DNA of 64,000 nucleotides from Paraburkholderia sp. Tr-20389 (GTDB taxonomy: Bacteria; Pseudomonadota; Gammaproteobacteria; Burkholderiales; Burkholderiaceae), in assembly GCF_017104565.1 (NCBI RefSeq), contig NZ_JAAGPD010000032.1, positions 62,001-126,000 of the forward strand, given 5' to 3'. Within the stretch, counting starts at the first letter, position 1, and every line of letters starts with the position of its first letter. Positions 1-64,000 of the stretch are shown in pieces. The notes beneath the pieces were generated by a model. That model searched no databases. It saw only the letters and a list, made by a program, of their open reading frames with translations, and was not told the DNA's origin. The position numbers and the translations under genes are program-made.

Positions 1-199
1 GCGGCACGAGGACGAGATCCTCTGCTTCATAGTCGTTGACCGAGTCGCCGATGTAGCGCTTGCCATGGCTATTCATCGTCAACGTCAGCTCGTATTCCGG
101 ATGGTGATGCCATTCGAACGGAATACGCGGAAGCTGCCGATGGTAAACCCGGACCGAACAGTCCTCGCCGAACTCGACATGCTCGTAGGCTGGTTTCAT
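1..199 (-). CDS. AraC-family regulator, N-terminal cupin part (partial)
   Basis: Only the first 66 codons lie in the window; the gene continues past the left edge. It begins at ATG 199-197 with MKPAYEHVEFGEDCSV and contains FEWHHHPEYELTL, the His-rich strand typical of the cupin sensor domain of AraC/XylS regulators, followed by GDSVNDYEAEDLVLVP. The DNA-binding helix-turn-helix half is not present here. It is divergent from the DUF1479 gene at 294, with 94 bp between the starts, so it probably controls that gene and the binding-protein and reductase genes downstream. The family call is from the cupin motif alone and the ligand cannot be read. Confidence 0.75.
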   Translation of the reverse strand, partial: MKPAYEHVEFGEDCSVRVYHRQLPRIPFEWHHHPEYELTLTMNSHGKRYIGDSVNDYEAEDLVLVP

Positions 200-293
200 G
201 GCGGAAAACGCAAATCAATTGCCTGAATAGTATCACCATGGCTGATATGCGCGTCATATCCTAGCGGCACGAAATTCACACACGGAGACAAAC

Positions 294-1538
294 ATGGCGC
301 TGCAAATCGACGACTTGCCGGGTGCAATCCGGCAGGCAAAAAAGGAGTTGCGCGCGGCACTGCCGAATTACCGGGAAGTCTTCGCCGAAGTCGAACAGGC
401 GATCGGCGAAGAGGCGAAGCGAATTGCCGCGCAGCGCGATCGCGGGGAAGACGTCATTCCCGAGATTCAGTATTCCGACATCGCCGGGCAACGCGTGACT
501 GCCGAACAGATCGCGCTCGTCAAGGCACGCGGCGCATGTGTGATTCGCAATGTCTTCCCGCGCGCGCAAGTGCAAAGCTGGGATGACGAAATCGCGCACT
601 ACGTCGAGCGAAATCGTCTCGACAAGCGCCTCGAAAACCGCGCGGAGGACAAATACTTTGGTCAGCTAGCTTCAAGCAAGCCGCAAATTTACGGCGTGTA
701 CTGGTCGAAGCCCCAGGTGCTGGCGCGTCAGTCGGAATCGCTGACCGCGGCGCGCGTATTCCTCAACAAACTCTGGCGAAACGAGAGCGACGGACGCGTT
801 CATTTCGATCCGGAGCATATTCCCGTTTATGCCGATCGTTTGCGTCGACGGCCGCCTGGCTCGGCGTCGCTCGGCTTGTCGGCGCATTGCGACGGCGGAT
901 CGGTCGAACGCTGGATCGAAAGCAATTTTCGCAAGGTGTATCGCCATGTGTTTTCCGGCAACTGGCGTAATTACGATGCGTTCGACGCCGCTTTCCGTAC
1001 TGACGTGGAAGAGATCGCGTCGCCCGCTGTCTGTTCAATGTTCCGCACCTTCCAGGGCTGGACGGCGCTGACGCCGCAAGGCCCCGGCGACGGCACGCTG
1101 CAGCTCGTGCCTATCGCCAATTCGATGGTGTACATCCTGTTGCGCGCGCTTCAGGACGATGTCGCCGACGACGATCTGTGCGGCGCCATGCCTGGGCGTG
1201 CCCTCTCGATCAAAGCGGAATTTCACGCGCCCCTGTTCGAGGCGTTGTCGTCGATTCCCAAAATGGAAGCGGGCGATACCGTCTTCTGGCACAGCGACGT
1301 GATTCATGCCGTTGAAGACGAGCATAAAGGCGCGGGCTACAGCAATGTGATGTACATCGCGTCGGTGCCGGCGTGCGCGAAAAACGACGCTTATCTGAAG
1401 CGTCAGTTGCCGAGCTTCCTGAAAGGCGAAAGCCCGCCCGACTTCCCGACTGACCATTTCGAAGTGGACTTCACTGGCCGTGCAACGGCCGACGACCTGA
1501 CACCGCTTGGCAAGACACAACTCGGCTTTGATCTGTAG
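294..1538 (+). CDS. DUF1479 (YbiU-like) Fe(II)/2-oxoglutarate oxygenase-like protein
   Basis: A 414-residue protein of the DUF1479 family, which includes E. coli YbiU and is built on the cupin fold of Fe(II)/2-oxoglutarate oxygenases. The HxD pair is visible at H198-x-D200 (AHCDGGSVERW), and a distal His follows in FWHSDVIHAVE (H333 or H338), so a metal site appears intact. No signal peptide, so it should be cytoplasmic. The ATG at 294 has a good ribosome site (CGGAGACA, 6 nt away). It is followed by a strong hairpin and then a sugar-binding protein, in the same direction. The true substrate of the family is unknown to me; a link to sugar or sugar-acid use is inferred from context only. Confidence 0.85.
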   Translation: MALQIDDLPGAIRQAKKELRAALPNYREVFAEVEQAIGEEAKRIAAQRDRGEDVIPEIQYSDIAGQRVTAEQIALVKARGACVIRNVFPRAQVQSWDDEIAHYVERNRLDKRLENRAEDKYFGQLASSKPQIYGVYWSKPQVLARQSESLTAARVFLNKLWRNESDGRVHFDPEHIPVYADRLRRRPPGSASLGLSAHCDGGSVERWIESNFRKVYRHVFSGNWRNYDAFDAAFRTDVEEIASPAVCSMFRTFQGWTALTPQGPGDGTLQLVPIANSMVYILLRALQDDVADDDLCGAMPGRALSIKAEFHAPLFEALSSIPKMEAGDTVFWHSDVIHAVEDEHKGAGYSNVMYIASVPACAKNDAYLKRQLPSFLKGESPPDFPTDHFEVDFTGRATADDLTPLGKTQLGFDL

Positions 1539-1549
1539 TTGAAACGGGC

Positions 1550-1582
1550 ACGCATGCGCGATCGTTCTGATCGTGCATGCGT
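1550..1582 (+). other. Intercistronic hairpin
   Basis: Arms ACGCATGCGCGATC (1550-1563) and GATCGTGCATGCGT (1569-1582) pair over 14 bp with one G-U position around a 5-nt loop. No T-run follows, so it is not a classic terminator. It sits between the DUF1479 stop and the start of the solute-binding protein gene, a position where such hairpins often protect the 5' end of a highly expressed downstream message or give partial termination. Confidence 0.6.
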
Positions 1583-1617
1583 CGCACCACCCATAAAGAA
1601 AAATTTCGGAGACTGCA

Positions 1618-2865
1618 ATGAAACAATCACTGACGTCGGTTGCGACGGCTGTCGCGCTGCTTATTTCAGGTACACATGCTGTTCTCGCTGCAGAACAGAT
1701 TTCCGTACTTCACTGGTGGACCTCCGGTGGCGAATCGAAAGCCATCCGGGTGCTCAAGGACGACATGAGCAAACAGGGCTACGAGTGGAAAGACTTCGCT
1801 ATCGCGGGCGGCGCGGGCGCGGCGGCCATGACGGCGCTGAAGACGCAGGTGATCTCGGGCAACGCGCCGTCGGCCGCGCAGATCAAGGGGCCGCTGATTC
1901 AGGACTGGGCGGAGCAAGGGACGCTGGTCACGGTCGATCCCGCTGCGGCCGACTGGAAAGCGCACACGCCCTCGCAAATCGATAGTGACGTGAAAGCAGG
2001 CGGTCACTACGTGGCTGCGCCTTTCTCCGTTCATCGGATCAACTGGCTGTGGATCAACAAGGCGGACCTCGACAAGGTCGGGGGCACACCGCCGACGACG
2101 TGGCCGGAGTTCTTCGCGCTCGCCGACAAGTTTCGCGCCGCGGGCATCACGCCTGTCGCGCATGGCGGTCAACCGTGGCAAGACATGACGATCTGGGAGA
2201 CGGTCGTGCTGTCGCAGGGCGCGGACTTCTATCGCAAAGCACTCGTCGATCTCGATCAGAAGACGCTGACCTCGCCGCAGATGGTGCAAGTGTTCGAGAC
2301 CGTCCAGAAGATCCGCACTTACTTCGACAAGGGCTATCACGGCCGCGACTGGAATCTTGCGACCGCGATGGTGATATCCGGCTCGGGCGGCATGCAGTTC
2401 ATGGGCGACTGGGCCAAGGGCGAATTCGCCAACGCGAACAAGAAGGCCGATGTCGACTATATCTGTGCGGCTGCGCCCGGCACGTCGAACGCCTATACAT
2501 ACACGGCCGATGCATTCGTGTTCTTCCAGCAGAACGGCAAGAAGGACGCGACGCCGGGACAGATCGCGCTCGCGAAAACGATCATGTCGGTGGATTTCCA
2601 GCAGCAGTTCAGTCTCTACAAAGGTTCGATTCCTGTGAGGCTGGATGTGCCGATGGACAAGTTCGACAGCTGCGCCAAGAAATCTCGCGCAGACGAGCAG
2701 GCGACGATCAAGACGGGCGGCTTCCTGCCTTCGCTGGCCTTCGGTGAACTTCAGTCGCCGGTCACCGCCGGTGCGATCACCGACGTCGTGACCAATTTCA
2801 TGAACTCCAACGAGGATGCGAAAGAGGGGGTGCGTAAGCTCGCCGCCGCTGCGAAGGTCAAGTGA
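1618..2865 (+). CDS. Periplasmic sugar-binding protein of an ABC importer (orphan)
   Basis: A 415-residue extracellular solute-binding protein of family 1 (carbohydrate uptake, CUT1 type). Residues 1-24 form a signal peptide ending AVLAA. The mature part opens with ISVLHWWTSGGE, the usual first strand of glucose/mannose-type binding proteins, and has later the typical GGQPWQDMTIWE and GSGGMQFMGDWAKGEF stretches. The start at 1618 has CGGAGA eight bases upstream. The striking point is what is missing: no MalF/MalG-type permease or MalK ATPase follows; the next gene is an aldo/keto reductase, then an MFS carrier. It either feeds permeases encoded elsewhere or is the remnant of a dismantled ABC system. 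The specific sugar is not readable. Confidence 0.9.
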   Translation: MKQSLTSVATAVALLISGTHAVLAAEQISVLHWWTSGGESKAIRVLKDDMSKQGYEWKDFAIAGGAGAAAMTALKTQVISGNAPSAAQIKGPLIQDWAEQGTLVTVDPAAADWKAHTPSQIDSDVKAGGHYVAAPFSVHRINWLWINKADLDKVGGTPPTTWPEFFALADKFRAAGITPVAHGGQPWQDMTIWETVVLSQGADFYRKALVDLDQKTLTSPQMVQVFETVQKIRTYFDKGYHGRDWNLATAMVISGSGGMQFMGDWAKGEFANANKKADVDYICAAAPGTSNAYTYTADAFVFFQQNGKKDATPGQIALAKTIMSVDFQQQFSLYKGSIPVRLDVPMDKFDSCAKKSRADEQATIKTGGFLPSLAFGELQSPVTAGAITDVVTNFMNSNEDAKEGVRKLAAAAKVK

Positions 2866-2922
2866 CGGTGCGTGTCGGCCGATCAGGAAACGCGCAACTT
2901 CACTCGTGAAAAGGGGAGAAAG

Positions 2923-3939
2923 ATGGATCCGGTAGCAAAGCGAAAATGGCCGCGCTCAGGGCTCGAAACAACCGTGATGGGGTTCGGCGCCGCGCCGATC
3001 GGCAACATCTTCAGGCCGATCAGCGAAGCGGATTCGGCGGCACTGATCGAGGCGGCGTGGGACGCGGGCGTACGTTACTTCGACACCGCGCCGATGTATG
3101 GGCATGGTTTGAGCGAAGCGCGCTGCGGACAAGGGTTGCGCTGGTATCCGCGCGATCAGTTTGTGCTGTCCACCAAGGTTGGGCGGCTGCTCAAGCCGCG
3201 CAGGCGCGCCGACATCGAGTTCACACCGTGGGTCGACGGACTGCCGTTCGAAACGGTTTTCGACTACAGCTATGACGGCACGATGCGTTCGATCGAAGAC
3301 AGTCTGCAACGTCTGGCGCTGGAGCACATCGATATCGCGCTGATCCATGACATCGATGTCTTCACCCACGGCGAGCGCCAGCCCGAGATGTTCGAAGCGG
3401 CGATGGCGGGCGCGTCCAAAGCACTGCTGAAGCTCCGCGACGAAGGTGTCGTGAAGGCGGTGGGGCTGGGCGTCAACGAATGGCAGGTCGCGCACGAAGC
3501 GATTCGCAGACAGGATTTCGACTGCCTGCTGCTGGCCGGCCGCTACACACTGCTCGAGCAGGATGCACTGGACGGCTTTCTGCCGCTGTGTGAAGAGAGG
3601 CAGGTGTCGGTGATTCTCGGTGGCGGCTACAACAGCGGCATTCTCGCGACGGGCGCGGTGCCGGGTGCGAAATACAACTACGCGCCTGCGCCCGAAGCCA
3701 TTCTGGAACGCGTGCGCAAGATGGAGCAGGTCTGCCGGGATTATTCCGTGCCGCTCAAAGCCGCTGCATTGCAATTCGTACTCGGCCATCCCGCGATCCC
3801 GACCAACATTCCGGGTGTACGGTCGGTCGCGCAACTCGAAGACAATCTTAGGACCTTCCGGACCGACATACCCGCCGAATTCTGGGCCGAGCTGAAGCGT
3901 CGGGAGTTGATCCGTCACGACGTGCCGACGCCGCAATAA
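2923..3939 (+). CDS. Aldo/keto reductase (D-threo-aldose 1-dehydrogenase / L-fucose dehydrogenase-like)
   Basis: A 338-residue NAD(P)-dependent aldo/keto reductase. The catalytic Asp-Tyr-Lys set is visible: D54 and Y59 in YFDTAPMYG and K85 in STKVGR, with a His in IALIHDID. Its closest functional group by layout is the D-threo-aldose 1-dehydrogenase family, which oxidises L-fucose, D-arabinose or related sugars to their 1,5-lactones. A start at 2923 is preferred over the in-frame codon at 2872 because AAGGGGAGAAAG lies just ahead of it. It follows the sugar-binding protein by 57 bp, which fits an oxidative route: bind sugar, oxidise to lactone, then lactonase and dehydratase as encoded further on. 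The substrate is inferred. Confidence 0.85.
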   Translation: MDPVAKRKWPRSGLETTVMGFGAAPIGNIFRPISEADSAALIEAAWDAGVRYFDTAPMYGHGLSEARCGQGLRWYPRDQFVLSTKVGRLLKPRRRADIEFTPWVDGLPFETVFDYSYDGTMRSIEDSLQRLALEHIDIALIHDIDVFTHGERQPEMFEAAMAGASKALLKLRDEGVVKAVGLGVNEWQVAHEAIRRQDFDCLLLAGRYTLLEQDALDGFLPLCEERQVSVILGGGYNSGILATGAVPGAKYNYAPAPEAILERVRKMEQVCRDYSVPLKAAALQFVLGHPAIPTNIPGVRSVAQLEDNLRTFRTDIPAEFWAELKRRELIRHDVPTPQ

Positions 3940-4023
3940 CGTTGGGCTTCGATCATGGCCGCGCTGTACCGGACTGTCGGATGCGCGCAGCGATAACCAG
4001 AGGGAATTGCCCCATAAACCAAT

Positions 4024-4044
4024 TTCAATAGACGGCTATCACCG
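4024..4044. promoter_or_regulatory. Candidate LysR-type operator, copy 1
   Basis: TTCAATAGACGGCTATCACC contains the inverted repeat ATAG-N4-CTAT, which fits the T-N11-A layout of LysR boxes. A closely related 21-mer (16 of 21 positions equal) is at 6484-6504. Each copy lies about 85-100 bp ahead of a start codon, here the MFS gene at 4141. The LysR gene at 5505-6428 lies between the two target genes and is the likely binder. Confidence 0.5.
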
Positions 4045-4140
4045 TTTTCTCCAGACTCTGGGGGCGTCGGACCTCGCACCATGGCCCGCCCCCCGATAAG
4101 AGCGCGCACTAGCGCAAAAGCCCCGGAGGAGACACACGAT

Positions 4141-5454
4141 ATGCCGCATCGCCCAAGAGTCACACGCTCGGTCCTCGCGCTCATGTGCGCGATGTCTTTC
4201 ATCATGTATCTCGATCGCGTGAATCTTTCCGCTGCCGCGGGACTGATTCGTGACGATCTGCATCTTTCCAACACCGATATCGGCTTCGTGTTCGGCGCAT
4301 TCGCCTATACGTACGCGATTTGCCAGGTGATCGGCGGATGGTTCAGCGACCGCATGGGCGCGAAGACCACGCTCGTACTCTGCGCGACGATCTGGATCAT
4401 CGCGACGGTCGCGACAGGTGTCGCCGGCGGCGTGGTGTCGCTGTTCTGCGCGCGGATGCTGCTCGGTATCGGCGAAGGGGCGGCATTGCCCGCGCAGGCG
4501 CGTGCGCTCGTCAACTGGTATCCGGCGAGCAGGCGCGGTTTTGTTCAAGGACTGACGCATTCGTTCTCACGTCTCGGGAACGCGGTCACGCCGCCGCTGA
4601 TCGCGCTCCTCGTGGCGTTCGCGTCGTGGCGCGCATCGTTCCTGCTGGTCGGCGCGCTCACTGCCGTCTGGGTCGTGGTTTACGCGTGGTACTTCAAGGA
4701 CGACCCGCGCAAGCATCGCCATATCACGCCGGAGGAAGTGGCCGAACTGCCGCCGGAAACGATGGGATCGGCGAAGAAGACACGCGAGCCGACGCCTTGG
4801 GGCCGGCTCATCAAGCGTATCGGTCCGACCATGATGGTCTACTTCTGTTACGGCTGGACGGGCTGGCTGTTCTTCACGTGGCTGCCGACTTTCTTCATGC
4901 ACGGACGCGGCCTCGATCTCAAGAGTTCGGCGCTGTTCTCGGCGGGCGTGTTTCTTTCGGGCGTGGTCGGCAATACGGCGGGCGGCGTGTTGTCGGATCG
5001 CATTCTCAAGCGTACGGGCAACGTGGTTGCGGCGCGCCGCAACATGATCATCGTCGCGTTCCTGGGTGCGCTGGTGTTCCTGGCGCCCGTGATGGTCGTG
5101 CACTCGCTGCCCGTCATGGCTGCATCGATGAGCCTGTCGTTCTTCTTCCTCGAAATGACGATCGGGCCCATCTGGGCCGTGCCGATGGACATCACGCCCA
5201 AACACGTGGGCATCGCGAGCGGACTCGTAAATGCAGGCTCTGCCATCGCGGGCATTTTCTCGCCGATCGTGTTCGGCTTGATCGTCGATCGCACGGGAAG
5301 CTGGACGCTGCCGTTCATCGGATCGCTGGGCTTGCTGGCGGTGGGAATCGTGATGACGTTTTTCATGCGTCCGGATATCAAGCTGGATGAGGACGCGCGG
5401 CACACGGAGGCTTCCGTCGAGCATGGCTTGAAGCTCGCCGACGAGCATCGTTGA
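4141..5454 (+). CDS. MFS transporter, anion:cation symporter (ACS) family
   Basis: A 437-residue, 12-helix major facilitator. The first helix carries MSFIMYLDRVNLSAAAG, the YLDRxNLS signature of the ACS family that moves sugar acids and organic anions (galactonate, glucarate, phthalate, tartrate). The ATG at 4141 is chosen over 4081 because GGAGGAGACAC lies immediately upstream and because the membrane region starts soon after. It ends at a terminator shared with the convergent LysR gene. Its promoter region has a box matching the one ahead of the acid-sugar dehydratase gene at 6589, so the two are probably co-induced and this carrier likely imports the dehydratase substrate or a relative. 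Confidence 0.88.
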   Translation: MPHRPRVTRSVLALMCAMSFIMYLDRVNLSAAAGLIRDDLHLSNTDIGFVFGAFAYTYAICQVIGGWFSDRMGAKTTLVLCATIWIIATVATGVAGGVVSLFCARMLLGIGEGAALPAQARALVNWYPASRRGFVQGLTHSFSRLGNAVTPPLIALLVAFASWRASFLLVGALTAVWVVVYAWYFKDDPRKHRHITPEEVAELPPETMGSAKKTREPTPWGRLIKRIGPTMMVYFCYGWTGWLFFTWLPTFFMHGRGLDLKSSALFSAGVFLSGVVGNTAGGVLSDRILKRTGNVVAARRNMIIVAFLGALVFLAPVMVVHSLPVMAASMSLSFFFLEMTIGPIWAVPMDITPKHVGIASGLVNAGSAIAGIFSPIVFGLIVDRTGSWTLPFIGSLGLLAVGIVMTFFMRPDIKLDEDARHTEASVEHGLKLADEHR

Positions 5455-5472
5455 AGCATTCGAACGCAACAG

Positions 5473-5505
5473 GCCGCCTTCGTGACAGAAGGCGGCGTCC
5501 CTTTT
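5473..5505. terminator. Rho-independent terminator between convergent genes
   Basis: A perfect 9-bp stem, GCCGCCTTC (5473-5481) and GAAGGCGGC (5488-5496), with a 6-nt loop and followed by GTCCCTTTT. It lies just after the MFS stop codon and abuts the stop of the convergent LysR gene. Confidence 0.8.
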
Positions 5506-6428
5506 CAAGCGGCGCGAATCGCCTCGATCACCAGCTGTGTTGCCGGACTGATGCGCCGGTTCTTGCGCAGGATCAGTCCATAAGGGGCGAGGCGGCCACG
5601 TAAGGCCGTGCCGAGCGAGGCGATCGTGCCGAGCGCCTCGTAGTAATCCGCCACGGACGATGGCAGCACGGCCAGCATGTCCGAGTCCCGCAGCAGCGAG
5701 AGTGTCGTGAGAATCGACGAGGTCTCCACGGTGCTCGCAGGCGGTGCCACGCGCGATTCCCTGAATGTCTGGTCGATGATTTCGCGCATCGGGCTCGGAT
5801 GCGGCTGCATGATCCAGGCAAACTTCGCGACTTCCGCCAGTCTGGGCCGACCCTCGATCGCCAGCGCCGGATGATCCGGCCGCGCGACGATGGAAAGCGC
5901 CTCTTCCGATAAGGTCTCGAAGCTCAGGTCCAGCGCCGGAAAGCCATACGGTATGCGCCCGACCACGATATCGAGCTGGTCCTGCTGCAAGGCCTGCACG
6001 AGCACGTCGCTGGTATCGATCTGCACGCTGATCTGCAGGCGCGGATGTGCCTCCTTCAACTGCACGATCACGCGTGTCAGCAGGTCCGGCGCGGGCGCCA
6101 TCACCGCGCCGATGCGCACCTTGCCGATATCGCCTGCCTCGATGGCGGCCAGTTCCTCGCGAAGCTCGTCGAGGTCCTCGAACATCACCCGCGCATAGCG
6201 CATCACCGCCTCGCCATAGACAGTCGGCTCCATGCCGCGCGCATGCCGCACGAACAGCAATACGCCGATGGTGTCCTCCAGTTCCTTCAGCGCCTTGGTG
6301 GCGGCCGGCTGTGTCATGGCCAGTTCGTCGGCGGCGCTGCGCAGCGATCGGGTTTCGGAGAGCGCGTGCATCAGTTGCAGATGGCGCAGACGAAGTCGTT
6401 TCCGGATGGTCGAGGAGGGCGCAATCAT
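5505..6428 (-). CDS. LysR-family transcriptional regulator (GbpR-like)
   Basis: A regulator of 307 residues from the ATG at 6428; an in-frame ATG at 6488 would add 20 residues but most of the LysR pattern starts after it. The winged helix is seen in RHLQLMHALSETRSLRSAADELAMTQPAATKALKEL (split here as RHLQLMHALSETRS and LAMTQPAATKALKEL), followed by the linker and a substrate-binding domain with GKVRIGAVMAPAP and the effector-domain motif SIVARPDHPA. The set resembles the GbpR/sugar-acid subgroup. It is divergent from the dehydratase gene at 6589 and convergent with the MFS gene, and two related boxes (4024-4044, 6484-6504) mark both as probable targets. The effector is probably the sugar acid handled by these genes. 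Confidence 0.88.
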   Translation of the reverse strand: MIAPSSTIRKRLRLRHLQLMHALSETRSLRSAADELAMTQPAATKALKELEDTIGVLLFVRHARGMEPTVYGEAVMRYARVMFEDLDELREELAAIEAGDIGKVRIGAVMAPAPDLLTRVIVQLKEAHPRLQISVQIDTSDVLVQALQQDQLDIVVGRIPYGFPALDLSFETLSEEALSIVARPDHPALAIEGRPRLAEVAKFAWIMQPHPSPMREIIDQTFRESRVAPPASTVETSSILTTLSLLRDSDMLAVLPSSVADYYEALGTIASLGTALRGRLAPYGLILRKNRRISPATQLVIEAIRAA

Positions 6429-6483
6429 CTGTTGGCGTGATCTTCTTGAGTGATAACCGCGAGAAATAGGCTGATGCAAATAA

Positions 6484-6504
6484 TTCAATAGTCAGTTATC
6501 GCGG
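6484..6504. promoter_or_regulatory. Candidate LysR-type operator, copy 2
   Basis: TTCAATAGTCAGTTATCGCG is the partner of the box at 4024-4044. It lies between the divergent LysR and dehydratase genes, 85 bp before the dehydratase start, the usual place for a LysR recognition site. Confidence 0.5.
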
Positions 6505-6588
6505 AGTTTCGCACACTAGCGCTACCCGAAATAGCCGCGCAAACCCTCGATGTGTGTGGCGCAACCCGATTGAACGGAGACAACCCAG

Positions 6589-7764
6589 ATGAAGATCAAG
6601 CACGTCCGCGCACGCGTTTTCGAATGGAAGGGCAAGGTCGTTCCGCCGCAATCGCACTTCTGCACGAATGCCGTCGACATCCTCTTCGAACGCGGCGACG
6701 CGATGGGCTCGTTTCGCTTTCACGGCTGGCTGGTGGTGGAAATCGAATGCGACGACGGCACCGTGGGCATCGGCAATTGCGCGCTCGCGCCGCGTGTGGC
6801 CAAGCAGATCGTCGACGAATATCTCGCGCCCATCGCAATCGGCGAGGACCCGTTCGATTACGAATACCTGTGGCAGAAGATGTATCGCCGCACGCTGGCA
6901 TGGGGCCGCAAGGGCATCGGTATGGCGGCCATCTCGGCGATGGACATCGCCATCTGGGACATCATGGGCAAGGCGGTGAAGAAGCCCGTGTTCAAGCTGC
7001 TCGGCGGGCGCACGAAAGAGAAGATCTGGTGCTATGCGTCGAAGCTCTACAACAACGACGATCGCGATGCCTTTCTCGGAGAAGCGCAAGGCTATCTCGA
7101 CCAGGGCTTCACTGCCATGAAGATGCGCTTCGGCTACGGCCCGAAGGACGGCCCGAAGGGCATGGCGAAGAACCTCGAACAGGTGCGCCTGCTGCGCGAA
7201 CTGGTGGGCGACGAGGTGGACATCATGCTTGAATGCTACATGGGCTGGACGCTCGAATACGCGCGCCGCATGCTGCCGCGCCTAGCCGAATTCAATCCGC
7301 GCTGGCTGGAAGAGCCGGTGATCGGCGACGACGTGGAAGGCTATCAGGAGCTCAAGAAGATGAACGTCCTGCCCATTTCGGGCGGCGAGCACGAGTTCAC
7401 CGTGTACGGTTTCAAGGACCTGCTCGAACGGCGCGCGGTGGACGTCATCCAGTACGACACCAATCGTGTCGGCGGCATCACGGCGGCGCGCAAGATCAAT
7501 GCGATGGCGGAGGCGTGGTCCGTGCCCGTCATTCCGCATGCGGGGCAGATGCACAACTATCACCTCACGATGGCCTCGACCGCCAGTCCGATGTCGGAGT
7601 TCTTTCCGGTGTTCGACGTCGAAGTCGGCAACGAGCTTTTCTATTACATCTTCGACGGCGAACCGCAGCCGGAGAACGGCTATCTGCAACTGTCCGACGA
7701 GACGCCGGGGCTGGGTATCACGCTTTCGGACCAGCATCTGAAGGACTTCGACATCATCGAATGA
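6589..7764 (+). CDS. Enolase-superfamily acid-sugar dehydratase (L-rhamnonate/L-lyxonate dehydratase-like)
   Basis: A 391-residue mandelate racemase/muconate-lactonizing-type enzyme. Mg-binding acids are visible at the barrel strand ends: E215 (IMLECYMGW), E241/E242 (WLEEPV) and E267 (SGGEHEF). The base dyad is D290 (QYDTNR) and H317 ([11 protein letters not shown]), and K178-x-R180 sits in MKMRFGYGP. Such enzymes abstract the C2 proton of an aldonate and remove the C3 hydroxyl to give a 2-keto-3-deoxy acid. It resembles proteins labelled rhamnonate dehydratase but lacks the HGSS motif of E. coli RhmD, so I leave the substrate open. The start has CGGAGACAACCC upstream. It heads a run with an MFS carrier, a PdxA-like dehydrogenase and a lactonase-like gene. 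Confidence 0.85.
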
Positions 7765-7816
7765 GCCGCGTGACGGCAGGGCCAATGCAGCCCGTGAGGC
7801 ACAACAGGAGACGGAC

Positions 7817-9127
7817 ATGCAGAGCAGGATGGAGACCCGCGTGGCGACGCGCGATGCGGCAACGGCTGAGCGCGCAACCAGCGTGCGCTGGCGCATCTTC
7901 GGTGTGGTTTTCCTCATCACGCTGATCAACCTGGTGGATCGCATTTCGTTGTCGATCGCGATGCCCACCATCGCGAAAGAGTTCGCACTTTCGCCCGCGA
8001 TGCAGGGCCTTATCCTCTCCAGCTTCTTCTGGTCGTATGCGCTGCTGCAGATTCCGGGCGGCTGGCTGATCGACCGCTTCGGGGCGCGCAAGGTAGTCGC
8101 GGGCGCGACGCTGCTGTGGGGCATCTTTCAGACGCTGATGGGCGCGGCGACGGGCGGCCTCTCGATGCTCTGCATGCGCATCGGGCTGGGCGCCGCCGAA
8201 GCGCCGTTGTTTCCCGCCGGCAGCAAGCTCAATGCGTTATGGCTCTCGAAGAAGGAACGGGCACGCGGCGCGGTGCTGATGGATGCGGGCTCGCCGCTCG
8301 GCGCGGCGATCGGCGGGCTCGCGATCTCCAACCTGATTCTGATGTTCGGCTCGTGGCGCACGGCGTTCGTCGTCGCCGGTCTCGCGACCATCGCGTGCGG
8401 ATGGCTGGCGTGGCGCTATCTCCGCGACGACCCCGCGAAGCATCCGGGCGTCAACGCGGCGGAGCTGGATCATATCCGCGATGGCGCACCCGCGCAGGCC
8501 AGCGCAGCCGTTCAGGCGAGCGCGCACACGCAGGATGCGCCCTTGCCGCTGCGCTCGACGGTGGCGATGTGCGCGGGCCGCATGGCCTGGGCGATGATCT
8601 TCTTCGGCCTGTTGACCTGGGGCCCGACCTATCTGACACAGGCGCGAGGCTTGAGCCTGGCGCAGATCGGCGCGGCCACGTTCTTCATTTTCCTGGCGGG
8701 CGCATGTGGCTCGCTGACGGGCGGCTTTCTATGCGATGCGTTGTGCTCCTGGGGCGTCGCGCGCGGCAGGGTCGTGAAGGGGATGATCGCGGTGTCGGGT
8801 CTCGCGACGCTTGCGGTGTTCGCCATGCTGCCGGGTATTTCATCGCCTGTGACGGCCATCGCGGTGTTGTGCGCGGCAGCGTTCGTGCTGCTGTGGGGCA
8901 GCCTGTACTGGAGCTTGCCGTCGCTGCTCGCGAGCCCCGGGCGCGTGGGCCTGCTCGGCGCGTGCATGAATTGTGCGGGCAGCGTCGGCGGCATTTCGAT
9001 TCCGCTCATTACAGGCTTCATTCTCCAACGCACCGGCTCGTTCGATGCGGTGCTGCATTTTTACAGCGCATGTGCGCTGGTGTATATCTTCGGCTCGCTG
9101 GCGATCGATCTGCGCCACACGCGCTGA
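7817..9127 (+). CDS. MFS transporter, ACS family
   Basis: A 436-residue major facilitator with 12 predicted helices; helix 1 reads LITLINLVDRISLSIAMP, a variant of the ACS-family LDR signature, and GGWLIDRFGARKV is the loop 2-3 motif. The start at 7817 has CAGGAGACGGAC upstream; it begins 52 bp after the dehydratase stop and ends 21 bp before the PdxA-like gene, so all belong to one operon. The likely cargo is the sugar acid or lactone processed by that operon. This is the second ACS carrier within 4 kb, so the two may carry different compounds or stereoisomers. Confidence 0.88.
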   Translation: MQSRMETRVATRDAATAERATSVRWRIFGVVFLITLINLVDRISLSIAMPTIAKEFALSPAMQGLILSSFFWSYALLQIPGGWLIDRFGARKVVAGATLLWGIFQTLMGAATGGLSMLCMRIGLGAAEAPLFPAGSKLNALWLSKKERARGAVLMDAGSPLGAAIGGLAISNLILMFGSWRTAFVVAGLATIACGWLAWRYLRDDPAKHPGVNAAELDHIRDGAPAQASAAVQASAHTQDAPLPLRSTVAMCAGRMAWAMIFFGLLTWGPTYLTQARGLSLAQIGAATFFIFLAGACGSLTGGFLCDALCSWGVARGRVVKGMIAVSGLATLAVFAMLPGISSPVTAIAVLCAAAFVLLWGSLYWSLPSLLASPGRVGLLGACMNCAGSVGGISIPLITGFILQRTGSFDAVLHFYSACALVYIFGSLAIDLRHTR

Positions 9128-9148
9128 CAACTGAAAGGCAAAACTACG

Positions 9149-10150
9149 ATGAAACCCCGTATTGCAGTCCTGCTCGGCGATCCTGCCGGCATCGGTCCCG
9201 AACTCATCGCGCGTCTGCTCGCGCGGCCCGAAAACCGCGCCTGCGCCAATCTGCTCATCATCGGCGACAGACGCGAACTCGATAAAGGCATGGAGATCGC
9301 GCAACAGCGCTTCGATTACACCGTGGTCGAGAACGAAGCCGATGCGAAGCGCGATACCGACGTGCCGTCGCTGATCGATTTCCGCCTCGCCGACGACGCG
9401 CCCTATGAACGCGCCGTGTCGACGGAGCGCGGCGGCCGTTACAGCCTCGAAGCCTTCAGGAAGGCCTTGCGCCTGACGCGGGACATGCGCACTCACGCGA
9501 TGATGTTCGCCCCCGTCAACAAGACCTCGCTGCACCTGGCGGGCATGGAAACGAGCGACGAGATGGAATGGTTTGCGCGCCAGCTCGATTACAGCGGCGC
9601 GTTCTGCGAATTCAACGTGCTGGACGAACTGTGGACCTCGCGCGTGACGTCGCACATGGCGCTGAAGGACGTGAGCGCGCGCCTGTCGGCGCAGCGCATC
9701 GTCGGCGCGATCAAGCTGATCGACGATGGTCTGAAACGCGCGGGCATCGCCGCGCCGCGCATCGCGGTGTGCGGTTTCAATCCGCACAACGGCGACAACG
9801 GCGCGTTCGGCCGCGAGGAGCTGGACGTGATCGCGCCCGCCGTCGACCTCGCGCGTTCGCTCGGTCACGACGCACAGGGCCCGTTCCCCGCCGATACGAT
9901 CTTCGTGCGCGCGCGTGATCAGAAAGCATTCGACGGCGTGGTCACGATGTATCACGATCAAGGCCAGATCGCGATGAAGCTGATGGGCTTCTGGCGCGGC
10001 GTGACCGTTCACGGCGGTCTGCCCGTGCCGATCACCACGCCCGCGCATGGCACCGCGTTCGATATCCACGGCCAGGGGAAGGCCGACGTGGGCGCGACGC
10101 AGAAGGCGTTCGATATCGCCGTGCGAATGGCGCAGGACCGTCTGGGCTGA
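9149..10150 (+). CDS. PdxA-like NAD-dependent hydroxy-acid dehydrogenase (catabolic)
   Basis: A 333-residue member of the PdxA family, whose enzymes oxidise and usually decarboxylate a 3-hydroxy acid. The three metal His residues are in place: H169 (RVTSHMALKD), H213 (GFNPHNGDNG) and H269 (TMYHDQGQ); the phosphate/NAD-end motif TPAHGTAFD is present too. Vitamin B6 synthesis is unlikely since the neighbours are a sugar-acid dehydratase, a carrier and a lactonase, with no pdxJ or ksgA. Catabolic PdxA relatives include the 4-phosphothreonate/erythronate enzymes (PdxA2), normally paired with a DUF1537 kinase, and terephthalate-dihydrodiol dehydrogenases. No DUF1537 kinase is found here, so the substrate may be unphosphorylated. 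The ribosome site is GAAAGG; the gene ends 4 bp before the next start. Confidence 0.85.
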   Translation: MKPRIAVLLGDPAGIGPELIARLLARPENRACANLLIIGDRRELDKGMEIAQQRFDYTVVENEADAKRDTDVPSLIDFRLADDAPYERAVSTERGGRYSLEAFRKALRLTRDMRTHAMMFAPVNKTSLHLAGMETSDEMEWFARQLDYSGAFCEFNVLDELWTSRVTSHMALKDVSARLSAQRIVGAIKLIDDGLKRAGIAAPRIAVCGFNPHNGDNGAFGREELDVIAPAVDLARSLGHDAQGPFPADTIFVRARDQKAFDGVVTMYHDQGQIAMKLMGFWRGVTVHGGLPVPITTPAHGTAFDIHGQGKADVGATQKAFDIAVRMAQDRLG

Positions 10151-10154
10151 CGCC

Positions 10155-11111
10155 ATGATGCGCGAGCATATCGAGGCGTTGCGCCAGCGCTTCCTCACCA
10201 GCGGCGATGACGCAGACCTGCCCATCGTCGATGCGCATCATCACTTCTGGGATCTGAAGCGCAACTATCATCCCTGGCTGTGCGACGAGCCGCGCATTCC
10301 GTTTCGATACGGCGACTACGGGAATATCTGCCGCGACTTCCTGCCCGACGATTATTTCGCGCGGGCGGCCGCTCATCGTATCGTCAAGACGGTGATGATG
10401 GAAGGCGAGTGGGACCCGCGCGATCCCACAGGCGAAGCGCGCTGGGCGACGGATTTGCATCAGCGTACCGGTCTGCCCAGCGCGATGGCCGCGCAGATAT
10501 GGCTGGACCGCGACGACGCCGCCGATGTACTCGCCGCGTATCGCGACCTGCCGCTCGTGCGCAGCGTGCGGCATAAGCCCGCCACCGTGCCGCGCGGCGC
10601 GCATCGCCGCGATTTCAGCGCTCCCGGCTCGATGCGTTGCGAACGCTGGCGGCGAGGCTACGCGCTGCTCGGGGCAAGCGGCCTGATGTTCGAACTTCAG
10701 GCGCCGTGGTGGCATTTCGAGGAAGCGGCGGAACTGGCGCGCGACTTCCCGCGAACCATGATCGTCGTGAATCACACGGGGCTCCCCGCCGATCGCAGCG
10801 ACGAAGCGCTGACCGCATGGCGTCGTGCGCTCGATGCGCTGGCGCGTCATCCCAACGTGTGGCTCAAGATTTCGGGCATCGGCGAGCAGGGCGCGGCATG
10901 GAGCGTCGAGCGCAACGGTCGTGTCGTGCGCGACGCGATCGCCTGCTTCGGTGTGGCGCGCTGTCTTTTCGCGAGCAACTTTCCCGTCGACAGTCTCGTG
11001 GTGACGCTCGACGATCTCTTCAGCGGCTTCAAGGCGATGGTCGCCGAACGCACGCGCGAAGAACGGCTCGCGCTCTTTCACGACAACGCGTGCCTGCTCT
11101 ATCGCATCTAG
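10155..11111 (+). CDS. COG3618-type amidohydrolase / sugar lactonase
   Basis: A 318-residue metal-dependent hydrolase of the amidohydrolase_2 family (TIM barrel). The HxH metal motif is at H28-x-H30 in VDAHHHFWDL, further His residues occur in RHKPATV and VNHTGLP, and the C-terminal Asp position reads FASNFPVDSL. Here Asn stands just before the phenylalanine-proline, as in the lactonase subgroup (LRA2/L-fuconolactonase and 2-pyrone-4,6-dicarboxylate lactonase relatives). The start ATG at 10155 lies only 4 bp after the PdxA-like stop, so translation is coupled. A lactonase ahead of the dehydratase would complete an oxidative sugar route started by the aldo/keto reductase at 2923. Confidence 0.8.
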   Translation: MMREHIEALRQRFLTSGDDADLPIVDAHHHFWDLKRNYHPWLCDEPRIPFRYGDYGNICRDFLPDDYFARAAAHRIVKTVMMEGEWDPRDPTGEARWATDLHQRTGLPSAMAAQIWLDRDDAADVLAAYRDLPLVRSVRHKPATVPRGAHRRDFSAPGSMRCERWRRGYALLGASGLMFELQAPWWHFEEAAELARDFPRTMIVVNHTGLPADRSDEALTAWRRALDALARHPNVWLKISGIGEQGAAWSVERNGRVVRDAIACFGVARCLFASNFPVDSLVVTLDDLFSGFKAMVAERTREERLALFHDNACLLYRI

Positions 11112-11149
11112 ATACCGTTTCGAGGTCGGCTCACGCCCGCGCCAGAATC

Positions 11150-11467
11150 TCAAGTATCGGCAGGCTCCGCGACGTCGATATCGAGAAGCGCCGTGCTGAT
11201 CGACTTGCCGTGTGCATCGAGCGCAAGCGAGCGCGTGACACCTCCTCCGAGCGCATGCCCGAGCACAAAATTGAATGCGCCCAGAAGCGGCAGTTCATAA
11301 CGGACGACATCGCCTTTCACGACATCGGCGAGGTGAGCCCTGACACGCTCGGGCGTCAGGGTGTCGCGCAGATGCGCGTAATGCTTCGCGTCGAAGCAGA
11401 TCACGGAAACGTTGAGCGTGTTGCCTTTGTCGCCAGTGCGGCCGTGTGCGAGTTCACGCAGTTTCAT
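11150..11467 (-). CDS. DUF4387 / AtuA-partner small protein
   Basis: A 105-residue protein beginning MKLRELAHGRTGDKGNTLNV, the conserved opening of the DUF4387/AtuA-C domain that is a small partner, or sometimes a fused C-terminal domain, of AtuA (DUF1446) proteins. The start at 11467 overlaps the end of the AtuA gene by 14 bases and has GGAGG six bases upstream, showing translational coupling. It probably forms a complex with the large AtuA protein. The molecular function is not established, although the family was first tied to acyclic terpene use in Pseudomonas. It is the last gene of the minus-strand carrier/AtuA/DUF4387 operon. Confidence 0.85.
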   Translation of the reverse strand: MKLRELAHGRTGDKGNTLNVSVICFDAKHYAHLRDTLTPERVRAHLADVVKGDVVRYELPLLGAFNFVLGHALGGGVTRSLALDAHGKSISTALLDIDVAEPADT

Positions 11468-12812
11468 CGCTTGCCTCCACGATTTCGAAGACGGGATTGA
11501 CCCGTTCACGCGGCAGCAGAACGGACTGCACCGCGAGGACTTCGCGGACCGCTTTCGTCACACCGCCGCCGCCCGCTGGTCCGTTGGTGTAGAGCGTTTC
11601 GACCTCGTTGCCGATGCGCGTCGCTTCCGCGGCGCTCGATGCGCGGCCCGCGACGCGCACGCGAACTTCGTACGGCTCGTCATGGCTTGCAGCGAGGCTG
11701 TCGCCGTAAAGCGCATTCACGCCGATCAGATCGAAGCGCAATTCGCTCGTGCTCACACCTGTTATCGCGAGGCGCTCGCGCACGATGTCGAGCGCCAGCC
11801 GCGCCCGCGCGACTGCGCCCGGCCCGCCGTAGGAAATCTGCCCTTCGCCGATATAGCCGTCGATATAAGCAACGGACACCTTGAGCGTCCCGGTGCGCGC
11901 CGTGCCGCGCCCGCCCGTCACGCGCACGCGATCCTTGGCTTCCTGCGCGACCCGCACCTGCGTGAAGTCTGCGACGACATCCGGCTGGTAATAGCGCGCG
12001 GGATCGTGAATCTCATACAGCAGTTGCTCCTTGCACGTTGCCTCGGTCACGCAACCGCCCGCGTGCGGCACTTTGCCGATCACGATGTTGCCGCTTGCAT
12101 CGACTTCGCCAACAGGAAAGCCGAGACGCGCGAGATCCGGCACGTCCTTGAAGCCCGGGTCCGCGAAGTAGCCGCCCGTCACCTGTCCCGCGCATTCGAG
12201 CAGATGGCCGACCACGGTGGCCTGCCCGAGCGTGCGCCAGTCATCCATCTTCCAGCCGAATTCGTGGATGAGCGGCGCCGTGAACAGCGACGGATCCGCG
12301 ACGCGTCCAGTCAGCACGACGTCCGCGCCCGCCGCCAGCGCGGCGACGATGGGCGCCGCGCCGAGATACGCATTCGCCGATACGATCCGGTCGGCATAGG
12401 CGCTGACGTCATCGCCCGATTCCTCGAAGCGCAGAGGCGATCGCAGCGCGACGTCGAGCACGTCGTCGCCGGTCACGGCTGCGATCTTGAGACTGCGCAA
12501 GCCGAGTTCGCGCGCGATCTGTGCCGTCTTCCGCGCGGCAGCGCCCGGATTCGCCGCGCCCATGTTCGAGATGATGCGCACGCGGTTCTTCGCGGCGACG
12601 GGCAATACCGCGCGCATGCGTGCTTCGAGCAACGGGTCGAAGCCTTGCGACGGATCGCGGCGGCGCGCCTGCTGCGCAATGGCAATCGTGCGCTCGGCAA
12701 GACATTCGAACACGAGATAGTCGAGCGCGCCGTGTTCCGCGAGTTCGACGGCCGGTTCGATGCGGTCGCCCGAGTAGCCCGCGCCTGCGCCTATCCTGAT
12801 GTGGTCTTTCAT
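11454..12812 (-). CDS. AtuA-family (DUF1446) protein
   Basis: A 452-residue DUF1446 protein. Recognisable stretches are IRIGAGAGYSGDRIEPA at the N-terminus, IISNMGAANPGAAA, DVVLTGRVADPSLF, and IGKVPHAGGCVTEATCKEQL. AtuA of the acyclic terpene utilisation cluster is the reference member, but its reaction is unproven. I place the start at ATG 12812 rather than the TTG at 12824; the gap to the upstream CitMHS gene is then 18 bp. The next gene overlaps by 14 bp. The pairing with a carboxylate carrier and DUF4387, without any acyl-CoA genes of the terpene pathway, suggests that it acts on a hydroxy- or keto-carboxylic acid here. Confidence 0.88.
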   Translation of the reverse strand: MKDHIRIGAGAGYSGDRIEPAVELAEHGALDYLVFECLAERTIAIAQQARRRDPSQGFDPLLEARMRAVLPVAAKNRVRIISNMGAANPGAAARKTAQIARELGLRSLKIAAVTGDDVLDVALRSPLRFEESGDDVSAYADRIVSANAYLGAAPIVAALAAGADVVLTGRVADPSLFTAPLIHEFGWKMDDWRTLGQATVVGHLLECAGQVTGGYFADPGFKDVPDLARLGFPVGEVDASGNIVIGKVPHAGGCVTEATCKEQLLYEIHDPARYYQPDVVADFTQVRVAQEAKDRVRVTGGRGTARTGTLKVSVAYIDGYIGEGQISYGGPGAVARARLALDIVRERLAITGVSTSELRFDLIGVNALYGDSLAASHDEPYEVRVRVAGRASSAAEATRIGNEVETLYTNGPAGGGGVTKAVREVLAVQSVLLPRERVNPVFEIVEASDETA

Positions 12813-12830
12813 GACGTCACCCAAACTCGA

Positions 12831-14135
12831 TCAAAGCGAAAACACGCCCAGCACGACACACGCGATCGTCATCACGATCGATGCGCCGAACAGGAGCGGA
12901 AACGTAAACTTCTGATGGTCCGCGAGATCGATCCCGCACAAACCGACGACGAGAAACGTCGCGGGCGTCAGCGGGCTCACGGGAAAGCCGGTGGTCATCT
13001 GACCGAGCAGCGCGGCCTGACCGACGTGCACGGCCGGCACGCCAAGTTGCGACGCCACTTCCGCGATCACCGGCAGCACGCCGAAATAGAACGAGTCGGG
13101 ATCGAAGAGCATCGAGAGCGGCATCGACAGGATGCCGAGCGCAACGGGGATGTGCGAGGCCATCGAGGGCGGCACGAAACCGACGGCCGCCTGCGCCATT
13201 GCCTTCAACATGCCGCTGCCCTGCATGACGCCGGTGAAGACGCCTGCCGCGAGCAGAATGCCCGCCATCATCAACGCGGCGCGCGCGTGCGCATCGATGC
13301 GCTTTCTCTGCATGTCGACATTCGGGTAGTTGACCATCAGCGCGATGCACAGGCCGACCATGAACATGATCGCGGGCGGGATCTTCTCGCCCATCGCGAC
13401 CATCGTGCCCAGCACCACGATCGTCAGAACGATGTTGAACCAGAAGTTCTGCGGACGGCGCAGCGCTTGTTCTTCCGGCGTGAGCTTGCGTTCGGGCATC
13501 GGAATGGAGCCGTTCGCGCTCGAATAGCCGAGACGCCTTTCCTCGCGCCGGCCGAGCCACCACGCCATGCCGAACACGAACGCGAGACCGATCGCCTGCA
13601 CGGGAATCAGCGGATTGAAAAGCGCTGAAATGGGCAGATGCAGCGACGCGGACGCTCGGATCATCGGCCCCGTCCACGGCAGGAAGTTGATGCCCGCCGC
13701 CATCGACACGGCTGCTGCGAGCACGCGCTTGTCCATCTGCAGACGTTCGTAGAGCGGCAGCATCGCGGGGATCGTGACGAGGAAGCAGACTGCGCCGGAG
13801 CCGTCGAGATGGATCAGAAGCGCAAGCAGCGTCGTGCCCATCACGATGCGCGTGGGCTTCGTGCCGACCGCGCGCAGGATGCGGTCGATGATGGGGTCGA
13901 GCGTGCCTGCGTCGGTGATCGTGCCGAAGTAGAGAATCGCGAACACGAACATGCCCACGACGGGCGCCAGGCTCTTCAGTCCGTCGATCACGAACTTGCT
14001 GGTCTGCAAGCCGAATCCGCCGATCAGCGACGCCGCGATCGGAACGATGATGAGCGCGACGAGCGGCGACATGCGCTTCGAGAGTATCGCGCCGAGCAGG
14101 ATGACGATGGTGGCGAGGCCGAGCAACGGCAACAT
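12831..14135 (-). CDS. CitMHS-family carboxylate transporter
   Basis: A 434-residue protein of 11-12 hydrophobic segments of the CitMHS family, whose known members import citrate as a metal-ion complex with protons. Conserved parts include VGMFVFAILYFGTITDAG, LIHLDGSGA, NFLPWTGP and the C-terminal FPVSPLTPATFLVVGL. It is the first gene of a minus-strand operon with AtuA and DUF4387 and is divergent from a LysR gene (100 bp apart). The substrate need not be citrate; the linked genes point to a carboxylic acid whose breakdown starts with the AtuA pair. Confidence 0.88.
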   Translation of the reverse strand: MLPLLGLATIVILLGAILSKRMSPLVALIIVPIAASLIGGFGLQTSKFVIDGLKSLAPVVGMFVFAILYFGTITDAGTLDPIIDRILRAVGTKPTRIVMGTTLLALLIHLDGSGAVCFLVTIPAMLPLYERLQMDKRVLAAAVSMAAGINFLPWTGPMIRASASLHLPISALFNPLIPVQAIGLAFVFGMAWWLGRREERRLGYSSANGSIPMPERKLTPEEQALRRPQNFWFNIVLTIVVLGTMVAMGEKIPPAIMFMVGLCIALMVNYPNVDMQRKRIDAHARAALMMAGILLAAGVFTGVMQGSGMLKAMAQAAVGFVPPSMASHIPVALGILSMPLSMLFDPDSFYFGVLPVIAEVASQLGVPAVHVGQAALLGQMTTGFPVSPLTPATFLVVGLCGIDLADHQKFTFPLLFGASIVMTIACVVLGVFSL

Positions 14136-14235
14136 GAACGTGTCTCCGAATCTTGATTTGTAGTGAGGTCAAGCGTAAGTTCGAGGCGGCGATAACACAA
14201 TTGAAATGATTTGATCGTAGCTATTACGAACCATA

Positions 14236-15120
14236 ATGGATCTAAATCTTCGCGATATCCGCGCGCTGGTTGCCGTGGCCGAGGCTGGCAGCTTCACGCG
14301 CGCGGCCGAGCGCCTGCATCTGTCGCAGCCGGCGCTCACCGTGCAGATACGCCGGCTGGAAGAAGCGGTCGGCGCGCGTCTGTTCGACCGCAACAGCCGT
14401 AACGTCGCGTTGACGGCGACCGGCCGTGAGCTGCTGCCGCTGCTGCGCAAGTCGCTGCAGGACATGGAAACCGTATTGCGCGATGCGCGTGCGCTAGGCG
14501 AAGGGGAGAGCGGGACCGTGCGCGTCGCGTGCTTGCCGACGTTCGCGGCGAGCGTGTTGCCGGAGTTGATCATCGATATGAAGCGCGAGGTGCCGCGCGT
14601 CGTCTTCCAGATTCGCGATGTCGTCGCGAGTACCGTCAATGCGCTCGTGCGCAACGAGGAAGCGGACATCGGTCTCACGGGCGGCGAGGTGCTCGATCCG
14701 CTGCTCGAAGTTCTGCAAACGGGTGTGGACCGGCTCGTCGTCGTGTGTCCGCAGGCGCATCCGCTGGCGAGAAAGCGGCGCATCGGTCTGAGCGAGCTGG
14801 CTCGGGTGCCGCTCGTGCTGACCGCGCCGGGCACGAGCGTGCGAGCGGTCGTGGATGCGGCGCTCAGTGAATCGGGCGAGCCGCTGGATATCGCTTGCGA
14901 ACCCACGTATATGATGACGGCCGTCGCGATGGTGCGTGCGGGCCTGGGCGTGACCATCCTGCCCGAGACCGCGCGCGAGGTGCGAGCGGAAGCGGGGCTC
15001 GTCGTGAAGAAGATCGACCATCCGGCGTTCGTGCGGTCGATCGCGATCGTCAAGAAGAAGGGCAGGACGTTGCCCGCGATAACGGAGAAGTTCGTGACAT
15101 TGATGCGTCAATGCTTATGA
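14236..15120 (+). CDS. LysR-family transcriptional regulator of the CitMHS/AtuA operon
   Basis: A 294-residue LysR regulator: the winged helix spans residues 1-60 (LNLRDIRALVAVAEAGSF, then LSQPALTVQIRRLEE), the linker ends near 90, and GTVRVACLPTFAAS opens the effector domain. It is divergent from the CitMHS/AtuA/DUF4387 operon across a 100-bp gap that is AT-rich (about 14190-14235) and should hold the shared operator, so it is the probable activator of that operon. The GlyValThrIleLeuPro stretch near residue 240 is typical of the family. Confidence 0.88.
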   Translation: MDLNLRDIRALVAVAEAGSFTRAAERLHLSQPALTVQIRRLEEAVGARLFDRNSRNVALTATGRELLPLLRKSLQDMETVLRDARALGEGESGTVRVACLPTFAASVLPELIIDMKREVPRVVFQIRDVVASTVNALVRNEEADIGLTGGEVLDPLLEVLQTGVDRLVVVCPQAHPLARKRRIGLSELARVPLVLTAPGTSVRAVVDAALSESGEPLDIACEPTYMMTAVAMVRAGLGVTILPETAREVRAEAGLVVKKIDHPAFVRSIAIVKKKGRTLPAITEKFVTLMRQCL

Positions 15121-15124
15121 CGCA

Positions 15125-15451
15125 ATGCATGTGGCGGAAAAGATGCGCGGCTCATTTGTGCACAGACTGCGCGCCGGACTCCATGCCATCTCGTTCACTG
15201 CGGCGCAGGTATGCAACGACACGTCGCGTGCCCATGTCGCAGTCGACTCGGAAGCCGAGGCGTTGCGATCGGTCGTCGTGATGTCTGCCGTTCTGCCACA
15301 GAAAGCCCAGAGCGAGCCGTTGCTGTTGGTCTGTTTTCGGCGGCGCTTGCAACCAACCATGCTGCTGATCCTCGCCCACGATCGGCCCTTCACGGGGGAG
15401 ATCGCGGTGACGCCGGAACCGCTATTGCAGGTCATGCCCGCGCGTCGCTGA
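15125..15451 (+). pseudogene. Possible gene remnant, unclassified
   Basis: An open frame of 108 codons starting 5 bp after the LysR stop, without a ribosome site. Part of its translation (alternating charged and hydrophobic residues ending in EPLLLVCFRRR) faintly recalls the end of the PAS/output region of CheB-CheR fusion proteins, but there is no catalytic motif. It lies in the gene-poor stretch 15.1-16.1 kb. I treat it as a decayed fragment at best; it may equally be random. Confidence 0.2.
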
Positions 15452-15486
15452 CGAGCCGGGCAAGGCAGGCAGGAGACCCGAATTTT

Positions 15487-15696
15487 TCATTGCGCCGCGA
15501 GCGCGTCGAGACGAGCGCGTGCAATCTCATCGGGATGCAGGCAGTGATACGCGTCGAACAGCTGAGAGCACAGTTGTGCGAGGTCCGCGAGATTGACGGC
15601 CTGATCGGGGTGCTCGACTTCTCTCGCGTTGAGTATGTCGTCTAACACCGGGGCTAGGCGACGCAGTTGTTGGAATGTCTCCAGATCCAGTTCCAT
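15487..15696 (-). CDS. Small hypothetical protein
   Basis: A possible 69-residue acidic, Leu-rich, helical protein from the ATG at 15696, which has AGGAATTGAT directly ahead; an ATG at 15732 would add 12 residues. I recognise no family. Helical segments such as LETFQQLRRLAPVLDDIL and ADLAQLCSQLFDAYHCL suggest a small alpha-helical bundle. It stands alone between a decayed region and the Uma2 gene, so no context hint on function is available. Confidence 0.4.
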   Translation of the reverse strand: MELDLETFQQLRRLAPVLDDILNAREVEHPDQAVNLADLAQLCSQLFDAYHCLHPDEIARARLDALAAQ

Positions 15697-15732
15697 ATCA
15701 ATTCCTGTAGCCGCGAAATCATGGCTCTTCAT

Positions 15733-16073
15733 GCGGGCCGGTTGCGCTGCGTGTCTCGGCCGTCCACCTCACACGCTAACATTTTCATAAATCCTGCGCA
15801 GAGTGTGGTCTCGTCGATCGTCATTCATATGACGCTATGCGAGGTCTCCCGTTCCAGATTTTTTTACGCGACGCACAATGACTTAAAGAAAACTATCAAC
15901 TTTTTTCCGCCCTTCACCGTGGTGAAGGGGATTGCGCGCCCATGCAACTGACGCGAACGAGCAGATTTACTGTGCCCAGCGCAGGTATCTTGTGCGGTGC
16001 ACAGCAAAGCAAATTGTTAAATCGAGGAGAAAGGGTATACGCTTACGCAACTTCCCTACGGAGGCTCTCCCTC
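15733..16073. other. Gene-poor stretch
   Basis: About 340 bp without a supported gene. It is clearly lower in GC than the surroundings (AT-rich at 15780-15915, with runs such as TTTTTTACG and AACTTTTTTCC), as expected of a promoter region or of transferred or decayed DNA ahead of the Uma2 gene. I see no repeat or tRNA remnant. Confidence 0.4.
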
Positions 16074-16592
16074 GTGTCGACTCTCCTTGCGCAGGACGGA
16101 CTTGTTGCGACGTGGTGTCGGATCAACTCTGGCGCCGAATCAGGTGGGCTGGAGTGCTCTGAACTCGACGCGCATGGCGAAGCCGTGCCGCACCCCCATC
16201 CTTCCGCTCGACGGCAGATCGTCATGACCGACATCTACTGTCAGATTGCCGAGCAGATCGGTCACGTTGCCGCGATGTCGGTTGCGGTCACGACCCGTTC
16301 GTTCGGCATCCGCGTGCCGGACGTCGTCTGGATGCCGCCGGAGAAGTGGGAAGGAATCGACAGGGATGGGCCTGTCCCGTTTGTACCGGATCTGTGCGTC
16401 GAAGTGCTCCTTGACCGAAGCATGCCCCAGGACATCGCGCTCAGAGTCAGGGCCTATCTGGAAGGCGGGGCCCGTGAAGTCATCGTGGTCGGTCAACGCG
16501 GTGAGCTGCAGTTCTGGGGAACTGATGGAGCACGACAGGTCTCCGCGCACGGTATAACGCTGTCGCTCGAGCCTATGTACTTCGACGTGTAG
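16074..16592 (+). CDS. Uma2-family (DUF820) putative endonuclease
   Basis: About 172 residues with the Uma2 core: an acidic residue and HPHPSARRQ in the first third, then IRVPDVVWMPPEKWEGI, then VPDLCVEVLLDRSMPQDIALR, and YLEGGAREVIVVGQRGELQFW. The fold is the PD-(D/E)XK nuclease fold; D in PDVVW and E in CVEVL are the usual acids, while the Lys expected two residues on is absent, so activity is doubtful. The reading frame stays open back to 15942, but the GTG at 16074 with CGGAGG ten bases ahead is the best start. It is a solitary gene, convergent with a LacI gene. The N-terminal part looks short for the family. Confidence 0.6.
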   Translation: MSTLLAQDGLVATWCRINSGAESGGLECSELDAHGEAVPHPHPSARRQIVMTDIYCQIAEQIGHVAAMSVAVTTRSFGIRVPDVVWMPPEKWEGIDRDGPVPFVPDLCVEVLLDRSMPQDIALRVRAYLEGGAREVIVVGQRGELQFWGTDGARQVSAHGITLSLEPMYFDV

Positions 16593-16639
16593 CGCGTCTT
16601 CGCGTGCGGGCGCTGCGCCGTGTCGCGTGGGGTATTGGA

Positions 16640-17728
16640 TCAGCCGCCGTGATGCGCGCTCCGCGATACCGCCGTCGATTCCCTGACCATCAACACCGGT
16701 TGCACGACGCCCGACTCCGCGTTTGCCTTCCCATCGAGCACATCGAGCAGATAATGCGCCGCGCGCCGGCCGATCTCCGCGGTATCGACACGCACCGTCG
16801 TGAGCGACGGATGAATCTGCTGCGCGATGGCGACATCGTCGAAACCCGTCACCGATAACTGCTGCGGCACCTTGATTCCCAGTTCGGCAGCTTCCAGAAG
16901 CACGCCGATCGCCAATTGATCGTTGCCGCAAATAATCGCAGTAGGGCGTTCGTCCGCACCCTGCCAGATCGCGCGCAAACTCTCGCGCCCGAACGCGATC
17001 GTCGCCGGCCCCTCATGCAGATGGGAAGGGCGCACCGCGATCCCATGCCGCTCCAACGCTTCCCGGATGCCTGCGATACGCGCCTGAACGCGATCGTTGT
17101 CGCGCGCCGGTTGAATCACGGCGGCAAACGTGCGATGCCCCAGTTCGAGCAGATGCTCGGCGATCTCAACGAACGCCGCGCGATTGTCGAAGCCGATGCA
17201 GTGATGCGGACTGCCCTCGCGATACGCGTAAGTGATCGCATACGGCACGCGAGCTTGTTTGAGCGCATCGAAGAGTTCCGGCGGATGCGCTTCGCCGACG
17301 ATCGCGATCACTTCGACGCCGCGCGCAAGCATCGCCCGCACCTGGGTCAACGCCTGCTCCGGATCGTAGTTCGAGCAGCCGAGGAACAGCGTGATGCCAC
17401 GCTCGGCGAACACCGCCTGCATGCCGGCGACTTGCGATGCGAAGACCTGATCGTCGAGTGTCGGGATGATCGCGCCGGCGATGTGCGTGCGCGTCGATGC
17501 GAGCGCGCGGCCCGCTGCATTCGGAATCCAGTTGAGTGTGGTCGCAGCCTGCAGCACGCGTTCGCGCACGCTCGGCGAGACCTTGTCCGGCTCGTTGTAG
17601 ACCCGCGATACGGTGGCCGTCGACACGCCCGCGAGCCGCGCCACGTCGCCGAGAACCGCACGCCCGCTCTTGCGGCGCGTGCGGACGGCGGGCGTGTCGG
17701 ATGCTGCGGGCGAGTGTGAACTGCTCAT
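16640..17728 (-). CDS. LacI-family transcriptional repressor
   Basis: A LacI/GalR repressor of 362 residues if started at ATG 17728; in-frame starts at 17782 and 17866 would add a Ser/Thr-rich tail that I consider unlikely. The helix-turn-helix with hinge is LGDVARLAGVSTATVSRVYN followed by LNWIPNAAGRALAS, and the periplasmic-binding-like domain follows (HIAGAIIPTLDDQVF onward). It is divergent from a ribokinase gene. The 350-bp space between them holds two identical LacI-like operators, so it likely represses its own gene and the ribokinase/MFS/aldolase unit until a sugar or sugar acid binds. Confidence 0.88.
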   Translation of the reverse strand: MSSSHSPAASDTPAVRTRRKSGRAVLGDVARLAGVSTATVSRVYNEPDKVSPSVRERVLQAATTLNWIPNAAGRALASTRTHIAGAIIPTLDDQVFASQVAGMQAVFAERGITLFLGCSNYDPEQALTQVRAMLARGVEVIAIVGEAHPPELFDALKQARVPYAITYAYREGSPHHCIGFDNRAAFVEIAEHLLELGHRTFAAVIQPARDNDRVQARIAGIREALERHGIAVRPSHLHEGPATIAFGRESLRAIWQGADERPTAIICGNDQLAIGVLLEAAELGIKVPQQLSVTGFDDVAIAQQIHPSLTTVRVDTAEIGRRAAHYLLDVLDGKANAESGVVQPVLMVRESTAVSRSAHHGG

Positions 17729-17907
17729 GGTCGTTGTGTTCGTCGTGGATGAACTGCTGCGCGAGGCGTGTGCCGCCGCCATCTTACAGGGCGATGCGGC
17801 GTGAATCGTCGTCGCGTCTCCTGAAGCGCGATCCGGGCGAGGAAGCTGCGCGTTTACCCTCGGCACGCATCATCGCACTTGCAATTTTCGCGCAATTCGG
17901 CCGAAAA

Positions 17908-17922
17908 TGTAAGCGCTAACAC
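17908..17922. promoter_or_regulatory. LacI-type operator, copy 1
   Basis: TGTAAGCGCTAACAC, centred on the AGCGCT core typical of LacI/GalR sites, with flanking arms that form an imperfect palindrome. An identical copy lies exactly 100 bp downstream. It sits in the gap between the divergent LacI and ribokinase genes. Confidence 0.65.
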
Positions 17923-18007
17923 ATTGGTACTCGCAATCTGTCTATGCCGTAAATTGCACTGCAATATTCGGGTAGAAGCGATTCATCATCACGCTGAATG
18001 TGATAAA

Positions 18008-18022
18008 TGTAAGCGCTAACAC
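18008..18022. promoter_or_regulatory. LacI-type operator, copy 2
   Basis: The same 15 bases as at 17908-17922, 58 bp before the ribokinase start. Two sites 100 bp apart on the DNA (about 9.5 turns) could be bridged by a repressor tetramer or each serve one of the divergent promoters. Confidence 0.65.
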
Positions 18023-18079
18023 TTGCACGGTGAGTGGCTTGCCAAACGTCGCCCGTCAATCGAAACCATTGCGTCAAAC

Positions 18080-19018
18080 ATGAGTTCATCTGCCGTTGCA
18101 CCCCTCGTTGTCGTAGTTGGAAGCGCCAATATGGATCTCGTCGTCCACGCGCCGCGTCTGCCGTCGCGAGGCGAGACGCTGCTCGGTGACTGCTTCGAAA
18201 CTGTCAACGGCGGGAAGGGCGCGAATCAGGCCGTCGCCGCGGCGCGGCTCGGCGCGAACGTCGCGATGGTCGCCTGTGTGGGCACCGATACGTTCGGCAG
18301 GTCGCTGAGCGACGCGCTGCACCGCGAACGCATCGACCTTGCTCACGTGCATATGATCGAGGGCCAGCCGAGCGGTATCGCCTCGATTACGGTGGGCAGA
18401 GACGGCGCGAACACCATCGTGGTTGCGCCAGGTGCGAATGCCTGCTTGACCACTGCGCATGTCGATGCTGCCGCTGACCTGATCGCGCGCGCCGACATGC
18501 TGATCTGCCAGCTGGAAGTGCCGCTCGCGGCCGTCGAGCGCGCCATCGGGATCGCCGCGCGCAGCGGCACGCCCGTGCTGCTCAATCCTGCGCCGGCACA
18601 GCCCTTGCGCGACGCGCTGTATCGACAGATCGACTATCTGCTCGTCAACGAAACAGAAGCCGCGCTGCTGACGGACATCCCCGTGAACGGCGTGCCATGC
18701 GCCCGCTTCGCCGCCGATGCGTTGCTCGGCAAGGGCGTGCGCAATGTGCTCGTGACCCTTGGTGCACAAGGCGTGATCTGGGCCGGCGCGCAGGGCAGCG
18801 GGCATATGGCCGCGCCGACCGTGCGCGTCGTCGATACGACGGCAGCAGGTGACACCTTTGCAGGCGGCTTTGCAGTCGAACGCGCGCGCGGCGCATCGTT
18901 GCAGCAGTCGATTGCTTTCGCCCAACGCGCAGCAGCCGTTAGCGTGACGCGCGCAGGCGCGCAGACGTCCATTCCGTATCGCGCGGAAGTGGAAGAAGAC
19001 AGCGTGAGCAAGGTTTGA
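18080..19018 (+). CDS. PfkB-family sugar kinase (ribokinase-like)
   Basis: A 312-residue PfkB kinase. The substrate-end motif is GSANMDLVVHAPRLPSRGE, followed by VNGGKGANQAVAAARLGA (sugar binding) and the C-terminal VVDTTAAGDTFAGGF with the catalytic Asp in GDT; LLVNETEAALL is also ribokinase-typical. I prefer the ATG at 18080; the frame extends back to 18023 but that would overlap the operator zone. The partners are an MFS carrier of the sugar-acid type and a DapA-family aldolase, so the phosphorylated compound may be a keto-sugar or nucleoside-derived sugar rather than ribose. Confidence 0.85.
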   Translation: MSSSAVAPLVVVVGSANMDLVVHAPRLPSRGETLLGDCFETVNGGKGANQAVAAARLGANVAMVACVGTDTFGRSLSDALHRERIDLAHVHMIEGQPSGIASITVGRDGANTIVVAPGANACLTTAHVDAAADLIARADMLICQLEVPLAAVERAIGIAARSGTPVLLNPAPAQPLRDALYRQIDYLLVNETEAALLTDIPVNGVPCARFAADALLGKGVRNVLVTLGAQGVIWAGAQGSGHMAAPTVRVVDTTAAGDTFAGGFAVERARGASLQQSIAFAQRAAAVSVTRAGAQTSIPYRAEVEEDSVSKV

Positions 19019-19118
19019 TGCAGGGCTTCGAAGCTCGCGTACCGAACGCGCGGTGAATTGGCATTGCAGCAGGCAGTGAACGACCAAAGCATTCATACAA
19101 CAGACGGAGACAGCGAAC

Positions 19119-20441
19119 GTGAACACGACCTCTGAACGCCCGACCGCTCCACCGCGCATTCGACGCGCGCAAACCATCGCACTTGCGCTGCTGATGGTCA
19201 GCGGTATCGTCAACTATCTGGACCGCGGCACGCTCGCGGTCGCGAATCAGCTGATCCGCGAAGACCTCGGTCTCTCGCTGGGGCAGATGGGACTGTTGCT
19301 GTCCGCCTTCTCGTGGAGCTATGCGCTATGCCAGTTGCCCGTGGGCGGTCTCGTCGACCGGATCGGGCCGCGCCGTCTGCTGGGTGCAGGGCTGATCGTG
19401 TGGTCGTTCGCGCAGATCGCGGGCGGCCTCGTATCGACGTTCGGCTTCTTCGTACTCGCACGTATCGTGCTGGGTATCGGCGAGGCGCCGCAGTTTCCGT
19501 CGGCGGCGCGTGTGGTGAGCAACTGGTTTCCGCTGAAGTCGCGCGGCACGCCGACGGGCATCTTCAACTCGGCATCGCCGCTCGGTAGCGCGCTTGCGCC
19601 GCTGTGCCTGTCGGTGCTGATCGTCTCGTTCAACTGGCGCTGGGCGTTCATCGTGACGGGCTCGCTCGGTCTCGTGGTCGCGCTCGTCTGGTTCGCGCTC
19701 TATCGTGACCCGGACAGCCAGGCGCTGAGCCGCGAAGAGCGCGCGTATCTGGACGCCGATGCCGAACCTGCGGCCGGGCCTGCGCCGAAGCTCACATTCG
19801 CCGAATGGCGCGCGCTGTTTTCTTACGGCACCACGTGGGGCATGCTGATCGGCTTCTTCGGTTCCGTGTACCTGAACTGGGTCTATCTGACCTGGCTGCC
19901 CGGCTATCTGACGATGGAGCGCCATATGAGCCTTTCGCGCACGGGTATCGCCGCATCCGTGCCGTTCCTGTGCGGCTTCGTCGGTGCGCTGCTGGCGGGC
20001 TGGTTCTCCGATCTGATCACGAAGCGCAGTAGCTCGCCCGTCGTGAGCCGCCGCAATGCCGTCGTGATCGCGATGCTCGGCATGGTCGCGTTCACGATTC
20101 CCGCCGCCCTCGTGCAGAGCAATACGATCGCGATCGCGTGCATTTCCGTGGTGATCTTTCTGGCAAATGCGGCGTCCGCTGCATCGTGGGCATTGGCGAC
20201 GGCGGCCGCGCCGCCCAGCCGGATCGCATCGCTCGGCGCGATGCAGAACTTCGGCGGCTTTCTGGGTGGTGCGCTCGCGCCGATCGTGACGGGCTTCATC
20301 GCGCAAGCGACGTCGTTCGTTCCCGCGCTGTTGACGGCGGCGGGCGTCGCGTTCGTCGGCGCGATGGCCTACCTGCTGCTGGTCAGAAAACCTATTCCCG
20401 AGCATGACACGTCGAGTGTGCCCGCGCAGCTTCCCGTATGA
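19119..20441 (+). CDS. MFS transporter, ACS family
   Basis: A 440-residue, 12-helix ACS carrier; helix 1 has SGIVNYLDRGTLAVANQLI, the galactonate/glucarate-type signature, and helices 2-3 carry GGLVDRIGPRR. The start is a GTG at 19119 with CGGAGACA seven bases ahead. It lies 100 bp after the ribokinase and is followed within 57 bp by the DapA-family gene. The probable role is import of the hexonate or related acid degraded by its operon partners under the LacI repressor. Confidence 0.88.
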   Translation: MNTTSERPTAPPRIRRAQTIALALLMVSGIVNYLDRGTLAVANQLIREDLGLSLGQMGLLLSAFSWSYALCQLPVGGLVDRIGPRRLLGAGLIVWSFAQIAGGLVSTFGFFVLARIVLGIGEAPQFPSAARVVSNWFPLKSRGTPTGIFNSASPLGSALAPLCLSVLIVSFNWRWAFIVTGSLGLVVALVWFALYRDPDSQALSREERAYLDADAEPAAGPAPKLTFAEWRALFSYGTTWGMLIGFFGSVYLNWVYLTWLPGYLTMERHMSLSRTGIAASVPFLCGFVGALLAGWFSDLITKRSSSPVVSRRNAVVIAMLGMVAFTIPAALVQSNTIAIACISVVIFLANAASAASWALATAAAPPSRIASLGAMQNFGGFLGGALAPIVTGFIAQATSFVPALLTAAGVAFVGAMAYLLLVRKPIPEHDTSSVPAQLPV

Positions 20442-20498
20442 GGGATGTCGAGCGAGTGCGTCCGTGCCGTGCAGATCTATGTATTCAAGGAGAACCCA

Positions 20499-21446
20499 AT
20501 GATCGATAAAGCGAAAATGACCGGCCCGATCGAGGGCATCGTGCCCGTGATGCTGACGCCGTTCCACGAGGACGGCACGATCGACTACGCGGGCCTCGAA
20601 CGGCTGATCGAATGGTATCTGGCGAAAGGCTCGGATGCGCTGTTCGCCGTCGCGCAGTCGAGCGAGATGCAGTTTCTGAGTCTCGCCGAGCGCGGCGCGC
20701 TGGCGCGCTTCGTCGTCGAGAAAGTGGCGGGGCGCGTGCCCGTCGTCGCATCCGGTCATATCAGCGACGATCTCGATGCGCAGGCAGAAGAATTGCGCGT
20801 GGCGGCAGAGTCGGGCGCGCAGGGTGTCGTGCTGGTGACGAATCACCTGGACCCGAAACGCGAAGGCTCGCAGGTGTTTCTATCGAATCTGAACCGGCTG
20901 TTGTCGAAGCTGCCGACGGATATCCCGCTGGGCCTGTATGAATGCCCCGCACCGTATCGGCGTCTGCTAACCGATGATGAGTTGAAGGTCTGCATCGATA
21001 CCGGTCGCTTCGTGATGCTCAAGGACGTGAGCTGCGATCTTGCGACGGTGAAGCGCCGTGTCGCGCTGGCGCAAGGCTCGCCGCTGAAAATTCTCAACGC
21101 GAATGCGGCAATTGCGTGGGATGCGATGAAAGCGGGTTCGGCAGGCTTCAACGGTGTGTTCACGAACTTCCACCCCGATCTGTATCAATGGCTGCGCAGC
21201 CGTAGCGCCGACGATCCGGTTCTGGCGGAAGAGCTGTCGACGTTTCTGGTCGTCGCGGCTGTGTCGGAAGCGCTCGGCTATCCGGCGCTCGCGAAGATGT
21301 ACCACCAGCGCATCGGCACCTTCGATTCGATTCGTTGCCGCGTGATCGACTATGACGTGCGCGAGCGGTTCTGGGCGCTCGACGCCGTGCTCGACAAGAT
21401 CGTCGCGGGAACGGAGCGCTTTCGGGAGCGTATCGCGGCGCTTTGA
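20499..21446 (+). CDS. DapA/NanA-family aldolase or dehydratase
   Basis: A 315-residue class I (Schiff-base) TIM-barrel enzyme: the Lys is K175 in FVMLKDVSCD, and the general Tyr is Y147 in LGLYECPAP. The start at 20499 has AAGGAGAACCC ahead; an upstream in-frame start at 20445 has none. Lysine synthesis is ruled out by context: it closes a LacI/sugar-kinase/MFS unit, so it likely cleaves or dehydrates a 2-keto-3-deoxy sugar acid, as other catabolic members of this family do. The substrate is open. Confidence 0.85.
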   Translation: MIDKAKMTGPIEGIVPVMLTPFHEDGTIDYAGLERLIEWYLAKGSDALFAVAQSSEMQFLSLAERGALARFVVEKVAGRVPVVASGHISDDLDAQAEELRVAAESGAQGVVLVTNHLDPKREGSQVFLSNLNRLLSKLPTDIPLGLYECPAPYRRLLTDDELKVCIDTGRFVMLKDVSCDLATVKRRVALAQGSPLKILNANAAIAWDAMKAGSAGFNGVFTNFHPDLYQWLRSRSADDPVLAEELSTFLVVAAVSEALGYPALAKMYHQRIGTFDSIRCRVIDYDVRERFWALDAVLDKIVAGTERFRERIAAL

Positions 21447-21651
21447 GTTTTGCGGGTCGAGCGAGGCGCGGCGCGGCTTACTCGATATCAAGTATCTGCG
21501 AATGCGCGAAGATCAGCGCGCTGCGTTGGCCGGCGGCGCGCTCTTCTTAATGCGTTGCACGAGTCTCTCTACGCGTCGACGCAGTGCCAGAAAGATGAGG
21601 AAAGGTTCTTCTGTTTTTGTTTCGATTGATTTTGCTTTGTTCTGCATTTAG

Positions 21652-21680
21652 ATTCCCGAATTTTCGGGAATTGTTTTTCC
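21652..21680 (+). terminator. Probable Rho-independent terminator
   Basis: ATTCCCGAA (21652-21660) and TTCGGGAAT (21663-21671) form a 9-bp stem with a minimal loop, followed by TGTTTTTCC. It lies 205 bp after the DapA-family stop in an otherwise empty AT-rich stretch (21447-21859) ahead of the porin gene, which holds no other gene that I can support. Confidence 0.6.
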
Positions 21681-21750
21681 TTGTTATCTTCACGTTCTAT
21701 CGGAACTGGCTATACGGATTGCAAAAGTCTTTGCTTAAGAATCCGTAAGT

Positions 21751-21766
21751 TTGGTATGCGTACCAA
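21751..21766. promoter_or_regulatory. Palindromic operator upstream of the porin gene
   Basis: TTGGTATGCGTACCAA has 6-bp inverted arms TTGGTA/TACCAA around 4 bp. This is the general form of sites bound by GntR/FadR-subfamily dimers (for example the hexuronate regulators). It lies 94 bp before the porin start codon, so it may control this outer-membrane channel. Confidence 0.45.
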
Positions 21767-21859
21767 TCGTTGTCAGTAACCAACATTCCAATTTGGCGAT
21801 GTGAAGAGACCTGTAGGCTTCGATCCGCAGTTCTCTCCACAAGTCTAAAGAGGAATTAG

Positions 21860-22990
21860 ATGAAGAAGATCACACTGGCAATGGCTTCTGCGGCATTGCT
21901 CGCAGCTACGGGAATGGCCCACGCGCAAAACAGCGTCACGCTCTACGGCATCGTCGATACGGGTCTCACGTACGTTTCGAACGATGGCGGCAGCAAGTCG
22001 TTCAGCATGACTTCGGGTAACGAATCGGGTAGCCGCTGGGGCTTGAAAGGCTCGGAAGATCTCGGTGGCGGTCTGAAGACGGTCTTCCAGTTGGAAAACG
22101 GCTTCAGCTCGGTGAACGGCAAGCTCGGTCAAGGTAGCCGCATGTTCGGCCGTCAAGCGTTCGTCGGTCTGAGCAGCGGTACGTGGGGTACGGTCACGGC
22201 CGGCCGTCAGTACGATCCGCTGGTGGATCTCGTGCAGCCGGTTCAGGGCGACGGATACCTCGGTGGCGTGTTCATTTCGCCGGGCGACATCGACAACGCC
22301 GACAACAGCGCGCGCGTGAACAACTCGATCAAGTACACCTCGCCGTCCATGTCCGGCCTGCAGTTCGAAGCCATGTACTCGCTGGGCGGCGTCGCTGGTG
22401 CGACGGGCTCGGGACAGAGCTATGCAGCGGCGGCCGCCTATAGCAACGGTCCCGTCAACGTAGCAGCGGGTTACTATCACTTCAGCAACGGCAACGGCGC
22501 GAATCGCGGCACCACGACGTGGGACTCGCTGTTCAACACGTCGGTCAACTCCGCCTATTCCACGGCTGCAGCCGTGAACAATGCGCGTATCGGCGGCAAC
22601 TATGTGTTCGGCTCGGTGACGGTGGGCGGTTACTACAGCTACGCCGAATACACGGCGGACGCCAGCTCGACGTTCAAGCAATCGGAAAAGTACAACACGG
22701 GTTCCGTGTACGCGGTGTGGCAGGTCTCGGCTCCGCTGCAAACCCAGATTGGCTACGTTTATTTGAAGTCGAGCGGCAGCTCGTCGGCAAAGTACAACCA
22801 GTTTGCCGTTGCTGCGGACTATTCGCTTAGCAAGCGTACCGATGTCTACGCGTGGGCGGCGTACACCCACGCAGCGGGCACGCAGGACGCGTCGGGCACG
22901 GCGGCTGTCGCCGTGATCGGTTCGGCGACGGGCGATTCGGGTTCGAACAAGCAAGCGACGGTGACCGTGGGTATTCGCCACAAGTTCTAA
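21860..22990 (+). CDS. Outer-membrane trimeric porin (Burkholderia OmpC/OpcP type)
   Basis: A 376-residue general porin. Residues 1-22 form the signal peptide ending GMAHA, followed by QNSVTLYGIVDTGL, the standard first strand. Internal landmarks are GSRWGLKGSEDLGGGLKTVF, LFGRQAFVGL-type GRQAFVGLSS and RQYDPLVDLVQP; the protein ends in HKF, the C-terminal Phe needed for Bam recognition. A ribosome site GAGGAATTAG lies ahead. It is transcribed alone, between a terminator upstream and one downstream, with a palindromic operator in its promoter region. It probably lets small anionic substrates into the periplasm. Confidence 0.95.
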   Translation: MKKITLAMASAALLAATGMAHAQNSVTLYGIVDTGLTYVSNDGGSKSFSMTSGNESGSRWGLKGSEDLGGGLKTVFQLENGFSSVNGKLGQGSRMFGRQAFVGLSSGTWGTVTAGRQYDPLVDLVQPVQGDGYLGGVFISPGDIDNADNSARVNNSIKYTSPSMSGLQFEAMYSLGGVAGATGSGQSYAAAAAYSNGPVNVAAGYYHFSNGNGANRGTTTWDSLFNTSVNSAYSTAAAVNNARIGGNYVFGSVTVGGYYSYAEYTADASSTFKQSEKYNTGSVYAVWQVSAPLQTQIGYVYLKSSGSSSAKYNQFAVAADYSLSKRTDVYAWAAYTHAAGTQDASGTAAVAVIGSATGDSGSNKQATVTVGIRHKF

Positions 22991-23002
22991 TCGGCACTTG
23001 CG

Positions 23003-23040
23003 AAAAAAAGCCCGCTTTCAAAGCGGGCTTTTCTGTTTTT
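23003..23040. terminator. Bidirectional Rho-independent terminator
   Basis: A 10-bp stem AAGCCCGCTT (23008-23017) / AAGCGGGCTT (23021-23030) with loop TCA, preceded by an A-run and followed by a T-rich run, lying between the convergent porin and solute-binding protein genes. Confidence 0.9.
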
Positions 23041-23051
23041 GAGTCCCCGTG

Positions 23052-23786
23052 CTATGCCTTCGGCGCGACTGACGCCCCATTGATCCCGTGCCTTGCGAGC
23101 GCATCGGCGACGAACCCCGAAGCCTTCATCTCTTCGACGAACGCATGAAGCGCCGCTGCCGCCGCATGGCCACGGCTTTTCGGCGTGCCCATCGCCTGCT
23201 GGATCACCATGAAGCGCTCATCGAGCAGACGAAGACCGGTCGTCTTGCTCGCATCCGCTTCGAGTTGCTGCTTCACGCCAGCCGCGACTTCGAGATTCTG
23301 TTCGAGGAAAGTCTGCACGACTGCCGGTGACGACGGCGCGCGAACGATCTGCGCAGCCTTCAACTCGCGTGTCAGAAACAGATCGTAAGCACTGCCTTTG
23401 CCGACAGCGACACGATTGTGCGGCTGGTCGACATCCGCGTTCGTCTTTACAGGCGAGTCATCGCGTACGAGATAGAAGCCTTCGATCAACACATATGGCG
23501 CGGTGAATGCAATCGTCTCGCCGCGCAATGGATCGACGGCAAAGAAGCCGAAGTCCGTGCGTTCCTCGCTGACGGCCTGCACGGATTTGCCCGCAGTATC
23601 GAAGACCACCAGCTCCAGTTCGACATCGAGCCTTTTGGCAAACGCATGCGCGAGGTCGACCGAAACGCCGAACGGCTCGCCCGTTTCAGGATGCTTGTTG
23701 GCAAGAATCGGATTGCCGAGATTGATGGATGCGCGCAGCTTGCCGGTCGGCGTGAACGCCGAGACAACGGATGGATCGATAGTCAT
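23052..23786 (-). CDS. Solute-binding-protein-3-like protein without a signal peptide
   Basis: A 244-residue family 3 bacterial solute-binding domain (polar amino acid type): FTPTGKLRASINLGNPIL, GVSVDLAHAFAKRLDVELELV, and DFGFFAVDPLRGETIAFTAPY are the classical segments. Unusually the protein starts straight at the domain with MTIDPSVVSAF, without a signal peptide or lipobox, and no ABC permease or ATPase is nearby. It follows the GntR gene by 37 bp and is probably the third gene of the aconitase operon. A cytoplasmic binding domain could act as a metabolite sensor or a scavenging or isomerase-like enzyme. No upstream start that would add a signal peptide is evident. Confidence 0.8.
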   Translation of the reverse strand: MTIDPSVVSAFTPTGKLRASINLGNPILANKHPETGEPFGVSVDLAHAFAKRLDVELELVVFDTAGKSVQAVSEERTDFGFFAVDPLRGETIAFTAPYVLIEGFYLVRDDSPVKTNADVDQPHNRVAVGKGSAYDLFLTRELKAAQIVRAPSSPAVVQTFLEQNLEVAAGVKQQLEADASKTTGLRLLDERFMVIQQAMGTPKSRGHAAAAALHAFVEEMKASGFVADALARHGINGASVAPKA

Positions 23787-23823
23787 GAATGCTCTCGTTG
23801 CGACCGCGCTTCAGGCTGCGGTC

Positions 23824-24717
23824 TCAGGGTTCAAGAATCTCGCTGATGCGCGAGAGGGCGTCGAGCGTATGCAGCAAATGTTCGCGCATCGCCTGCGACG
23901 CTTCTTCGTTGCGCTCGTGTTCGAGCAGTTCAAGCAGATGCAGATGTTGCTTCGCGTGTTCAACGTAACGTTCGCGATGCTGCATCGAACGGTATGACAG
24001 CAGACGCCGCACGCGGTTGACCCGTTTGATCGTGTCGATAAAAAAGCTGTTGCCCGATGCTTCGACCAGCGACTCATGAAACCGCACGCCGCGATCGTGC
24101 AGCTGGTCTGCCGTATCGGTTTCGATGCCGCCCGCCAGGAGATGTTTCTCGACATCGCGGCAGCGTTCCAGCACCTTGCGTTCGAGCCGGTAACCCGGTT
24201 CGAGCAATGCTGCCGGTTCGAGCGCGAGACGCAGCCGATACGACTTCAGGAGACTATCGGGCGTGGTCAGCATCGGCGAGAACTGCCAGCCGTAGCCCGG
24301 CTTGCGTTCGGCCCAGCCTTCCTGCGCGATGCGTCCCATCACGGCCGTCAATTGCGCGCTCGTCAAACCATAGCGATTGCGGATCAACTGCTCGGAGAAC
24401 TCGTCGGGCAATTCGCCTTTCAGACGATCATCCGCGATCTGGAAATACACGCTCGTCACGACATCGGTTTCGGCCAGACCTAACTCGTCCACAACATCCG
24501 CAAGCGGTTCGATCACCGGCTTCGCGACGAAGAATCCGCGATTCTTTTCACGCGTCACGACGCCTTTCTCGTACAGCAGCGCAAGCGCCTCGTTGACGGG
24601 CGAGCGCGACACGCGCAGACGGTCGGCCAGCATCTGCGCAGGCAGATGCGCGCCGACGTCGAGTCCTTCCGTCTTGATCAGTTCAACAATCTGCGTCGCA
24701 ATGGATCTGTCGATCAT
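23824..24717 (-). CDS. GntR/FCD-family regulator with two winged-helix domains
   Basis: A 297-residue regulator. Residues 1-65 form a GntR winged helix (LPAQMLADRLRVSRSPVNEA then GVVTREKNRGFFV). Residues 88-147 look like a second one (GELPDEFSEQLIRNRYGL then LTAVMGRIAQEGWAERKP and GYGWQF). Residues 152-297 are the all-helical FCD effector domain with the metal-binding Asp/His pattern (LHDRGVRFHESLVEASGN). One winged helix is the rule in this family; two in tandem would suit a longer or composite operator. It lies between aconitase and the signal-less binding protein on the same strand and probably responds to a tri- or dicarboxylate. Confidence 0.85.
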   Translation of the reverse strand: MIDRSIATQIVELIKTEGLDVGAHLPAQMLADRLRVSRSPVNEALALLYEKGVVTREKNRGFFVAKPVIEPLADVVDELGLAETDVVTSVYFQIADDRLKGELPDEFSEQLIRNRYGLTSAQLTAVMGRIAQEGWAERKPGYGWQFSPMLTTPDSLLKSYRLRLALEPAALLEPGYRLERKVLERCRDVEKHLLAGGIETDTADQLHDRGVRFHESLVEASGNSFFIDTIKRVNRVRRLLSYRSMQHRERYVEHAKQHLHLLELLEHERNEEASQAMREHLLHTLDALSRISEILEP

Positions 24718-24772
24718 GTGAGTCGTGCCTTCTGCTTTCGGCTCGTAGCGTGAACGCAGCGGCGGCCGGGTC

Positions 24773-27397
24773 TCAAGCCTCCTGCGTCAGCACATTTTTC
24801 TGCAATATCAGCGGGATCACGCCGCCTGAACGCAACAGCGTGCATTCGAGTTGCGTTTCCACGGCCGCCGTCGCGTCGATGGATTGCACGGTGCCGTTCG
24901 CGCGGATCACGCGGACGGCCACCTTGCAACGAGGCGATAGCGTATCACCCGCAGCGTCGACTTCGAGCTTATCACCCGGCTGAAGATCGAGTGTCTGCGG
25001 GTTGGTGCCGGGCGCGAAGCGAAGCGGCAGAATGCCCATGCCGATCAGATTCGATCGATGGATGCGCTCGAAGCTCACGGCCAGCACCGCGCGAATGCCG
25101 AGCAGCCGCTGACCTTTCGCCGCCCAGTCGCGCGACGAACCCGTGCCGTAGCGCTCGCCCGCGACGAGCACGACGGCGTCGCCGTCCTGCTGATAACGCT
25201 GCGCCGCTTCGAAGATCGGCATCACGTCGCCGCTCGGCACATGCAGCGTGTGCGCGACGGGCATGCCGGGACGCAGGCGATTGACCAGCGTCCTGTTGTA
25301 GAAGGCCGCGCGCACCATCACTTCCCAGTTGCCGCGCCGCGATGCGAACACATTCAGATCGTTGCGATCGTCGCCGCGTGCGACGAGAAAATCGGCGACG
25401 AAGCTGTCCTTCGGAATCGCGCTGGCGGGCGAGATGTGATCGGTCGTCACGTCGTCGCCGAGCACGAGCAGCGGATACGCGCTGTAGCGTCCGAGTTGGC
25501 TGCCTTCCGTCGCCGATGCAAACGGCGGGCGGCGCAGCGCGGTCGATGCCGGATTCCACGGAAAGCGCGCGCTGTCCGGCGCGTCGAGATCGTGCCACGC
25601 CGGATTGCGGCTCGCGAGCGTGAAGGCGCGCGGGTAGTCTTGCGGATCGGCGGCAACTGCGACGAGCGCGGCGACTTCTTCACGCGTCGGCCAGAGATCG
25701 CGCAGATAAACGGGCTTGCCGCCGGCGGTGTGCTGGAGCGGTTCGACGCTCAAATCGCGTTGCGCGTCGCCCGCCAGCGCAAAGGCGATCACGAGCGGCG
25801 GCGACATGATGAAGCCGAGGTCCAGGTCGGGATGAATGCGGCCAGGGAAATTGCGGTTGCCCGACAGCATCGCGACGGGATAGATGCGCTTTTGTGCGAG
25901 CGCTTCGCGAATCGGCGCAGTCAACGGGCCCGAGTTGCCGATGCACGTCGTGCAGCCATAACCCACGATATCGAAGCCGACGGCCGACAGATCGCCGATC
26001 AGCGCGGCGCGTTCGAGATACGCAGCGGCGGCAGGCGAGCCGGGGCCGAGCGACGTCTTGACCCACGACGGCACTTTCAGGCCTAAAGCATGCGCCTTGC
26101 GAGCAAGCAGGCCGGCGGCGATCAGCAACGCGGGATCGGACGTATTCGTGCAACTCGTGATCGCGGCTATCGCGACGGGATGCTTCGGCATCGACGGATC
26201 ATGCTGCGCCGGATGAAAGTCGAGCTTCGCCAATGTCGTCGCCGTTTGCGAGTAGTCGAGCAGATCCTGCGGACGACGCGGCCCGGCGATATGCATGTCG
26301 ATCGTGGCGAGGTCGATATCGATCGTGCGCGTATAACGCGGCTCGGCCTGCGGATCGAACCAGAGGCCCGTTTGGTGCGTAAAAGCTTCGACCAACCGAA
26401 CCGACGATTCAGAACGATTCGTCGCGCGCAGATAGTCGAGCGTGTGCTGATCGACGGGGAAGAAGCCCGTCGATGCGCCGTATTCCGGCGCCATGTTCGC
26501 GACGACGGCACGGTCGCCGGCCGTCAGCGTCGCCACGCCGGGGCCGAAGAACTCGACGAATTCACCGGACACGCCGATCGCGCGCAGCCGCTGCGTGACG
26601 GTCAGTGCGAGATCGGTGGCGAGTACGCCGGGCCGCATCGCGCCCGTCAGCCGGACGCCGATCACATCGGGAATGCGCTGCATCACAGGCATGCCGAACA
26701 TGACCGTCTGCGCTTCGAGCCCGCCCACGCCCCAGCCCAGCACGCCGATGCCGTTGATCATCGGGGTATGGCTGTCGGTGCCGATCAGCGTATCGGGCAC
26801 CGCCCATTGCTCGCCGTTGCGCTCGATGGTCGTGACGACGGTCGCCAGCTGCTCGAGGTTGATCGTATGCATGATTCCCGTGCCGGGCGGATGGATGCGC
26901 ACCCCCTTCAAGGCCTTCGACGCCCAGCGCAGGAAGCGGTAGCGCTCCGCGTTGCGCCGCAATTCGAGCTTCAGATTCTCAGGCGCCGCGTCTGGTTGCG
27001 CGAAGTACTCGACGGCCAGCGAATGGTCGACGGACGAATCGACGGGCAACACAGGGTTGAGCGACGCAGGATCGGCGCCCGCTTCCGCGAGCGCGTCGCG
27101 CATGCCGGCGATATCCACCAGCGCGGGCGTGCTCGTCGTGTCGTGCATCAGCACGCGGTTGGGCTGGAACGCGATCTCGGCAACGCTCGTCGCGTGCGCG
27201 GTCCACGCGAGGATGCCTTCGACGGCCTGCCGCCGCTCGTCACTTTCCATGTTGCGGATCACGTTTTCCAGCAGCAGACGCATGACGACGGGCAATTCAC
27301 GCAGCCTGTCGCCGAACAGGCCGGGCAGATCGACATGCCGATATGTCGCGCCGTCGACGCTCAACCGGGCCTCAGTGGGGCAGTAAGTGTTTTCCAT
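24773..27397 (-). CDS. acnA: Aconitate hydratase, AcnA type
   Basis: An 874-residue aconitase that interconverts citrate and isocitrate through cis-aconitate. The [4Fe-4S] ligands are in SCTNTSDP (near residue 416) and GYGCTTCIGNSGPL (near 484 and 487); the swivel domain has ERYGTGSSRDWAAKG. The start at ATG 27397 (MENTYCPTEARL) is preferred over an open frame reaching 27514, which would run across the divergent promoter. A second aconitase is expected elsewhere in such genomes, so this copy with its own GntR regulator and divergent carrier genes probably serves use of an external tricarboxylic acid rather than the housekeeping cycle. The operon order is acnA, GntR, binding protein. Confidence 0.93.
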   Translation of the reverse strand: MENTYCPTEARLSVDGATYRHVDLPGLFGDRLRELPVVMRLLLENVIRNMESDERRQAVEGILAWTAHATSVAEIAFQPNRVLMHDTTSTPALVDIAGMRDALAEAGADPASLNPVLPVDSSVDHSLAVEYFAQPDAAPENLKLELRRNAERYRFLRWASKALKGVRIHPPGTGIMHTINLEQLATVVTTIERNGEQWAVPDTLIGTDSHTPMINGIGVLGWGVGGLEAQTVMFGMPVMQRIPDVIGVRLTGAMRPGVLATDLALTVTQRLRAIGVSGEFVEFFGPGVATLTAGDRAVVANMAPEYGASTGFFPVDQHTLDYLRATNRSESSVRLVEAFTHQTGLWFDPQAEPRYTRTIDIDLATIDMHIAGPRRPQDLLDYSQTATTLAKLDFHPAQHDPSMPKHPVAIAAITSCTNTSDPALLIAAGLLARKAHALGLKVPSWVKTSLGPGSPAAAAYLERAALIGDLSAVGFDIVGYGCTTCIGNSGPLTAPIREALAQKRIYPVAMLSGNRNFPGRIHPDLDLGFIMSPPLVIAFALAGDAQRDLSVEPLQHTAGGKPVYLRDLWPTREEVAALVAVAADPQDYPRAFTLASRNPAWHDLDAPDSARFPWNPASTALRRPPFASATEGSQLGRYSAYPLLVLGDDVTTDHISPASAIPKDSFVADFLVARGDDRNDLNVFASRRGNWEVMVRAAFYNRTLVNRLRPGMPVAHTLHVPSGDVMPIFEAAQRYQQDGDAVVLVAGERYGTGSSRDWAAKGQRLLGIRAVLAVSFERIHRSNLIGMGILPLRFAPGTNPQTLDLQPGDKLEVDAAGDTLSPRCKVAVRVIRANGTVQSIDATAAVETQLECTLLRSGGVIPLILQKNVLTQEA

Positions 27398-27404
27398 GAC
27401 TGTA

Positions 27405-27444
27405 TTTTTGCACTTTGCCAGGTAAAAATGCAATCTAGTGCAAA
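27405..27444. promoter_or_regulatory. Divergent promoter region with TGCA repeats
   Basis: The 77-bp gap between acnA and the lactonase gene holds TTTTTGCACTTTG at 27405-27417 and the inverted repeat TGCAATCTAGTGCA at 27429-27442. The repeated TGCA half-sites suggest a dimeric regulator, with the two-headed GntR protein of the acnA operon as first candidate. Confidence 0.45.
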
Positions 27445-27474
27445 CCCCAGATACAAAAAAATCGGAGACATCAC

Positions 27475-28719
27475 GTGAAGAAAGGCGGCCATGACAGGCC
27501 CGTGCAGTTTGCAAATGCGGTCCCGAACGGCGTGCGGCGGCGCATCGTTCAAGGCGCGACGGCGCTTGGTGTGCTGGCCGCGATCGGCCCCGTCGCGCGT
27601 CCGGTTTTCGCGGAGGAACAGGCGTTGCGCCAGACAGATTTCAAAGGAAAGAAACCTATGTTTGCTTATGTCGGATCGCGGACCACCCGCGAACGGAATG
27701 CCCACGGCGATGGCATCAGCGTGTATCAGGTCGATACGGAAACGGGGGCGCTCGAACTCGTGCAACTCGTCAAGGACCTCGTCAATCCCTCGTTTCTCGC
27801 GCTGAGCCGCAACGGCGAGCGTCTTTACACCGTGCATGGCGACCTCAGCGACATCAGCGCGTTCAAGGTCGACAAGGCAACGGGCAAGCTCACGTTCCTG
27901 AACCGGCAAAGCACGCAGGGCAAGAACCCCGTGCACCTCGCGATCGATCCGACGGGCCGTTACGTCGTCGTGTCGAACCATATCGGCGCGAGCCTCGCCG
28001 TGTTGCCGATTGCCAGTGACGGCTCGCTTCAGGAACTGACGCAACTGGTTCATCTGGAAGGCCCGATCGGTCCGCATCGCGTCGAGCAGAAGCAGGCCAA
28101 GCCGCACTTCAATCCATTCGATCCGACGGGTGAGTTCGTCATCGTGCCCGACAAGGGACTGGACCGCGTCTTCACGTTCCGTTTCAAGGACGGCCAACTG
28201 GCGCCCGCCGCGACGCCGTTCGTCGTGTCGCGCGAGACGGCGGGGCCACGGCACGTCGCGTTTCATCCGCAGGGCGCGTATGCGTATGTCGTCAATGAAC
28301 TCGACTCGACAGTGACGACGTACCGCTATTCGGCGGGCAGCGGCGCGCTCACGCCTGTGCAGATCGTGTCGTCGCTGCCCGATACGTACACGGGCAACAG
28401 CCGTGCGTCGGAGATCGAAGTCGACCGGACGGGGCGCTTCGTCTATGCGTCGAATCGCGGCGACGACAGCATCGCGGTATTCCGTATCGATCAGTCGACG
28501 GGACATCTCACCTTCATCCATGCCGAGCCGTCGCTGGGCCGCACGCCGCGCTTCATGACCGGCACGCCCGACGGCCGCTTCATGTATGCGCTGAACGAAG
28601 ACAGCGACACGATCGTCGCGTTTTCCGTGAATCCGACGACGGGACAGCTCAAGCCAACCGGCTTTTCCGTCGAGTCGGGCAGCCCTGTTTGCATGGTGTT
28701 CTCACAACATCAGGCGTAA
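27475..28719 (+). CDS. Secreted beta-propeller lactonase (6-phosphogluconolactonase/YbhE family)
   Basis: A 414-residue seven-bladed propeller of the lactonase family. The GTG start at 27475 has CGGAGACA ahead. The N-terminus has RRRIVQGATALGVLAAIGP, which looks like a Tat-type or Sec signal, with cleavage near VFAEE. The propeller then repeats motifs such as PSFLALSRNGERLYTVHG, NPVHLAIDPTGRYVVVSNH and PRHVAFHPQGAYAYVVNE. Export makes action on phosphogluconolactone unlikely; a periplasmic lactone is the better guess, and the divergent aconitase suggests a hydroxy-tricarboxylate lactone. It is followed by an MFS carrier and a porin in the same direction. Confidence 0.85.
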   Translation: MKKGGHDRPVQFANAVPNGVRRRIVQGATALGVLAAIGPVARPVFAEEQALRQTDFKGKKPMFAYVGSRTTRERNAHGDGISVYQVDTETGALELVQLVKDLVNPSFLALSRNGERLYTVHGDLSDISAFKVDKATGKLTFLNRQSTQGKNPVHLAIDPTGRYVVVSNHIGASLAVLPIASDGSLQELTQLVHLEGPIGPHRVEQKQAKPHFNPFDPTGEFVIVPDKGLDRVFTFRFKDGQLAPAATPFVVSRETAGPRHVAFHPQGAYAYVVNELDSTVTTYRYSAGSGALTPVQIVSSLPDTYTGNSRASEIEVDRTGRFVYASNRGDDSIAVFRIDQSTGHLTFIHAEPSLGRTPRFMTGTPDGRFMYALNEDSDTIVAFSVNPTTGQLKPTGFSVESGSPVCMVFSQHQA

Positions 28720-28774
28720 CCCGCAAGACGGATTTCACAAAACCTGGCGGGTGCGCCCGCCAGTGGAGAGACAC

Positions 28775-30109
28775 ATGCAAGCCAAGCAAGACACGCAGCC
28801 CATCGACGAGCGCGCGCTCGTACGCAAGATCGCCTGGCGGATCATTCCGTTCGTTTTCATTCTCTACATCATTTCGTATCTGGACCGCGCCAACATCGGC
28901 TATGCGGCCTTGCAGATGAACCGCGATCTGGCGCTGAGCAGCGAGGCGTTCGGCTTTGCTTCGGGCATCTTCTTCATCGGCTACTTTCTGTTCGAAGTGC
29001 CCAGCAACGTGATGCTCAACAAATACGGTGCGCGCGTCTGGATCGCACGCATTCTCGTGACGTGGGGCATCGTCTCCGTCATCTCGGCGTTCGCGCAGAA
29101 CGCGACGCAACTCTACGTGTTGCGCTTTCTGCTCGGTGTCGCCGAGGCGGGCTTCTTTCCCGGCATCATCGTCTACCTGACGTACTGGTTTCGCGCAAAA
29201 GAACTCGCGACGACGGTCGCGCTTTTCACGGCGGCGATTCCCGTGTCGTACATCATCGGCGCGCCATTGAGCACGTGGATCATGGACAGCGTCCACTGGC
29301 TGGACTGGAGCGGCTGGCGCTGGATGCTGGTGCTCGAAGGCGCGCCGGCGTTGATCGGCGGCATTCTGTGCTTCGTCTATCTGACCGACCGTCCCGCCGA
29401 CGCCAAATGGCTCAAGCCGGCAGAACGCGACTGGCTGCTGAACGAACTCGCCAACGATCGCAGAGCGCGCCCCGAAGCAAAGCATTTCGGCTCGATCAAG
29501 GCGATGACGAACCCGAAAGTGCTGTATCTGTCGTTCATCTACTTCGTGTATCAGTGCGGGAGTCTCGGCGTCGGCTACTGGATGCCGCAAATCATCAAGG
29601 GCTTTTCGAAGACCCTGAGCCATACGCAGGTCGGTCTCATCGCGACGATTCCATATGTGTTCGCGACGATCGTGATGGTGCTGTGGTCGCGTAGTTCCGA
29701 TCGTCACAGCGAGCGGCGTCTGCATTCGGCGATTCCGCTGGCCGTGGCTGCGCTGGCGCTGCTGGGCGCCGGCCTTGCGACGAATCCTTACGTGTCGATC
29801 ACGATGATCAGCCTGAGCCTCGCGGGGCTGTACGCATTCAAGTCGCCGTTCTGGGCACTGCCGACGCTGTTTCTCACGCGTTCGACAGCGGCCGTTTCGA
29901 TCGCGGTGATCAATTCCGTGGGCAACCTCGGTGGTTTCGTCGGGCCGTTTGCGATCGGCTATATCAAAGGCTCGGGCCAAAGCGCGACGCCTGGTCTGCT
30001 CTTCCTTGCCGCATTGCTCGTATTGTCATTTCTGATGACGTACTTTATTCGCGTCAGTGAACAACGAGACGTCGATGCGCATGGTGCGGTCGCCAATCAG
30101 AGCCAGTAA
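28775..30109 (+). CDS. MFS transporter, ACS family
   Basis: A 444-residue, 12-helix carrier; helix 1 reads FILYIISYLDRANIGYAAL, the ACS signature close to phthalate/tartrate/4-hydroxyphenylacetate carriers, and the loop before helix 3 has NVMLNKYGARVWIAR. The ATG at 28775 with GGAGAGACAC ahead is the natural start. It follows the lactonase by 55 bp. Together with the exported lactonase and the porin downstream it makes an uptake route: porin across the outer membrane, lactone opening in the periplasm, acid import by this carrier. Confidence 0.88.
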   Translation: MQAKQDTQPIDERALVRKIAWRIIPFVFILYIISYLDRANIGYAALQMNRDLALSSEAFGFASGIFFIGYFLFEVPSNVMLNKYGARVWIARILVTWGIVSVISAFAQNATQLYVLRFLLGVAEAGFFPGIIVYLTYWFRAKELATTVALFTAAIPVSYIIGAPLSTWIMDSVHWLDWSGWRWMLVLEGAPALIGGILCFVYLTDRPADAKWLKPAERDWLLNELANDRRARPEAKHFGSIKAMTNPKVLYLSFIYFVYQCGSLGVGYWMPQIIKGFSKTLSHTQVGLIATIPYVFATIVMVLWSRSSDRHSERRLHSAIPLAVAALALLGAGLATNPYVSITMISLSLAGLYAFKSPFWALPTLFLTRSTAAVSIAVINSVGNLGGFVGPFAIGYIKGSGQSATPGLLFLAALLVLSFLMTYFIRVSEQRDVDAHGAVANQSQ

Positions 30110-30125
30110 AAGATTTTCCTGTATC

Positions 30126-30155
30126 GGGACGTCTGGCGCGATGCCGGACGTTCCC
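30126..30155 (+). terminator. Hairpin between the MFS and porin genes
   Basis: GGGACGTCTGGC (30126-30137) pairs with GCCGGACGTTCCC (30143-30155) over about 12 bp with minor mismatches and a 5-nt loop. No T-run follows, so it may only attenuate transcription from the lactonase/MFS unit into the porin. Confidence 0.45.
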
Positions 30156-30202
30156 TGAAGGCCGAAGCAAAAGAACATTCACTTACCGGAGGAGATTTTT
30201 CG

Positions 30203-31429
30203 ATGAAGAAGTCGGCAATAACATTAGTCATGCTAAGCGGTGTCGCATCATTTGCTAACGCGCAAAGCAACGTCACGCTTTACGGCATCATCGACAGCGG
30301 CTTGAACTATACGAACAACGTCCAGACGGCAAGGACTTCTGCGGGACTCGTCGGCGGACATCAGATCGCGATGATCGAAGGTGGCTCAGCGGGCTTGCAA
30401 GGCAGCCGCTGGGGACTGAGAGGCACTGAGGACCTGGGCTCGGGCCTCAAGGCGATCTTCGTGCTGGAAAGCGGCTTCTACAGCAACAACGGTGTATCGA
30501 ATCAGGGCGGCGCGCTGTTCGGACGTCAGGCGTATGTCGGTCTGAGCAATCCGGTCGGAACCGTCACGCTGGGCCGTCAATACGATCCCGTCGTCGATCT
30601 GTACGGTCCGTTTCTCGCCGCGCCGCAGTGGGGCGGCTACATGAGTTCCCATCCGGGCGATCTCGACAACGCGTTGAACACGCGCCGCATCAACAATTCG
30701 ATCAAGTTCCGCAGCGCCAGCTATCGCGGTCTCACCGTCGAAGCGATGATGAATCTCGGTGGCACGCCTGGCTCTTTTTCGAGCAACTGGATCTGGGGTG
30801 CGGGCGCTGCGTACGCGACCGGACCGTTTTCGATCGGCGCGGGGTATTTGAATATCCGCAATCCGAACACGTCGTTCTTCGGTGCGAACCCGAACACAGG
30901 GCCGGCTACGACGAACAATCTGGGCAGCTTCGGCAGCGCGACGAGTCCTGAGAGTAACCCGGTGTTCGCCGGGTATGCGTCGGCGAACCGGCTCGAAATT
31001 GCGGGCGTCGGCGCCGGTGTGACGCTGGGTTCGCTCAACGTGAACCTCGCCTATTCGAATACGCGCTTCGAGGATATGGGCTCGTCGTCGGGACCGAATA
31101 CGCTGCGCTACAAAGGTACAGCTGCATTCAACAACGCGGAAATCAACGCGAAGTATCAGTTCACGCCTTCGCTGCTCGCGGGTGTTGCATACGATTACAC
31201 GCGCAACGGCGGCGCAGGCGGAAAGGGTGGAGCGAACTACAACCTGTTCAGCGCAGGCGTCGATTACTTTCTGTCGAAGCGCACGGATGTGTACACCATC
31301 GCGGTGTATGAGAAAGCGAGCGGCACCGACTCGCTTGGGCAGAGCGCCGTCGCGCAGATCACGGGGTTGACTCCGTCGACCACGGACAAGCAGGTGTCGC
31401 TGCGGATCGGGATGCGACACAAGTTTTGA
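30203..31429 (+). CDS. Outer-membrane trimeric porin
   Basis: A 408-residue Burkholderia-type porin. Signal peptide residues 1-20 end in FANA, then QSNVTLYGIIDSGLNY. The hallmark segments GSRWGLRGTEDLGSGLKAIF, LFGRQAYVGLSN, LGRQYDPVVDLYGP and the terminal MRHKF are present. The ribosome site is GGAGGAG, eleven bases ahead. It is closely similar in plan to the porin at 21860 but about 30 residues longer, with an extra loop rich in Asn, Gly and Ser near residues 220-250. It probably serves the neighbouring MFS and lactonase. Confidence 0.94.
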   Translation: MKKSAITLVMLSGVASFANAQSNVTLYGIIDSGLNYTNNVQTARTSAGLVGGHQIAMIEGGSAGLQGSRWGLRGTEDLGSGLKAIFVLESGFYSNNGVSNQGGALFGRQAYVGLSNPVGTVTLGRQYDPVVDLYGPFLAAPQWGGYMSSHPGDLDNALNTRRINNSIKFRSASYRGLTVEAMMNLGGTPGSFSSNWIWGAGAAYATGPFSIGAGYLNIRNPNTSFFGANPNTGPATTNNLGSFGSATSPESNPVFAGYASANRLEIAGVGAGVTLGSLNVNLAYSNTRFEDMGSSSGPNTLRYKGTAAFNNAEINAKYQFTPSLLAGVAYDYTRNGGAGGKGGANYNLFSAGVDYFLSKRTDVYTIAVYEKASGTDSLGQSAVAQITGLTPSTTDKQVSLRIGMRHKF

Positions 31430-31741
31430 CCGCTGTTCGTGCGCAGTACCTTAAATATCACAATATGATGTAATATTTTCGTGGCTACCAAGCGAGCATT
31501 GTCCGCAAACTGTGATGGATGCGTGCGCTCACAGCAGCGGCGGACGAGGCACTGAACTTGCGCGACTTCAAGTATCGGTCACGCGTACGCTGACGTGCAC
31601 TGCGTCAGTACATTCTGTTACTCGTGACGCTCACCAACCGGAATAAGTCGAAGCCGGATATTTGCAGTGCAGCATCAAGCACGACTACGCGAACGCCGCT
31701 CCGCGTTTGACGCAGTCGATTCGAAACCAACGGAGACAATC
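31430..31741. other. Intergenic region upstream of the small peptide gene
   Basis: Some 310 bp without a gene. At 31453-31478 there is an AT-rich patch with 6-bp inverted ends (AAATAT and ATATTT), a possible promoter or operator; the rest shows nothing that I can name. Confidence 0.4.
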
Positions 31742-31918
31742 ATGAACAATCTCGACAACACTTACCCGCAAGACGTCGCGCATGGGGAGGCGATTGACGG
31801 CAGCGAAACTTATACGCCGTCTTATCAATTGCTCATGCACGAGCCCACGGTGTTGCTGGCTGGCAATCCGTCTGACCGGACCGATGTCGCGACGGCCGCG
31901 ATCCTGGGCTACAACTGA
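31742..31918 (+). CDS. Small 58-residue peptide of unknown function
   Basis: A short gene with a very good ribosome site (CGGAGACAATC before the ATG at 31742) starting MNNLDNTYPQDVAHGEAIDG and ending DVATAAILGYN. It is acidic, has no signal peptide, membrane segment or Cys, and no family that I know. The layout, an acidic first half and a hydrophobic, Gly-Tyr-Asn end, would fit a leader/core precursor peptide, and an O-methyltransferase gene converges on it 36 bp away. No maturation enzyme such as a cyclodehydratase, lanthionine synthetase or radical SAM protein is nearby, so this is only a possibility. Confidence 0.6.
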   Translation: MNNLDNTYPQDVAHGEAIDGSETYTPSYQLLMHEPTVLLAGNPSDRTDVATAAILGYN

Positions 31919-31953
31919 CAGCGACAGTTCATAACGAAGGGCGCGCGGTGCTG

Positions 31954-33015
31954 CTACTTGATGCCTATCGCCATCGAGTCCGGTCCAACGAGCCCTTCGA
32001 CACGGACTTGCGTAAAGCCCGCTTCGCGCATCCACTCGATGCATTGCGCGCCTGTGTAATCAAAGCCGCCTGGCGTCTCGATCAGCATGTTCAGGCTCAT
32101 GAGCAGGCCAAAAGCGTTGTGGCGGCGTTCGTCGTCGATCATCGCGTCATAGACGATCAGGCAGCCGCCATCGGGTAGTGCGTCGTAGCATTTGCGCAGC
32201 AAGGTGCGCTTCTGGTCGAGATCCCAGTCGTGCAGGATGTGGCCCATCACGAGCACGTCGGCGGTTGGGCACGGATCGGCGAAGAAGTTGCCCGCGTAGA
32301 AGTGAAGTCGCTCCTGCAAGCCTTGGGATGCGACGTATTCCTCGAAGACCGGGCGCACCGGAGGCAAGTCGAAGCCGCCACCCGACAGATGCGGATGCGC
32401 GAGCGCGACCTGCACGGGCAGCGCGCCCTGCGCTGCGCCGAGGTCAATGAACGTACGGTAGTTCTGCCACGGAAACTGCTTCGCAATGGCGCGCGCAGCG
32501 CCGAGACTGACGCCGCTCATCGCGTGCAGGAATGTGCGCAGCCGCGCTTCGTCGGCATAAAGCGCTTCGAAGACGTTGCCGCCGTGCCTGGACTCGTTCT
32601 GCGGCGCACCCGTGCGCAACGCCTCTGTAAGCGAGCCCCAGAAAGGATAGAGGCGTGAGTTCGCCATGTCGAGCAGGCCGCCGACATAGCTCGGCTTCGC
32701 CTGATCGAGGAAGAGGTTCGCGTCGCGCGTGTTGGCGTAGACACCGTTTTCGCGGTTCAGCACATTCAGCGCGACGAGTGCATCGAGAAAATCGAGCGCC
32801 GATCGCGGATGCAGCCCCAACGCCGTAGTGAGTTGCTGGGCGTTTTGCGGGCCGCGCGCCAGATGGGTGAACAGTTGCAATTCGACGGCCGAGAGCAAGG
32901 TTTTCGATGCCCAGAAGCCCATTGCCACCTGCAGAATGTATTCGGGCGAAGGCTCCGTTTCTGCTGCGTGGTCGGGCCGCGGCTCTTGCTGCTCGGGGAC
33001 TGAGGTTGGTGCCAT
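31954..33015 (-). CDS. SAM-dependent O-methyltransferase (acetylserotonin/caffeate OMT family)
   Basis: A 353-residue methyltransferase with an N-terminal winged-helix dimerisation domain ([18 protein letters not shown]) and a C-terminal Rossmann domain. The SAM loop is [17 protein letters not shown], and the base His lies in [11 protein letters not shown]. The family methylates hydroxyls of small aromatic or polyketide-like compounds. The start at ATG 33015 has AGGAGATGTC ahead. It is the last of four minus-strand genes (SDR, hydrolase, GST, OMT), which together look like detoxification or secondary metabolism. Confidence 0.87.
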
Positions 33016-33233
33016 GACATCTCCTGTACGAAGATCGTTCGTCGCCGGATCGCACATGGTAGGCCCACGAATCGCTTTCAAATGTGGGCTGCCGCACGAA
33101 GCAGCGCGCGTGATCGTTGATACCAATCGCCGCTCACGAAACGTAATGGCTTCATCCTATTCAGCTTTGCTTTCCGGCGAGTTTCACTCGCGAAGGGAGC
33201 GACCGCGATGCGAAGCAAAGCGGTCGCCAAAGT

Positions 33234-33914
33234 TCAGTCGAATGCCTGTGTGTTTTGAGGGAAGAGGGCGCGGCGCGTCTCATCGTCAAAGTCCGCCTTC
33301 AATGCAAGACCCGTCTTCAATGCCTGAGCGCGGATGGCGGCGGGACGAGCGCTAACTTCGTCGACCAGGCGTTTGACATGAGGATAGTCAGTCAAGCCTT
33401 TGTCGCCGAGGATGTAGCCTGCAAAGCTGGCCCAGCCCCACAGTGCCATGTCGGCAATCGTGTACTCATCGCCCGCGAGGTAGTGCGAAACGGCGAGCCG
33501 TTCGTCGAGCACACGGTAGTGACGCTCCACTTCCTTCAGATAGCGGTTGCGTGCATAGGCGATCGCTTCTGGCGCATGGTGCAGAAAATGGACTGCTTGC
33601 CCCGAGAACGGCGACAGCCCCGTCGCGATGAACATGAGCCACGAGAGCGTGGCGCCGCGCCCGGCTCCCGTGCGTGGGAGAAAGCGGTCGTGCTTCTCCG
33701 CGAGGTGAAGAAGGATGGCGTGCGAGTCGAATATCGTCACGCCTTCGTCCGCAATGGCGGGAACCTTGGCGTTCGGATTGATGGCCCGAAACGCGGCTTG
33801 ATGCTGTTCGCCCTTGAACGTGTCGACGGCGATGAGTTCGTATGGCAATCCGAGTTCTTCGATCAGCAGTGCAGCCTTGAGCGGATTCGGCGACGGGTGA
33901 AAATAAAATTTCAT
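33234..33914 (-). CDS. Glutathione S-transferase
   Basis: A 226-residue cytosolic GST. The N-terminal thioredoxin-fold half has MKFYFHPSPNPLKAALLIEE, where Ser/Asn replace the catalytic Cys or Tyr of other classes, then NPNAKVPAI with the cis-Pro and FDSHAILLHLAEKH with the glutathione-binding Asp-Ser pair. The helical half carries YTIADMALWGW, the conserved hydrophobic-staple motif. The gene lies 76 bp after the secreted hydrolase and probably conjugates electrophiles related to the substrates of its neighbours. Confidence 0.9.
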   Translation of the reverse strand: MKFYFHPSPNPLKAALLIEELGLPYELIAVDTFKGEQHQAAFRAINPNAKVPAIADEGVTIFDSHAILLHLAEKHDRFLPRTGAGRGATLSWLMFIATGLSPFSGQAVHFLHHAPEAIAYARNRYLKEVERHYRVLDERLAVSHYLAGDEYTIADMALWGWASFAGYILGDKGLTDYPHVKRLVDEVSARPAAIRAQALKTGLALKADFDDETRRALFPQNTQAFD

Positions 33915-33990
33915 GGTGAGTCCTTCGAGGATGGAGGAAGCAGGGTGAATTCGCGGCGAGTGCGCTTGCGCCCACCCGGTGCCGACACGT

Positions 33991-34977
33991 TCATTCCGAA
34001 CGGGAAAAGAGCTTGAGAAGTGCGTCTGTGACGGCGGCAGGTTGTTCTTCGGCCACCCAGTGACCGGACCCTTGCACGTTCACGGCTTCGACATGGGTCG
34101 CGACGTGGCGCAGGTGATCGCCGATGATCGGGCCGAAGCTGCCTTCGCCACCGATGCCGAGTACGGGCATCGTGAGTTTCGTTCTGGCAAATTCGCGGTT
34201 GGCTTTCGCGTCTTCGGGGAAAGCGCGGTAGTACTCGAACCCTGCGCGTAGTGCGCCGGGCATCGCATATTCGCGGGCATAGATTTCTTCCGCTTCGTTG
34301 CTGAACGCACGCGTGTTCACGGCCTCGGAATTGTGGAACCACTTCAGGTACTCGAGTTCGCGGCCCGCAATCAGCATTTCGGGCACGTCCTGAACCGAGT
34401 AGAACCGGAAGTGCCACGTGCGCGGCATCTGCACGATCTGATCCCACGGCTCTATGCCCGGCAACGGCACGTCGAGAATCGCGAGCGTCCGCACCTCGTC
34501 GGGATGCTGCGCGGCATACGCGTAGGCGACCATTCCACCCATGTCGTGGCCGACGAGATCGATATGCGGATCGAGGTTCAGCTTTGCAACGAGCGCGTGA
34601 ATGTCTTCGGCGATGTTGGCCTTTTCGTAGCCTGTCGCCGGCTTCGACGTATCGCCAAGGCCGCGCAGATCGGGCGCAAGCACTGTATAGCCGCGAGCGA
34701 CGAGTTGCGGCATCACATAGCGCCACATGTAGGACGTCGAAGCCCAGCCATGCAGCAGCACAACCGGCGTCGCGCCCGGTTTGCCTTGCGCGAGCAGATA
34801 GTGATAGCGCACGCCGTTCACGTCGACCTTGCCGTCCTGTACCTTCGCAATTGCCTTGACGATGGCGGGTGCGGTAGCGGGTAGATAGTCGTCCGTAGAC
34901 GCTGCTTGAACGTGATGCGCTGCGCCTGCCAGGAAGAGAGACGTGGCGACGAACGCTGATGCGAACAGGTTCTTCAT
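33991..34977 (-). CDS. Secreted alpha/beta hydrolase (epoxide hydrolase-like)
   Basis: A 328-residue alpha/beta-hydrolase with a clear signal peptide (residues 1-26, ending VQAA), so periplasmic. The oxyanion motif is LLHGWAS, the nucleophile elbow is VGHDMGG with D145, and the His is in GSGHWVAEEQP. An Asp nucleophile points to an epoxide hydrolase or haloalkane dehalogenase rather than an esterase. It is followed by the GST gene on the same strand. A periplasmic member beside a GST, an SDR and a methyltransferase suggests defence against or use of an epoxide-bearing natural product; the substrate is unknown. Confidence 0.85.
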   Translation of the reverse strand: MKNLFASAFVATSLFLAGAAHHVQAASTDDYLPATAPAIVKAIAKVQDGKVDVNGVRYHYLLAQGKPGATPVVLLHGWASTSYMWRYVMPQLVARGYTVLAPDLRGLGDTSKPATGYEKANIAEDIHALVAKLNLDPHIDLVGHDMGGMVAYAYAAQHPDEVRTLAILDVPLPGIEPWDQIVQMPRTWHFRFYSVQDVPEMLIAGRELEYLKWFHNSEAVNTRAFSNEAEEIYAREYAMPGALRAGFEYYRAFPEDAKANREFARTKLTMPVLGIGGEGSFGPIIGDHLRHVATHVEAVNVQGSGHWVAEEQPAAVTDALLKLFSRSE

Positions 34978-35082
34978 AAGGGTCCTCGAGTATCGGTCGG
35001 TAGCAAGCGAGTCAACGCGAGCTGATGGGACCGATACTAAGGACGGGCAGGGGAATTGACGTGCGGATGAGCCGATGAAGAC

Positions 35083-35099
35083 GTTCGATCCGATCGAAC
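35083..35099. promoter_or_regulatory. Palindromic site GTTCGATC-C-GATCGAAC
   Basis: A perfect palindrome with 8-bp arms around one base, 106 bp upstream of the secreted hydrolase gene and after the stop of the SDR gene on the same strand. No T-run, so an operator is likelier than a terminator. No regulator gene is adjacent. Confidence 0.4.
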
Positions 35100-35158
35100 A
35101 TGTCGTGCACTGGAGCGCGTCGGGCCGCGCCCCTCGTGCCGCCTATGAAGTCGAACAA

Positions 35159-35881
35159 TCAGATCGCTGCCTTGCCGATCGAAGTTCCGCCGTCGACAAA
35201 GAGTGTCTGCCCGGTGACGAATCCTGCGGGCTCGGAGAGGAAAAATTCAACGCTCGCAGCCAGTTCATCCGGCTTGCCGAATCGCTTCATTGGCACGAGT
35301 GACAGAAAGCGCTTTTCGGCTTCGCTGCCGACGGGTGTGTTTTGCCGGAACATCTCGGTCTCGGTCGGTCCGGGCGCGACTGAATTCACGGTAATGCCCG
35401 TGTCCGCGAGTTCGAGGGCCCAGGTACGCGTGAAACTGATCATCGCGCTCTTGGCTGCTGCATACGCGCTGCGTTGAGCCACACCCAACACGACGAGGCT
35501 CGACAGATTGATGATGCGTCCCCAGCCCCGCTCTTTCATGTTCGGCAGCAGTGCCTGGGCGGTTTGCACGGCGGGAATCAGGTTGGTGCTGAACGTGCGA
35601 TCGAGATCGTCGAGATCGATGTCGCCGAGCCGTGCGAGCTTGACGAAGCCCATGTTGTTGACGACACCGTCGAACGCATAGCGCGAGGTCAACTCACGCA
35701 GGCTTTTGGCCGTGGCCTCGCGATCGGCGAGGTCGATACTCACCAGCGTTCCGGGAAAGGTAGCGTCGTCGGTGTTGCGTGCGATGCCCACGACCTTGTG
35801 CCCCGCGCGCGCCAGCCGCTCGGACAGCGCGCGCCCAATGCCTTTGCTCGCACCGGTGATAAGGAATGTACGTTCGATCAT
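35159..35881 (-). CDS. Short-chain dehydrogenase/reductase
   Basis: A 240-residue SDR (FabG-like). The dinucleotide motif is TGASKGIG at residues 9-16, then NNMGFVK, the catalytic Ser in INLSSLVVLG, and the Y-x-x-x-K pair in SAYAAAKSA; the C-terminus has FVTGQTLFVDGG. It is the first of four minus-strand genes with the hydrolase, GST and OMT, separated from the next by 181 bp that include a palindrome, so it may be expressed separately. The substrate is unknown. Confidence 0.9.
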   Translation of the reverse strand: MIERTFLITGASKGIGRALSERLARAGHKVVGIARNTDDATFPGTLVSIDLADREATAKSLRELTSRYAFDGVVNNMGFVKLARLGDIDLDDLDRTFSTNLIPAVQTAQALLPNMKERGWGRIINLSSLVVLGVAQRSAYAAAKSAMISFTRTWALELADTGITVNSVAPGPTETEMFRQNTPVGSEAEKRFLSLVPMKRFGKPDELAASVEFFLSEPAGFVTGQTLFVDGGTSIGKAAI

Positions 35882-36394
35882 ATTGCTTCTTCAAGTGACA
35901 GGAGGGAAATGCACGGTTTGCGTGCCGAGCAGGTTCGGCATCGAGCCGTACGTCGAAAGTTCATGTGAAGCACCGGCATTCAGTGTGCTTCGTCATGTTT
36001 GACATCGTAGTCAAGTTTGACGATGCTGTTAAGATTGAAATCCGCAACAGAGTTTTGTGCGAGACCAGGCGATTGAAGAGGCAGAACCGTTGGGCCGGTA
36101 TAAACCCTGGTTCGCATTCCGCCTTAAGCTGTTTGCAAGGTTTCGGCCGCCGGCTGTTCCGTTTCCGTGTGCGGGCAGCTCGAACTGAATCGACTAACGG
36201 CGCTCACTCACCTAATTTGCGGGTTTTGCCGAAATCCGATAGTGCTCGTAGTTTTGGCTTCCTACCGTTCGCCTATTGGAGCGTCACGGCTGCCCTTTGC
36301 GGCAGCAGTCCGGCTCCGACGGCCCGGCCGGCGCGGCAGGCAGCATCGATGGACGCGCAGGCCTGAAATCTGTGACCCCCGAACGGGAGCGCGT
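35882..36394. other. Long intergenic region
   Basis: A 513-bp gap between the divergent SDR and amino acid permease genes. The translated frames in it have no family signature or ribosome site. It should hold both promoters; I see no tRNA, repeat or strong palindrome. Confidence 0.4.
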
Positions 36395-37927
36395 ATGGAA
36401 ACCAGGCAGCAACTGCAAGCAGAGACCGATGGAGACGTCGGTCTGCTGCACAAGATGGGTTACGCCCAGGAACTGTCGCGGCGTATGAACGGTTTTTCGA
36501 ATTTCGCCGTTTCGTTCTCCGTGATTTGTATTCTGTCGGGCGGGATCACGGCGTTCCAGATGGGATTTTCAGCGGCGGGCGGCGCGTCGATCGGATTGGG
36601 CTGGCCGCTGGGCTCCGTTTTTGCGTTGATCGTCGCTGTCTCGATGTCGCAGATTGCATCCGCGTATCCGACCGCCGGCGGCCTTTACCACTGGGGATCG
36701 ATCCTGGGCGGCAAGTGGTGGGGATGGGCGACGGCATGGATCAACCTCATCGGGCTGATCTTCGTCATCGCCGCGATCAATTTCGGCACCTACGATCCGT
36801 TCTTCAAGACGTTGATCGCGCCGATGTTCGGCATCAATCCCGACAGCCTCAACTGGTGGCATCAGACGGCGTTTCTGACGCTGATTACGGTTTCGCAAGC
36901 GTATCTGAACGCGCGCGGAATCCGGATCGCCAGCAAGATCACCGATCTGTCCGGCTATCTGATCTTCGTCGTCACGATCGTTCTGGTCGCTGCGTTGCTG
37001 TATTACTCGCCTGTTCCATTCAACTTGCAGCGCCTGTTCAGCATCACGAACTTCACGGGCGTGGATGGCGGCGCGTGGCCGAAGCAGGCAACCCCTCTCG
37101 CGTTTCTTTCCGGACTGCTGCTCGTGACCTACACGATTACGGGCTTCGATGCCTCGGCACACACGTCGGAGGAGACACACGACGCAGCCCGCAACGTGCC
37201 GCGCGGGATCATCGGTTCGGTGTTCTGGTCGGCGGTGTTCGGTTATGTGATGGTGTGCGCCTTCGTTTTGGTGATGCCTGATCTCACTGCAGCGATGAAG
37301 CAGGGAACGGGTTTCTTCAGTGCGATCCTCGCGCCGATTCCGCCCGCATTCCGCGTCTGTCTCGAACTGGCGATGTTCTTCATCAACTATGTGTGCGGCC
37401 TCGCCGCGATCATGTCCACGTCGCGCATGGTTTACGCGTTCGCTCGCGACGGCGGCTTGCCGTGCTCGAAGTATCTGCGCAAGGTGAGCGAGCAGCATCG
37501 CACGCCCGGTGCGGCGATATGGACATGCGCGGTGCTCGCCATCGTCGTCACGCTATACGGCGACGCCTTCTCGGTGCTGAGCGCGGGCAGTGCCGTGTTC
37601 CTTTATATCTCTTACGCAATGCCCGTCGGGGCCGGCATGCTCGCGGAAGGCCGCACGTGGAACGAGAAAGGTCCGTTTCAGCTTGGCATGTGGTCGAAGC
37701 CGTGTGCGTTTCTCGCGTTGATCGGCGCCTGCGTGCTCGCCTATGTCGGCATTCAGCCGCCGAACGAGAAGGTGCTCTACGTACTGGTGGCCTTCGTCGC
37801 TGCGTTGATCGTGATCTGGTATGTGTTCGGCGTGCGCAAGACTTTCAACGGACCGCCGGCGCTGGGTTCGCAAGCCAATGTGGAGCGTATCCGTGAAATC
37901 GAGGCGCGCGTCGATCCGTCGGTTTAA
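36395..37927 (+). CDS. APC-superfamily amino acid/choline (ACT-type) permease
   Basis: A 510-residue permease with 12 hydrophobic segments. The opening HKMGYAQELSRRMNGFSNFAVSF is the signature of the amino acid/choline transporter (ACT) branch of the APC superfamily, and SAYPTAGGLYHW and FDASAHTSEETHDAARNVPRG are further family motifs. The start at 36395 has CGGGAGCGC ahead; the open frame further upstream lacks a ribosome site. It is followed by an SDR 26 bp on and then an AraC gene, forming a possible amine or amino-alcohol uptake and oxidation unit. GABA, choline-like amines and ethanolamine are candidate cargoes. Confidence 0.88.
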   Translation: METRQQLQAETDGDVGLLHKMGYAQELSRRMNGFSNFAVSFSVICILSGGITAFQMGFSAAGGASIGLGWPLGSVFALIVAVSMSQIASAYPTAGGLYHWGSILGGKWWGWATAWINLIGLIFVIAAINFGTYDPFFKTLIAPMFGINPDSLNWWHQTAFLTLITVSQAYLNARGIRIASKITDLSGYLIFVVTIVLVAALLYYSPVPFNLQRLFSITNFTGVDGGAWPKQATPLAFLSGLLLVTYTITGFDASAHTSEETHDAARNVPRGIIGSVFWSAVFGYVMVCAFVLVMPDLTAAMKQGTGFFSAILAPIPPAFRVCLELAMFFINYVCGLAAIMSTSRMVYAFARDGGLPCSKYLRKVSEQHRTPGAAIWTCAVLAIVVTLYGDAFSVLSAGSAVFLYISYAMPVGAGMLAEGRTWNEKGPFQLGMWSKPCAFLALIGACVLAYVGIQPPNEKVLYVLVAFVAALIVIWYVFGVRKTFNGPPALGSQANVERIREIEARVDPSV

Positions 37928-37953
37928 GAGCATCCAGTCGAATGGGAACGATC

Positions 37954-38736
37954 ATGACTCAAGCGAATAATGTGGGCCGCCTCGCAGGAAAAGTGGCGAT
38001 CGTGAGCGGCGGCGCGGGCGGCTGCGGCGCAGCGGCGTCGACGCTGTTCGCCGCAGAAGGTGCGCGCGTGGTGATTATCGACCGCGACGGCGATGCCGCC
38101 GAAGGGCTCGCGGCAAGGCTGCGCGATGAAGGAAAAAGCGCGCTTGGCTTGCAGGCCGATGTGTCGCGGCAGGCGGACGTGCAGCGCGTCGTATCCGCTG
38201 CGCGAGAGAAATTCGGCAGCGCCGATGTACTGTTCAATCACGCCGGTACATTGATCGTGAAGCCGTTTCTCGAGATCGAGGAGACGGAGTGGGACTGGCT
38301 CATGAGTGTGAACGTCAAGAGCATGTTCCTGATGACGAAGGCGGTGCTGCCGCAGATGCTGGAGAAAGGGCGCGGCAGCATCATTTGCACGTCTTCGATT
38401 TCCGCCGTGCTGGCGACGCCCGGCGAAGTGCTGTACGACGCCACCAAAGGCGCGTGCCACATGTTCGCTCGCGCGATTGCCGTCGAGTATCGCGACCGGG
38501 GCATCCGATGCAACGCCATCGCTCCCGGCTTCATTCGCACGCCGCACGGCATGCGCGAATTGAAGGACCTTCAGGCAATGGGTGTCGATGCAACGGAAGC
38601 CGCGATTGCCGCGCAGCAAGGGCGTTTGTGCGATCCATCGGAAGTCGCGGCGGCCGCGCTCTTTCTGGCATCGGATGAAGCGAGTTTCGTCAACGGTACA
38701 CATCTGTTCGTCGACAACTGTTTTTCGGCGGTATAG
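37954..38736 (+). CDS. Short-chain dehydrogenase/reductase
   Basis: A 260-residue SDR. The NAD motif is VSGGAGGCGAAAS, a less usual form in which the last Gly region has Cys-Gly; it is followed by IIDRDGD (acidic end of beta-2, favouring NAD), NHAGT, the catalytic Ser in CTSSISAVLA, and Y-x-x-x-K in VLYDATKGA. I prefer the ATG at 37954, with GGGAACGATC ahead, over 37942. It lies 26 bp after the permease, so it probably oxidises the imported compound or its product. Confidence 0.88.
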   Translation: MTQANNVGRLAGKVAIVSGGAGGCGAAASTLFAAEGARVVIIDRDGDAAEGLAARLRDEGKSALGLQADVSRQADVQRVVSAAREKFGSADVLFNHAGTLIVKPFLEIEETEWDWLMSVNVKSMFLMTKAVLPQMLEKGRGSIICTSSISAVLATPGEVLYDATKGACHMFARAIAVEYRDRGIRCNAIAPGFIRTPHGMRELKDLQAMGVDATEAAIAAQQGRLCDPSEVAAAALFLASDEASFVNGTHLFVDNCFSAV

Positions 38737-38849
38737 GAGACGGCGGCGAGCCATGCACCTCGACTGGGCAAGCGCGCCAATACATCGTGACAGATGGAAA
38801 ATTGTTCAGATGTACAATCGAAAGCGCTCGCCGCCACTTTCGAACGATC

Positions 38850-39848
38850 ATGACAGCGCATGCCCAGTCGACTACCGCAGACGTCACGGAGGCCTCGCAT
38901 GCGCAGGCCGTGTCGTATAGCGCATACACGAACGTCGACGAACAGGCGCGCGCATTCGACGGCTGGTCCGCCACCTACACGCAGATATCGGGCGGCGTAT
39001 TCCACGGCTCGCTGTCGACGGTGACGCTCGGCGGCGTTCGCCTGCTGGTCGAAGAGCTGGACAAGGTCATCTATCAGCAAGGCGCGATTGCGCCCGATCG
39101 CCAGGTGATCGCCGTTCCACTCGAACTGGAAGGCCACGCGCGGCTATGTGGAGAAAAAAGCGGTCGCGACAGTCTGCATGTGTTTTCCAGCGTGCCGCAG
39201 TTCGAGTTCTATTCGCCGGACCGGCACGTTCTGGTCAACGTCGAAATCCAGTCCCAACATCTCGCTTCGGATCGTTCCAGCGTGGCCGCGGCTTCGCTGC
39301 GCGAGCGGGCGCTGGCACCCGTCATTCCTCTCGACGCGGACATCGCCGAAAAGCTGCGTGCGCTGTTGCGTGTCGCGATGGCCGCGAGCACGCGGTCGGC
39401 GCAGGACTGCATGGTCGAGTCCGAGGAGCGCGAACGCCTGCTTGAGCGCACGATTCTGTATGCGATCTCCGAGGCGCTCGCCGTCTATCCCGACGAGGTG
39501 AACCTGGGCCGCGAGCGCCCTGTGCGGCACTGGGTACTGGTCAAGGCAGTCGATGAAAAATTGCAGGACGCGGCGACCTGTCCGCTGTCCATTGCCGAGC
39601 TTTGCGCGGATCTCGGCATCAGCCGGCGAACGGTGCAGTACGCGTTCCAGGAAGCGCTCGATCTGAACCCGGTTGCGTACCTGCGGGCGGTTCGTCTGAA
39701 TCACGTCAGGCGGGAACTGCGCCTGGGGGCGACAGTGACGAACGCAGCAACGAAGTGGGGTTTCCTGCACCTGGGCAGTTTTGCGAGCGACTATCGAAGG
39801 ATGTTCGGCGAGTTGCCATCGACGACGGTCAGACGGTTTGCGGCGTGA
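38850..39848 (+). CDS. AraC-family regulator (EutR-like)
   Basis: A 332-residue regulator from the ATG at 38850; a GTG at 38787 is in frame but less likely. The N-terminal two thirds are a ligand domain of the EutR/RipA sort (AFDGWSATYTQISGGVFHGSL). The C-terminal 100 residues form the double helix-turn-helix (PLSIAELCADLGISRRTVQY, then VTNAATKWGFLHLGSFASDYRRMFGE). It follows the permease and SDR in the same direction, separated by 113 bp, and most likely governs them. EutR of enterics senses ethanolamine with cobalamin, but similarity here is only in plan, so the ligand is open. Confidence 0.87.
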   Translation: MTAHAQSTTADVTEASHAQAVSYSAYTNVDEQARAFDGWSATYTQISGGVFHGSLSTVTLGGVRLLVEELDKVIYQQGAIAPDRQVIAVPLELEGHARLCGEKSGRDSLHVFSSVPQFEFYSPDRHVLVNVEIQSQHLASDRSSVAAASLRERALAPVIPLDADIAEKLRALLRVAMAASTRSAQDCMVESEERERLLERTILYAISEALAVYPDEVNLGRERPVRHWVLVKAVDEKLQDAATCPLSIAELCADLGISRRTVQYAFQEALDLNPVAYLRAVRLNHVRRELRLGATVTNAATKWGFLHLGSFASDYRRMFGELPSTTVRRFAA

Positions 39849-39924
39849 AGCAGCGCCAACCTGCGGAGATAGTTGGCCTTCGCTGCCGGGCCGACGCCCG
39901 GCAACGAAAGGGCCGCGGCAATGC

Positions 39925-40992
39925 CTATTTATGCAGCCACGTATCGATCTGGGCCACCACGTAGTCCGCTATGACTTTTTGCAGGTGAGTGGTTGGATGA
40001 TAGGCGTCGGCGAACATGTAGCTATCGTCGGCATGCGGGGAGACATACGTCGAGGGCGAGCAGAAGAGCGCGCTGGTGTTGTCGGCTTGAAATGCCGGAG
40101 GCAAGGTTGCCGGCAGGCATGCTACGTTCGTGCCGAGGCTGCCGTCGAAGCGAAAGCCCAGTTGGCGATAGTGCTGTGATACATCGTCAATGAACTTGAA
40201 CGCGTCGATCCGCAATATGGCCGGCGATGAAGGGAGCGTGTCATCAAGCGCAGTGTTGAATGCCTGCGCCAGACGCCGAAGCACTTTTGAGGACCCCGGC
40301 AGTTGCTGGTCGAGAAGGTTTGCGATCGGCGCCTTGCTGATGTCCGGCACGTTTTGCACGACGATATGTGTGGCGCCGTGTTGCTGCACGTTGTGCACCA
40401 GGCCGGACAATTGCTGCGCCGCCTGTTGCACCGAAGGCAGCACGGCCTGCATGGAGGCGTTCGGATCGCCGCCGTTCGCCACCATTCCCGCCCATGCGAC
40501 ATAGGCATCCTGGACGTCGTTGGCGCCGCCTTGCATCAACACCAGTTGCTGTCCGGTGAAGCGCGTGTGCGACTGAAGATAGGCGGCCACCTGCGACGTC
40601 AACGGAGTCTGCAATTCGCCCGTGTCGCCCGTTGCGTCGCCGGGGTTCGGCGGCGCGGCGACCCGGGCGCCACCTTGGGCGTATCCGAATCCTTCCGGAT
40701 GAACGACGCTCTTCTGGCCGAAACCGCCCGTCAATGCGGGCCTGAGACTCGACCCATAGTGTTCCGCGACGACCTGCACGGATATCGCGCCCGGATTCGT
40801 CGTGTAGGTGCCGCCACCGAATTGTCTCGCGTACGCGTAGGTGCCGACGTCCGACAGACTGTCCCCGAACGAGACGACCTGGGTGAAGCTTCGCTGCGGA
40901 TCGGTCGAGTCAGCCGATGCGTTCGATGAATGGGACAAACCAATGACACTGCATGTCAACGCAACGAACGCGAAACGGCGGGCTGTCTGCAT
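39925..40992 (-). CDS. Secreted SGNH/GDSL esterase
   Basis: A 355-residue GDSL hydrolase. The signal peptide ends near NASA (about residue 27); block I is SFGDSLSDVG with the nucleophile S45, block III is QGGANDVQDAYVAW, and the C-terminal Asp-x-x-His is in FADAYHPTTHLQK. The start at ATG 40992 (GGAGCGTCCC ahead) is supported by the signal peptide; the open frame extends 1.6 kb further upstream but there it is antisense to other genes. No autotransporter barrel follows, so this is a soluble exported esterase or lipase. It is divergent from the flgM-like gene. Confidence 0.88.
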   Translation of the reverse strand: MQTARRFAFVALTCSVIGLSHSSNASADSTDPQRSFTQVVSFGDSLSDVGTYAYARQFGGGTYTTNPGAISVQVVAEHYGSSLRPALTGGFGQKSVVHPEGFGYAQGGARVAAPPNPGDATGDTGELQTPLTSQVAAYLQSHTRFTGQQLVLMQGGANDVQDAYVAWAGMVANGGDPNASMQAVLPSVQQAAQQLSGLVHNVQQHGATHIVVQNVPDISKAPIANLLDQQLPGSSKVLRRLAQAFNTALDDTLPSSPAILRIDAFKFIDDVSQHYRQLGFRFDGSLGTNVACLPATLPPAFQADNTSALFCSPSTYVSPHADDSYMFADAYHPTTHLQKVIADYVVAQIDTWLHK

Positions 40993-41304
40993 GGGACGCT
41001 CCGGGGCGATGGGGTGTATCGAAGAATAACCGTGTTGTCCGATTGGCACTATCTCGACGCTCGATCGTCGACACCCGCTATTCGGGAGACTAACCGGACG
41101 GTCGACGTAGCGTGTCGTACCGTCGCGGGCCGCTATGTGCGGTTCCTCACACTTTGTTTCAATTTGTTGCAAATGCCCGGAAGGCCCGCCCGTCAAGGGT
41201 TTGCGGGCTTCGGAGGGGTATGGAAGCTTACGCGCGCGTCGCGGCATGGTGAAGATTTCAAACCGGTGACCGTTAAAGGACTCAACAGATCGGGAACGGA
41301 CATC
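40993..41304. other. Intergenic region between SGNH esterase and flgM-like genes
   Basis: A 312-bp divergent promoter zone. I looked for the flagellar sigma-28 promoter form ahead of the flgM-like gene and do not see a convincing one. A GC-rich imperfect inverted repeat is present around 41180-41215. Confidence 0.35.
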
Positions 41305-41607
41305 ATGAAGATCGAATCCAGCAACAACAGCCTCACAATTCTCCAGCCTGGCGCGGTACGCGCGACCAACGACACCGAAGCGCAGAGTGCGGTCGGCGCC
41401 GTGCAAAAAGCCGGCGCGACCAACCCGGGCAGCTCGACTGTGAGCCTGACGGCGCTGCCTACGGCGACCGACTCGGACATCGATACGGCGAAGGTCGAAT
41501 CGATCAAGGCCGCGCTCCGCGACGGCAGCTACACGATCGATTCGGGCAAGATCGCGGACGGCATGATCAGCACCGCGCGCGACCTGCTGCAAACGGTGAC
41601 CCGCTGA
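41305..41607 (+). CDS. FlgM-like anti-sigma-28 factor (orphan)
   Basis: A 100-residue FlgM homologue. The diagnostic C-terminal half (residues 57-97) reads DSDIDTAKVESIKAALRDGS and YTIDSGKIADGMISTARDLL, which are the helices that clamp FliA in the family. The N-terminal half is low-complexity and Ala/Thr-rich, as in FlgM, which is unfolded when free and exported through the flagellum. No other flagellar gene is in the window, so this is an extra copy away from the flagellar cluster. The start at 41305 has CGGGAACGGAC ahead. A regulatory role outside motility or a second sigma-28 partner is possible. Confidence 0.85.
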   Translation: MKIESSNNSLTILQPGAVRATNDTEAQSAVGAVQKAGATNPGSSTVSLTALPTATDSDIDTAKVESIKAALRDGSYTIDSGKIADGMISTARDLLQTVTR

Positions 41608-41645
41608 TCGGCGGCCGGATGCGGCAGCACGTGAAAAACAGCGTG

Positions 41646-42548
41646 CTACCCGTTTGCGCCCGGCGTGCGCAGATACTCGCCTAGAAACTCGACAAACGTC
41701 CTGAGCTTGACCGAAAGCTGGTTGCGCTCCAGATAGATCGCGTGGATATTGGCATCCGGCAGTGCCCAGTCCGACAGCAGCGGCACGAGTTCGCCGCTTG
41801 CGAGATGTGCCTCGATCTCCCACTGCGATCGCACGACGATCCCGCGGCCTTCGAGCGCCCAATGAAGCACGACGCTGCCGTCGTTGCTGGCCAATGCCCC
41901 ATCGACCTTGACCGTCTCCGTGCGCTTGCCACGAGAAAAATGCCACGTGCCGTAAGCCGATTCGTTCTCGCGTAAAACGATGCACGCATGCCGCGTCAGA
42001 TCGTGCGGCACGGAAGGCTCGCCGTGCTGCGCCACGTAACCGGGTGACGCACATACGAGGCGCCTGTTTTCGAGCAGAAGCCGCGCGTTGATGCGCGCAT
42101 CCGGCACCTCGCCGAAGCGAATGCCCAGATCGAAGCCCTCGTCCTGAAGACTCATCGGCCGGTCGGTCAGATGCAGCAGGATTTTCATCGCGGGATAGCG
42201 CGCGACGAATTCCGACACCGCCGGCGCAATGCGCGCCCGGCCGAATCCGAACGACGCGTTCACGCGCAGCAAGCCGGTCGGTTCGCCGCGGCTCTGCGTG
42301 ACGAGATGCTCCAGTTCCGATAACTCGTCCAGAATGCGCGAGCCGTTCGACAGGTAGAGCTCGCCCTCCGGCGTGAGGCTCAGACGCCGCGTCGTGCGGT
42401 TCATCAGGCGCACGCCGAGGCGCCGTTCCAGTTGCGCAAGCCGCTTGCTGACCGCGGGCGGCGTCACGCCCAGTTCGCGCGCGGCAGCCGCCAGATTGCG
42501 ATGCCGTGCCACCAGCGCGAACAGATTCAGGTCCGAGAAACCGTCCAT
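41646..42548 (-). CDS. LysR-family transcriptional regulator (DmlR-like)
   Basis: A 300-residue LysR regulator from the ATG at 42548. The winged helix is LNLFALVARHRNLAAAARELG then VTPPAVSKRLAQLERRLG and LMNRTTRRLSLT; the effector domain has DLGIRFGEVPDARINAR and the CASPGYVAQHG segment typical of the group around E. coli DmlR (D-malate regulator). It is divergent from the dehalogenase/LeuCD/DctA unit with 116 bp between starts and so is its probable regulator. Confidence 0.88.
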   Translation of the reverse strand: MDGFSDLNLFALVARHRNLAAAARELGVTPPAVSKRLAQLERRLGVRLMNRTTRRLSLTPEGELYLSNGSRILDELSELEHLVTQSRGEPTGLLRVNASFGFGRARIAPAVSEFVARYPAMKILLHLTDRPMSLQDEGFDLGIRFGEVPDARINARLLLENRRLVCASPGYVAQHGEPSVPHDLTRHACIVLRENESAYGTWHFSRGKRTETVKVDGALASNDGSVVLHWALEGRGIVVRSQWEIEAHLASGELVPLLSDWALPDANIHAIYLERNQLSVKLRTFVEFLGEYLRTPGANG

Positions 42549-42664
42549 TGCGATGCTCCACATTGTCTGCCGATTCGTTCCTGTTAGTTACGACCGGAAT
42601 GCTTTTCAGGAAACCAAATCGCATGATTCATCAATTAGACTCGAATCACGATCAGGAGACAACC

Positions 42665-43603
42665 ATGTTCGAAGGATTCAGGAACGTGTCGGCGACCGTC
42701 GACGACGTACGCATTCACGCCATTCAGGGCGGGCAGGGCCCCGCGCTGTTGCTCTTGCACGGGCATCCGCAAACGCACGCGATCTGGCACAAGGTTGCGC
42801 CGGTGCTGGCGGAGCATTTCACGGTGATCGCCGCCGACTTGCGCGGCTACGGCGACAGCGGCAAGCCGCCGGGCGCCGCCGATCACGCCAACTATGCGAA
42901 GCGCCGCATGGCGCTCGATCAGGTCGAACTGATGCGCGGTCTCGGTCACGAGACCTTCGCGGTGATCGGCCACGATCGGGGTGGGCGCGTCGCGGCGCGC
43001 ATGGCCCTCGATCATCCCGATGCCGTGACGCGCCTCGTGACGCTCGATGTCGCGCCGACGCTCGCGATGTACGAGCAGACCTCGTTCGACTTCGCGCGCG
43101 CCTATTGGCACTGGTTCATGCTGGTGCGCCCCGCGCCGTTCCCCGAGACCTTGATCCGCGCGGACCCCGATCTCTATCTCCGACAGACCATCGGCGCGCG
43201 CAGTGCCGGCCTCGCGCCGTTCACGGCGGCGGCTTACGCGGAATATCTGCGTTGTCTCTCCGATCCCGAGACGGCGCACGGCATCTGCGAGGACTATCGC
43301 GCGAGCGTGACGATCGACCTCGAGCACGACCGCGCGACGCTCGCTTCGCAGCAGCAGATCGGTTGTCCGTTCATGGCGTTGTGGGGCGCGCAGGGCGTGA
43401 TCGAGCAATGCTTCGATCCGCTCGTCGAATGGCGTGCGTATGCGCCGAACGTGCAGGGCGAGGCGCTGCCTTGCGGCCACTACATCCCCGAAGAAGCGCC
43501 GGAGCAACTGCTCGAACGCGTGCTGTCCTTTCTCAGCGACTCATTCAGCGACTCATTCAGCGACTCATTCAGCGACTCATTCAGCGACTCACTCAGCGAG
43601 TAA
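42665..43603 (+). CDS. Haloacetate (fluoroacetate) dehalogenase-like alpha/beta hydrolase
   Basis: A 312-residue alpha/beta-hydrolase. Active-site residues line up with those of fluoroacetate dehalogenase from Burkholderia sp. FA1: D104 nucleophile and R105/R108 (IGHDRGGR), D128 (TLDVAP), H149-W150 (YWHWFM), Y211 (EDYRAS) and H272 (CGHYIPEEAP); the H-W-Y trio is the halide pocket of the defluorinase. The enzyme class hydrolyses haloacetates to glycolate. Context with LeuCD and a C4-dicarboxylate carrier leaves room for another 2-substituted acid. The last 22 residues are a Ser-Asp-Ser-Phe repeat from a 12-bp tandem array. The start has AGGAGACAACC ahead. Confidence 0.88.
   Translation: MFEGFRNVSATVDDVRIHAIQGGQGPALLLLHGHPQTHAIWHKVAPVLAEHFTVIAADLRGYGDSGKPPGAADHANYAKRRMALDQVELMRGLGHETFAVIGHDRGGRVAARMALDHPDAVTRLVTLDVAPTLAMYEQTSFDFARAYWHWFMLVRPAPFPETLIRADPDLYLRQTIGARSAGLAPFTAAAYAEYLRCLSDPETAHGICEDYRASVTIDLEHDRATLASQQQIGCPFMALWGAQGVIEQCFDPLVEWRAYAPNVQGEALPCGHYIPEEAPEQLLERVLSFLSDSFSDSFSDSFSDSFSDSLSE
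43535..43594 (+). repeat. 12-bp in-frame tandem repeat in the dehalogenase gene
   Basis: Five direct units of AGCGACTCATTC, four perfect and the last with one change, at 43535, 43547, 43559, 43571 and 43583, encoding Ser-Asp-Ser-Phe each time. It sits at the very 3' end of the gene, nine bases before the stop codon. Unit gain or loss keeps the reading frame. Confidence 0.95.
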
Positions 43604-43606
43604 CCG

Positions 43607-45025
43607 ATGTCCGACCGAACCCTTTACCAGAAGCTCGTCGATTCGCACACCGTGTCGCGTATCGACGAACACAACGTGCTGCTGTACGCCGATCTGCATC
43701 TGATGAACGAGTACACCAGCCCGCAGGCGTTCAGCGCGCTCGATGCACGCGCCCGCGCGGTGCGCCGTCCGCGTCAGCAACTCGCTGTCGTGAGCCACAT
43801 CATCCCCACGCATGCCGAGTCGCCGCGCGTGATTCGCGACGCAGCGTCGCTGTTGCAGGCGCAGAACCTGGCGCGCAATTGCGAACGAGCCGGCATCCGG
43901 CTCTTTGCGGCGAACGATCCGCTGCAAGGCATCGAGCACATCGTCGCGCCGGAACTCGGGCTGATCCGGCCCGGCATGGTCGTGCTGTGCGGAGACAGTC
44001 ATACCACTACGTATGGCGCGCTCGGCGCACTGGGCTTCGGCATCGGCACGTCTGAAGTCGAGCATGTGCTCGCGACGCAAACGCTCGTGTACCGGCTTGC
44101 GCAGACCATGCGCATCACGATCGACGGCGCGCTGCCATACGGCACGTCGTCGAAGGACGTTGTCATCTGGATCATCAGCAAGATCGGCGCACAAGGCGCG
44201 CGCGGCTATGCCGTGGAATTCGCCGGTTCGACGATCGCATCGCTGTCGGCCGAGGCGCGTATGACCTTGTGCAATATGACCGTCGAAGCCGGCGCACGCG
44301 CGGCACTGATTGCGCCGGACGCGACCACCTTCGAATACGTGCGCGCCCACACCCCTTCACTCGACGACAGGGCATGGCAAGCAGCGCTCGAAGACTGGCG
44401 CGACCTGCATTCCGACGTTGGCGCGCAATTCGACGCCGAGCACCGCTTCGACGCGAGGAACATCGCCCCGTTCGTCACGTGGGGCACGAGTCCCGATCAG
44501 GCCGTCGCCATCGATCAACCGATTCCCGACGAAGCCGCGCAAACGACGCCCGAAGCCGCCGCATCGCTGCGCCGCGCGCTCGACTACATGGGACTCGAAA
44601 GCAATCGGCCGCTTGCCGGCACGCGCATCGACCGTGTGTTCATCGGCTCGTGCACCAACGGACGCATCGAAGACTTGCGCACGGTGGCCGCGATCGTGCG
44701 CGGCAAGCGCGTGGCGGCAGGCGTGCGCGCGATGGTCGTGCCGGGCTCGGGCAGCGTGCGCCGGGCAGCCGAACAGGAAGGCATTGCGAAGACGTTGATC
44801 GACGCGGGCTTCGAATGGCGCGAGCCGGGCTGCTCGATGTGCCTCGCAATGAACGATGACGTGCTCGAAGCCGGAGAACGGTGCGCGTCCACGACGAACC
44901 GCAATTTCGAAGGCCGCCAGGGACGCGGCGGCCGCACGCATCTGATGAGTCCGGCGATGGCGGCGGCCGCCGCGATGACCGGCTGCATCACCGATGTCCG
45001 CACGCTGGAGGCACCCGCATCATGA
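43607..45025 (+). CDS. leuC: LeuC-like large subunit of a 3-isopropylmalate/methylmalate-type hydro-lyase
   Basis: A 472-residue aconitase-superfamily large subunit. The [4Fe-4S] cysteines are in FIGSCTNGRIEDL and GCSMCLAMND; LCGDSHTTTYGALG and TSEVEHVLATQTL are conserved LeuC blocks. It starts 3 bp after the dehalogenase stop and overlaps the small-subunit gene. Since neither leuB nor leuA is near, and the neighbours are a dehalogenase and a dicarboxylate carrier, this may be a catabolic paralogue (citramalate, dimethylmalate or similar) and not the leucine enzyme; the biosynthetic set would be elsewhere. Confidence 0.9.
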   Translation: MSDRTLYQKLVDSHTVSRIDEHNVLLYADLHLMNEYTSPQAFSALDARARAVRRPRQQLAVVSHIIPTHAESPRVIRDAASLLQAQNLARNCERAGIRLFAANDPLQGIEHIVAPELGLIRPGMVVLCGDSHTTTYGALGALGFGIGTSEVEHVLATQTLVYRLAQTMRITIDGALPYGTSSKDVVIWIISKIGAQGARGYAVEFAGSTIASLSAEARMTLCNMTVEAGARAALIAPDATTFEYVRAHTPSLDDRAWQAALEDWRDLHSDVGAQFDAEHRFDARNIAPFVTWGTSPDQAVAIDQPIPDEAAQTTPEAAASLRRALDYMGLESNRPLAGTRIDRVFIGSCTNGRIEDLRTVAAIVRGKRVAAGVRAMVVPGSGSVRRAAEQEGIAKTLIDAGFEWREPGCSMCLAMNDDVLEAGERCASTTNRNFEGRQGRGGRTHLMSPAMAAAAAMTGCITDVRTLEAPAS

Positions 45026-45636
45026 CCCGACTCACGACCATTCAAGGCAGCGCCTTGCCGTTGCCGATCGACAACCTCGATACCGATCAGATCATGCCGA
45101 AGCAGTTCCTGCGCATCATCGACAAGGCGGGCCTCGCCGACGGTCTGCTCTACGACCTGCGCTTCGATGCGCGCGGTGCGCCTCGCGCGGACTGCGTGCT
45201 CAACCAGAGCGCTTACGAGAACGCGCGCATCCTGATCGGCGGCGCGAACTTCGGCTGCGGATCGAGCCGCGAGCACGCGGTGTGGGGTTTGCAGCAATAC
45301 GGCTTTCAGGCGGTACTCGCGCCGAGCTTCGCGGAGATCTTCTATTCCAATGCAATGAATAACCGCCTGCTGCTCGTGCAATTGGAGCGCGACGCGATCG
45401 ATGCGCTGATGCACGAGGCGATCGAGACGCCCGGTGCATCGATTGCGATCGATCTCGAACAGCAGATGGTGAGGTCCGCGTCGGGCGAACGATACGCGTA
45501 TCCGCTCGGCGCGCGCCACAAGCGCATGGTGATCGAGGGCATGGATACCGTCGATCTGACGCTCGACTCTCTCGCCGCGATCGAAGCATTCGAACAAAAG
45601 CATTTTGCGCGGCATCCCTGGGCGCAAGTGATGTAA
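45022..45636 (+). CDS. leuD: LeuD-like small subunit of the same hydro-lyase
   Basis: A 204-residue swivel-domain subunit. It has LPIDNLDTDQIMPKQFLR at the N-terminus and the substrate-binding GGANFGCGSSREHAVWGL block. Its ATG overlaps the LeuC stop in an ATGA, so the two subunits are translationally coupled, and their products form the heterodimer. The length is normal for LeuD. The function follows the large subunit: hydration or dehydration of a 2- or 3-hydroxy-dicarboxylate. Confidence 0.9.
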   Translation: MTRLTTIQGSALPLPIDNLDTDQIMPKQFLRIIDKAGLADGLLYDLRFDARGAPRADCVLNQSAYENARILIGGANFGCGSSREHAVWGLQQYGFQAVLAPSFAEIFYSNAMNNRLLLVQLERDAIDALMHEAIETPGASIAIDLEQQMVRSASGERYAYPLGARHKRMVIEGMDTVDLTLDSLAAIEAFEQKHFARHPWAQVM

Positions 45637-45744
45637 CTGCGCATCCGTCGCGCGCCGCGGCGGCTTCCCTGTTTCAGCCGGGCCGATTCCCTTCCGATCG
45701 AAGAAGGGAAGGGCTCCCCTTTGCCTCGAAAATGGAGGAGACAC

Positions 45745-47097
45745 ATGAAACGCAAACCGTTCTACACGATTCTCTATGTGCAGGTGCTGGCGGCCATCGT
45801 CGCCGGCGTGCTGCTCGGCCATTTCGCGCCGCATGCAGCGGTGGCGTTGAAACCGCTCGGCGATATGTTCATCAAGCTCGTGCGGATGATCATCGGCCCC
45901 GTGATTTTCTGCACGGTCGTGACGGGTATCGCTGGAATGCAGGACATGAAGAAGGTCGGGCGCGTCGGCGGCAAGGCGCTGCTCTATTTCGAAGCGGCCT
46001 CCACGCTGGCGCTGGCGATCGGATTGCTTGCCGCCCATGTGCTCGCGCCGGGCAAAGGCTTCAACGTCGATCCGTCGACGCTCGACGCGCACGCAGTTTC
46101 GGGCTATGCGGCGCAGGCGGCGCATGGCGACGGCATCGCCGGATTCATCGCGCACGTGATACCCGAGACGTTCGTCGGCGCGCTGGTTCAAGGCGACATC
46201 CTTCCCGTGCTGCTGATCGCGATGCTGTTCGGCACGGCACTGGCGCTGATGGGCGAGCCTGCCGCGCCCGTCACGCAGTTGATCGAGACCTTGTCCAAAG
46301 CGTTCTTCCGCGTCGTGCGGATGGTCACGAGTCTCGCGCCGATCGGCGCCTTCGGGGCGATGGCCTTCACGATAGGCCGTTACGGCATCGTCTCTTTGCT
46401 GCCGATGCTGAAGCTGATCGGCGCGTTCTATCTCACCGCGTTTCTGTTCGTGGCTGTCGTGCTCGGTGTCGTCGCGCGTCTGTGCGGGTTCAGTCTCTGG
46501 CGTTTTCTTGCCTATATCCGCGACGAACTGCTGATCGTACTCGGTACGTCGACATCCGAAGCGGCGCTGCCGCAACTGATGGACAAACTCGAACGAATGG
46601 GTTGTCCGCGCGGCGTCGTGGGGCTCGTCGTGCCGACCGGTTACTCGTTCAACCTCGACGGCACCAACATCTACATGACACTCGCGGTGCTGTTTCTCGC
46701 GCAGGCGACCAATACGCATTTGTCCTTCGGGCAGGAAATCACGCTGTTGCTCGTCACGATGCTGACCTCGAAGGGATCGACGGGCGTGACGGGCGCGGGC
46801 TTCATCACGCTCGCCGCGAGCCTGTCCGTCGTGCCGACCGTGCCCGTCAGCGCGATGGTGTTGATTCTCGGCATCGATCGCTTCATGTCCGAATGCAGGG
46901 CATTGACCAACATCGTGGGCAATGGCGTGGCGACGATCGTGGTGTCGGCGTGGGAAGGCGGGCTCGATCGAGCGGCGCTCGCGACGGCGTTGAGCCATCG
47001 CGATCGGGACGGAGGCGATGGGTGGTCGCCGGCCGCAGGCGAAACGGCTGCTATCGACGATCGCGAACGGTCCTTCACCAATGATCTGATTCCGTGA
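45745..47097 (+). CDS. dctA: C4-dicarboxylate transporter, DctA type (DAACS family)
   Basis: A 450-residue sodium or proton:dicarboxylate symporter. Family landmarks are [38 protein letters not shown] (hairpin HP1 serine motif), [19 protein letters not shown] and [12 protein letters not shown]; the final 40 residues are charged. The start at 45745 has GGAGGAGACAC ahead. It follows the LeuCD-like pair by 108 bp in the same direction, so the natural cargo is the dicarboxylate that this hydro-lyase acts on. A housekeeping dctA elsewhere is likely. Confidence 0.92.
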
Positions 47098-47129
47098 CTG
47101 GGGCGGTTGGTCAACGCTCAGAGAATGCG

Positions 47130-48608
47130 TTACGGCGACTGCACCTGTACGGGGGCACCAGGCTTGCCCGACTCTTGCGGGGCGACCACGAGGTAGCGCC
47201 GCTTGTCGCCGGCGTCGACCATTCCGGGTGTGACCAGTTGGCGAATCTGCCCGAGCGCATTGACGATCGCCGAGCCGGCCGGATTGGACATGAAATTCGC
47301 GAGCACCTGCAGGTCGCCTTTTCCATCGGCGTTATAGGCAAGACCCAATACGTAGGGCTGCCGCGGTTGCAGACCCGTGACGGCGGCCTGCAGAACCTGC
47401 ACGAGCCCCTGATCGAACAACGCGACAGTCGTAGGCGCGTTGGCGGTATCCGCCGTCTTGCCCGAGCCCGCCGGCACCAGCACGATATGAACGCTTTGAC
47501 CGGCCAGGCCAAGCGCTTGCAGGTTCTGTGCAGCATCGCCTTCGGGCACCGCATTCGGCACATAGGTGACGGCCTGCGGCGCCTGGCCGATGGGCACTGT
47601 TGCGATGACCGTGTTGGTCAGTGTGTCGATCGCGGTCATCGCATCGGCGTTTTCGAGGCCGACATAAATGCGGCGGCCGTCCCCCGACGGCCATAGCCCG
47701 TGCGGCAGGTTGCCGACAGGAATCGTCGCGACCTGCGAAAAGTCGTCGGTTCGAAATACCTTGATCACGTTCAGGCCGCCGACGCTGACGTACGCGAACG
47801 TGCCCTTGTCGTTGTGCACGATGTTCACGTGATTCGTGATCGGGCCTGTGTCCAGGATCGTGATCGGCGCGAATGGCGGCCTTGCATCGAATACCTGGAC
47901 CTTGCCGGTGTCCTTGAGTGTGAACCAGACCTGTTTGCCGTCGGGCGTTGCAGCCAGGTCGGGACAGAAGGGGCTGGCCTGTTTGACCGTCCCGACGATC
48001 TTGTGGCTCGCCACGGACGCCACCTCGATCTCCGGGTTGAAGGACGAACACACATACCCGTACTTTCCGTCCGGCGAGAAGATCTGCATGCCGGGGCCGG
48101 ACGGGACAGTGATGCGTGCTTTCTCCTCGTATGTTTTTCCGTCGAGTACCGCAACGTAATTTTCGCCGCGCACGGTCACCCAGACCTCTTTTCCATCGGG
48201 CGTAAAAAAGGCCTCGTGAGGAGAGCGGCCGACATAGGTGACATGCTTGACGGCGTTGGTCTGCGTGTCGATGAACGAAACCGAATTCGATCCGATCGAG
48301 ACGACCGCGATCGTGTGATGGTCCGGCGAGAAACCCATGCCGTGCACAAGCAGTTGACCTTTGTACAACGGACTGAAATTGCCAGGCGACGGGTCGCCGA
48401 GCCGAATCAGGCCGAGCAGCCTGTTGTCGGCCGGGTCGATCACCGACACCGTGTTCGAGAACTGTTCAGCAGCGTACACGCGATCGTGATGGCTGATGGG
48501 AATGTCAGGATCGGATTGCGATCCAGGGGCCTGCCCAGCCCAAACGAACTGCGCTGTCACGAACGCGGCTGCAAACAACGCGACGGTGATGGTGGATTCG
48601 TGTTTCAT
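47130..48608 (-). CDS. Secreted YVTN-type beta-propeller protein
   Basis: A 492-residue exported protein: signal peptide residues 1-24 (ending VWA), then a seven-bladed YVTN/YncE-like propeller (NTVSVIDPADNRLLGLIRLG, VAVLDGKTYEEKARI, NLPHGLWPSGDGRRIYVG, DTLTNTVIATVPIG). The last 120 residues form an extra domain (VALFDQGLVQVLQAAVTGL and NALGQIRQL), which I cannot name. It overlaps the DUF305 gene upstream by 4 bases (ATGA), so the two are made together. Such pairs occur with metal or redox-stress functions, but the role here is unproven. Confidence 0.85.
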   Translation of the reverse strand: MKHESTITVALFAAAFVTAQFVWAGQAPGSQSDPDIPISHHDRVYAAEQFSNTVSVIDPADNRLLGLIRLGDPSPGNFSPLYKGQLLVHGMGFSPDHHTIAVVSIGSNSVSFIDTQTNAVKHVTYVGRSPHEAFFTPDGKEVWVTVRGENYVAVLDGKTYEEKARITVPSGPGMQIFSPDGKYGYVCSSFNPEIEVASVASHKIVGTVKQASPFCPDLAATPDGKQVWFTLKDTGKVQVFDARPPFAPITILDTGPITNHVNIVHNDKGTFAYVSVGGLNVIKVFRTDDFSQVATIPVGNLPHGLWPSGDGRRIYVGLENADAMTAIDTLTNTVIATVPIGQAPQAVTYVPNAVPEGDAAQNLQALGLAGQSVHIVLVPAGSGKTADTANAPTTVALFDQGLVQVLQAAVTGLQPRQPYVLGLAYNADGKGDLQVLANFMSNPAGSAIVNALGQIRQLVTPGMVDAGDKRRYLVVAPQESGKPGAPVQVQSP

Positions 48609-49105
48609 CGTTGGTCCCCTTGCATAGGGTTCGGCATGTTCATTTGCATACCCTGGTCGGACGTCCGGTGAGCAGGAGCGGCAGATCGGGAAGCCGGTTG
48701 TTGCTGGTCCGGAGCGGGGGCGGGTGCCGGCAATGGTTGCCCGAGTGCGACGCGCATGGCGACGATTTCCTGTTGTTGCTCGACGATGATCTCCTGCGCG
48801 ATACGGCGCAACTGTTCGTTGTGTCCGTAACGCAGTTCGGCCTGCGCCATGTCGATGGCACCTTGATGGTGAGGCACCATCATTGCGACGAAATCGCGAT
48901 CGACGTCACCCGTCGGTCTCGTGGACATGCCGTCCATCATTCTCGTCATGGCGGCGTGGTTCTCTGCCAGGAAGGGCGTTTCGCCCGATGCAGCGTCGGT
49001 CTGTAAGCCGGCCGTCAGCGCCGGCGTGTCGCCAAGCGCTGTGATCGCCACGGCAACGATGAGCTTCAGGATCGTCCGCAGGTTACGAGGACTTGGGATG
49101 CGCAC
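48605..49105 (-). CDS. DUF305 (CopM-type) exported protein
   Basis: A 166-residue protein with an N-terminal hydrophobic export segment (residues 11-32) and the DUF305 helical core: MTRMMDGM, DFVAMMVPHHQGAIDMAQAEL, then EIIVEQQQEIVAM. The HHxGAI-M motif with many Met and His residues binds Cu(I)/Ag(I) in the characterised member CopM. The C-terminus is Pro/Ala/Gln- and Met-rich. The GTG start at 49105 has GGGAGAACC ahead. It is the first gene of the pair with the YVTN propeller. A periplasmic copper-handling role is an inference from the family. Confidence 0.88.
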   Translation of the reverse strand: MRIPSPRNLRTILKLIVAVAITALGDTPALTAGLQTDAASGETPFLAENHAAMTRMMDGMSTRPTGDVDRDFVAMMVPHHQGAIDMAQAELRYGHNEQLRRIAQEIIVEQQQEIVAMRVALGQPLPAPAPAPDQQQPASRSAAPAHRTSDQGMQMNMPNPMQGDQR

Positions 49106-49768
49106 GATGGTTCTCCCATTGTGACGAACAGGTATTTCTTTGGACGTCGCGCGGATGAGGATTCGAGCGCGATCGGGTGCCGTCGAATTACCCGTGAACT
49201 ATCGCGCAGGTCATCGGAACTTGCAGACATGGTGGCGCGTGAGGCGGCCGGTCCGAAGACGACCTTGCATGGCTCACTCTGCGCATGGACCGTATCGTTG
49301 TGCGTACACCGGAAAGACCGGGCCTTCTGCCGGCACATGGAGCATGCGCTGCGAGACATACTGCGCGGCGTCATCCGGCCACTTGCTGAAAATTCACCTG
49401 GCAGCCGCACACATCGTGCATTACAGTAATTGTGCTACGCGCCTTTCAAGCGTGGCTGACTCACGAAGTCACAACTGTGCGGACTTTCGTGCAACTCGCT
49501 TCTGCCCGTGTCCGCCGACACCGAGCGAAACATGGCTGCTCGGTGAAGGGCGTCGCCATTCATTATTCTGGCCCACGCCACACTCCTCGACACACGGCCG
49601 TGCCCATGACCTCGCGTTCTCGCGTCGCGTGCGCAGCACATGACGCCTGAGAGGGATTGCTGCAGCCATTCTGGTTTTATCTATTCGAATCGGGCGCTTG
49701 CACTATCCAGGCACCAGGCGTTCGTGCGTCGTGATGTCAGGCGACCGATTCGGTATAAGGAGGCAACC
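49106..49768. other. Gap with no supported gene
   Basis: About 660 bp. A GTG-started frame of 102 codons (49121-49429) lacks a ribosome site and family features, so I do not call it. The right end should hold the promoter of the secreted-protein gene at 49769. I see no repeat, tRNA or terminator. Confidence 0.4.
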
Positions 49769-50344
49769 ATGAAGATCAAGTATTTAAGCATTGTGTCGGC
49801 GACAGCCGTTGTGCTTCTTTCGTTCAGTGGTGCGGCAAATGCGGGCGGCCTTTGCTCGACCGCAACGCTGAAGGGACCGTTTAGTTTCATCGGTCATGGG
49901 GAGATACTTGGATTGAAAAAAGCTTCCAATGGTACGTTGCATCTGTATGCCGCACCGTCGATCCTCGATGACGTCGCGCTGGTGACGTTCGACGGTAAGG
50001 GCGGCTTTCAACGCACCGACTTCGGCATGATCGGCGGCTTGCCGAAAGGAGGGAAGACGACGTTCAATCCGGTTCAGCATGGCTACTACACGGTGAACTC
50101 CGATTGCACCGGCACCATGAAGATCATCTATGACGCGGGCGGAGCGGTGCCGGCCGGCGTCGAGACCGATCTGAACATCGTCATCGCCGACGACGGCACG
50201 CTGGTCGAATCCGTCGTGTACAGAGCAGTCACCGTGGGAGGCTCCAGCCAGGACGGCGAGGCGGTGTGTCCGCCGGACTGCGAGCAAGGTGTGCAGGAAA
50301 GTTTCGAAGGGAAGAAGGTCGTGAATTTCGGCTTCTTCCGCTAG
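49769..50344 (+). CDS. Secreted protein of unknown function
   Basis: A 191-residue protein with a clean signal peptide (residues 1-23, ending GAANA), then GGLCSTATLKGPFSFIGHG and a beta-rich body with four Cys in all (two of them in VCPPDCEQG, so disulphides are likely). The start at ATG 49769 has AAGGAGG at ideal spacing, a strong sign of good expression. I do not know a characterised relative; the LKGPFSF opening and the DGKGGFQRTDFGMIGG strand recall secreted proteins annotated only as hypothetical. It stands alone and is followed by a membrane-protein gene 173 bp on. Confidence 0.8.
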   Translation: MKIKYLSIVSATAVVLLSFSGAANAGGLCSTATLKGPFSFIGHGEILGLKKASNGTLHLYAAPSILDDVALVTFDGKGGFQRTDFGMIGGLPKGGKTTFNPVQHGYYTVNSDCTGTMKIIYDAGGAVPAGVETDLNIVIADDGTLVESVVYRAVTVGGSSQDGEAVCPPDCEQGVQESFEGKKVVNFGFFR

Positions 50345-50517
50345 CCGGTTCCCGGATGGGGCTCACGCTCGCGAAGGCGCATGCCAAGAGCGGCGCTGAG
50401 CCCTTCGGAACGTCTGGCTTGCGGTATAAAATGCGCGATGTCCGGGGCGAGGTGCGGTGTTGATTTTGTTAAGGCACCTCGGCGAACTAAAAATAGAAAA
50501 ATGTACCAAGCGCATTT

Positions 50518-51387
50518 ATGCCAGAAAATCAAACGGCAGCACTCACCGATGCCATTCCTGAAGCATCCGTTCGAAAGCACGCGACGATAACGATCATCGC
50601 GTTCAGCACCATGCTGGTCTCGGTGACACAGCTCATTCAGACATTCGTTTTCTGGATCGTCAATCGTCACCAGGCTTTGGAGGTGATCCATCTGACGCCG
50701 TGGTTGAGCCTGATATTGCAGGTTGTCACGCCGATTGCACTCATCGGGTTGCTGGCCGCGGGTATTGGACTTGTCCGGCGAAAGCGATGGGGGCGACCGC
50801 TTTTCGCGTGGACCGCGATAGCGTGGATGCTCGTCGTCGCGTTGCTGTCCTACTGGATCATGACGGTCGTGAATTTGCCCGTGTTTCTGCTGGCAATCTG
50901 GCTGCTGCATAAAAAGAAGAGCGCTGACTCGACGAACGCGTCCGAGACTCACGCACCGTGGAGCGTGCGTCATGTCACGTCCATCACATGTCTCGTGCTG
51001 TCGTGCACATTGCATCTGTGGGCCTGGCTCGCAGCAATTTCCCCTTCTTCATGGGTGTGGACAATCATTCCACATGGACATCCGTGGCATCTGCTTCTGC
51101 CCAGCGCGATCCTGCTTATCGCCGGTGCGATGCTCGCTGCAAAATCCAGCCGGATATGGAGCGCGGGCGTTGTTTTGATGGTGTTCTGTGTCGCAATGGG
51201 GGATCTGCTCGTGTCGAGCATGCCGTTGAGCACGTCGCTGTTCAGATACCTGCCGGAACCGAAAGGGTATGGGTTTCTACCTTACGACTTTATGATCAAG
51301 TATCTGCTGGTGGTTGGGGGCATCGCTCTTTCAATGCTGCACTTCTCGCGCCGAACCATAATTGCAAGCGACTCGCAAAAGGCTTAA
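50518..51387 (+). CDS. Integral membrane protein of unknown function
   Basis: A 289-residue protein with about seven to eight hydrophobic segments in two groups (residues 25-130 and 150-280), separated by a charged loop KKKSADSTNASETHAPW. No enzymatic motif is visible; the second half has His and Trp residues in WTIIPHGHPWHLLLP. There is no strong ribosome site at the ATG, so the exact start is uncertain. It stands downstream of a secreted protein gene in the same direction; no family is recognised. Confidence 0.65.
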   Translation: MPENQTAALTDAIPEASVRKHATITIIAFSTMLVSVTQLIQTFVFWIVNRHQALEVIHLTPWLSLILQVVTPIALIGLLAAGIGLVRRKRWGRPLFAWTAIAWMLVVALLSYWIMTVVNLPVFLLAIWLLHKKKSADSTNASETHAPWSVRHVTSITCLVLSCTLHLWAWLAAISPSSWVWTIIPHGHPWHLLLPSAILLIAGAMLAAKSSRIWSAGVVLMVFCVAMGDLLVSSMPLSTSLFRYLPEPKGYGFLPYDFMIKYLLVVGGIALSMLHFSRRTIIASDSQKA

Positions 51388-51561
51388 GAACAACGTCTCG
51401 TATCTGCTTCGATTCGTTTCCCAGCCGCATTCTTCCGGGTTCTTGAAGAGTGTTTTGCAGCGTCGGCGCTGTAACGTGAGTAATAGCCGCTGCTAGACTT
51501 GAAGAGTCGAAATGAGAGGGCGCGTCACCCCATCCGGCAATGGGATTGGGCGCGAAAAGCC

Positions 51562-51807
51562 ATGAACGTCTTCAAGTTGTTAGCGTTGACTTCGATGCTG
51601 GTGTGCGGTGCCGCGAATGCGGGCACGCTTCAGGCAACGGAGCACCCAGCCAGTGTTCCCAGCAACGGTTACGTCGTGCAGTGCGACCCCGTGTCGTTTG
51701 CGACGGGAAGCGCGCAGAATCGCGCGACGTGTCGCCGGGAATTTGCACGCGAGGCGCGTCCGAACGTGCAAACCTCGCCGCTCACGGCATCCGATTACGC
51801 TTCCTGA
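51562..51807 (+). CDS. Small exported protein of unknown function
   Basis: An 81-residue product with a signal peptide (residues 1-20, MNVFKLLALTSMLVCGAANA) and a short polar mature part with two Cys (VVQCDPVSF and NRATCRREF) that may form a disulphide. Small secreted proteins of this general size are common in Burkholderiaceae and mostly uncharacterised. The 3' end overlaps the convergent LacI gene by 13 bp. The frame opens at 51499, but the signal peptide supports the start at 51562. Confidence 0.6.
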   Translation: MNVFKLLALTSMLVCGAANAGTLQATEHPASVPSNGYVVQCDPVSFATGSAQNRATCRREFAREARPNVQTSPLTASDYAS

Positions 51808-52862
51808 TCCGGCGCTGCGCTTTGCGTGCTCGCACGCACGACGAGTTCGAATCCCACATCGACGATGCGCGGTTCGCGCTCGTCCTCGGGTAGTTCCGCG
51901 CGCTCCATCAACTCCTGCGCGATGCGCAGGCCGATCTGGGTCGCGCGCGGCTGAATCGTCGTGAGCGGCGGCACGCATTCCTCGCTGAACGGCAGGTCGC
52001 CGAAACCAGCCACGCGCAAGCGCTGCGGGACGGCAAGCCCGCGCCGCTGCGCTTCGAACAGCACGCCTAGCGCGATCACATCGTTCGAACAGGCAATCGT
52101 ATCGACGTCCGGCATGCGCTGAAGAATGTCGCTCAATGCGTGCGCGCCCGTTTTCGGCGACGCATCGCCCGGCACATCTTCGACGTGCACGTTGAGGCCC
52201 GCCTTCAGCATCGTGCGGCCGAAGCCTTCGCAACGCTGGCGTGCACGCACGTCGCTTGCCATGCGCGCGCCGATGAATGCCACGCGCTGCGCGCCGATTT
52301 CCAGCATGTGCCGCCCGATCGTTTCGCCGGCTTCGTAGTGCGAGAAGCCCACTTGCAGATCGAAAGGCTGTTCGCCGAGTTCCCACATCTCCGCGACGGG
52401 CGCGCGCGCACCGCGCAACAGCGCGCGTGTTTCGTCGTCGTGACGGCAGCCCGTGACGACCAGCGCCGTCGGCGACCACGACAGGAACGTTCGCACAAGG
52501 TCCGCCTCGCGGCCGGGTTCGTATTCGGTTGCGCCGAGCAGCAACTGATAGCCGTGCCGGTCGAACTCTTTCTGCATCGCAGCGACCGTCGCCGAAAAGA
52601 ACGCGTTGCCGAGCGACGGCACGACGACGCCGATGGCTCGCGTGCGCGCGGCGGCCAGGCTGCCCGCCAGCAGATTGGGAACGTAGCCGAGCACGTCGAT
52701 CGCCTGCTTGATGCGCGGCGCGATGCGCGGCGATACGGCCTCGGGGTTGCGCAGAAACAGGGAAACCGAGCTGGCGGACACGCGAGCGCGCGCGGCGACG
52801 TCATCCATCGTCACGCGATTGGTGCTGCGCCGGGAGCGCGGTGCCTTGGCTGTCTGGGACAT
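51795..52862 (-). CDS. LacI-family repressor of the sulfoquinovose cluster
   Basis: A 355-residue LacI/GalR regulator. The helix-turn-helix is VTMDDVAARARVSASSVSLF (residues 17-36) with hinge YVPNLLAGSLAAART; the effector domain follows (IGVVVPSLGNAFFS, FSHYEAGETIGRHMLEIGA). It is divergent from the sulfogluconolactonase gene. Perfect palindromes with the AGCGCT core, typical of this family's operators, occur once in this gap (52993-53006) and once ahead of the downstream transporter operon (55488-55501), so it very probably represses both units. The inducer would be sulfoquinovose or an intermediate; this is inferred from context. Confidence 0.88.
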   Translation of the reverse strand: MSQTAKAPRSRRSTNRVTMDDVAARARVSASSVSLFLRNPEAVSPRIAPRIKQAIDVLGYVPNLLAGSLAAARTRAIGVVVPSLGNAFFSATVAAMQKEFDRHGYQLLLGATEYEPGREADLVRTFLSWSPTALVVTGCRHDDETRALLRGARAPVAEMWELGEQPFDLQVGFSHYEAGETIGRHMLEIGAQRVAFIGARMASDVRARQRCEGFGRTMLKAGLNVHVEDVPGDASPKTGAHALSDILQRMPDVDTIACSNDVIALGVLFEAQRRGLAVPQRLRVAGFGDLPFSEECVPPLTTIQPRATQIGLRIAQELMERAELPEDEREPRIVDVGFELVVRASTQSAAPDQEA

Positions 52863-52976
52863 GGGCTGCGAGCGGTCGGAAGGGCAAGCGCCACGGTCGG
52901 CGCGGAGCCTGTATTGTAATTGCCGCAGCGCAACGAGTCATCTTCTCCGCACTAACCCTGGTATCGCGTAGGGAAA

Positions 52977-52990
52977 TCGTAGCGCTATTA
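52977..52990. promoter_or_regulatory. Degenerate auxiliary operator
   Basis: TCGTAGCGCTATTA keeps the AGCGCT centre and part of the arms of the main palindrome, and is centred 16 bp upstream of it. It may be a weak second binding site in the LacI/lactonase gap. Confidence 0.35.
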
Positions 52991-52992
52991 TT

Positions 52993-53006
52993 TCGCAGCG
53001 CTGCGA
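52993..53006. promoter_or_regulatory. LacI operator, perfect palindrome, copy 1
   Basis: TCGCAGCGCTGCGA, a fully symmetric 14-mer 34 bp before the lactonase start. The same 14 bases stand ahead of the SSS transporter gene at 55488-55501. Confidence 0.8.
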
Positions 53007-53040
53007 TTTTAGCGTTGCGGCCTGAACAACCGAACCCGAC

Positions 53041-53937
53041 ATGCCCTCTTTCGATCTTCGTTGCGTCCTCGACGCCCAAGCCCAACTCGGTGAATGTCCT
53101 CGCTGGGACGAGCGCGAGCGCGTGCTGTACTGGGTCGACATTCTCGAACCGGCACTGCATCGCTTCGATCCCGCGACGGGCATCGACCGGACGTTCGCGC
53201 TGCCGGAGCACATTGGCTGCTTCGCGCTGCGCGAAGGCGGCGGCTTCATCGCGGGTCTGCGCTCGGGCATCTGGACGCTCGACGAACAGGCGCGTCCCGT
53301 GCGGCAACTCGCTGCCAATCCGGAAGACGTGTACACGAGCCGCTTCAACGACGGCCGCTGCGACGCGGCGGGCCGTTTTTTCGCGGGCACGATCGACGAG
53401 CCGAAGGCCGGCGGCAACGCGCATCTGTATCGCCTGGCGGACGGCAAGCTCGATGCGCTGAGCGCGGGCTTGCTGACATCGAACGGACTCGCGTTCAGCC
53501 CGGATAACCGCTGGCTCTATCACTCCGACACACCCAACTTCACGATCTACCGCCGCGCGTTCGATCTGGCGACGGGCGCATGCGGCGAGGCGGAAGTGTG
53601 GGCACGCATTCAGCCGACCGCCGACGATCGCGGCCGCCCGGACGGCGCCGCCGTCGATGCCGAGGGCTACTACTGGAGCGCGTTTTACGAAGGCGGGCGC
53701 GTGGTCCGCTTCGCGCCGGACGGAACGGTCGATGCGGTGCATCCCGTGCCCGTGCGCTGCCCGACCATGTGCGCGTTCGGCGGCGACGATCTGCGTACGT
53801 TGTACATCACGACGGCGCGCGCGGGGCGCAGCGCCGACGAACTCGAACGCGAGCCGCTGGCGGGCGGCCTCTTCGCGATGCGCACTGACGTGCCGGGCCT
53901 GCCCGAGCCGCGCTGGCGCGAAAACACAGTCGCATAA
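53041..53937 (+). CDS. SMP-30/gluconolactonase-family sulfogluconolactonase
   Basis: A 298-residue six-bladed SMP-30 lactonase. Metal ligands are visible as E18 (LGECPRW), N103 (SRFNDGRCD), N148 (TSNGLAFSPD) and D201 (GRPDGAAVD). In this cluster the expected reaction is opening of 6-deoxy-6-sulfogluconolactone, made by the SQ dehydrogenase, to 6-deoxy-6-sulfogluconate. No signal peptide, so it is cytoplasmic, as the pathway needs. It is the first gene of the two-gene unit with the aldehyde dehydrogenase and lies right behind the LacI operator. Sugar-lactone chemistry is sure; the sulfo-substrate is inferred from the operon. Confidence 0.85.
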   Translation: MPSFDLRCVLDAQAQLGECPRWDERERVLYWVDILEPALHRFDPATGIDRTFALPEHIGCFALREGGGFIAGLRSGIWTLDEQARPVRQLAANPEDVYTSRFNDGRCDAAGRFFAGTIDEPKAGGNAHLYRLADGKLDALSAGLLTSNGLAFSPDNRWLYHSDTPNFTIYRRAFDLATGACGEAEVWARIQPTADDRGRPDGAAVDAEGYYWSAFYEGGRVVRFAPDGTVDAVHPVPVRCPTMCAFGGDDLRTLYITTARAGRSADELEREPLAGGLFAMRTDVPGLPEPRWRENTVA

Positions 53938-53968
53938 GCGCATGAACTTACTCTCGACGGACCCTGAC

Positions 53969-55435
53969 ATGCCTGATCTGAAAGACTCCACTCTGTTGCG
54001 CACGCAATGCCTGATCGGCGGCGAATGGCGCGCCGCGCACGACGGCCGCACCTTCGACGTCACCGATCCCGCGACGGGCGCGCTGATCGCCAGCGTGCCG
54101 TCGATGACGGCGGTCGAAACGCGCGAGGCGATCGCAGCGGCCGAAGCGGCGCTGCCCGCGTGGCGTGCGCTGACGGCCAAGGCGCGGGCCACGCTGCTGC
54201 GCAAATGGCACGACCTGATGCTCGAACATCAGGACGATCTCGCGTTGCTGATGACGGCCGAACAGGGCAAACCGCTCGCCGAAGCGAAGGGCGAGATCGG
54301 GTTTGCCGCGAGCTTTATCGAATGGTTCGCGGAAGAGGCGCGCCGCGTCGACGGCGATGTGATCGCGACGCCCGCGAACGACCGGCGTCTGGTCACGATC
54401 CGCCAGCCCGTCGGTGTGTGCGCGGCGATCACGCCGTGGAATTTTCCGGCCGCGATGATCACGCGCAAGGCCGGTCCGGCGCTCGCGGCGGGCTGCACGA
54501 TGGTGCTGAAGCCCGCCTCGCAGACGCCGTTTTCGGCGCTCGCCCTCGCGGCGCTGGCCGAGCGCGCGGGCATTCCGGCCGGCGTGCTCAACGTCGTGAC
54601 GGGCGATCCGCAGCCCATCGCCGAAGAACTCACGGGTAATCCCGTCGTGCGCAAGCTGTCGTTCACGGGCTCGACGGGCATCGGCGCGAAGCTCATGGAG
54701 CAGGGCGCGCGGCATATCCAGAAGCTGTCGCTGGAACTGGGCGGCAATGCGCCGTTCATCGTGTTCGACGATGCCGACATCGACGCCGCGATCGAAGGCG
54801 CGCTGATCTCGAAGTACCGCAACGCGGGTCAAACCTGCGTGTGCGCGAACCGCTTCTTCGTGCAGGCAGGTGTCTACGAAGCGTTCGTCGACAAGCTCGC
54901 GACGCGCGTGCAGGCGCTGCGCTGCGGTGACGGACGCGAGCCGTCGACGCAGATCGGTCCGCTGATCGACGCGCGCGCACTGTCCAAGGTGAACGAACTC
55001 GTCGCGGACGCCCGCGCGCAAGGCGCGAACGTGCTGTGCGGCGGCGAACCGCTCGCGCTCGCTGGAGACGGCACGGCGCGCCACTATGCGCCGACCGTGC
55101 TGACGAACGTCACGCCGTCGATGCGCGTCGCACGCGAAGAAATCTTCGGCCCGGTTGCGCCCGTCATGCGCTTCACCGACGAGCAGGACGTGATCGCGCT
55201 CGCCAACGATACCGAGTTCGGTCTCGCCAGCTACTTCTACACGCGCGACATGGCACGCGTCTGGCGTGTCGCGGAAGCGCTGGAGTTCGGTATGGTCGGC
55301 ATCAACACGGGGCTGATCTCGACAGCGGAAGCGCCGTTCGGCGGCGTCAAGCAGTCGGGCCTCGGTCGCGAAGGTTCAAAATACGGTATCGACGAATACC
55401 TGGAAATAAAGTACCTGTGCATGCAGGTGGCCTGA
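53969..55435 (+). CDS. NAD(P)-dependent sulfolactaldehyde dehydrogenase (GabD-like ALDH)
   Basis: A 488-residue aldehyde dehydrogenase. The catalytic Cys is C290 in NAGQTCVCANR and the general base is E256 in LSLELGGNAP; PWNFPAAMITRK and GSTGIG are cofactor motifs. By sequence it is close to succinate-semialdehyde dehydrogenases, as is the sulfolactaldehyde (SLA) dehydrogenase of Pseudomonas putida SQ1, which converts SLA to sulfolactate in the last sulfo-ED step. I take the ATG at 53969 (MPDLKDSTLLRTQC), which matches where GabD proteins begin; an ATG at 53942 is in frame. It follows the lactonase by 31 bp. Confidence 0.87.
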   Translation: MPDLKDSTLLRTQCLIGGEWRAAHDGRTFDVTDPATGALIASVPSMTAVETREAIAAAEAALPAWRALTAKARATLLRKWHDLMLEHQDDLALLMTAEQGKPLAEAKGEIGFAASFIEWFAEEARRVDGDVIATPANDRRLVTIRQPVGVCAAITPWNFPAAMITRKAGPALAAGCTMVLKPASQTPFSALALAALAERAGIPAGVLNVVTGDPQPIAEELTGNPVVRKLSFTGSTGIGAKLMEQGARHIQKLSLELGGNAPFIVFDDADIDAAIEGALISKYRNAGQTCVCANRFFVQAGVYEAFVDKLATRVQALRCGDGREPSTQIGPLIDARALSKVNELVADARAQGANVLCGGEPLALAGDGTARHYAPTVLTNVTPSMRVAREEIFGPVAPVMRFTDEQDVIALANDTEFGLASYFYTRDMARVWRVAEALEFGMVGINTGLISTAEAPFGGVKQSGLGREGSKYGIDEYLEIKYLCMQVA

Positions 55436-55487
55436 TCGCGCGGCGGTTTTCGTAAGACACCGGGCGGATTTAAGGCTCGCGCAGAAA

Positions 55488-55501
55488 TCGCAGCGCTGCG
55501 A
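55488..55501. promoter_or_regulatory. LacI operator, perfect palindrome, copy 2
   Basis: TCGCAGCGCTGCGA, identical to 52993-53006, 71 bp before the SSS symporter start and in the gap after the aldehyde dehydrogenase. It marks a second promoter of the same regulon, starting the transporter/glycosidase/core-pathway operon. Confidence 0.8.
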
Positions 55502-55571
55502 AAATACTGCCCGGTTGTCGGACGCATCGCCCACACGAGCACGAAGACAACCTCAAAGGGATGAGGAGACA

Positions 55572-57320
55572 ATGATTTTCACCATACTGAGTTTTGCGTT
55601 TTTCACCGCGCTGGTCGGCTTCGTGTCGTACCTGTTCACGCGGCGCGCGAAGGATCACGGCGCGCGCGGCTACTTCATGGCGAGCGGCGGACTCACGGGC
55701 TGGTTCATCGCCGGCTCGATGATGCTGACCAATCTTTCCGCTGAGCAGATGGTGGGTCTGAACGGCGACGCGTACGCGCACAACCTCTCGGCGATGGCGT
55801 GGGAATGCACGGCCGCCATCGCGACCGTCGCGCTCGCGATGTTCTTTCTGCCGCGTTACCTTCGCGGCGGCTTTTCGACCTTGCCGCAATTCCTCGAAGA
55901 ACGTTTCGACTCGACGACGCGTCGCGTGGTCAGCGCGTTCTTCGTGATCGGCTACATGCTGGTCGCGAATCCGTCGGGCCTGTATCTTGGCGCGATCACG
56001 TTCAATCAGGTGTTCGGCGTGCAGGCACTGCTCGGCACGTCGTACGCGAGCACGATCACGATTCTCGTGTGGATGTCGGGGATCATCGGCGCGCTGTATG
56101 CGATCTTCGGCGGACTGCGCGCGGTGGCCGTGTCCGACACGATCAACGGCATCGGTCTGCTGGTCGCCGGCTTGATGGTGCCCGTGCTCGGGCTGTTCGC
56201 GCTCGGTCACGGCGATTTCCTCGCCGGCGTGCACACCATTGCGACGCAGGCGCCCGAAAAGCTCTCCGCGATCGGCGGCCCGCACGATTCCGTTCCGTTC
56301 GGCACGCTGTTCACCGGGATGATCTTCGCGAACCTGTTCTACTGGTGTACGAACCAGGCGATCGTGCAGCGCACGTTCGCAGCGAAGAGCCTTGCCGAAG
56401 GCCAGAAGGGCGTACTGCTGTCGGGCCTGATGAAGCTGCTCGTGCCGCTGATCATGATGTTGCCGGGCGTGGTCGCGTTTCATCTGTATGCGGCGCATCC
56501 GCTCGGCCGCCCGGACCTCGCGTATCCGCAACTCGTGACGGATGTGTTGCCGTGGTGGGCGAAGGGCTTCTTCATCGCAGTGCTGTTCGGCACGGTGATG
56601 AGCCACTTCAATGCCGTGATCAACAGCACGGCGACGCTGATCGCATTCGACTTCTATCGCGTGTGGAAGCCCGAGGCGAGCGATGAAAAACTGATCCGTG
56701 TCGGCAAGACGGCCAGCGTGGTGATCGCCGTCGTGTCGCTGCTCGTCGCGCCGCTGCTGATGTACGCGCCGGATGGCATCTACACGGTGATGCGCCGCTT
56801 CACCGGCTTCTACAACATTCCGATCATCGCAGTCGTGCTGGTGGGTTTCTTCAGCAAGAAGATCGGCGCGTTCCCCGCGAAGATGGTGTTGCTGCTACAT
56901 GTGATCGTCTACACGCTCGGCATTCTCGTGTTCCAGGTCGACAAGATGCTCGGCATCAACTTCATTCACATCATGGGCATCCTGTTCGTGTGCGAAGTCG
57001 CGCTGATGCTGGTGCTCGGTGCGCGCCATCAACGCGCAAAGGCATACGAGCCGCAGTCTCGGCAAACGGGCGATCTCACGCCGTGGCGTCATGCCAGCAC
57101 GATGAGCGTGTTCCTGATCGCGATGCTCGTGAGCATCTACCTGACGCTGTCGCCGATCGGCGTGGCCCGGCATGGCGGCGTGACGACGCAATACGAAGTG
57201 CTGATGGTGGTGACGTGGTGCGTGGCGATCGGACTGATTGCGCTGTTCCGCCGCCGTGCGTCGGCAAGTGGACGCTCGCTCGCATGGAACCAGTCGCCGA
57301 GCGAATCGAACGGACACTGA
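55572..57320 (+). CDS. SSS-family sodium/solute symporter, candidate sulfoquinovose importer
   Basis: A 582-residue sodium:solute symporter with about 14 hydrophobic segments, of the SglT/YidK sugar branch. The N-terminus has FMASGGLTGWFIAGSMMLTN and NLSAEQMVGLNGDAYAH, the sodium-site helix region of vSGLT-like proteins; FYWCTNQAIVQRTFAAKS is another SglT mark. The ATG at 55572 has GATGAGGAGACA ahead. It opens the main operon right after the second operator and before the sulfoquinovosidase, so uptake of SQ or its glycerol glycoside is the obvious role. Described SQ importers are of other families (YihO MFS/GPH type, ABC), so this is an alternative. Confidence 0.87.
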   Translation: MIFTILSFAFFTALVGFVSYLFTRRAKDHGARGYFMASGGLTGWFIAGSMMLTNLSAEQMVGLNGDAYAHNLSAMAWECTAAIATVALAMFFLPRYLRGGFSTLPQFLEERFDSTTRRVVSAFFVIGYMLVANPSGLYLGAITFNQVFGVQALLGTSYASTITILVWMSGIIGALYAIFGGLRAVAVSDTINGIGLLVAGLMVPVLGLFALGHGDFLAGVHTIATQAPEKLSAIGGPHDSVPFGTLFTGMIFANLFYWCTNQAIVQRTFAAKSLAEGQKGVLLSGLMKLLVPLIMMLPGVVAFHLYAAHPLGRPDLAYPQLVTDVLPWWAKGFFIAVLFGTVMSHFNAVINSTATLIAFDFYRVWKPEASDEKLIRVGKTASVVIAVVSLLVAPLLMYAPDGIYTVMRRFTGFYNIPIIAVVLVGFFSKKIGAFPAKMVLLLHVIVYTLGILVFQVDKMLGINFIHIMGILFVCEVALMLVLGARHQRAKAYEPQSRQTGDLTPWRHASTMSVFLIAMLVSIYLTLSPIGVARHGGVTTQYEVLMVVTWCVAIGLIALFRRRASASGRSLAWNQSPSESNGH

Positions 57321-57360
57321 ACCAAACGTATCAACCCAACGCAATAGCAAGGTAAAGCTG

Positions 57361-59391
57361 ATGAACTGGCAGACAGAAGCGGGCGGCAAGCTCGTGCTGC
57401 GCGTGGCAGGCCGCACGCTCTTCGAACATGCACCGGAAGCGCCCGCTGTGTTCGTGGGGCATGGCGTCGAAACGATCGACATGTATCGCGGCAATTTCGA
57501 CATCAGCGATTACGTCGAAGAGCGCGTCGCGCTGCGCGATGCACGTCTCACGCAGCAACAGGACGGCAGCGCGCGCATCGAACTGGCGCGCGACGCGCAA
57601 GCCGCTGCCGAACTGACGATCGTCGCCAGCGAATCGGCACATGGCGTGCAACTGTCGTTGTCTGCCTCGGGCAGCGAGATCAACCGTGTGTGGTGGCGCG
57701 TGCCCGCGCAGCGCGACGAACACGTGTGGGGCTGCGGCGAGCAGATGTCGTATTTCGATCTGCGTGGCCGGAGCTATCCGCTGTGGACGTCGGAGCCCGG
57801 CGTGGGCCGCGACAAGAGCACGCATCTGACGTGGCAGGCCGACACGACATCGAAGTCGGGCGGCGACTACTACAACACCAACTATCCGCAACCGACCTTC
57901 GTGTCGTCGCAGAAGTACTGCCTGCACGCTGAAACGACGGCCTATGCGGACTTCGATTTCCGTCACGACGAGCGGCACGAACTGCAATTCTGGGCAGTTC
58001 CCGAGAAGCTCGAATTCATCTTCGCCGACGACTTCGTCACGCTCGTCGAGCGCATTTCGCAACGCTTCGGCCGTCAGCCCGCGCTGCCCGCATGGGTGAT
58101 GGACGGCGCGATCCTCGGCCTGAAGAACGGCCGTGATCACGCGCAGAAGATCATGGAGCAGAGCCGTGCAGCAGGCCTGAAAGTGAGCGGCCTGTGGTGC
58201 GAAGACTGGGTCGGCATCCGGCAGACCTCGTTCGGCAAGCGTCTCTTCTGGGACTGGCGCTGGAACGAAACGCGCTATCCCGGTCACGCCGAATGGGTGA
58301 AGCAACTCAACGCCGAAGGCGTGCGCTTTCTCGGCTACGTGAATCCGTATCTGTGCAACGACGGCACGCTGTACGTCGAAGCAAAGCAGGCCGGCTATCT
58401 GGCGACGCGCGCGGACGGCAGCGACTATCTCGTCGATTTCGGCGAGTTCGATTGCGGCGTGGTGGACTTCACGAATCCAGCGGCGGCAAGCTGGTTCGAA
58501 CAGCGCGTGATTCGCGACGAGATGCTGAACAAGGGCCTCGACGGCTGGATGGCGGACTTCGGCGAATACCTGCCGACGGACCTGACGCTCGCCAACGGCG
58601 TCGACGCAAAGCTGATGCACAACGCGTGGCCGACGCTGTGGGCGCAGGTCAACGCGCGCGCCATCGAAGGCGCGGGACGCACGGGCGACGCCGTGTTCTT
58701 CATGCGCGCGGGCTACACCGGCGTGCAGGCGCATTGCCCATTGCTGTGGGCGGGCGACCAGTCCGTCGACTTCACGCGTCACGACGGCTTGCAGACGGTG
58801 ATCTGCGGCGCGTTGTCGTCGGGGCTGCTGGGCAACGCGTATCACCATAGCGATATCGGCGGATACACGAGCCTGTTCGGCAATACGCGTACGCCCGAGC
58901 TGTTCCAGCGCTGGGCCGAAATGGCCGCTTTCACGCCGATGATGCGCACGCACGAAGGCAATCGTCCCGACGAGAACTTCCAGTTCTGGCAGGACGCCGG
59001 CGTGCTCGCGCACTTCGCGCGCATGACGCGCGTGTTCGTGGCGCTCAAGCCGTACGTGCAAGGCCTCGCCGATGAAGCGGCGGCGCGCGGTCTGCCGTTG
59101 CAGCGTCCGCTCTTCCTGCATTACGAGCACGATCGCTCGACGTACGCGATCCAGGACCACTATCTGTATGGCCGCGATCTGCTCGTCGCGCCCGTGCACG
59201 CGGCGGGCGCGACGCAATGGCGCGTGTATCTGCCGCAAGGCGATGCATGGACGCATCTATGGAGCGGCACGCGATACGAAGGCGGTCAGCATGTGGACGT
59301 GGCCGCACCGCTCGGCGAGCCGCCCGTGTTCGTGCGCCAGGGCGCGGCGCGCGAAGCGCAACTGCTCGATCTCGCGAAGGACGCAGCGTGA
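57361..59391 (+). CDS. yihQ: GH31 sulfoquinovosidase (YihQ type)
   Basis: A 676-residue GH31 enzyme. It aligns closely with E. coli YihQ over the catalytic region: nucleophile D399 (GWMADFGEYLPTD) and acid/base D466 (LWAGDQSVDF). The sulfonate-binding set is complete in its KERWY form: K255 (LGLKNGRD), E281 (WCEDWVGIR), R294 and W297 (GKRLFW) and Y502 (SDIGGYTSLF). The E. coli enzyme has Q/Q in the first two places. It releases SQ from SQ-glycerol and related glycosides of plant sulfolipid. No signal peptide, so it acts in the cytosol after uptake by the preceding symporter. The start ATG at 57361 has AAGGTAAAGCTG ahead. Confidence 0.93.
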   Translation: MNWQTEAGGKLVLRVAGRTLFEHAPEAPAVFVGHGVETIDMYRGNFDISDYVEERVALRDARLTQQQDGSARIELARDAQAAAELTIVASESAHGVQLSLSASGSEINRVWWRVPAQRDEHVWGCGEQMSYFDLRGRSYPLWTSEPGVGRDKSTHLTWQADTTSKSGGDYYNTNYPQPTFVSSQKYCLHAETTAYADFDFRHDERHELQFWAVPEKLEFIFADDFVTLVERISQRFGRQPALPAWVMDGAILGLKNGRDHAQKIMEQSRAAGLKVSGLWCEDWVGIRQTSFGKRLFWDWRWNETRYPGHAEWVKQLNAEGVRFLGYVNPYLCNDGTLYVEAKQAGYLATRADGSDYLVDFGEFDCGVVDFTNPAAASWFEQRVIRDEMLNKGLDGWMADFGEYLPTDLTLANGVDAKLMHNAWPTLWAQVNARAIEGAGRTGDAVFFMRAGYTGVQAHCPLLWAGDQSVDFTRHDGLQTVICGALSSGLLGNAYHHSDIGGYTSLFGNTRTPELFQRWAEMAAFTPMMRTHEGNRPDENFQFWQDAGVLAHFARMTRVFVALKPYVQGLADEAAARGLPLQRPLFLHYEHDRSTYAIQDHYLYGRDLLVAPVHAAGATQWRVYLPQGDAWTHLWSGTRYEGGQHVDVAAPLGEPPVFVRQGAAREAQLLDLAKDAA

Positions 59392-60209
59392 GCACGACGC
59401 CGTTCCTGCACCATCTGCTGTTCGCGGTGTGCGTCGCGACGGCGACGTTCACGCAAAGCCTGACGGGCTTTGCGTTCGGACTCGTGCTGCTCGGCCTCGT
59501 CGCGGTGTTTCATCTCGCGCCGCTGCCTGTTGCGGCGAACGTGGTCACGGTGATGGTGCTCGCCAATGCCGCATTGCTCGTGCGCGGCGTGCCGAACTTG
59601 CCGCGCCGTTTGCTGGCGCCGTCGTATGGCAGCAGTCTGGTCGGCGTCGCGATCGGCGCCTGTCTGCTCGCGTGGCTTTCCGATAATGCGATCGGCGTCG
59701 TGCGTTTTGCACTCGGACTCGCGATTCTCGCGTGCAGCCTGTTGCTCGTCGTGCAGACGAAGCCGCGTGCGCAGCTCGCATCGCCGGGGACGTTCGCGTT
59801 CTATGGCTGTATTTCCGGCGTGATGGGCGGCGTATTCGCGAGCGCCGGTCCGCCGATGGTGTTCCATCTTTACCGCCAGCCGCTCGATCGCGTGGTCGTG
59901 CGCGACACGCTGGTGCTGCTGTTCGCAGTCAATGCGGTTTTGCGGCTCGTCATCGTGCTTGCGCAAGGACGTTTCGATGCGGCATCGCTGGCGCTGAGCG
60001 CCGAAGCGTTGCCCGTCGTGCTGACCGTCACGTGGCTCGCGCGCCGCTATCCGCCCAACTGGTCGCCTACCGCCGTGCGGCGCGTCGTCTTCGTGCTGCT
60101 GGCGATTGCCGGTGCAAGTCTCGTGGCGCCCGCCGTCACGGGCGCGACGGCTCAGGCACACGCGAAGGTCAGCGCGGCATCTCATCAACCTGGTACTTTG
60201 ACGGCGTGA
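59388..60209 (+). CDS. TauE/SafE-family anion exporter, candidate sulfolactate exporter
   Basis: A 273-residue membrane protein of eight hydrophobic segments in two repeats (TQSLTGFAFGLVLLGLVAVF and GCISGVMGGVFASAGPPMVF are the paired motifs). TauE/SafE proteins export sulfonates such as sulfolactate and sulfoacetate. It starts with GTG overlapping the sulfoquinovosidase stop (GTGA) and ends overlapping the dehydratase start in the same way, so its synthesis is coupled to both. In the sulfo-ED pathway the C3-sulfonate is not broken down and must leave the cell, which fits. Confidence 0.85.
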   Translation: MSTTPFLHHLLFAVCVATATFTQSLTGFAFGLVLLGLVAVFHLAPLPVAANVVTVMVLANAALLVRGVPNLPRRLLAPSYGSSLVGVAIGACLLAWLSDNAIGVVRFALGLAILACSLLLVVQTKPRAQLASPGTFAFYGCISGVMGGVFASAGPPMVFHLYRQPLDRVVVRDTLVLLFAVNAVLRLVIVLAQGRFDAASLALSAEALPVVLTVTWLARRYPPNWSPTAVRRVVFVLLAIAGASLVAPAVTGATAQAHAKVSAASHQPGTLTA

Positions 60210-61957
60210 ATATCGTGCAACAAAAGCTCAAACAACTCAGCGAACTGCGCAGCCAGCGTTGGCTCGCCCCCGATGACATGCGCTCGTTCGCGCATCGTCA
60301 ACGTCTGCAGCAAATGGGTTTGCGCCGCGAAGAATTCATGTCGCGGCCGGTGATCGGCATCATCAATACATGGAGCGACCTGTCGCCGTGCCACGCGCAT
60401 CTGCGCGAGCGCGCCGAAGCGGTGAAGCGCGGCATCCTGCAGGCGGGCGGCATGCCGTTCGAATTGCCCGCGATGTCGCTCGGCGAAGTGATGGTCAAGC
60501 CGACCACGATGATTTACCGCAACTTCCTCGCGATGGAAACGGAAGAGCTGCTGCGCTCGCTGCCCATCGACGGCGCGGTGCTGATGGGCGGCTGCGACAA
60601 GACCACGCCCGGCCTGCTGATGGGCGCGCTGTCGGCGGATCTGCCGTGCATCTTCGTGCCCGCCGGGCCGATGCTCAACGATCGTCATCGCGGCCAGGCC
60701 GTCGGCGCGGGCACGCATACGAAGAAGTTCTGGGACGAGTACGTGGCGGGCAACATCGAGCAGCCCGAGTGGATCTCGCTCGAAGCGCGCATGACGCGCG
60801 CGCCCGGCACCTGCAACACGATGGGCACGGCGAGCACGATGACGTCGATCGTCGAGGCGATGGGCTTCACGCTGCCCGGCGCGACCAGCATTCCTGCAAT
60901 GGACTCGTCGCATACGCGCATGTGTTCGACGAGCGGCGAACGCATCGTCGGCATGGTGTGGGAAGACCTGAAGCCGAGCCGCTTCTTCAACCGTGCATCC
61001 GTCGAAAACGGCATCGTCACGTATATGGCGCTGGGCGGCTCGACCAACGCCGCGATTCATACGATTGCGATTGCGGGCCGCGGCAACGTGCCGTTGACGC
61101 TCGACGACATCGCGCGCGTCGGCAAGAACATTCCCGTGCTCGCCGATGTGTTCCCGTCAGGCAAGCGCCTGATGGAAGACTTCTACTACGCGGGCGGCTT
61201 GCCTGCATTGCTGAGCGGCGTGAAGGAATTCCTGTCGCTCGACTGCGTGACCGTGACGGGCACGACGCTCGGCGAAAACATCGCCCGCTTCGAGGCGGGT
61301 CGGCGTCCGCAGGGAGAAGACGCGATCCGTCCATTGACCGATCCCGTCAGCGAACGCGGCGCGCTCGGCGTGCTGCGCGGCAATCTCGCACCCAATGGCG
61401 CCGTCATCAAGCCGAGCGCGGCAAGCCCGCATCTGATGAAGCATCGCGGACGCGCGCTCGTGTTCGATTCGATTGCCGAGATGAACGCGAAGATTCACGC
61501 GCCCGAGCTCGACGTCGATGCCGACACCGTGCTCGTGTTGCGCGGCGGCGGCCCGATCGGCGCGCCGGGCATGCCCGAGTGGGGCAATCTGCCGATTCCG
61601 AAGAAGCTGCTGGCTGCGGGCGTGCGCGACATGGTGCGTATCTCCGATGCACGCATGAGCGGTACACACTACGGCACCTGCGTGCTGCACGTTTCGCCGG
61701 AGTCGGCGGCGGGCGGACCGCTCGCACTGATCCGCACGGGCGACATGATCGAACTCGACGTGGAAGCGGGCCGCATCGACGTGCTGCTCTCCGACGACGA
61801 ACTCGCACGCCGCCGCGAAGACTGGCGCGCGCCGCCGAATCCGCGCAAGCGCGGCTATATCCGTCTCTATGTCGAACAGGTTTCGCAAGCGGACAAGGGT
61901 TGCGACTTCGACTTCCTGACGGGCTTCGAAGAACCCGTCGAACCGTCGATCTTCTGA
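60206..61957 (+). CDS. IlvD/Edd-family 6-deoxy-6-sulfogluconate dehydratase
   Basis: A 583-residue iron-sulfur dehydratase. The three cluster cysteines are C62 (LSPCHAHLRER), C130 (GGCDKTTPG) and C203 (APGTCNTMG); MDSSHTRMCS and the C-terminal DARMSGTHYGTCVLH are further family blocks. It belongs to the sugar-acid (arabonate/xylonate-type) branch rather than the branched-chain-amino-acid one. The expected reaction is dehydration of 6-deoxy-6-sulfogluconate to 2-keto-3,6-dideoxy-6-sulfogluconate (KDSG). The GTG start at 60206 overlaps the exporter stop; a second GTG at 60215 is possible. Confidence 0.88.
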   Translation: MNIVQQKLKQLSELRSQRWLAPDDMRSFAHRQRLQQMGLRREEFMSRPVIGIINTWSDLSPCHAHLRERAEAVKRGILQAGGMPFELPAMSLGEVMVKPTTMIYRNFLAMETEELLRSLPIDGAVLMGGCDKTTPGLLMGALSADLPCIFVPAGPMLNDRHRGQAVGAGTHTKKFWDEYVAGNIEQPEWISLEARMTRAPGTCNTMGTASTMTSIVEAMGFTLPGATSIPAMDSSHTRMCSTSGERIVGMVWEDLKPSRFFNRASVENGIVTYMALGGSTNAAIHTIAIAGRGNVPLTLDDIARVGKNIPVLADVFPSGKRLMEDFYYAGGLPALLSGVKEFLSLDCVTVTGTTLGENIARFEAGRRPQGEDAIRPLTDPVSERGALGVLRGNLAPNGAVIKPSAASPHLMKHRGRALVFDSIAEMNAKIHAPELDVDADTVLVLRGGGPIGAPGMPEWGNLPIPKKLLAAGVRDMVRISDARMSGTHYGTCVLHVSPESAAGGPLALIRTGDMIELDVEAGRIDVLLSDDELARRREDWRAPPNPRKRGYIRLYVEQVSQADKGCDFDFLTGFEEPVEPSIF

Positions 61958-61974
61958 ACACAGGAACTATCGAA

Positions 61975-62808
61975 ATGGCCAACAGAATCAAGCAGGATCC
62001 CACGCGCAATGCTTTTCGCGACGCGCTGAAGCACAAGGACGGCAGCACGATGCGCGCGAAGCCGCTCGGCACCTGGCTGATGTCCGGTTCGCCCGCGACG
62101 GCCGAAGCCTTCGGCCATGCAGGATTCGACTGGCTGCTGATCGACATGGAGCACGCACCGCTCGAATTCACCGATGTGCTGCACATGCTGCAAGCCGTCG
62201 ACTGCGGCGGCGCTGCGCCCATCGTGCGCATCGCGCGCAATGATCCGACGCTCGCCAAGCGCGCGCTCGACATGGGTGCGCCGACGCTAATGTTCCCGTA
62301 TGTGCAGAGCCCGGAAGAAGCGCGCGCAGCCGTTGCGTCGACGAAGTTTCCGCCGCTCGGCACGCGCGGTTTCGCAGCGATGCACCGCGCGAGCCGCTAT
62401 GGCACGTGGAGCGAGTTCGGCGCGCGCGCGAACGAGGCGACCGCCTGCATCGTGCAGCTGGAAACGCCTGAGGCCGTCGCACAGCTCGAAGCGATCGCAG
62501 CCGTGCCTGGCGTCGATGCGCTGTTCGTCGGGCCGGGCGATCTGTCGGCGGCGATGGGCAAGATCGGCAATCTCGCCGACGCGGAAGTGCGTGGCGTACT
62601 CGCCGACTGCGCGCGTCGCGCGAACGCGATCGGCATGCCGATCGGCATCGTCGGACCGACGCCCGCAATGGTGCGCGAGTTCGTCGAAATGGGCTATGAC
62701 TATGTGGCGATTGCGTCCGACATGGGCATGGCGATGCGCCAGGCGAACGCGTTCATCGCGGAACACGACCAGGTGAAGGCCAACGCGAACGCAGGCGGGC
62801 CGTACTGA
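61975..62808 (+). CDS. HpcH/HpaI-family class II aldolase (KDSG aldolase)
   Basis: A 277-residue HpcH/HpaI aldolase. H60 in LIDMEHAPLE is the catalytic His, E163 (VQLETPEAV) and D189 (GPGDLSAAMG) bind the metal, and R85 in VRIARND faces the keto acid. In the sulfo-ED route it splits KDSG into pyruvate and 3-sulfolactaldehyde, supplying the only carbon the cell keeps. The ATG at 61975 has CAGGAACTATC ahead and lies 17 bp after the dehydratase stop. The next gene begins 2 bp after its stop. Confidence 0.88.
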   Translation: MANRIKQDPTRNAFRDALKHKDGSTMRAKPLGTWLMSGSPATAEAFGHAGFDWLLIDMEHAPLEFTDVLHMLQAVDCGGAAPIVRIARNDPTLAKRALDMGAPTLMFPYVQSPEEARAAVASTKFPPLGTRGFAAMHRASRYGTWSEFGARANEATACIVQLETPEAVAQLEAIAAVPGVDALFVGPGDLSAAMGKIGNLADAEVRGVLADCARRANAIGMPIGIVGPTPAMVREFVEMGYDYVAIASDMGMAMRQANAFIAEHDQVKANANAGGPY

Positions 62809-62810
62809 TC

Positions 62811-63704
62811 ATGTCGAGCGCACGGGAACTGTTCGCGCTGCACGACGACGCCTGGCAGGTGCGCGTCGCGCCGTCGCTGGGCGGCGCGATTGTCGATGCG
62901 CGCTGGCACGGCCGCGACGTTTTGCGGCCGATGCCTGCGGTCGAACTCGAAGCGGGCAACGTGCGCAAGACGGCGTGCTATCCGCTGGTGCCGTTTTCGA
63001 ATCGCATCGCGTTCGGCACGTTCAGCTTCGGCGATTCGCGCTACACGCTCGCGAAGAACCTCGCGGGCATCTCGCACGCGATTCATGGCGTCGGATTTCA
63101 GCGCGCATGGACAGTGCAATCGAACGATGCGAGTGCCGTCGACATGTGGCTCGCGCATACGCCGGACGATCACTGGCCGTTCGCGTTCGAAGCGCAGCAG
63201 CGCATTGCGATTGAAGGCGATACGTTGACGCTCGGCATGCGCGTCATGAATACGGACACGCGTGCCACGCCATGCGGTGCGGGCTGGCATCCATTCTTTC
63301 CGCTCGATACGGCAGCGGGAACGACGCATTTGCATACCGCATGGACATCGATGCTGGTCAGCGACGCAAACGATCTGCCGTGCTCGAGTTCGCAGCCGCC
63401 GCAGTTCGGCGCACTGGACGACACCGTCGTCGATAACTGCTTTACCGGCTGGAGCGGCAGCGCGCGCATCGACACGCCGCATCATCGCATCGCGATCGAA
63501 GCGAACGATGCGCTGCGTTGTGCCGTGTTTTTCAGGCCCTCGGGCCAGCCGTTTTTCGCATTCGAGCCGGTGAGCCATGCAAACGATGCGCTCAACGGCA
63601 ATGAGCCGCCGATGCATGTGCTCGCGCCAGGCGAGACGCTCGAAGCGCGCGTCGACATCTCGATGCAGACGCTGACTACGGAATCAAACAGGAGAGCAGG
63701 ATGA
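62811..63704 (+). CDS. Aldose 1-epimerase family sulfoquinovose mutarotase
   Basis: A 297-residue galactose-mutarotase-like beta-sandwich. The substrate loop has PLVPFSNRIAFGTF and SHAIHGVGFQRAW (catalytic His), and CGAGWHPFFPL has the second His. The YihR-type mutarotase of SQ operons converts the alpha-anomer of SQ released by the glycosidase to the beta-anomer used by the dehydrogenase. The ATG at 62811 is 2 bp after the aldolase stop. Its stop overlaps the following SDR start (ATGA), so it is coupled to it. Confidence 0.87.
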   Translation: MSSARELFALHDDAWQVRVAPSLGGAIVDARWHGRDVLRPMPAVELEAGNVRKTACYPLVPFSNRIAFGTFSFGDSRYTLAKNLAGISHAIHGVGFQRAWTVQSNDASAVDMWLAHTPDDHWPFAFEAQQRIAIEGDTLTLGMRVMNTDTRATPCGAGWHPFFPLDTAAGTTHLHTAWTSMLVSDANDLPCSSSQPPQFGALDDTVVDNCFTGWSGSARIDTPHHRIAIEANDALRCAVFFRPSGQPFFAFEPVSHANDALNGNEPPMHVLAPGETLEARVDISMQTLTTESNRRAG

Positions 63705-64000
63705 ATTCAACCCGTCCGTTGTATCCGGCGCTCGCCGGGCAAGTGGCGTTCGTATCGGGCGGCGCATCGGGCATCGGCGAAGCGATTGTCGAAGCCTTTT
63801 GGGAGCAGGGCGCGCAAGTCGCGTTTTGCGATCTGGACGAGCAGGCGGGCAACGCGTTGTGCGAGCGGCTTGGCGTCTCGCGTGACGACGCATCGGCGGT
63901 CACGCGTCTGCGGCCCTGGTTCGCACGCTGCGACGTGCGCGATATCGACGCCTATCGCAACGTGCTCGATGAGGCCGCGCGTGCGCTCGGCCCCATTCGC
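63701..64000 (+). CDS. SDR-family NAD-dependent sulfoquinovose dehydrogenase (partial)
   Basis: The first 100 codons of a short-chain dehydrogenase, cut by the right edge. The NAD-binding motif is VSGGASGIGEAIV, followed by the acidic FCDLDEQ that favours NAD and CDVRDIDAY. The catalytic Ser-Tyr-Lys lies outside the window. The start ATG at 63701 has CAGGAGAGCAGG ahead and overlaps the mutarotase stop. It fits the first oxidative step of sulfo-ED: SQ to 6-deoxy-6-sulfogluconolactone, the substrate of the lactonase at 53041. The family is certain, the substrate inferred from the operon. Confidence 0.83.
   Translation, partial: MNSTRPLYPALAGQVAFVSGGASGIGEAIVEAFWEQGAQVAFCDLDEQAGNALCERLGVSRDDASAVTRLRPWFARCDVRDIDAYRNVLDEAARALGPIR

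What the first reader, a model, noticed from the sequence alone, without database searches (positions are those of the whole stretch)
51795..64000. Nearly complete sulfoquinovose Entner-Doudoroff (sulfo-ED) locus in a Burkholderiaceae-like genome
Every step is encoded side by side: import (SSS), glycoside cleavage (GH31 sulfoquinovosidase), mutarotase, SDR dehydrogenase, SMP-30 lactonase, IlvD/Edd dehydratase, HpcH aldolase, SLA dehydrogenase and TauE exporter, with a LacI regulator. The set of families matches the sulfo-ED pathway described for Pseudomonas putida SQ1 and rhizobia. Overlapping or near-touching genes from the SQase to the SDR show one co-translated operon. Turnover of plant sulfolipid would link this bacterium to leaf or root material.
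Basis: partly seen in the sequence, partly recalled or inferred. Interest (0 to 1): 0.9.

Follow-up and report, generated by a model that had tools for sequence, protein, structure and literature searches.

The report
Plant-sulfolipid sugar operon with two glycosidases
This Paraburkholderia-like genome carries a complete gene set for eating sulfoquinovose, the sugar of plant sulfolipid, and just past the edge of the window the same cluster holds a second, mechanistically unrelated enzyme predicted to free that sugar, which is unusual.

Summary
The finding is real. All ten reported genes are present, and the SDR cut off by the window end is complete in the genome. The set matches the sulfo-ED pathway. 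GH31 is 63% identical to a solved sulfoquinovosidase (5ohy), and the SDR is closest to P. putida SQ dehydrogenase, with the nine tested published residues kept. The dehydratase is PF00920, as in the SQ route; the sulfofucose route uses another family. Two identical LacI-type operator sites are the only exact ones in the 9.0 Mb genome.

A porin and a GH188 (NAD+-dependent sulfoquinovosidase) homologue follow. GH188 keeps 8 of 8 published residues, groups with two characterised enzymes and is under purifying selection. GH188 and GH31 were reported as complementary. Here nine of 145 genus genomes carry both in one locus (one GH188 copy split), as do a Burkholderia multivorans conjugative plasmid and some Shinella. 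Of 33 sampled GH188-bearing genomes outside the genus, none had GH31.

Genomes with both are already in print (rumen, 2026), so this is a new variant of a known pathway. No activity was measured; the SLA-dehydrogenase, importer and exporter roles rest on family and position.

The parts
51795..52862 (-). LacI-family regulator, divergent from the operon
   Evidence: Pfam PF00356/PF00532/PF13377; present in 13 of 14 GH31-bearing genus loci (absent in L122/G008)
52980..53008 (.). Operator region upstream of the lactonase gene: TAGCGCTA (52980-52987) and the palindrome CGCAGCGCTGCG (52994-53005)
   Evidence: Exact pattern match 52991-53008 (-); core AGCGCTATTATTTCGCAGCGCTG in 13 of 13 loci compared; one of only two exact sites in 9.0 Mb
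53041..53937 (+). SMP-30 family, predicted sulfogluconolactone lactonase
   Evidence: PF08450 E=5.8e-82; best solved match 7plb Smp-30/Cgr1 family protein
53969..55435 (+). Aldehyde dehydrogenase, predicted sulfolactaldehyde dehydrogenase (start could be 53942)
   Evidence: PF00171; aligned to RlGabD 8c54 and EcGabD 3jz4; function by position only
55486..55503 (+). Second operator, AATCGCAGCGCTGCGAAA, upstream of the SSS gene
   Evidence: two matches in the window; 0 of 100 shuffles gave two; AATCGYAGCGCTGCGAAA in 13 of 13 loci compared
55572..57320 (+). Sodium:solute symporter, predicted importer of SQ or SQ-glycosides
   Evidence: PF00474; NF007790 over its cut-off; homologue of 51-96% identity directly before GH31 in 7 of 80 loci, some of the 80 being cut short
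57361..59391 (+). GH31 sulfoquinovosidase
   Evidence: Best solved matches 5ohy/5ohs (yihQ type), 8r56, 6pnr and 5aed Sulfoquinovosidase; 63.1% identical to 5ohy; both catalytic Asp and the K-E-R-W-Y set as in 5ohy
59388..60209 (+). TauE/SafE permease, predicted sulfolactate exporter
   Evidence: PF01925 E=9.7e-16; overlaps both neighbours by 4 bases
60206..61957 (+). IlvD/Edd dehydratase, predicted sulfogluconate dehydratase (GTG start)
   Evidence: PF00920 + PF24877; 62-67% identical to the IlvD homologue of loci outside Burkholderiaceae that show one
61975..62808 (+). HpcH/HpaI aldolase, predicted KDSG aldolase
   Evidence: PF03328; best solved match 1dxe
62811..63704 (+). Aldose 1-epimerase, predicted SQ mutarotase
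   Evidence: PF01263; best solved match 3nre, 92 bits; weakest conservation in the cluster, dN/dS 0.24
63701..64000 (+). SDR, predicted SQ 1-dehydrogenase; continues to L004:14511. Beyond the window follow a porin (L004:14581-15693) and a GH188 homologue (L004:15742-16854); window position = L004 position + 49999
   Evidence: Best solved match 9gwu SQ 1-dehydrogenase, nine tested residues kept; GH188:

Best explanation
This is a LacI-controlled sulfo-ED operon for glycosides of sulfoquinovose, extended by a second sulfoquinovosidase. A porin lets SQ-glycerol or SQ through the outer membrane and the SSS protein imports it with sodium. Two enzymes of unrelated mechanism, probably both cytoplasmic, release SQ: GH31 by double displacement on alpha-glycosides, and GH188 by NAD+-dependent oxidation at C3, elimination, hydration and reduction. 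SQ is then mutarotated, oxidised by the SDR to the lactone, opened by the SMP-30 lactonase, dehydrated by IlvD/Edd and cleaved by the HpcH aldolase to pyruvate and sulfolactaldehyde. The ALDH oxidises the latter to sulfolactate, which TauE exports. Shown here: gene content, order, operator-like sites, residue conservation, purifying selection. Inferred: every activity, the transport roles, location, induction by SQ.
For: GH31 and SDR closest to solved SQ enzymes. GH31 carries the residue set of 5ohy. SDR keeps D99, R101, N119, S147, R152, R154, Y160, K164 and Q198 of PpSQDH (alignment, residue list from passages of PMC12133307, mapped by hand). PF00920 dehydratase. GH188 E=6e-135 to FlSqgA 8qc2, 8 of 8 residues, 97/95 support for the fork holding it with 8qc2/8qc3. 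Same order GH31 to GH188 in nine genus loci. dN/dS 0.085 for GH188 and 0.095 for GH31. Two exact operator sites in the genome, both here. The B. multivorans plasmid locus adds glycerol kinase and glycerol-3-phosphate dehydrogenase genes, fitting SQ-glycerol as substrate, and carries TAGCGCTA before its lactonase, IlvD and porin genes. A porin gene (ompL) also belongs to the E. coli SQ cassette and rises on SQ (PMC12608037, passages).
Against: No activity, expression or growth data. The ALDH is no closer to known SLADHs than to SSADH, and the Arg pair proposed for sulfonate binding is also in EcGabD. NCBIfam scores the dehydratase exactly at the cut-off of L-arabinonate dehydratase and has no model over its cut-off for GH188 (best: inositol 2-dehydrogenase, 131 of 355 bits). 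A terminator-like hairpin lies between porin and GH188, so GH188 may be weakly transcribed or separately controlled, and no operator was seen before porin or GH188 here. One of the nine GH188 copies is split. The SDR's C-terminal tail differs from PpSQDH, whose last residue Gln260 is a second-shell contact; that one was not tested.
Confidence: 0.88

Rival explanations
1. The GH188 homologue is not a working sulfoquinovosidase here: it is a redundant or decaying passenger, or acts as a dehydrogenase on SQ or another sulfosugar.
For: GH31 already supplies the activity; one genus member has the gene split and another keeps only a C-terminal piece without GH31; 5 of 14 GH31-bearing genus genomes lack it; a terminator-like hairpin precedes it.
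Against: Eight intact copies under purifying selection; 8 of 8 residues and placement with the two characterised enzymes; GH188 beside sulfo-ED genes and GH31 also in Shinella and on the B. multivorans plasmid.
Confidence: 0.12
2. A non-phosphorylative pathway for an ordinary sugar acid (L-arabinose or similar): SDR, SMP-30, IlvD/Edd, HpcH and ALDH are the same families.
For: NCBIfam places the dehydratase at the L-arabinonate dehydratase cut-off (882 of 882 bits) and the ALDH over the SSADH subfamily cut-off; solved dehydratase relatives include L-arabinonate dehydratase.
Against: Two sulfoquinovosidase-type enzymes, an SDR with the sulfonate Arg of PpSQDH, and a TauE gene in the same cluster.
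Confidence: 0.03
3. The locus degrades sulfofucose, not sulfoquinovose.
For: Same families for dehydrogenase, lactonase and aldolase in Paracoccus wurundjeri (PMC12421959, sections read in part).
Against: That pathway uses a PF13378/PF02746 dehydratase and ABC import and had no sulfofucosidase candidate; this locus has PF00920 and a GH31 SQase. SQases from E. coli and A. tumefaciens were inactive on a sulfofucoside (PMC12421959).
Confidence: 0.03

Closest known systems
[quoted passage not shown]
   Same: SDR dehydrogenase, lactonase, PF00920 dehydratase, PF03328 aldolase, ALDH and a mutarotase; predicted end product sulfolactate (PMC12133307, PMC10599462, PMC12890257, PMC9594981, all seen in part). 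GH31 and TauE in those two clusters are recalled.
   Different: SSS importer where the Shinella-type loci seen here have ABC genes, a porin, and a GH188 gene
GH188 NAD+-dependent sulfoquinovosidases FlSqgA/ArSqgA (8qc2, 8qc3; PMC10755693)
   Same: Sequence over nearly the whole length and the eight SQ-contact or catalytic residues tested
   Different: Published GH188 clusters were said to lack a GH31 SQase; here both lie in one cluster
Neosphaerochaeta fermentans, a rumen genome with both YihQ and SqgA (PMC13219744, passages)
   Same: Two sulfoquinovosidases of different families in one organism
   Different: Sulfo-transketolase pathway there, sulfo-ED here
Burkholderia multivorans P2Bm2011a conjugative plasmid locus (NZ_CP048444.1)
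   Same: Lactonase-ALDH-SSS-GH31-TauE and IlvD-HpcH-mutarotase-SDR-porin-GH188 in the same direction; 10 of 12 proteins 63-80% identical
   Different: Adds glpK, a glycerol-3-phosphate dehydrogenase, an ABC importer and a DeoR regulator; LacI only 35% and mutarotase 41% identical
E. coli yih cassette (sulfo-EMP, PMC12608037, passages)
   Same: Porin, importer, GH31 SQase, mutarotase and regulator together
   Different: Isomerase, kinase and aldolase route; product DHPS

Membership tests
Sulfo-ED pathway | SQ 1-dehydrogenase of the SDR family with the PpSQDH residues | tested here: met
   Best solved match 9gwu; nine residues checked, nine kept; C-terminal Gln260 not tested
Sulfo-ED pathway | SMP-30 lactonase, PF00920 dehydratase and PF03328 aldolase together | tested here: met
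Sulfo-ED pathway | Sulfolactaldehyde dehydrogenase (or reductase) | tested here: inconclusive
   PF00171 ALDH in the operon; not separable from SSADH by residues or tree
Sulfo-ED pathway | Growth on SQ with sulfolactate excreted | not testable with these tools
   No experiment possible
GH31 sulfoquinovosidase | Nucleophile, acid/base and sulfonate-pocket residues | tested here: met
   Asp405 named in a passage of PMC11968277, the other residue names recalled
GH188 NAD+-dependent sulfoquinovosidase | K107, Y136, R166, L170, K172, E189, H193, H321 (ArSqgA numbering) | tested here: met
   8 of 8; residue list from PMC10755693. Glu163, also named there, did not fit the numbering and was not scored
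GH188 NAD+-dependent sulfoquinovosidase | NAD+-dependent cleavage of SQ-glycosides | not testable with these tools
   No assay possible
Sulfofucolytic ED pathway | Dehydratase of PF13378/PF02746 | tested here: not met
   Dehydratase is PF00920; definition from PMC12421959

The most novel reading that the evidence does not exclude
A lineage of Paraburkholderia, and at a different place in the cluster Shinella, keeps both known sulfoquinovosidase mechanisms in one sulfo-ED locus because they do different work: GH31 takes the alpha-linked sulfolipid headgroup, GH188 takes beta-linked or otherwise GH31-resistant sulfoquinovosides. The combined module can also move between Burkholderiaceae on conjugative plasmids.
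Probability: 0.3. Interest if true: 0.55.

Novelty: new variant of a known kind. Interest (0 to 1): 0.4.

Why it matters
Sulfoquinovose is made on a scale of billions of tonnes a year, and its degraders are often recognised in genomes by their sulfoquinovosidase. GH31 and GH188 were described as complementary. A locus that keeps both under purifying selection gives a direct genetic test (single and double deletions in one strain) of whether the second mechanism opens substrates closed to the first. It also documents the trait as patchy in Paraburkholderia (GH31 SQase in 14 of 145 genomes) and present on a B. multivorans conjugative plasmid.

Tried and rejected
Sulfofucose pathway: rejected on dehydratase family. 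L-arabinose-type pathway: considered because of NCBIfam and solved-structure names, rejected on the two SQase-type enzymes and the SDR. In-genome cleavage of sulfolactate: two PF04295 genes found; the split one (C44) lies beside an amidohydrolase and an aldo-keto reductase and is 31% identical to the SuyB-like protein of L172, so not taken as SuyB; the other (C19) was not examined. SLADH by phylogeny did not work: the cluster ALDHs need four label changes on the tree. The first count of dual loci with 10 kb flanks missed the Shinella cases; genome-wide searches corrected it. The GH188 sister group inside the characterised clade is not resolved (91/62 and 80/52), so whether Paraburkholderia and Shinella gained it separately is open. 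In the two Shinella copies the L170 position reads K in the alignment (7 of 8); the published contact there is the backbone amide. Pocket residue names for GH31 could not be looked up because that paper is not held. The listing held one relevant paper (PMC12608037), opened: a porin in an SQ cassette is not new. One search listed one paper (PMC8249747), not opened. A published stable-isotope study (PMC13372026, passages) labelled one Burkholderiaceae sequence variant but found no standard SQ cluster in its relatives, and found Vibrio sulfo-ED ending in DHPS, not sulfolactate. The G008 locus was left out of the operator comparison because its neighbourhood differs (13 of 14 GH31-bearing genus loci used).
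Full report
OBSERVATION. From GH31 to SDR the genes overlap by 4 bases or stand 2 to 17 bases apart. The window ends inside the SDR; it lies at 62001-126000 of contig C26 of a 9.0 Mb, 129-contig genome, and the stretch L004 gives the whole SDR (269 aa). Two further genes follow on the same strand: a porin (PF13609; signal sequence by eye; L004:14581-15693) and a Gfo/Idh/MocA-type protein (L004:15742-16854). The next gene is convergent. The genus is taken as Paraburkholderia because two of its members, G097 and G083, have contigs of the same length as Paraburkholderia sp. C35 and P. sejongensis with the same identities.

WHAT THE ENZYMES ARE. The GH31 protein matches six solved chains at 772-965 bits (5ohy/5ohs named yihQ, 8r56, 6pnr, 5aed/5aee YihQ), and then drops to 149 bits. 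It is 63.1% identical to 5ohy (the Agrobacterium enzyme, recalled) and 51.7% to 5aed, over the aligned segments. It carries K-E-R-W-Y where YihQ has Q-Q-R-W-Y, as 5ohy does, plus both catalytic aspartates (apart from Asp405, named in a passage of PMC11968277, the residue names are recalled). The SDR's best solved match is P. putida SQ 1-dehydrogenase 9gwu (258 bits, next 215). In that alignment the nine residues checked from PMC12133307 (part 1 and passages) are kept: D99, R101, N119, S147, R152, R154, Y160, K164, Q198. They were mapped by hand with an offset of 13; one search repeats five of them and the D-x-R motif. The C-terminal tail differs. The dehydratase is PF00920. The sulfofucose route, otherwise of the same families, uses PF13378/PF02746 (PMC12421959, results and discussion read in part).

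The aldehyde dehydrogenase is the weak link. Its best solved match is E. coli SSADH, with RlGabD fourth; the Arg pair proposed for SLA (PMC10599462, passages) is also in EcGabD. The genome has 28 further ALDHs at E<=1e-80, the closest 66% identical. On a tree of 30 proteins the ALDHs of these clusters do not form one clade. Its role is therefore read from position. The SSS protein has a homologue of 51-96% identity directly before GH31 in 7 of 80 fetched loci (L005, L006, L009, L010, L011, L081, L084; some of the 80 are cut short). Three of these, in an Opitutaceae and two Bacillaceae, show no other gene of the cluster apart from ALDH matches of 36-37% in the latter two. That favours import of SQ or its glycosides.

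THE PART BEYOND THE WINDOW. The Gfo/Idh/MocA protein matches FlSqgA (8qc2, 453 bits), ArSqgA (8qc3, 449) and 8zn9 (359), then drops to 82 bits. FlSqgA and ArSqgA are the NAD+-dependent sulfoquinovosidases of GH188 (PMC10755693, three of four parts read). The eight residues scored from that paper are all present, and on a tree of 44 proteins the genus sequences are one clade (100/100) inside a supported fork (97/95) with the two characterised enzymes and three f206 sequences. These residues are present in every row of that alignment, so they show family membership, not something special to this gene.

CO-OCCURRENCE. PMC10755693 states that GH188 clusters lack a GH31 SQase and that the two are complementary. 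Here: (a) Genus, 145 genomes: GH31 SQase in 14, GH188 in 10, both in 9, in the same order about 8 kb apart; one of the nine has GH188 split in two pieces; the tenth GH188 genome (G076) has only a C-terminal piece in a longer frame. (b) Family, 398 genomes of 25 genera drawn evenly: GH188 in 4, all in this genus; the B. multivorans plasmid below shows that this sample misses cases. (c) Class, 369 genomes: GH188 in 8, 7 outside the genus; phylum, 398 genomes: 27, 26 outside. None of these 33 has a GH31 SQase at E<=1e-100, nor does G076 (0 of 34; the same query found 14, though itself holds no positive). Two of the 33 (G649, G976) are distant, 34-38% identical, and two (G836, G1090) have a stop inside. 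(d) The 80 genomes that hold the closest GH31 SQases: GH188 in 3, namely Paraburkholderia sp. C35 (the locus of G097, already in (a)) and two Shinella, where it lies on the same contig about 10 kb from GH31, beyond the regulator. Those 80 are the best of at least 594 candidates, so this is a sample. (e) Plasmid records: GH188 in 22, GH31 SQase in 35, both in 5: P. caribensis, B. multivorans and three Shinella. In two Shinella and in B. multivorans the annotation shows one cluster; for the other two the coordinates are within about 13 kb.

Co-occurrence as such is in print: PMC13219744 (passages) reports two of 5578 rumen genomes with both, and a species with the sulfo-transketolase pathway and both enzymes. 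I found no report of both in a sulfo-ED locus in the searches, which cover open-licence PMC papers only. Most listed papers were not opened, those opened were read in part, supplements could not be read, and one GH188 paper was not held.

IS GH188 KEPT BY SELECTION? Among eight intact genus copies the median dN/dS is 0.085, against 0.095 for GH31, 0.063 for IlvD and 0.240 for the mutarotase in ten loci (the split copy was left out). It is maintained like the rest of the cluster.

REGULATION. The sequence AATCGCAGCGCTGCGAAA occurs at 52991-53008 (-) and 55486-55503 (+) and nowhere else exactly in the genome (two more places with two mismatches; the reversed control pattern gave one). In 100 shuffles of the window none had two matches. 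Upstream of the lactonase gene the core AGCGCTATTATTTCGCAGCGCTG, and upstream of SSS the second site, are kept in 13 of 13 genus loci compared. A LacI protein acting on this one locus is the simplest reading. No such site precedes porin or GH188 here. A hairpin followed by T lies between them (L004:15701-15718). Its six-pair stem is kept in the 5 loci folded of 9, with one pair broken in one, and without compensating changes; at least L115 has too short a gap for it. Terminator-like sites in the region are no more frequent than in shuffles (13 against a mean of 11.0), and promoter-like ones fewer (1 against 2.4). In the B. multivorans plasmid locus TAGCGCTA precedes the lactonase, IlvD and porin genes, which suggests the same kind of control over porin and GH188 there.

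MECHANISM. Inferred path: porin and SSS take up SQ-glycerol or SQ; GH31 (alpha) and GH188 (alpha and beta, according to PMC10755693) release SQ; then mutarotation, oxidation, lactone opening, dehydration, aldol cleavage, oxidation of sulfolactaldehyde and export of sulfolactate. The glycerol kinase and glycerol-3-phosphate dehydrogenase genes inside the B. multivorans cluster fit SQ-glycerol as the natural substrate. A porin gene also sits in the E. coli SQ cassette (PMC12608037, passages).

VERDICT. What is added is the second sulfoquinovosidase, the porin, the operator pair and the distribution. New variant of a known kind.

Noticed in passing
L119, L120, L121 (L121 = Paraburkholderia sejongensis, L006): Three genus members have the sulfo-ED cluster without a close ALDH homologue (at most 32% in the stretch) and without GH188; sulfolactaldehyde must be handled by a gene elsewhere or reduced.
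   Followed up: no
L172:3843-10819; L173 shows at least IlvD-SDR-GH188: A family f206 genome carries SuyB-like, 2-hydroxyacid dehydrogenase (SlcC-like), Ldh_2 (ComC-like; best NCBIfam model L-sulfolactate dehydrogenase, below cut-off), IlvD, SDR and GH188 in a row: a candidate cluster for complete mineralisation of SQ. No homologue of this window's GH31, SMP-30 lactonase or HpcH aldolase was seen in the stretch.
   Followed up: partly
NZ_CP048444.1:32589-55815 (L188): Burkholderia multivorans conjugative plasmid with a sulfo-ED locus, both SQases, glpK and glycerol-3-phosphate dehydrogenase, with transposase genes on both sides.
   Followed up: partly
L114 (G021) and NZ_CP013104.1:1264231-1265339: GH188 reads as two pieces in G021 and in the P. 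caribensis record; described only.
   Followed up: no
L123:7401-8549 (G076): A C-terminal GH188 piece inside a longer frame in a genome without GH31 SQase, looking like a remnant of a lost locus.
   Followed up: partly
L010 (uncultured Opitutaceae), L018 (uncultured Opitutae): GH31 SQase (70-71% identical) without the sulfo-ED enzymes beside it, apart from a 44% ALDH match in L018; an SSS homologue lies next to it in L010. The SQ route there is unknown.
   Followed up: no
window 47130-49105 (-): A beta-propeller-like secreted protein and a DUF305-like small protein in tandem upstream of the finding, named by eye from the reading frames; no family search was made.
   Followed up: no
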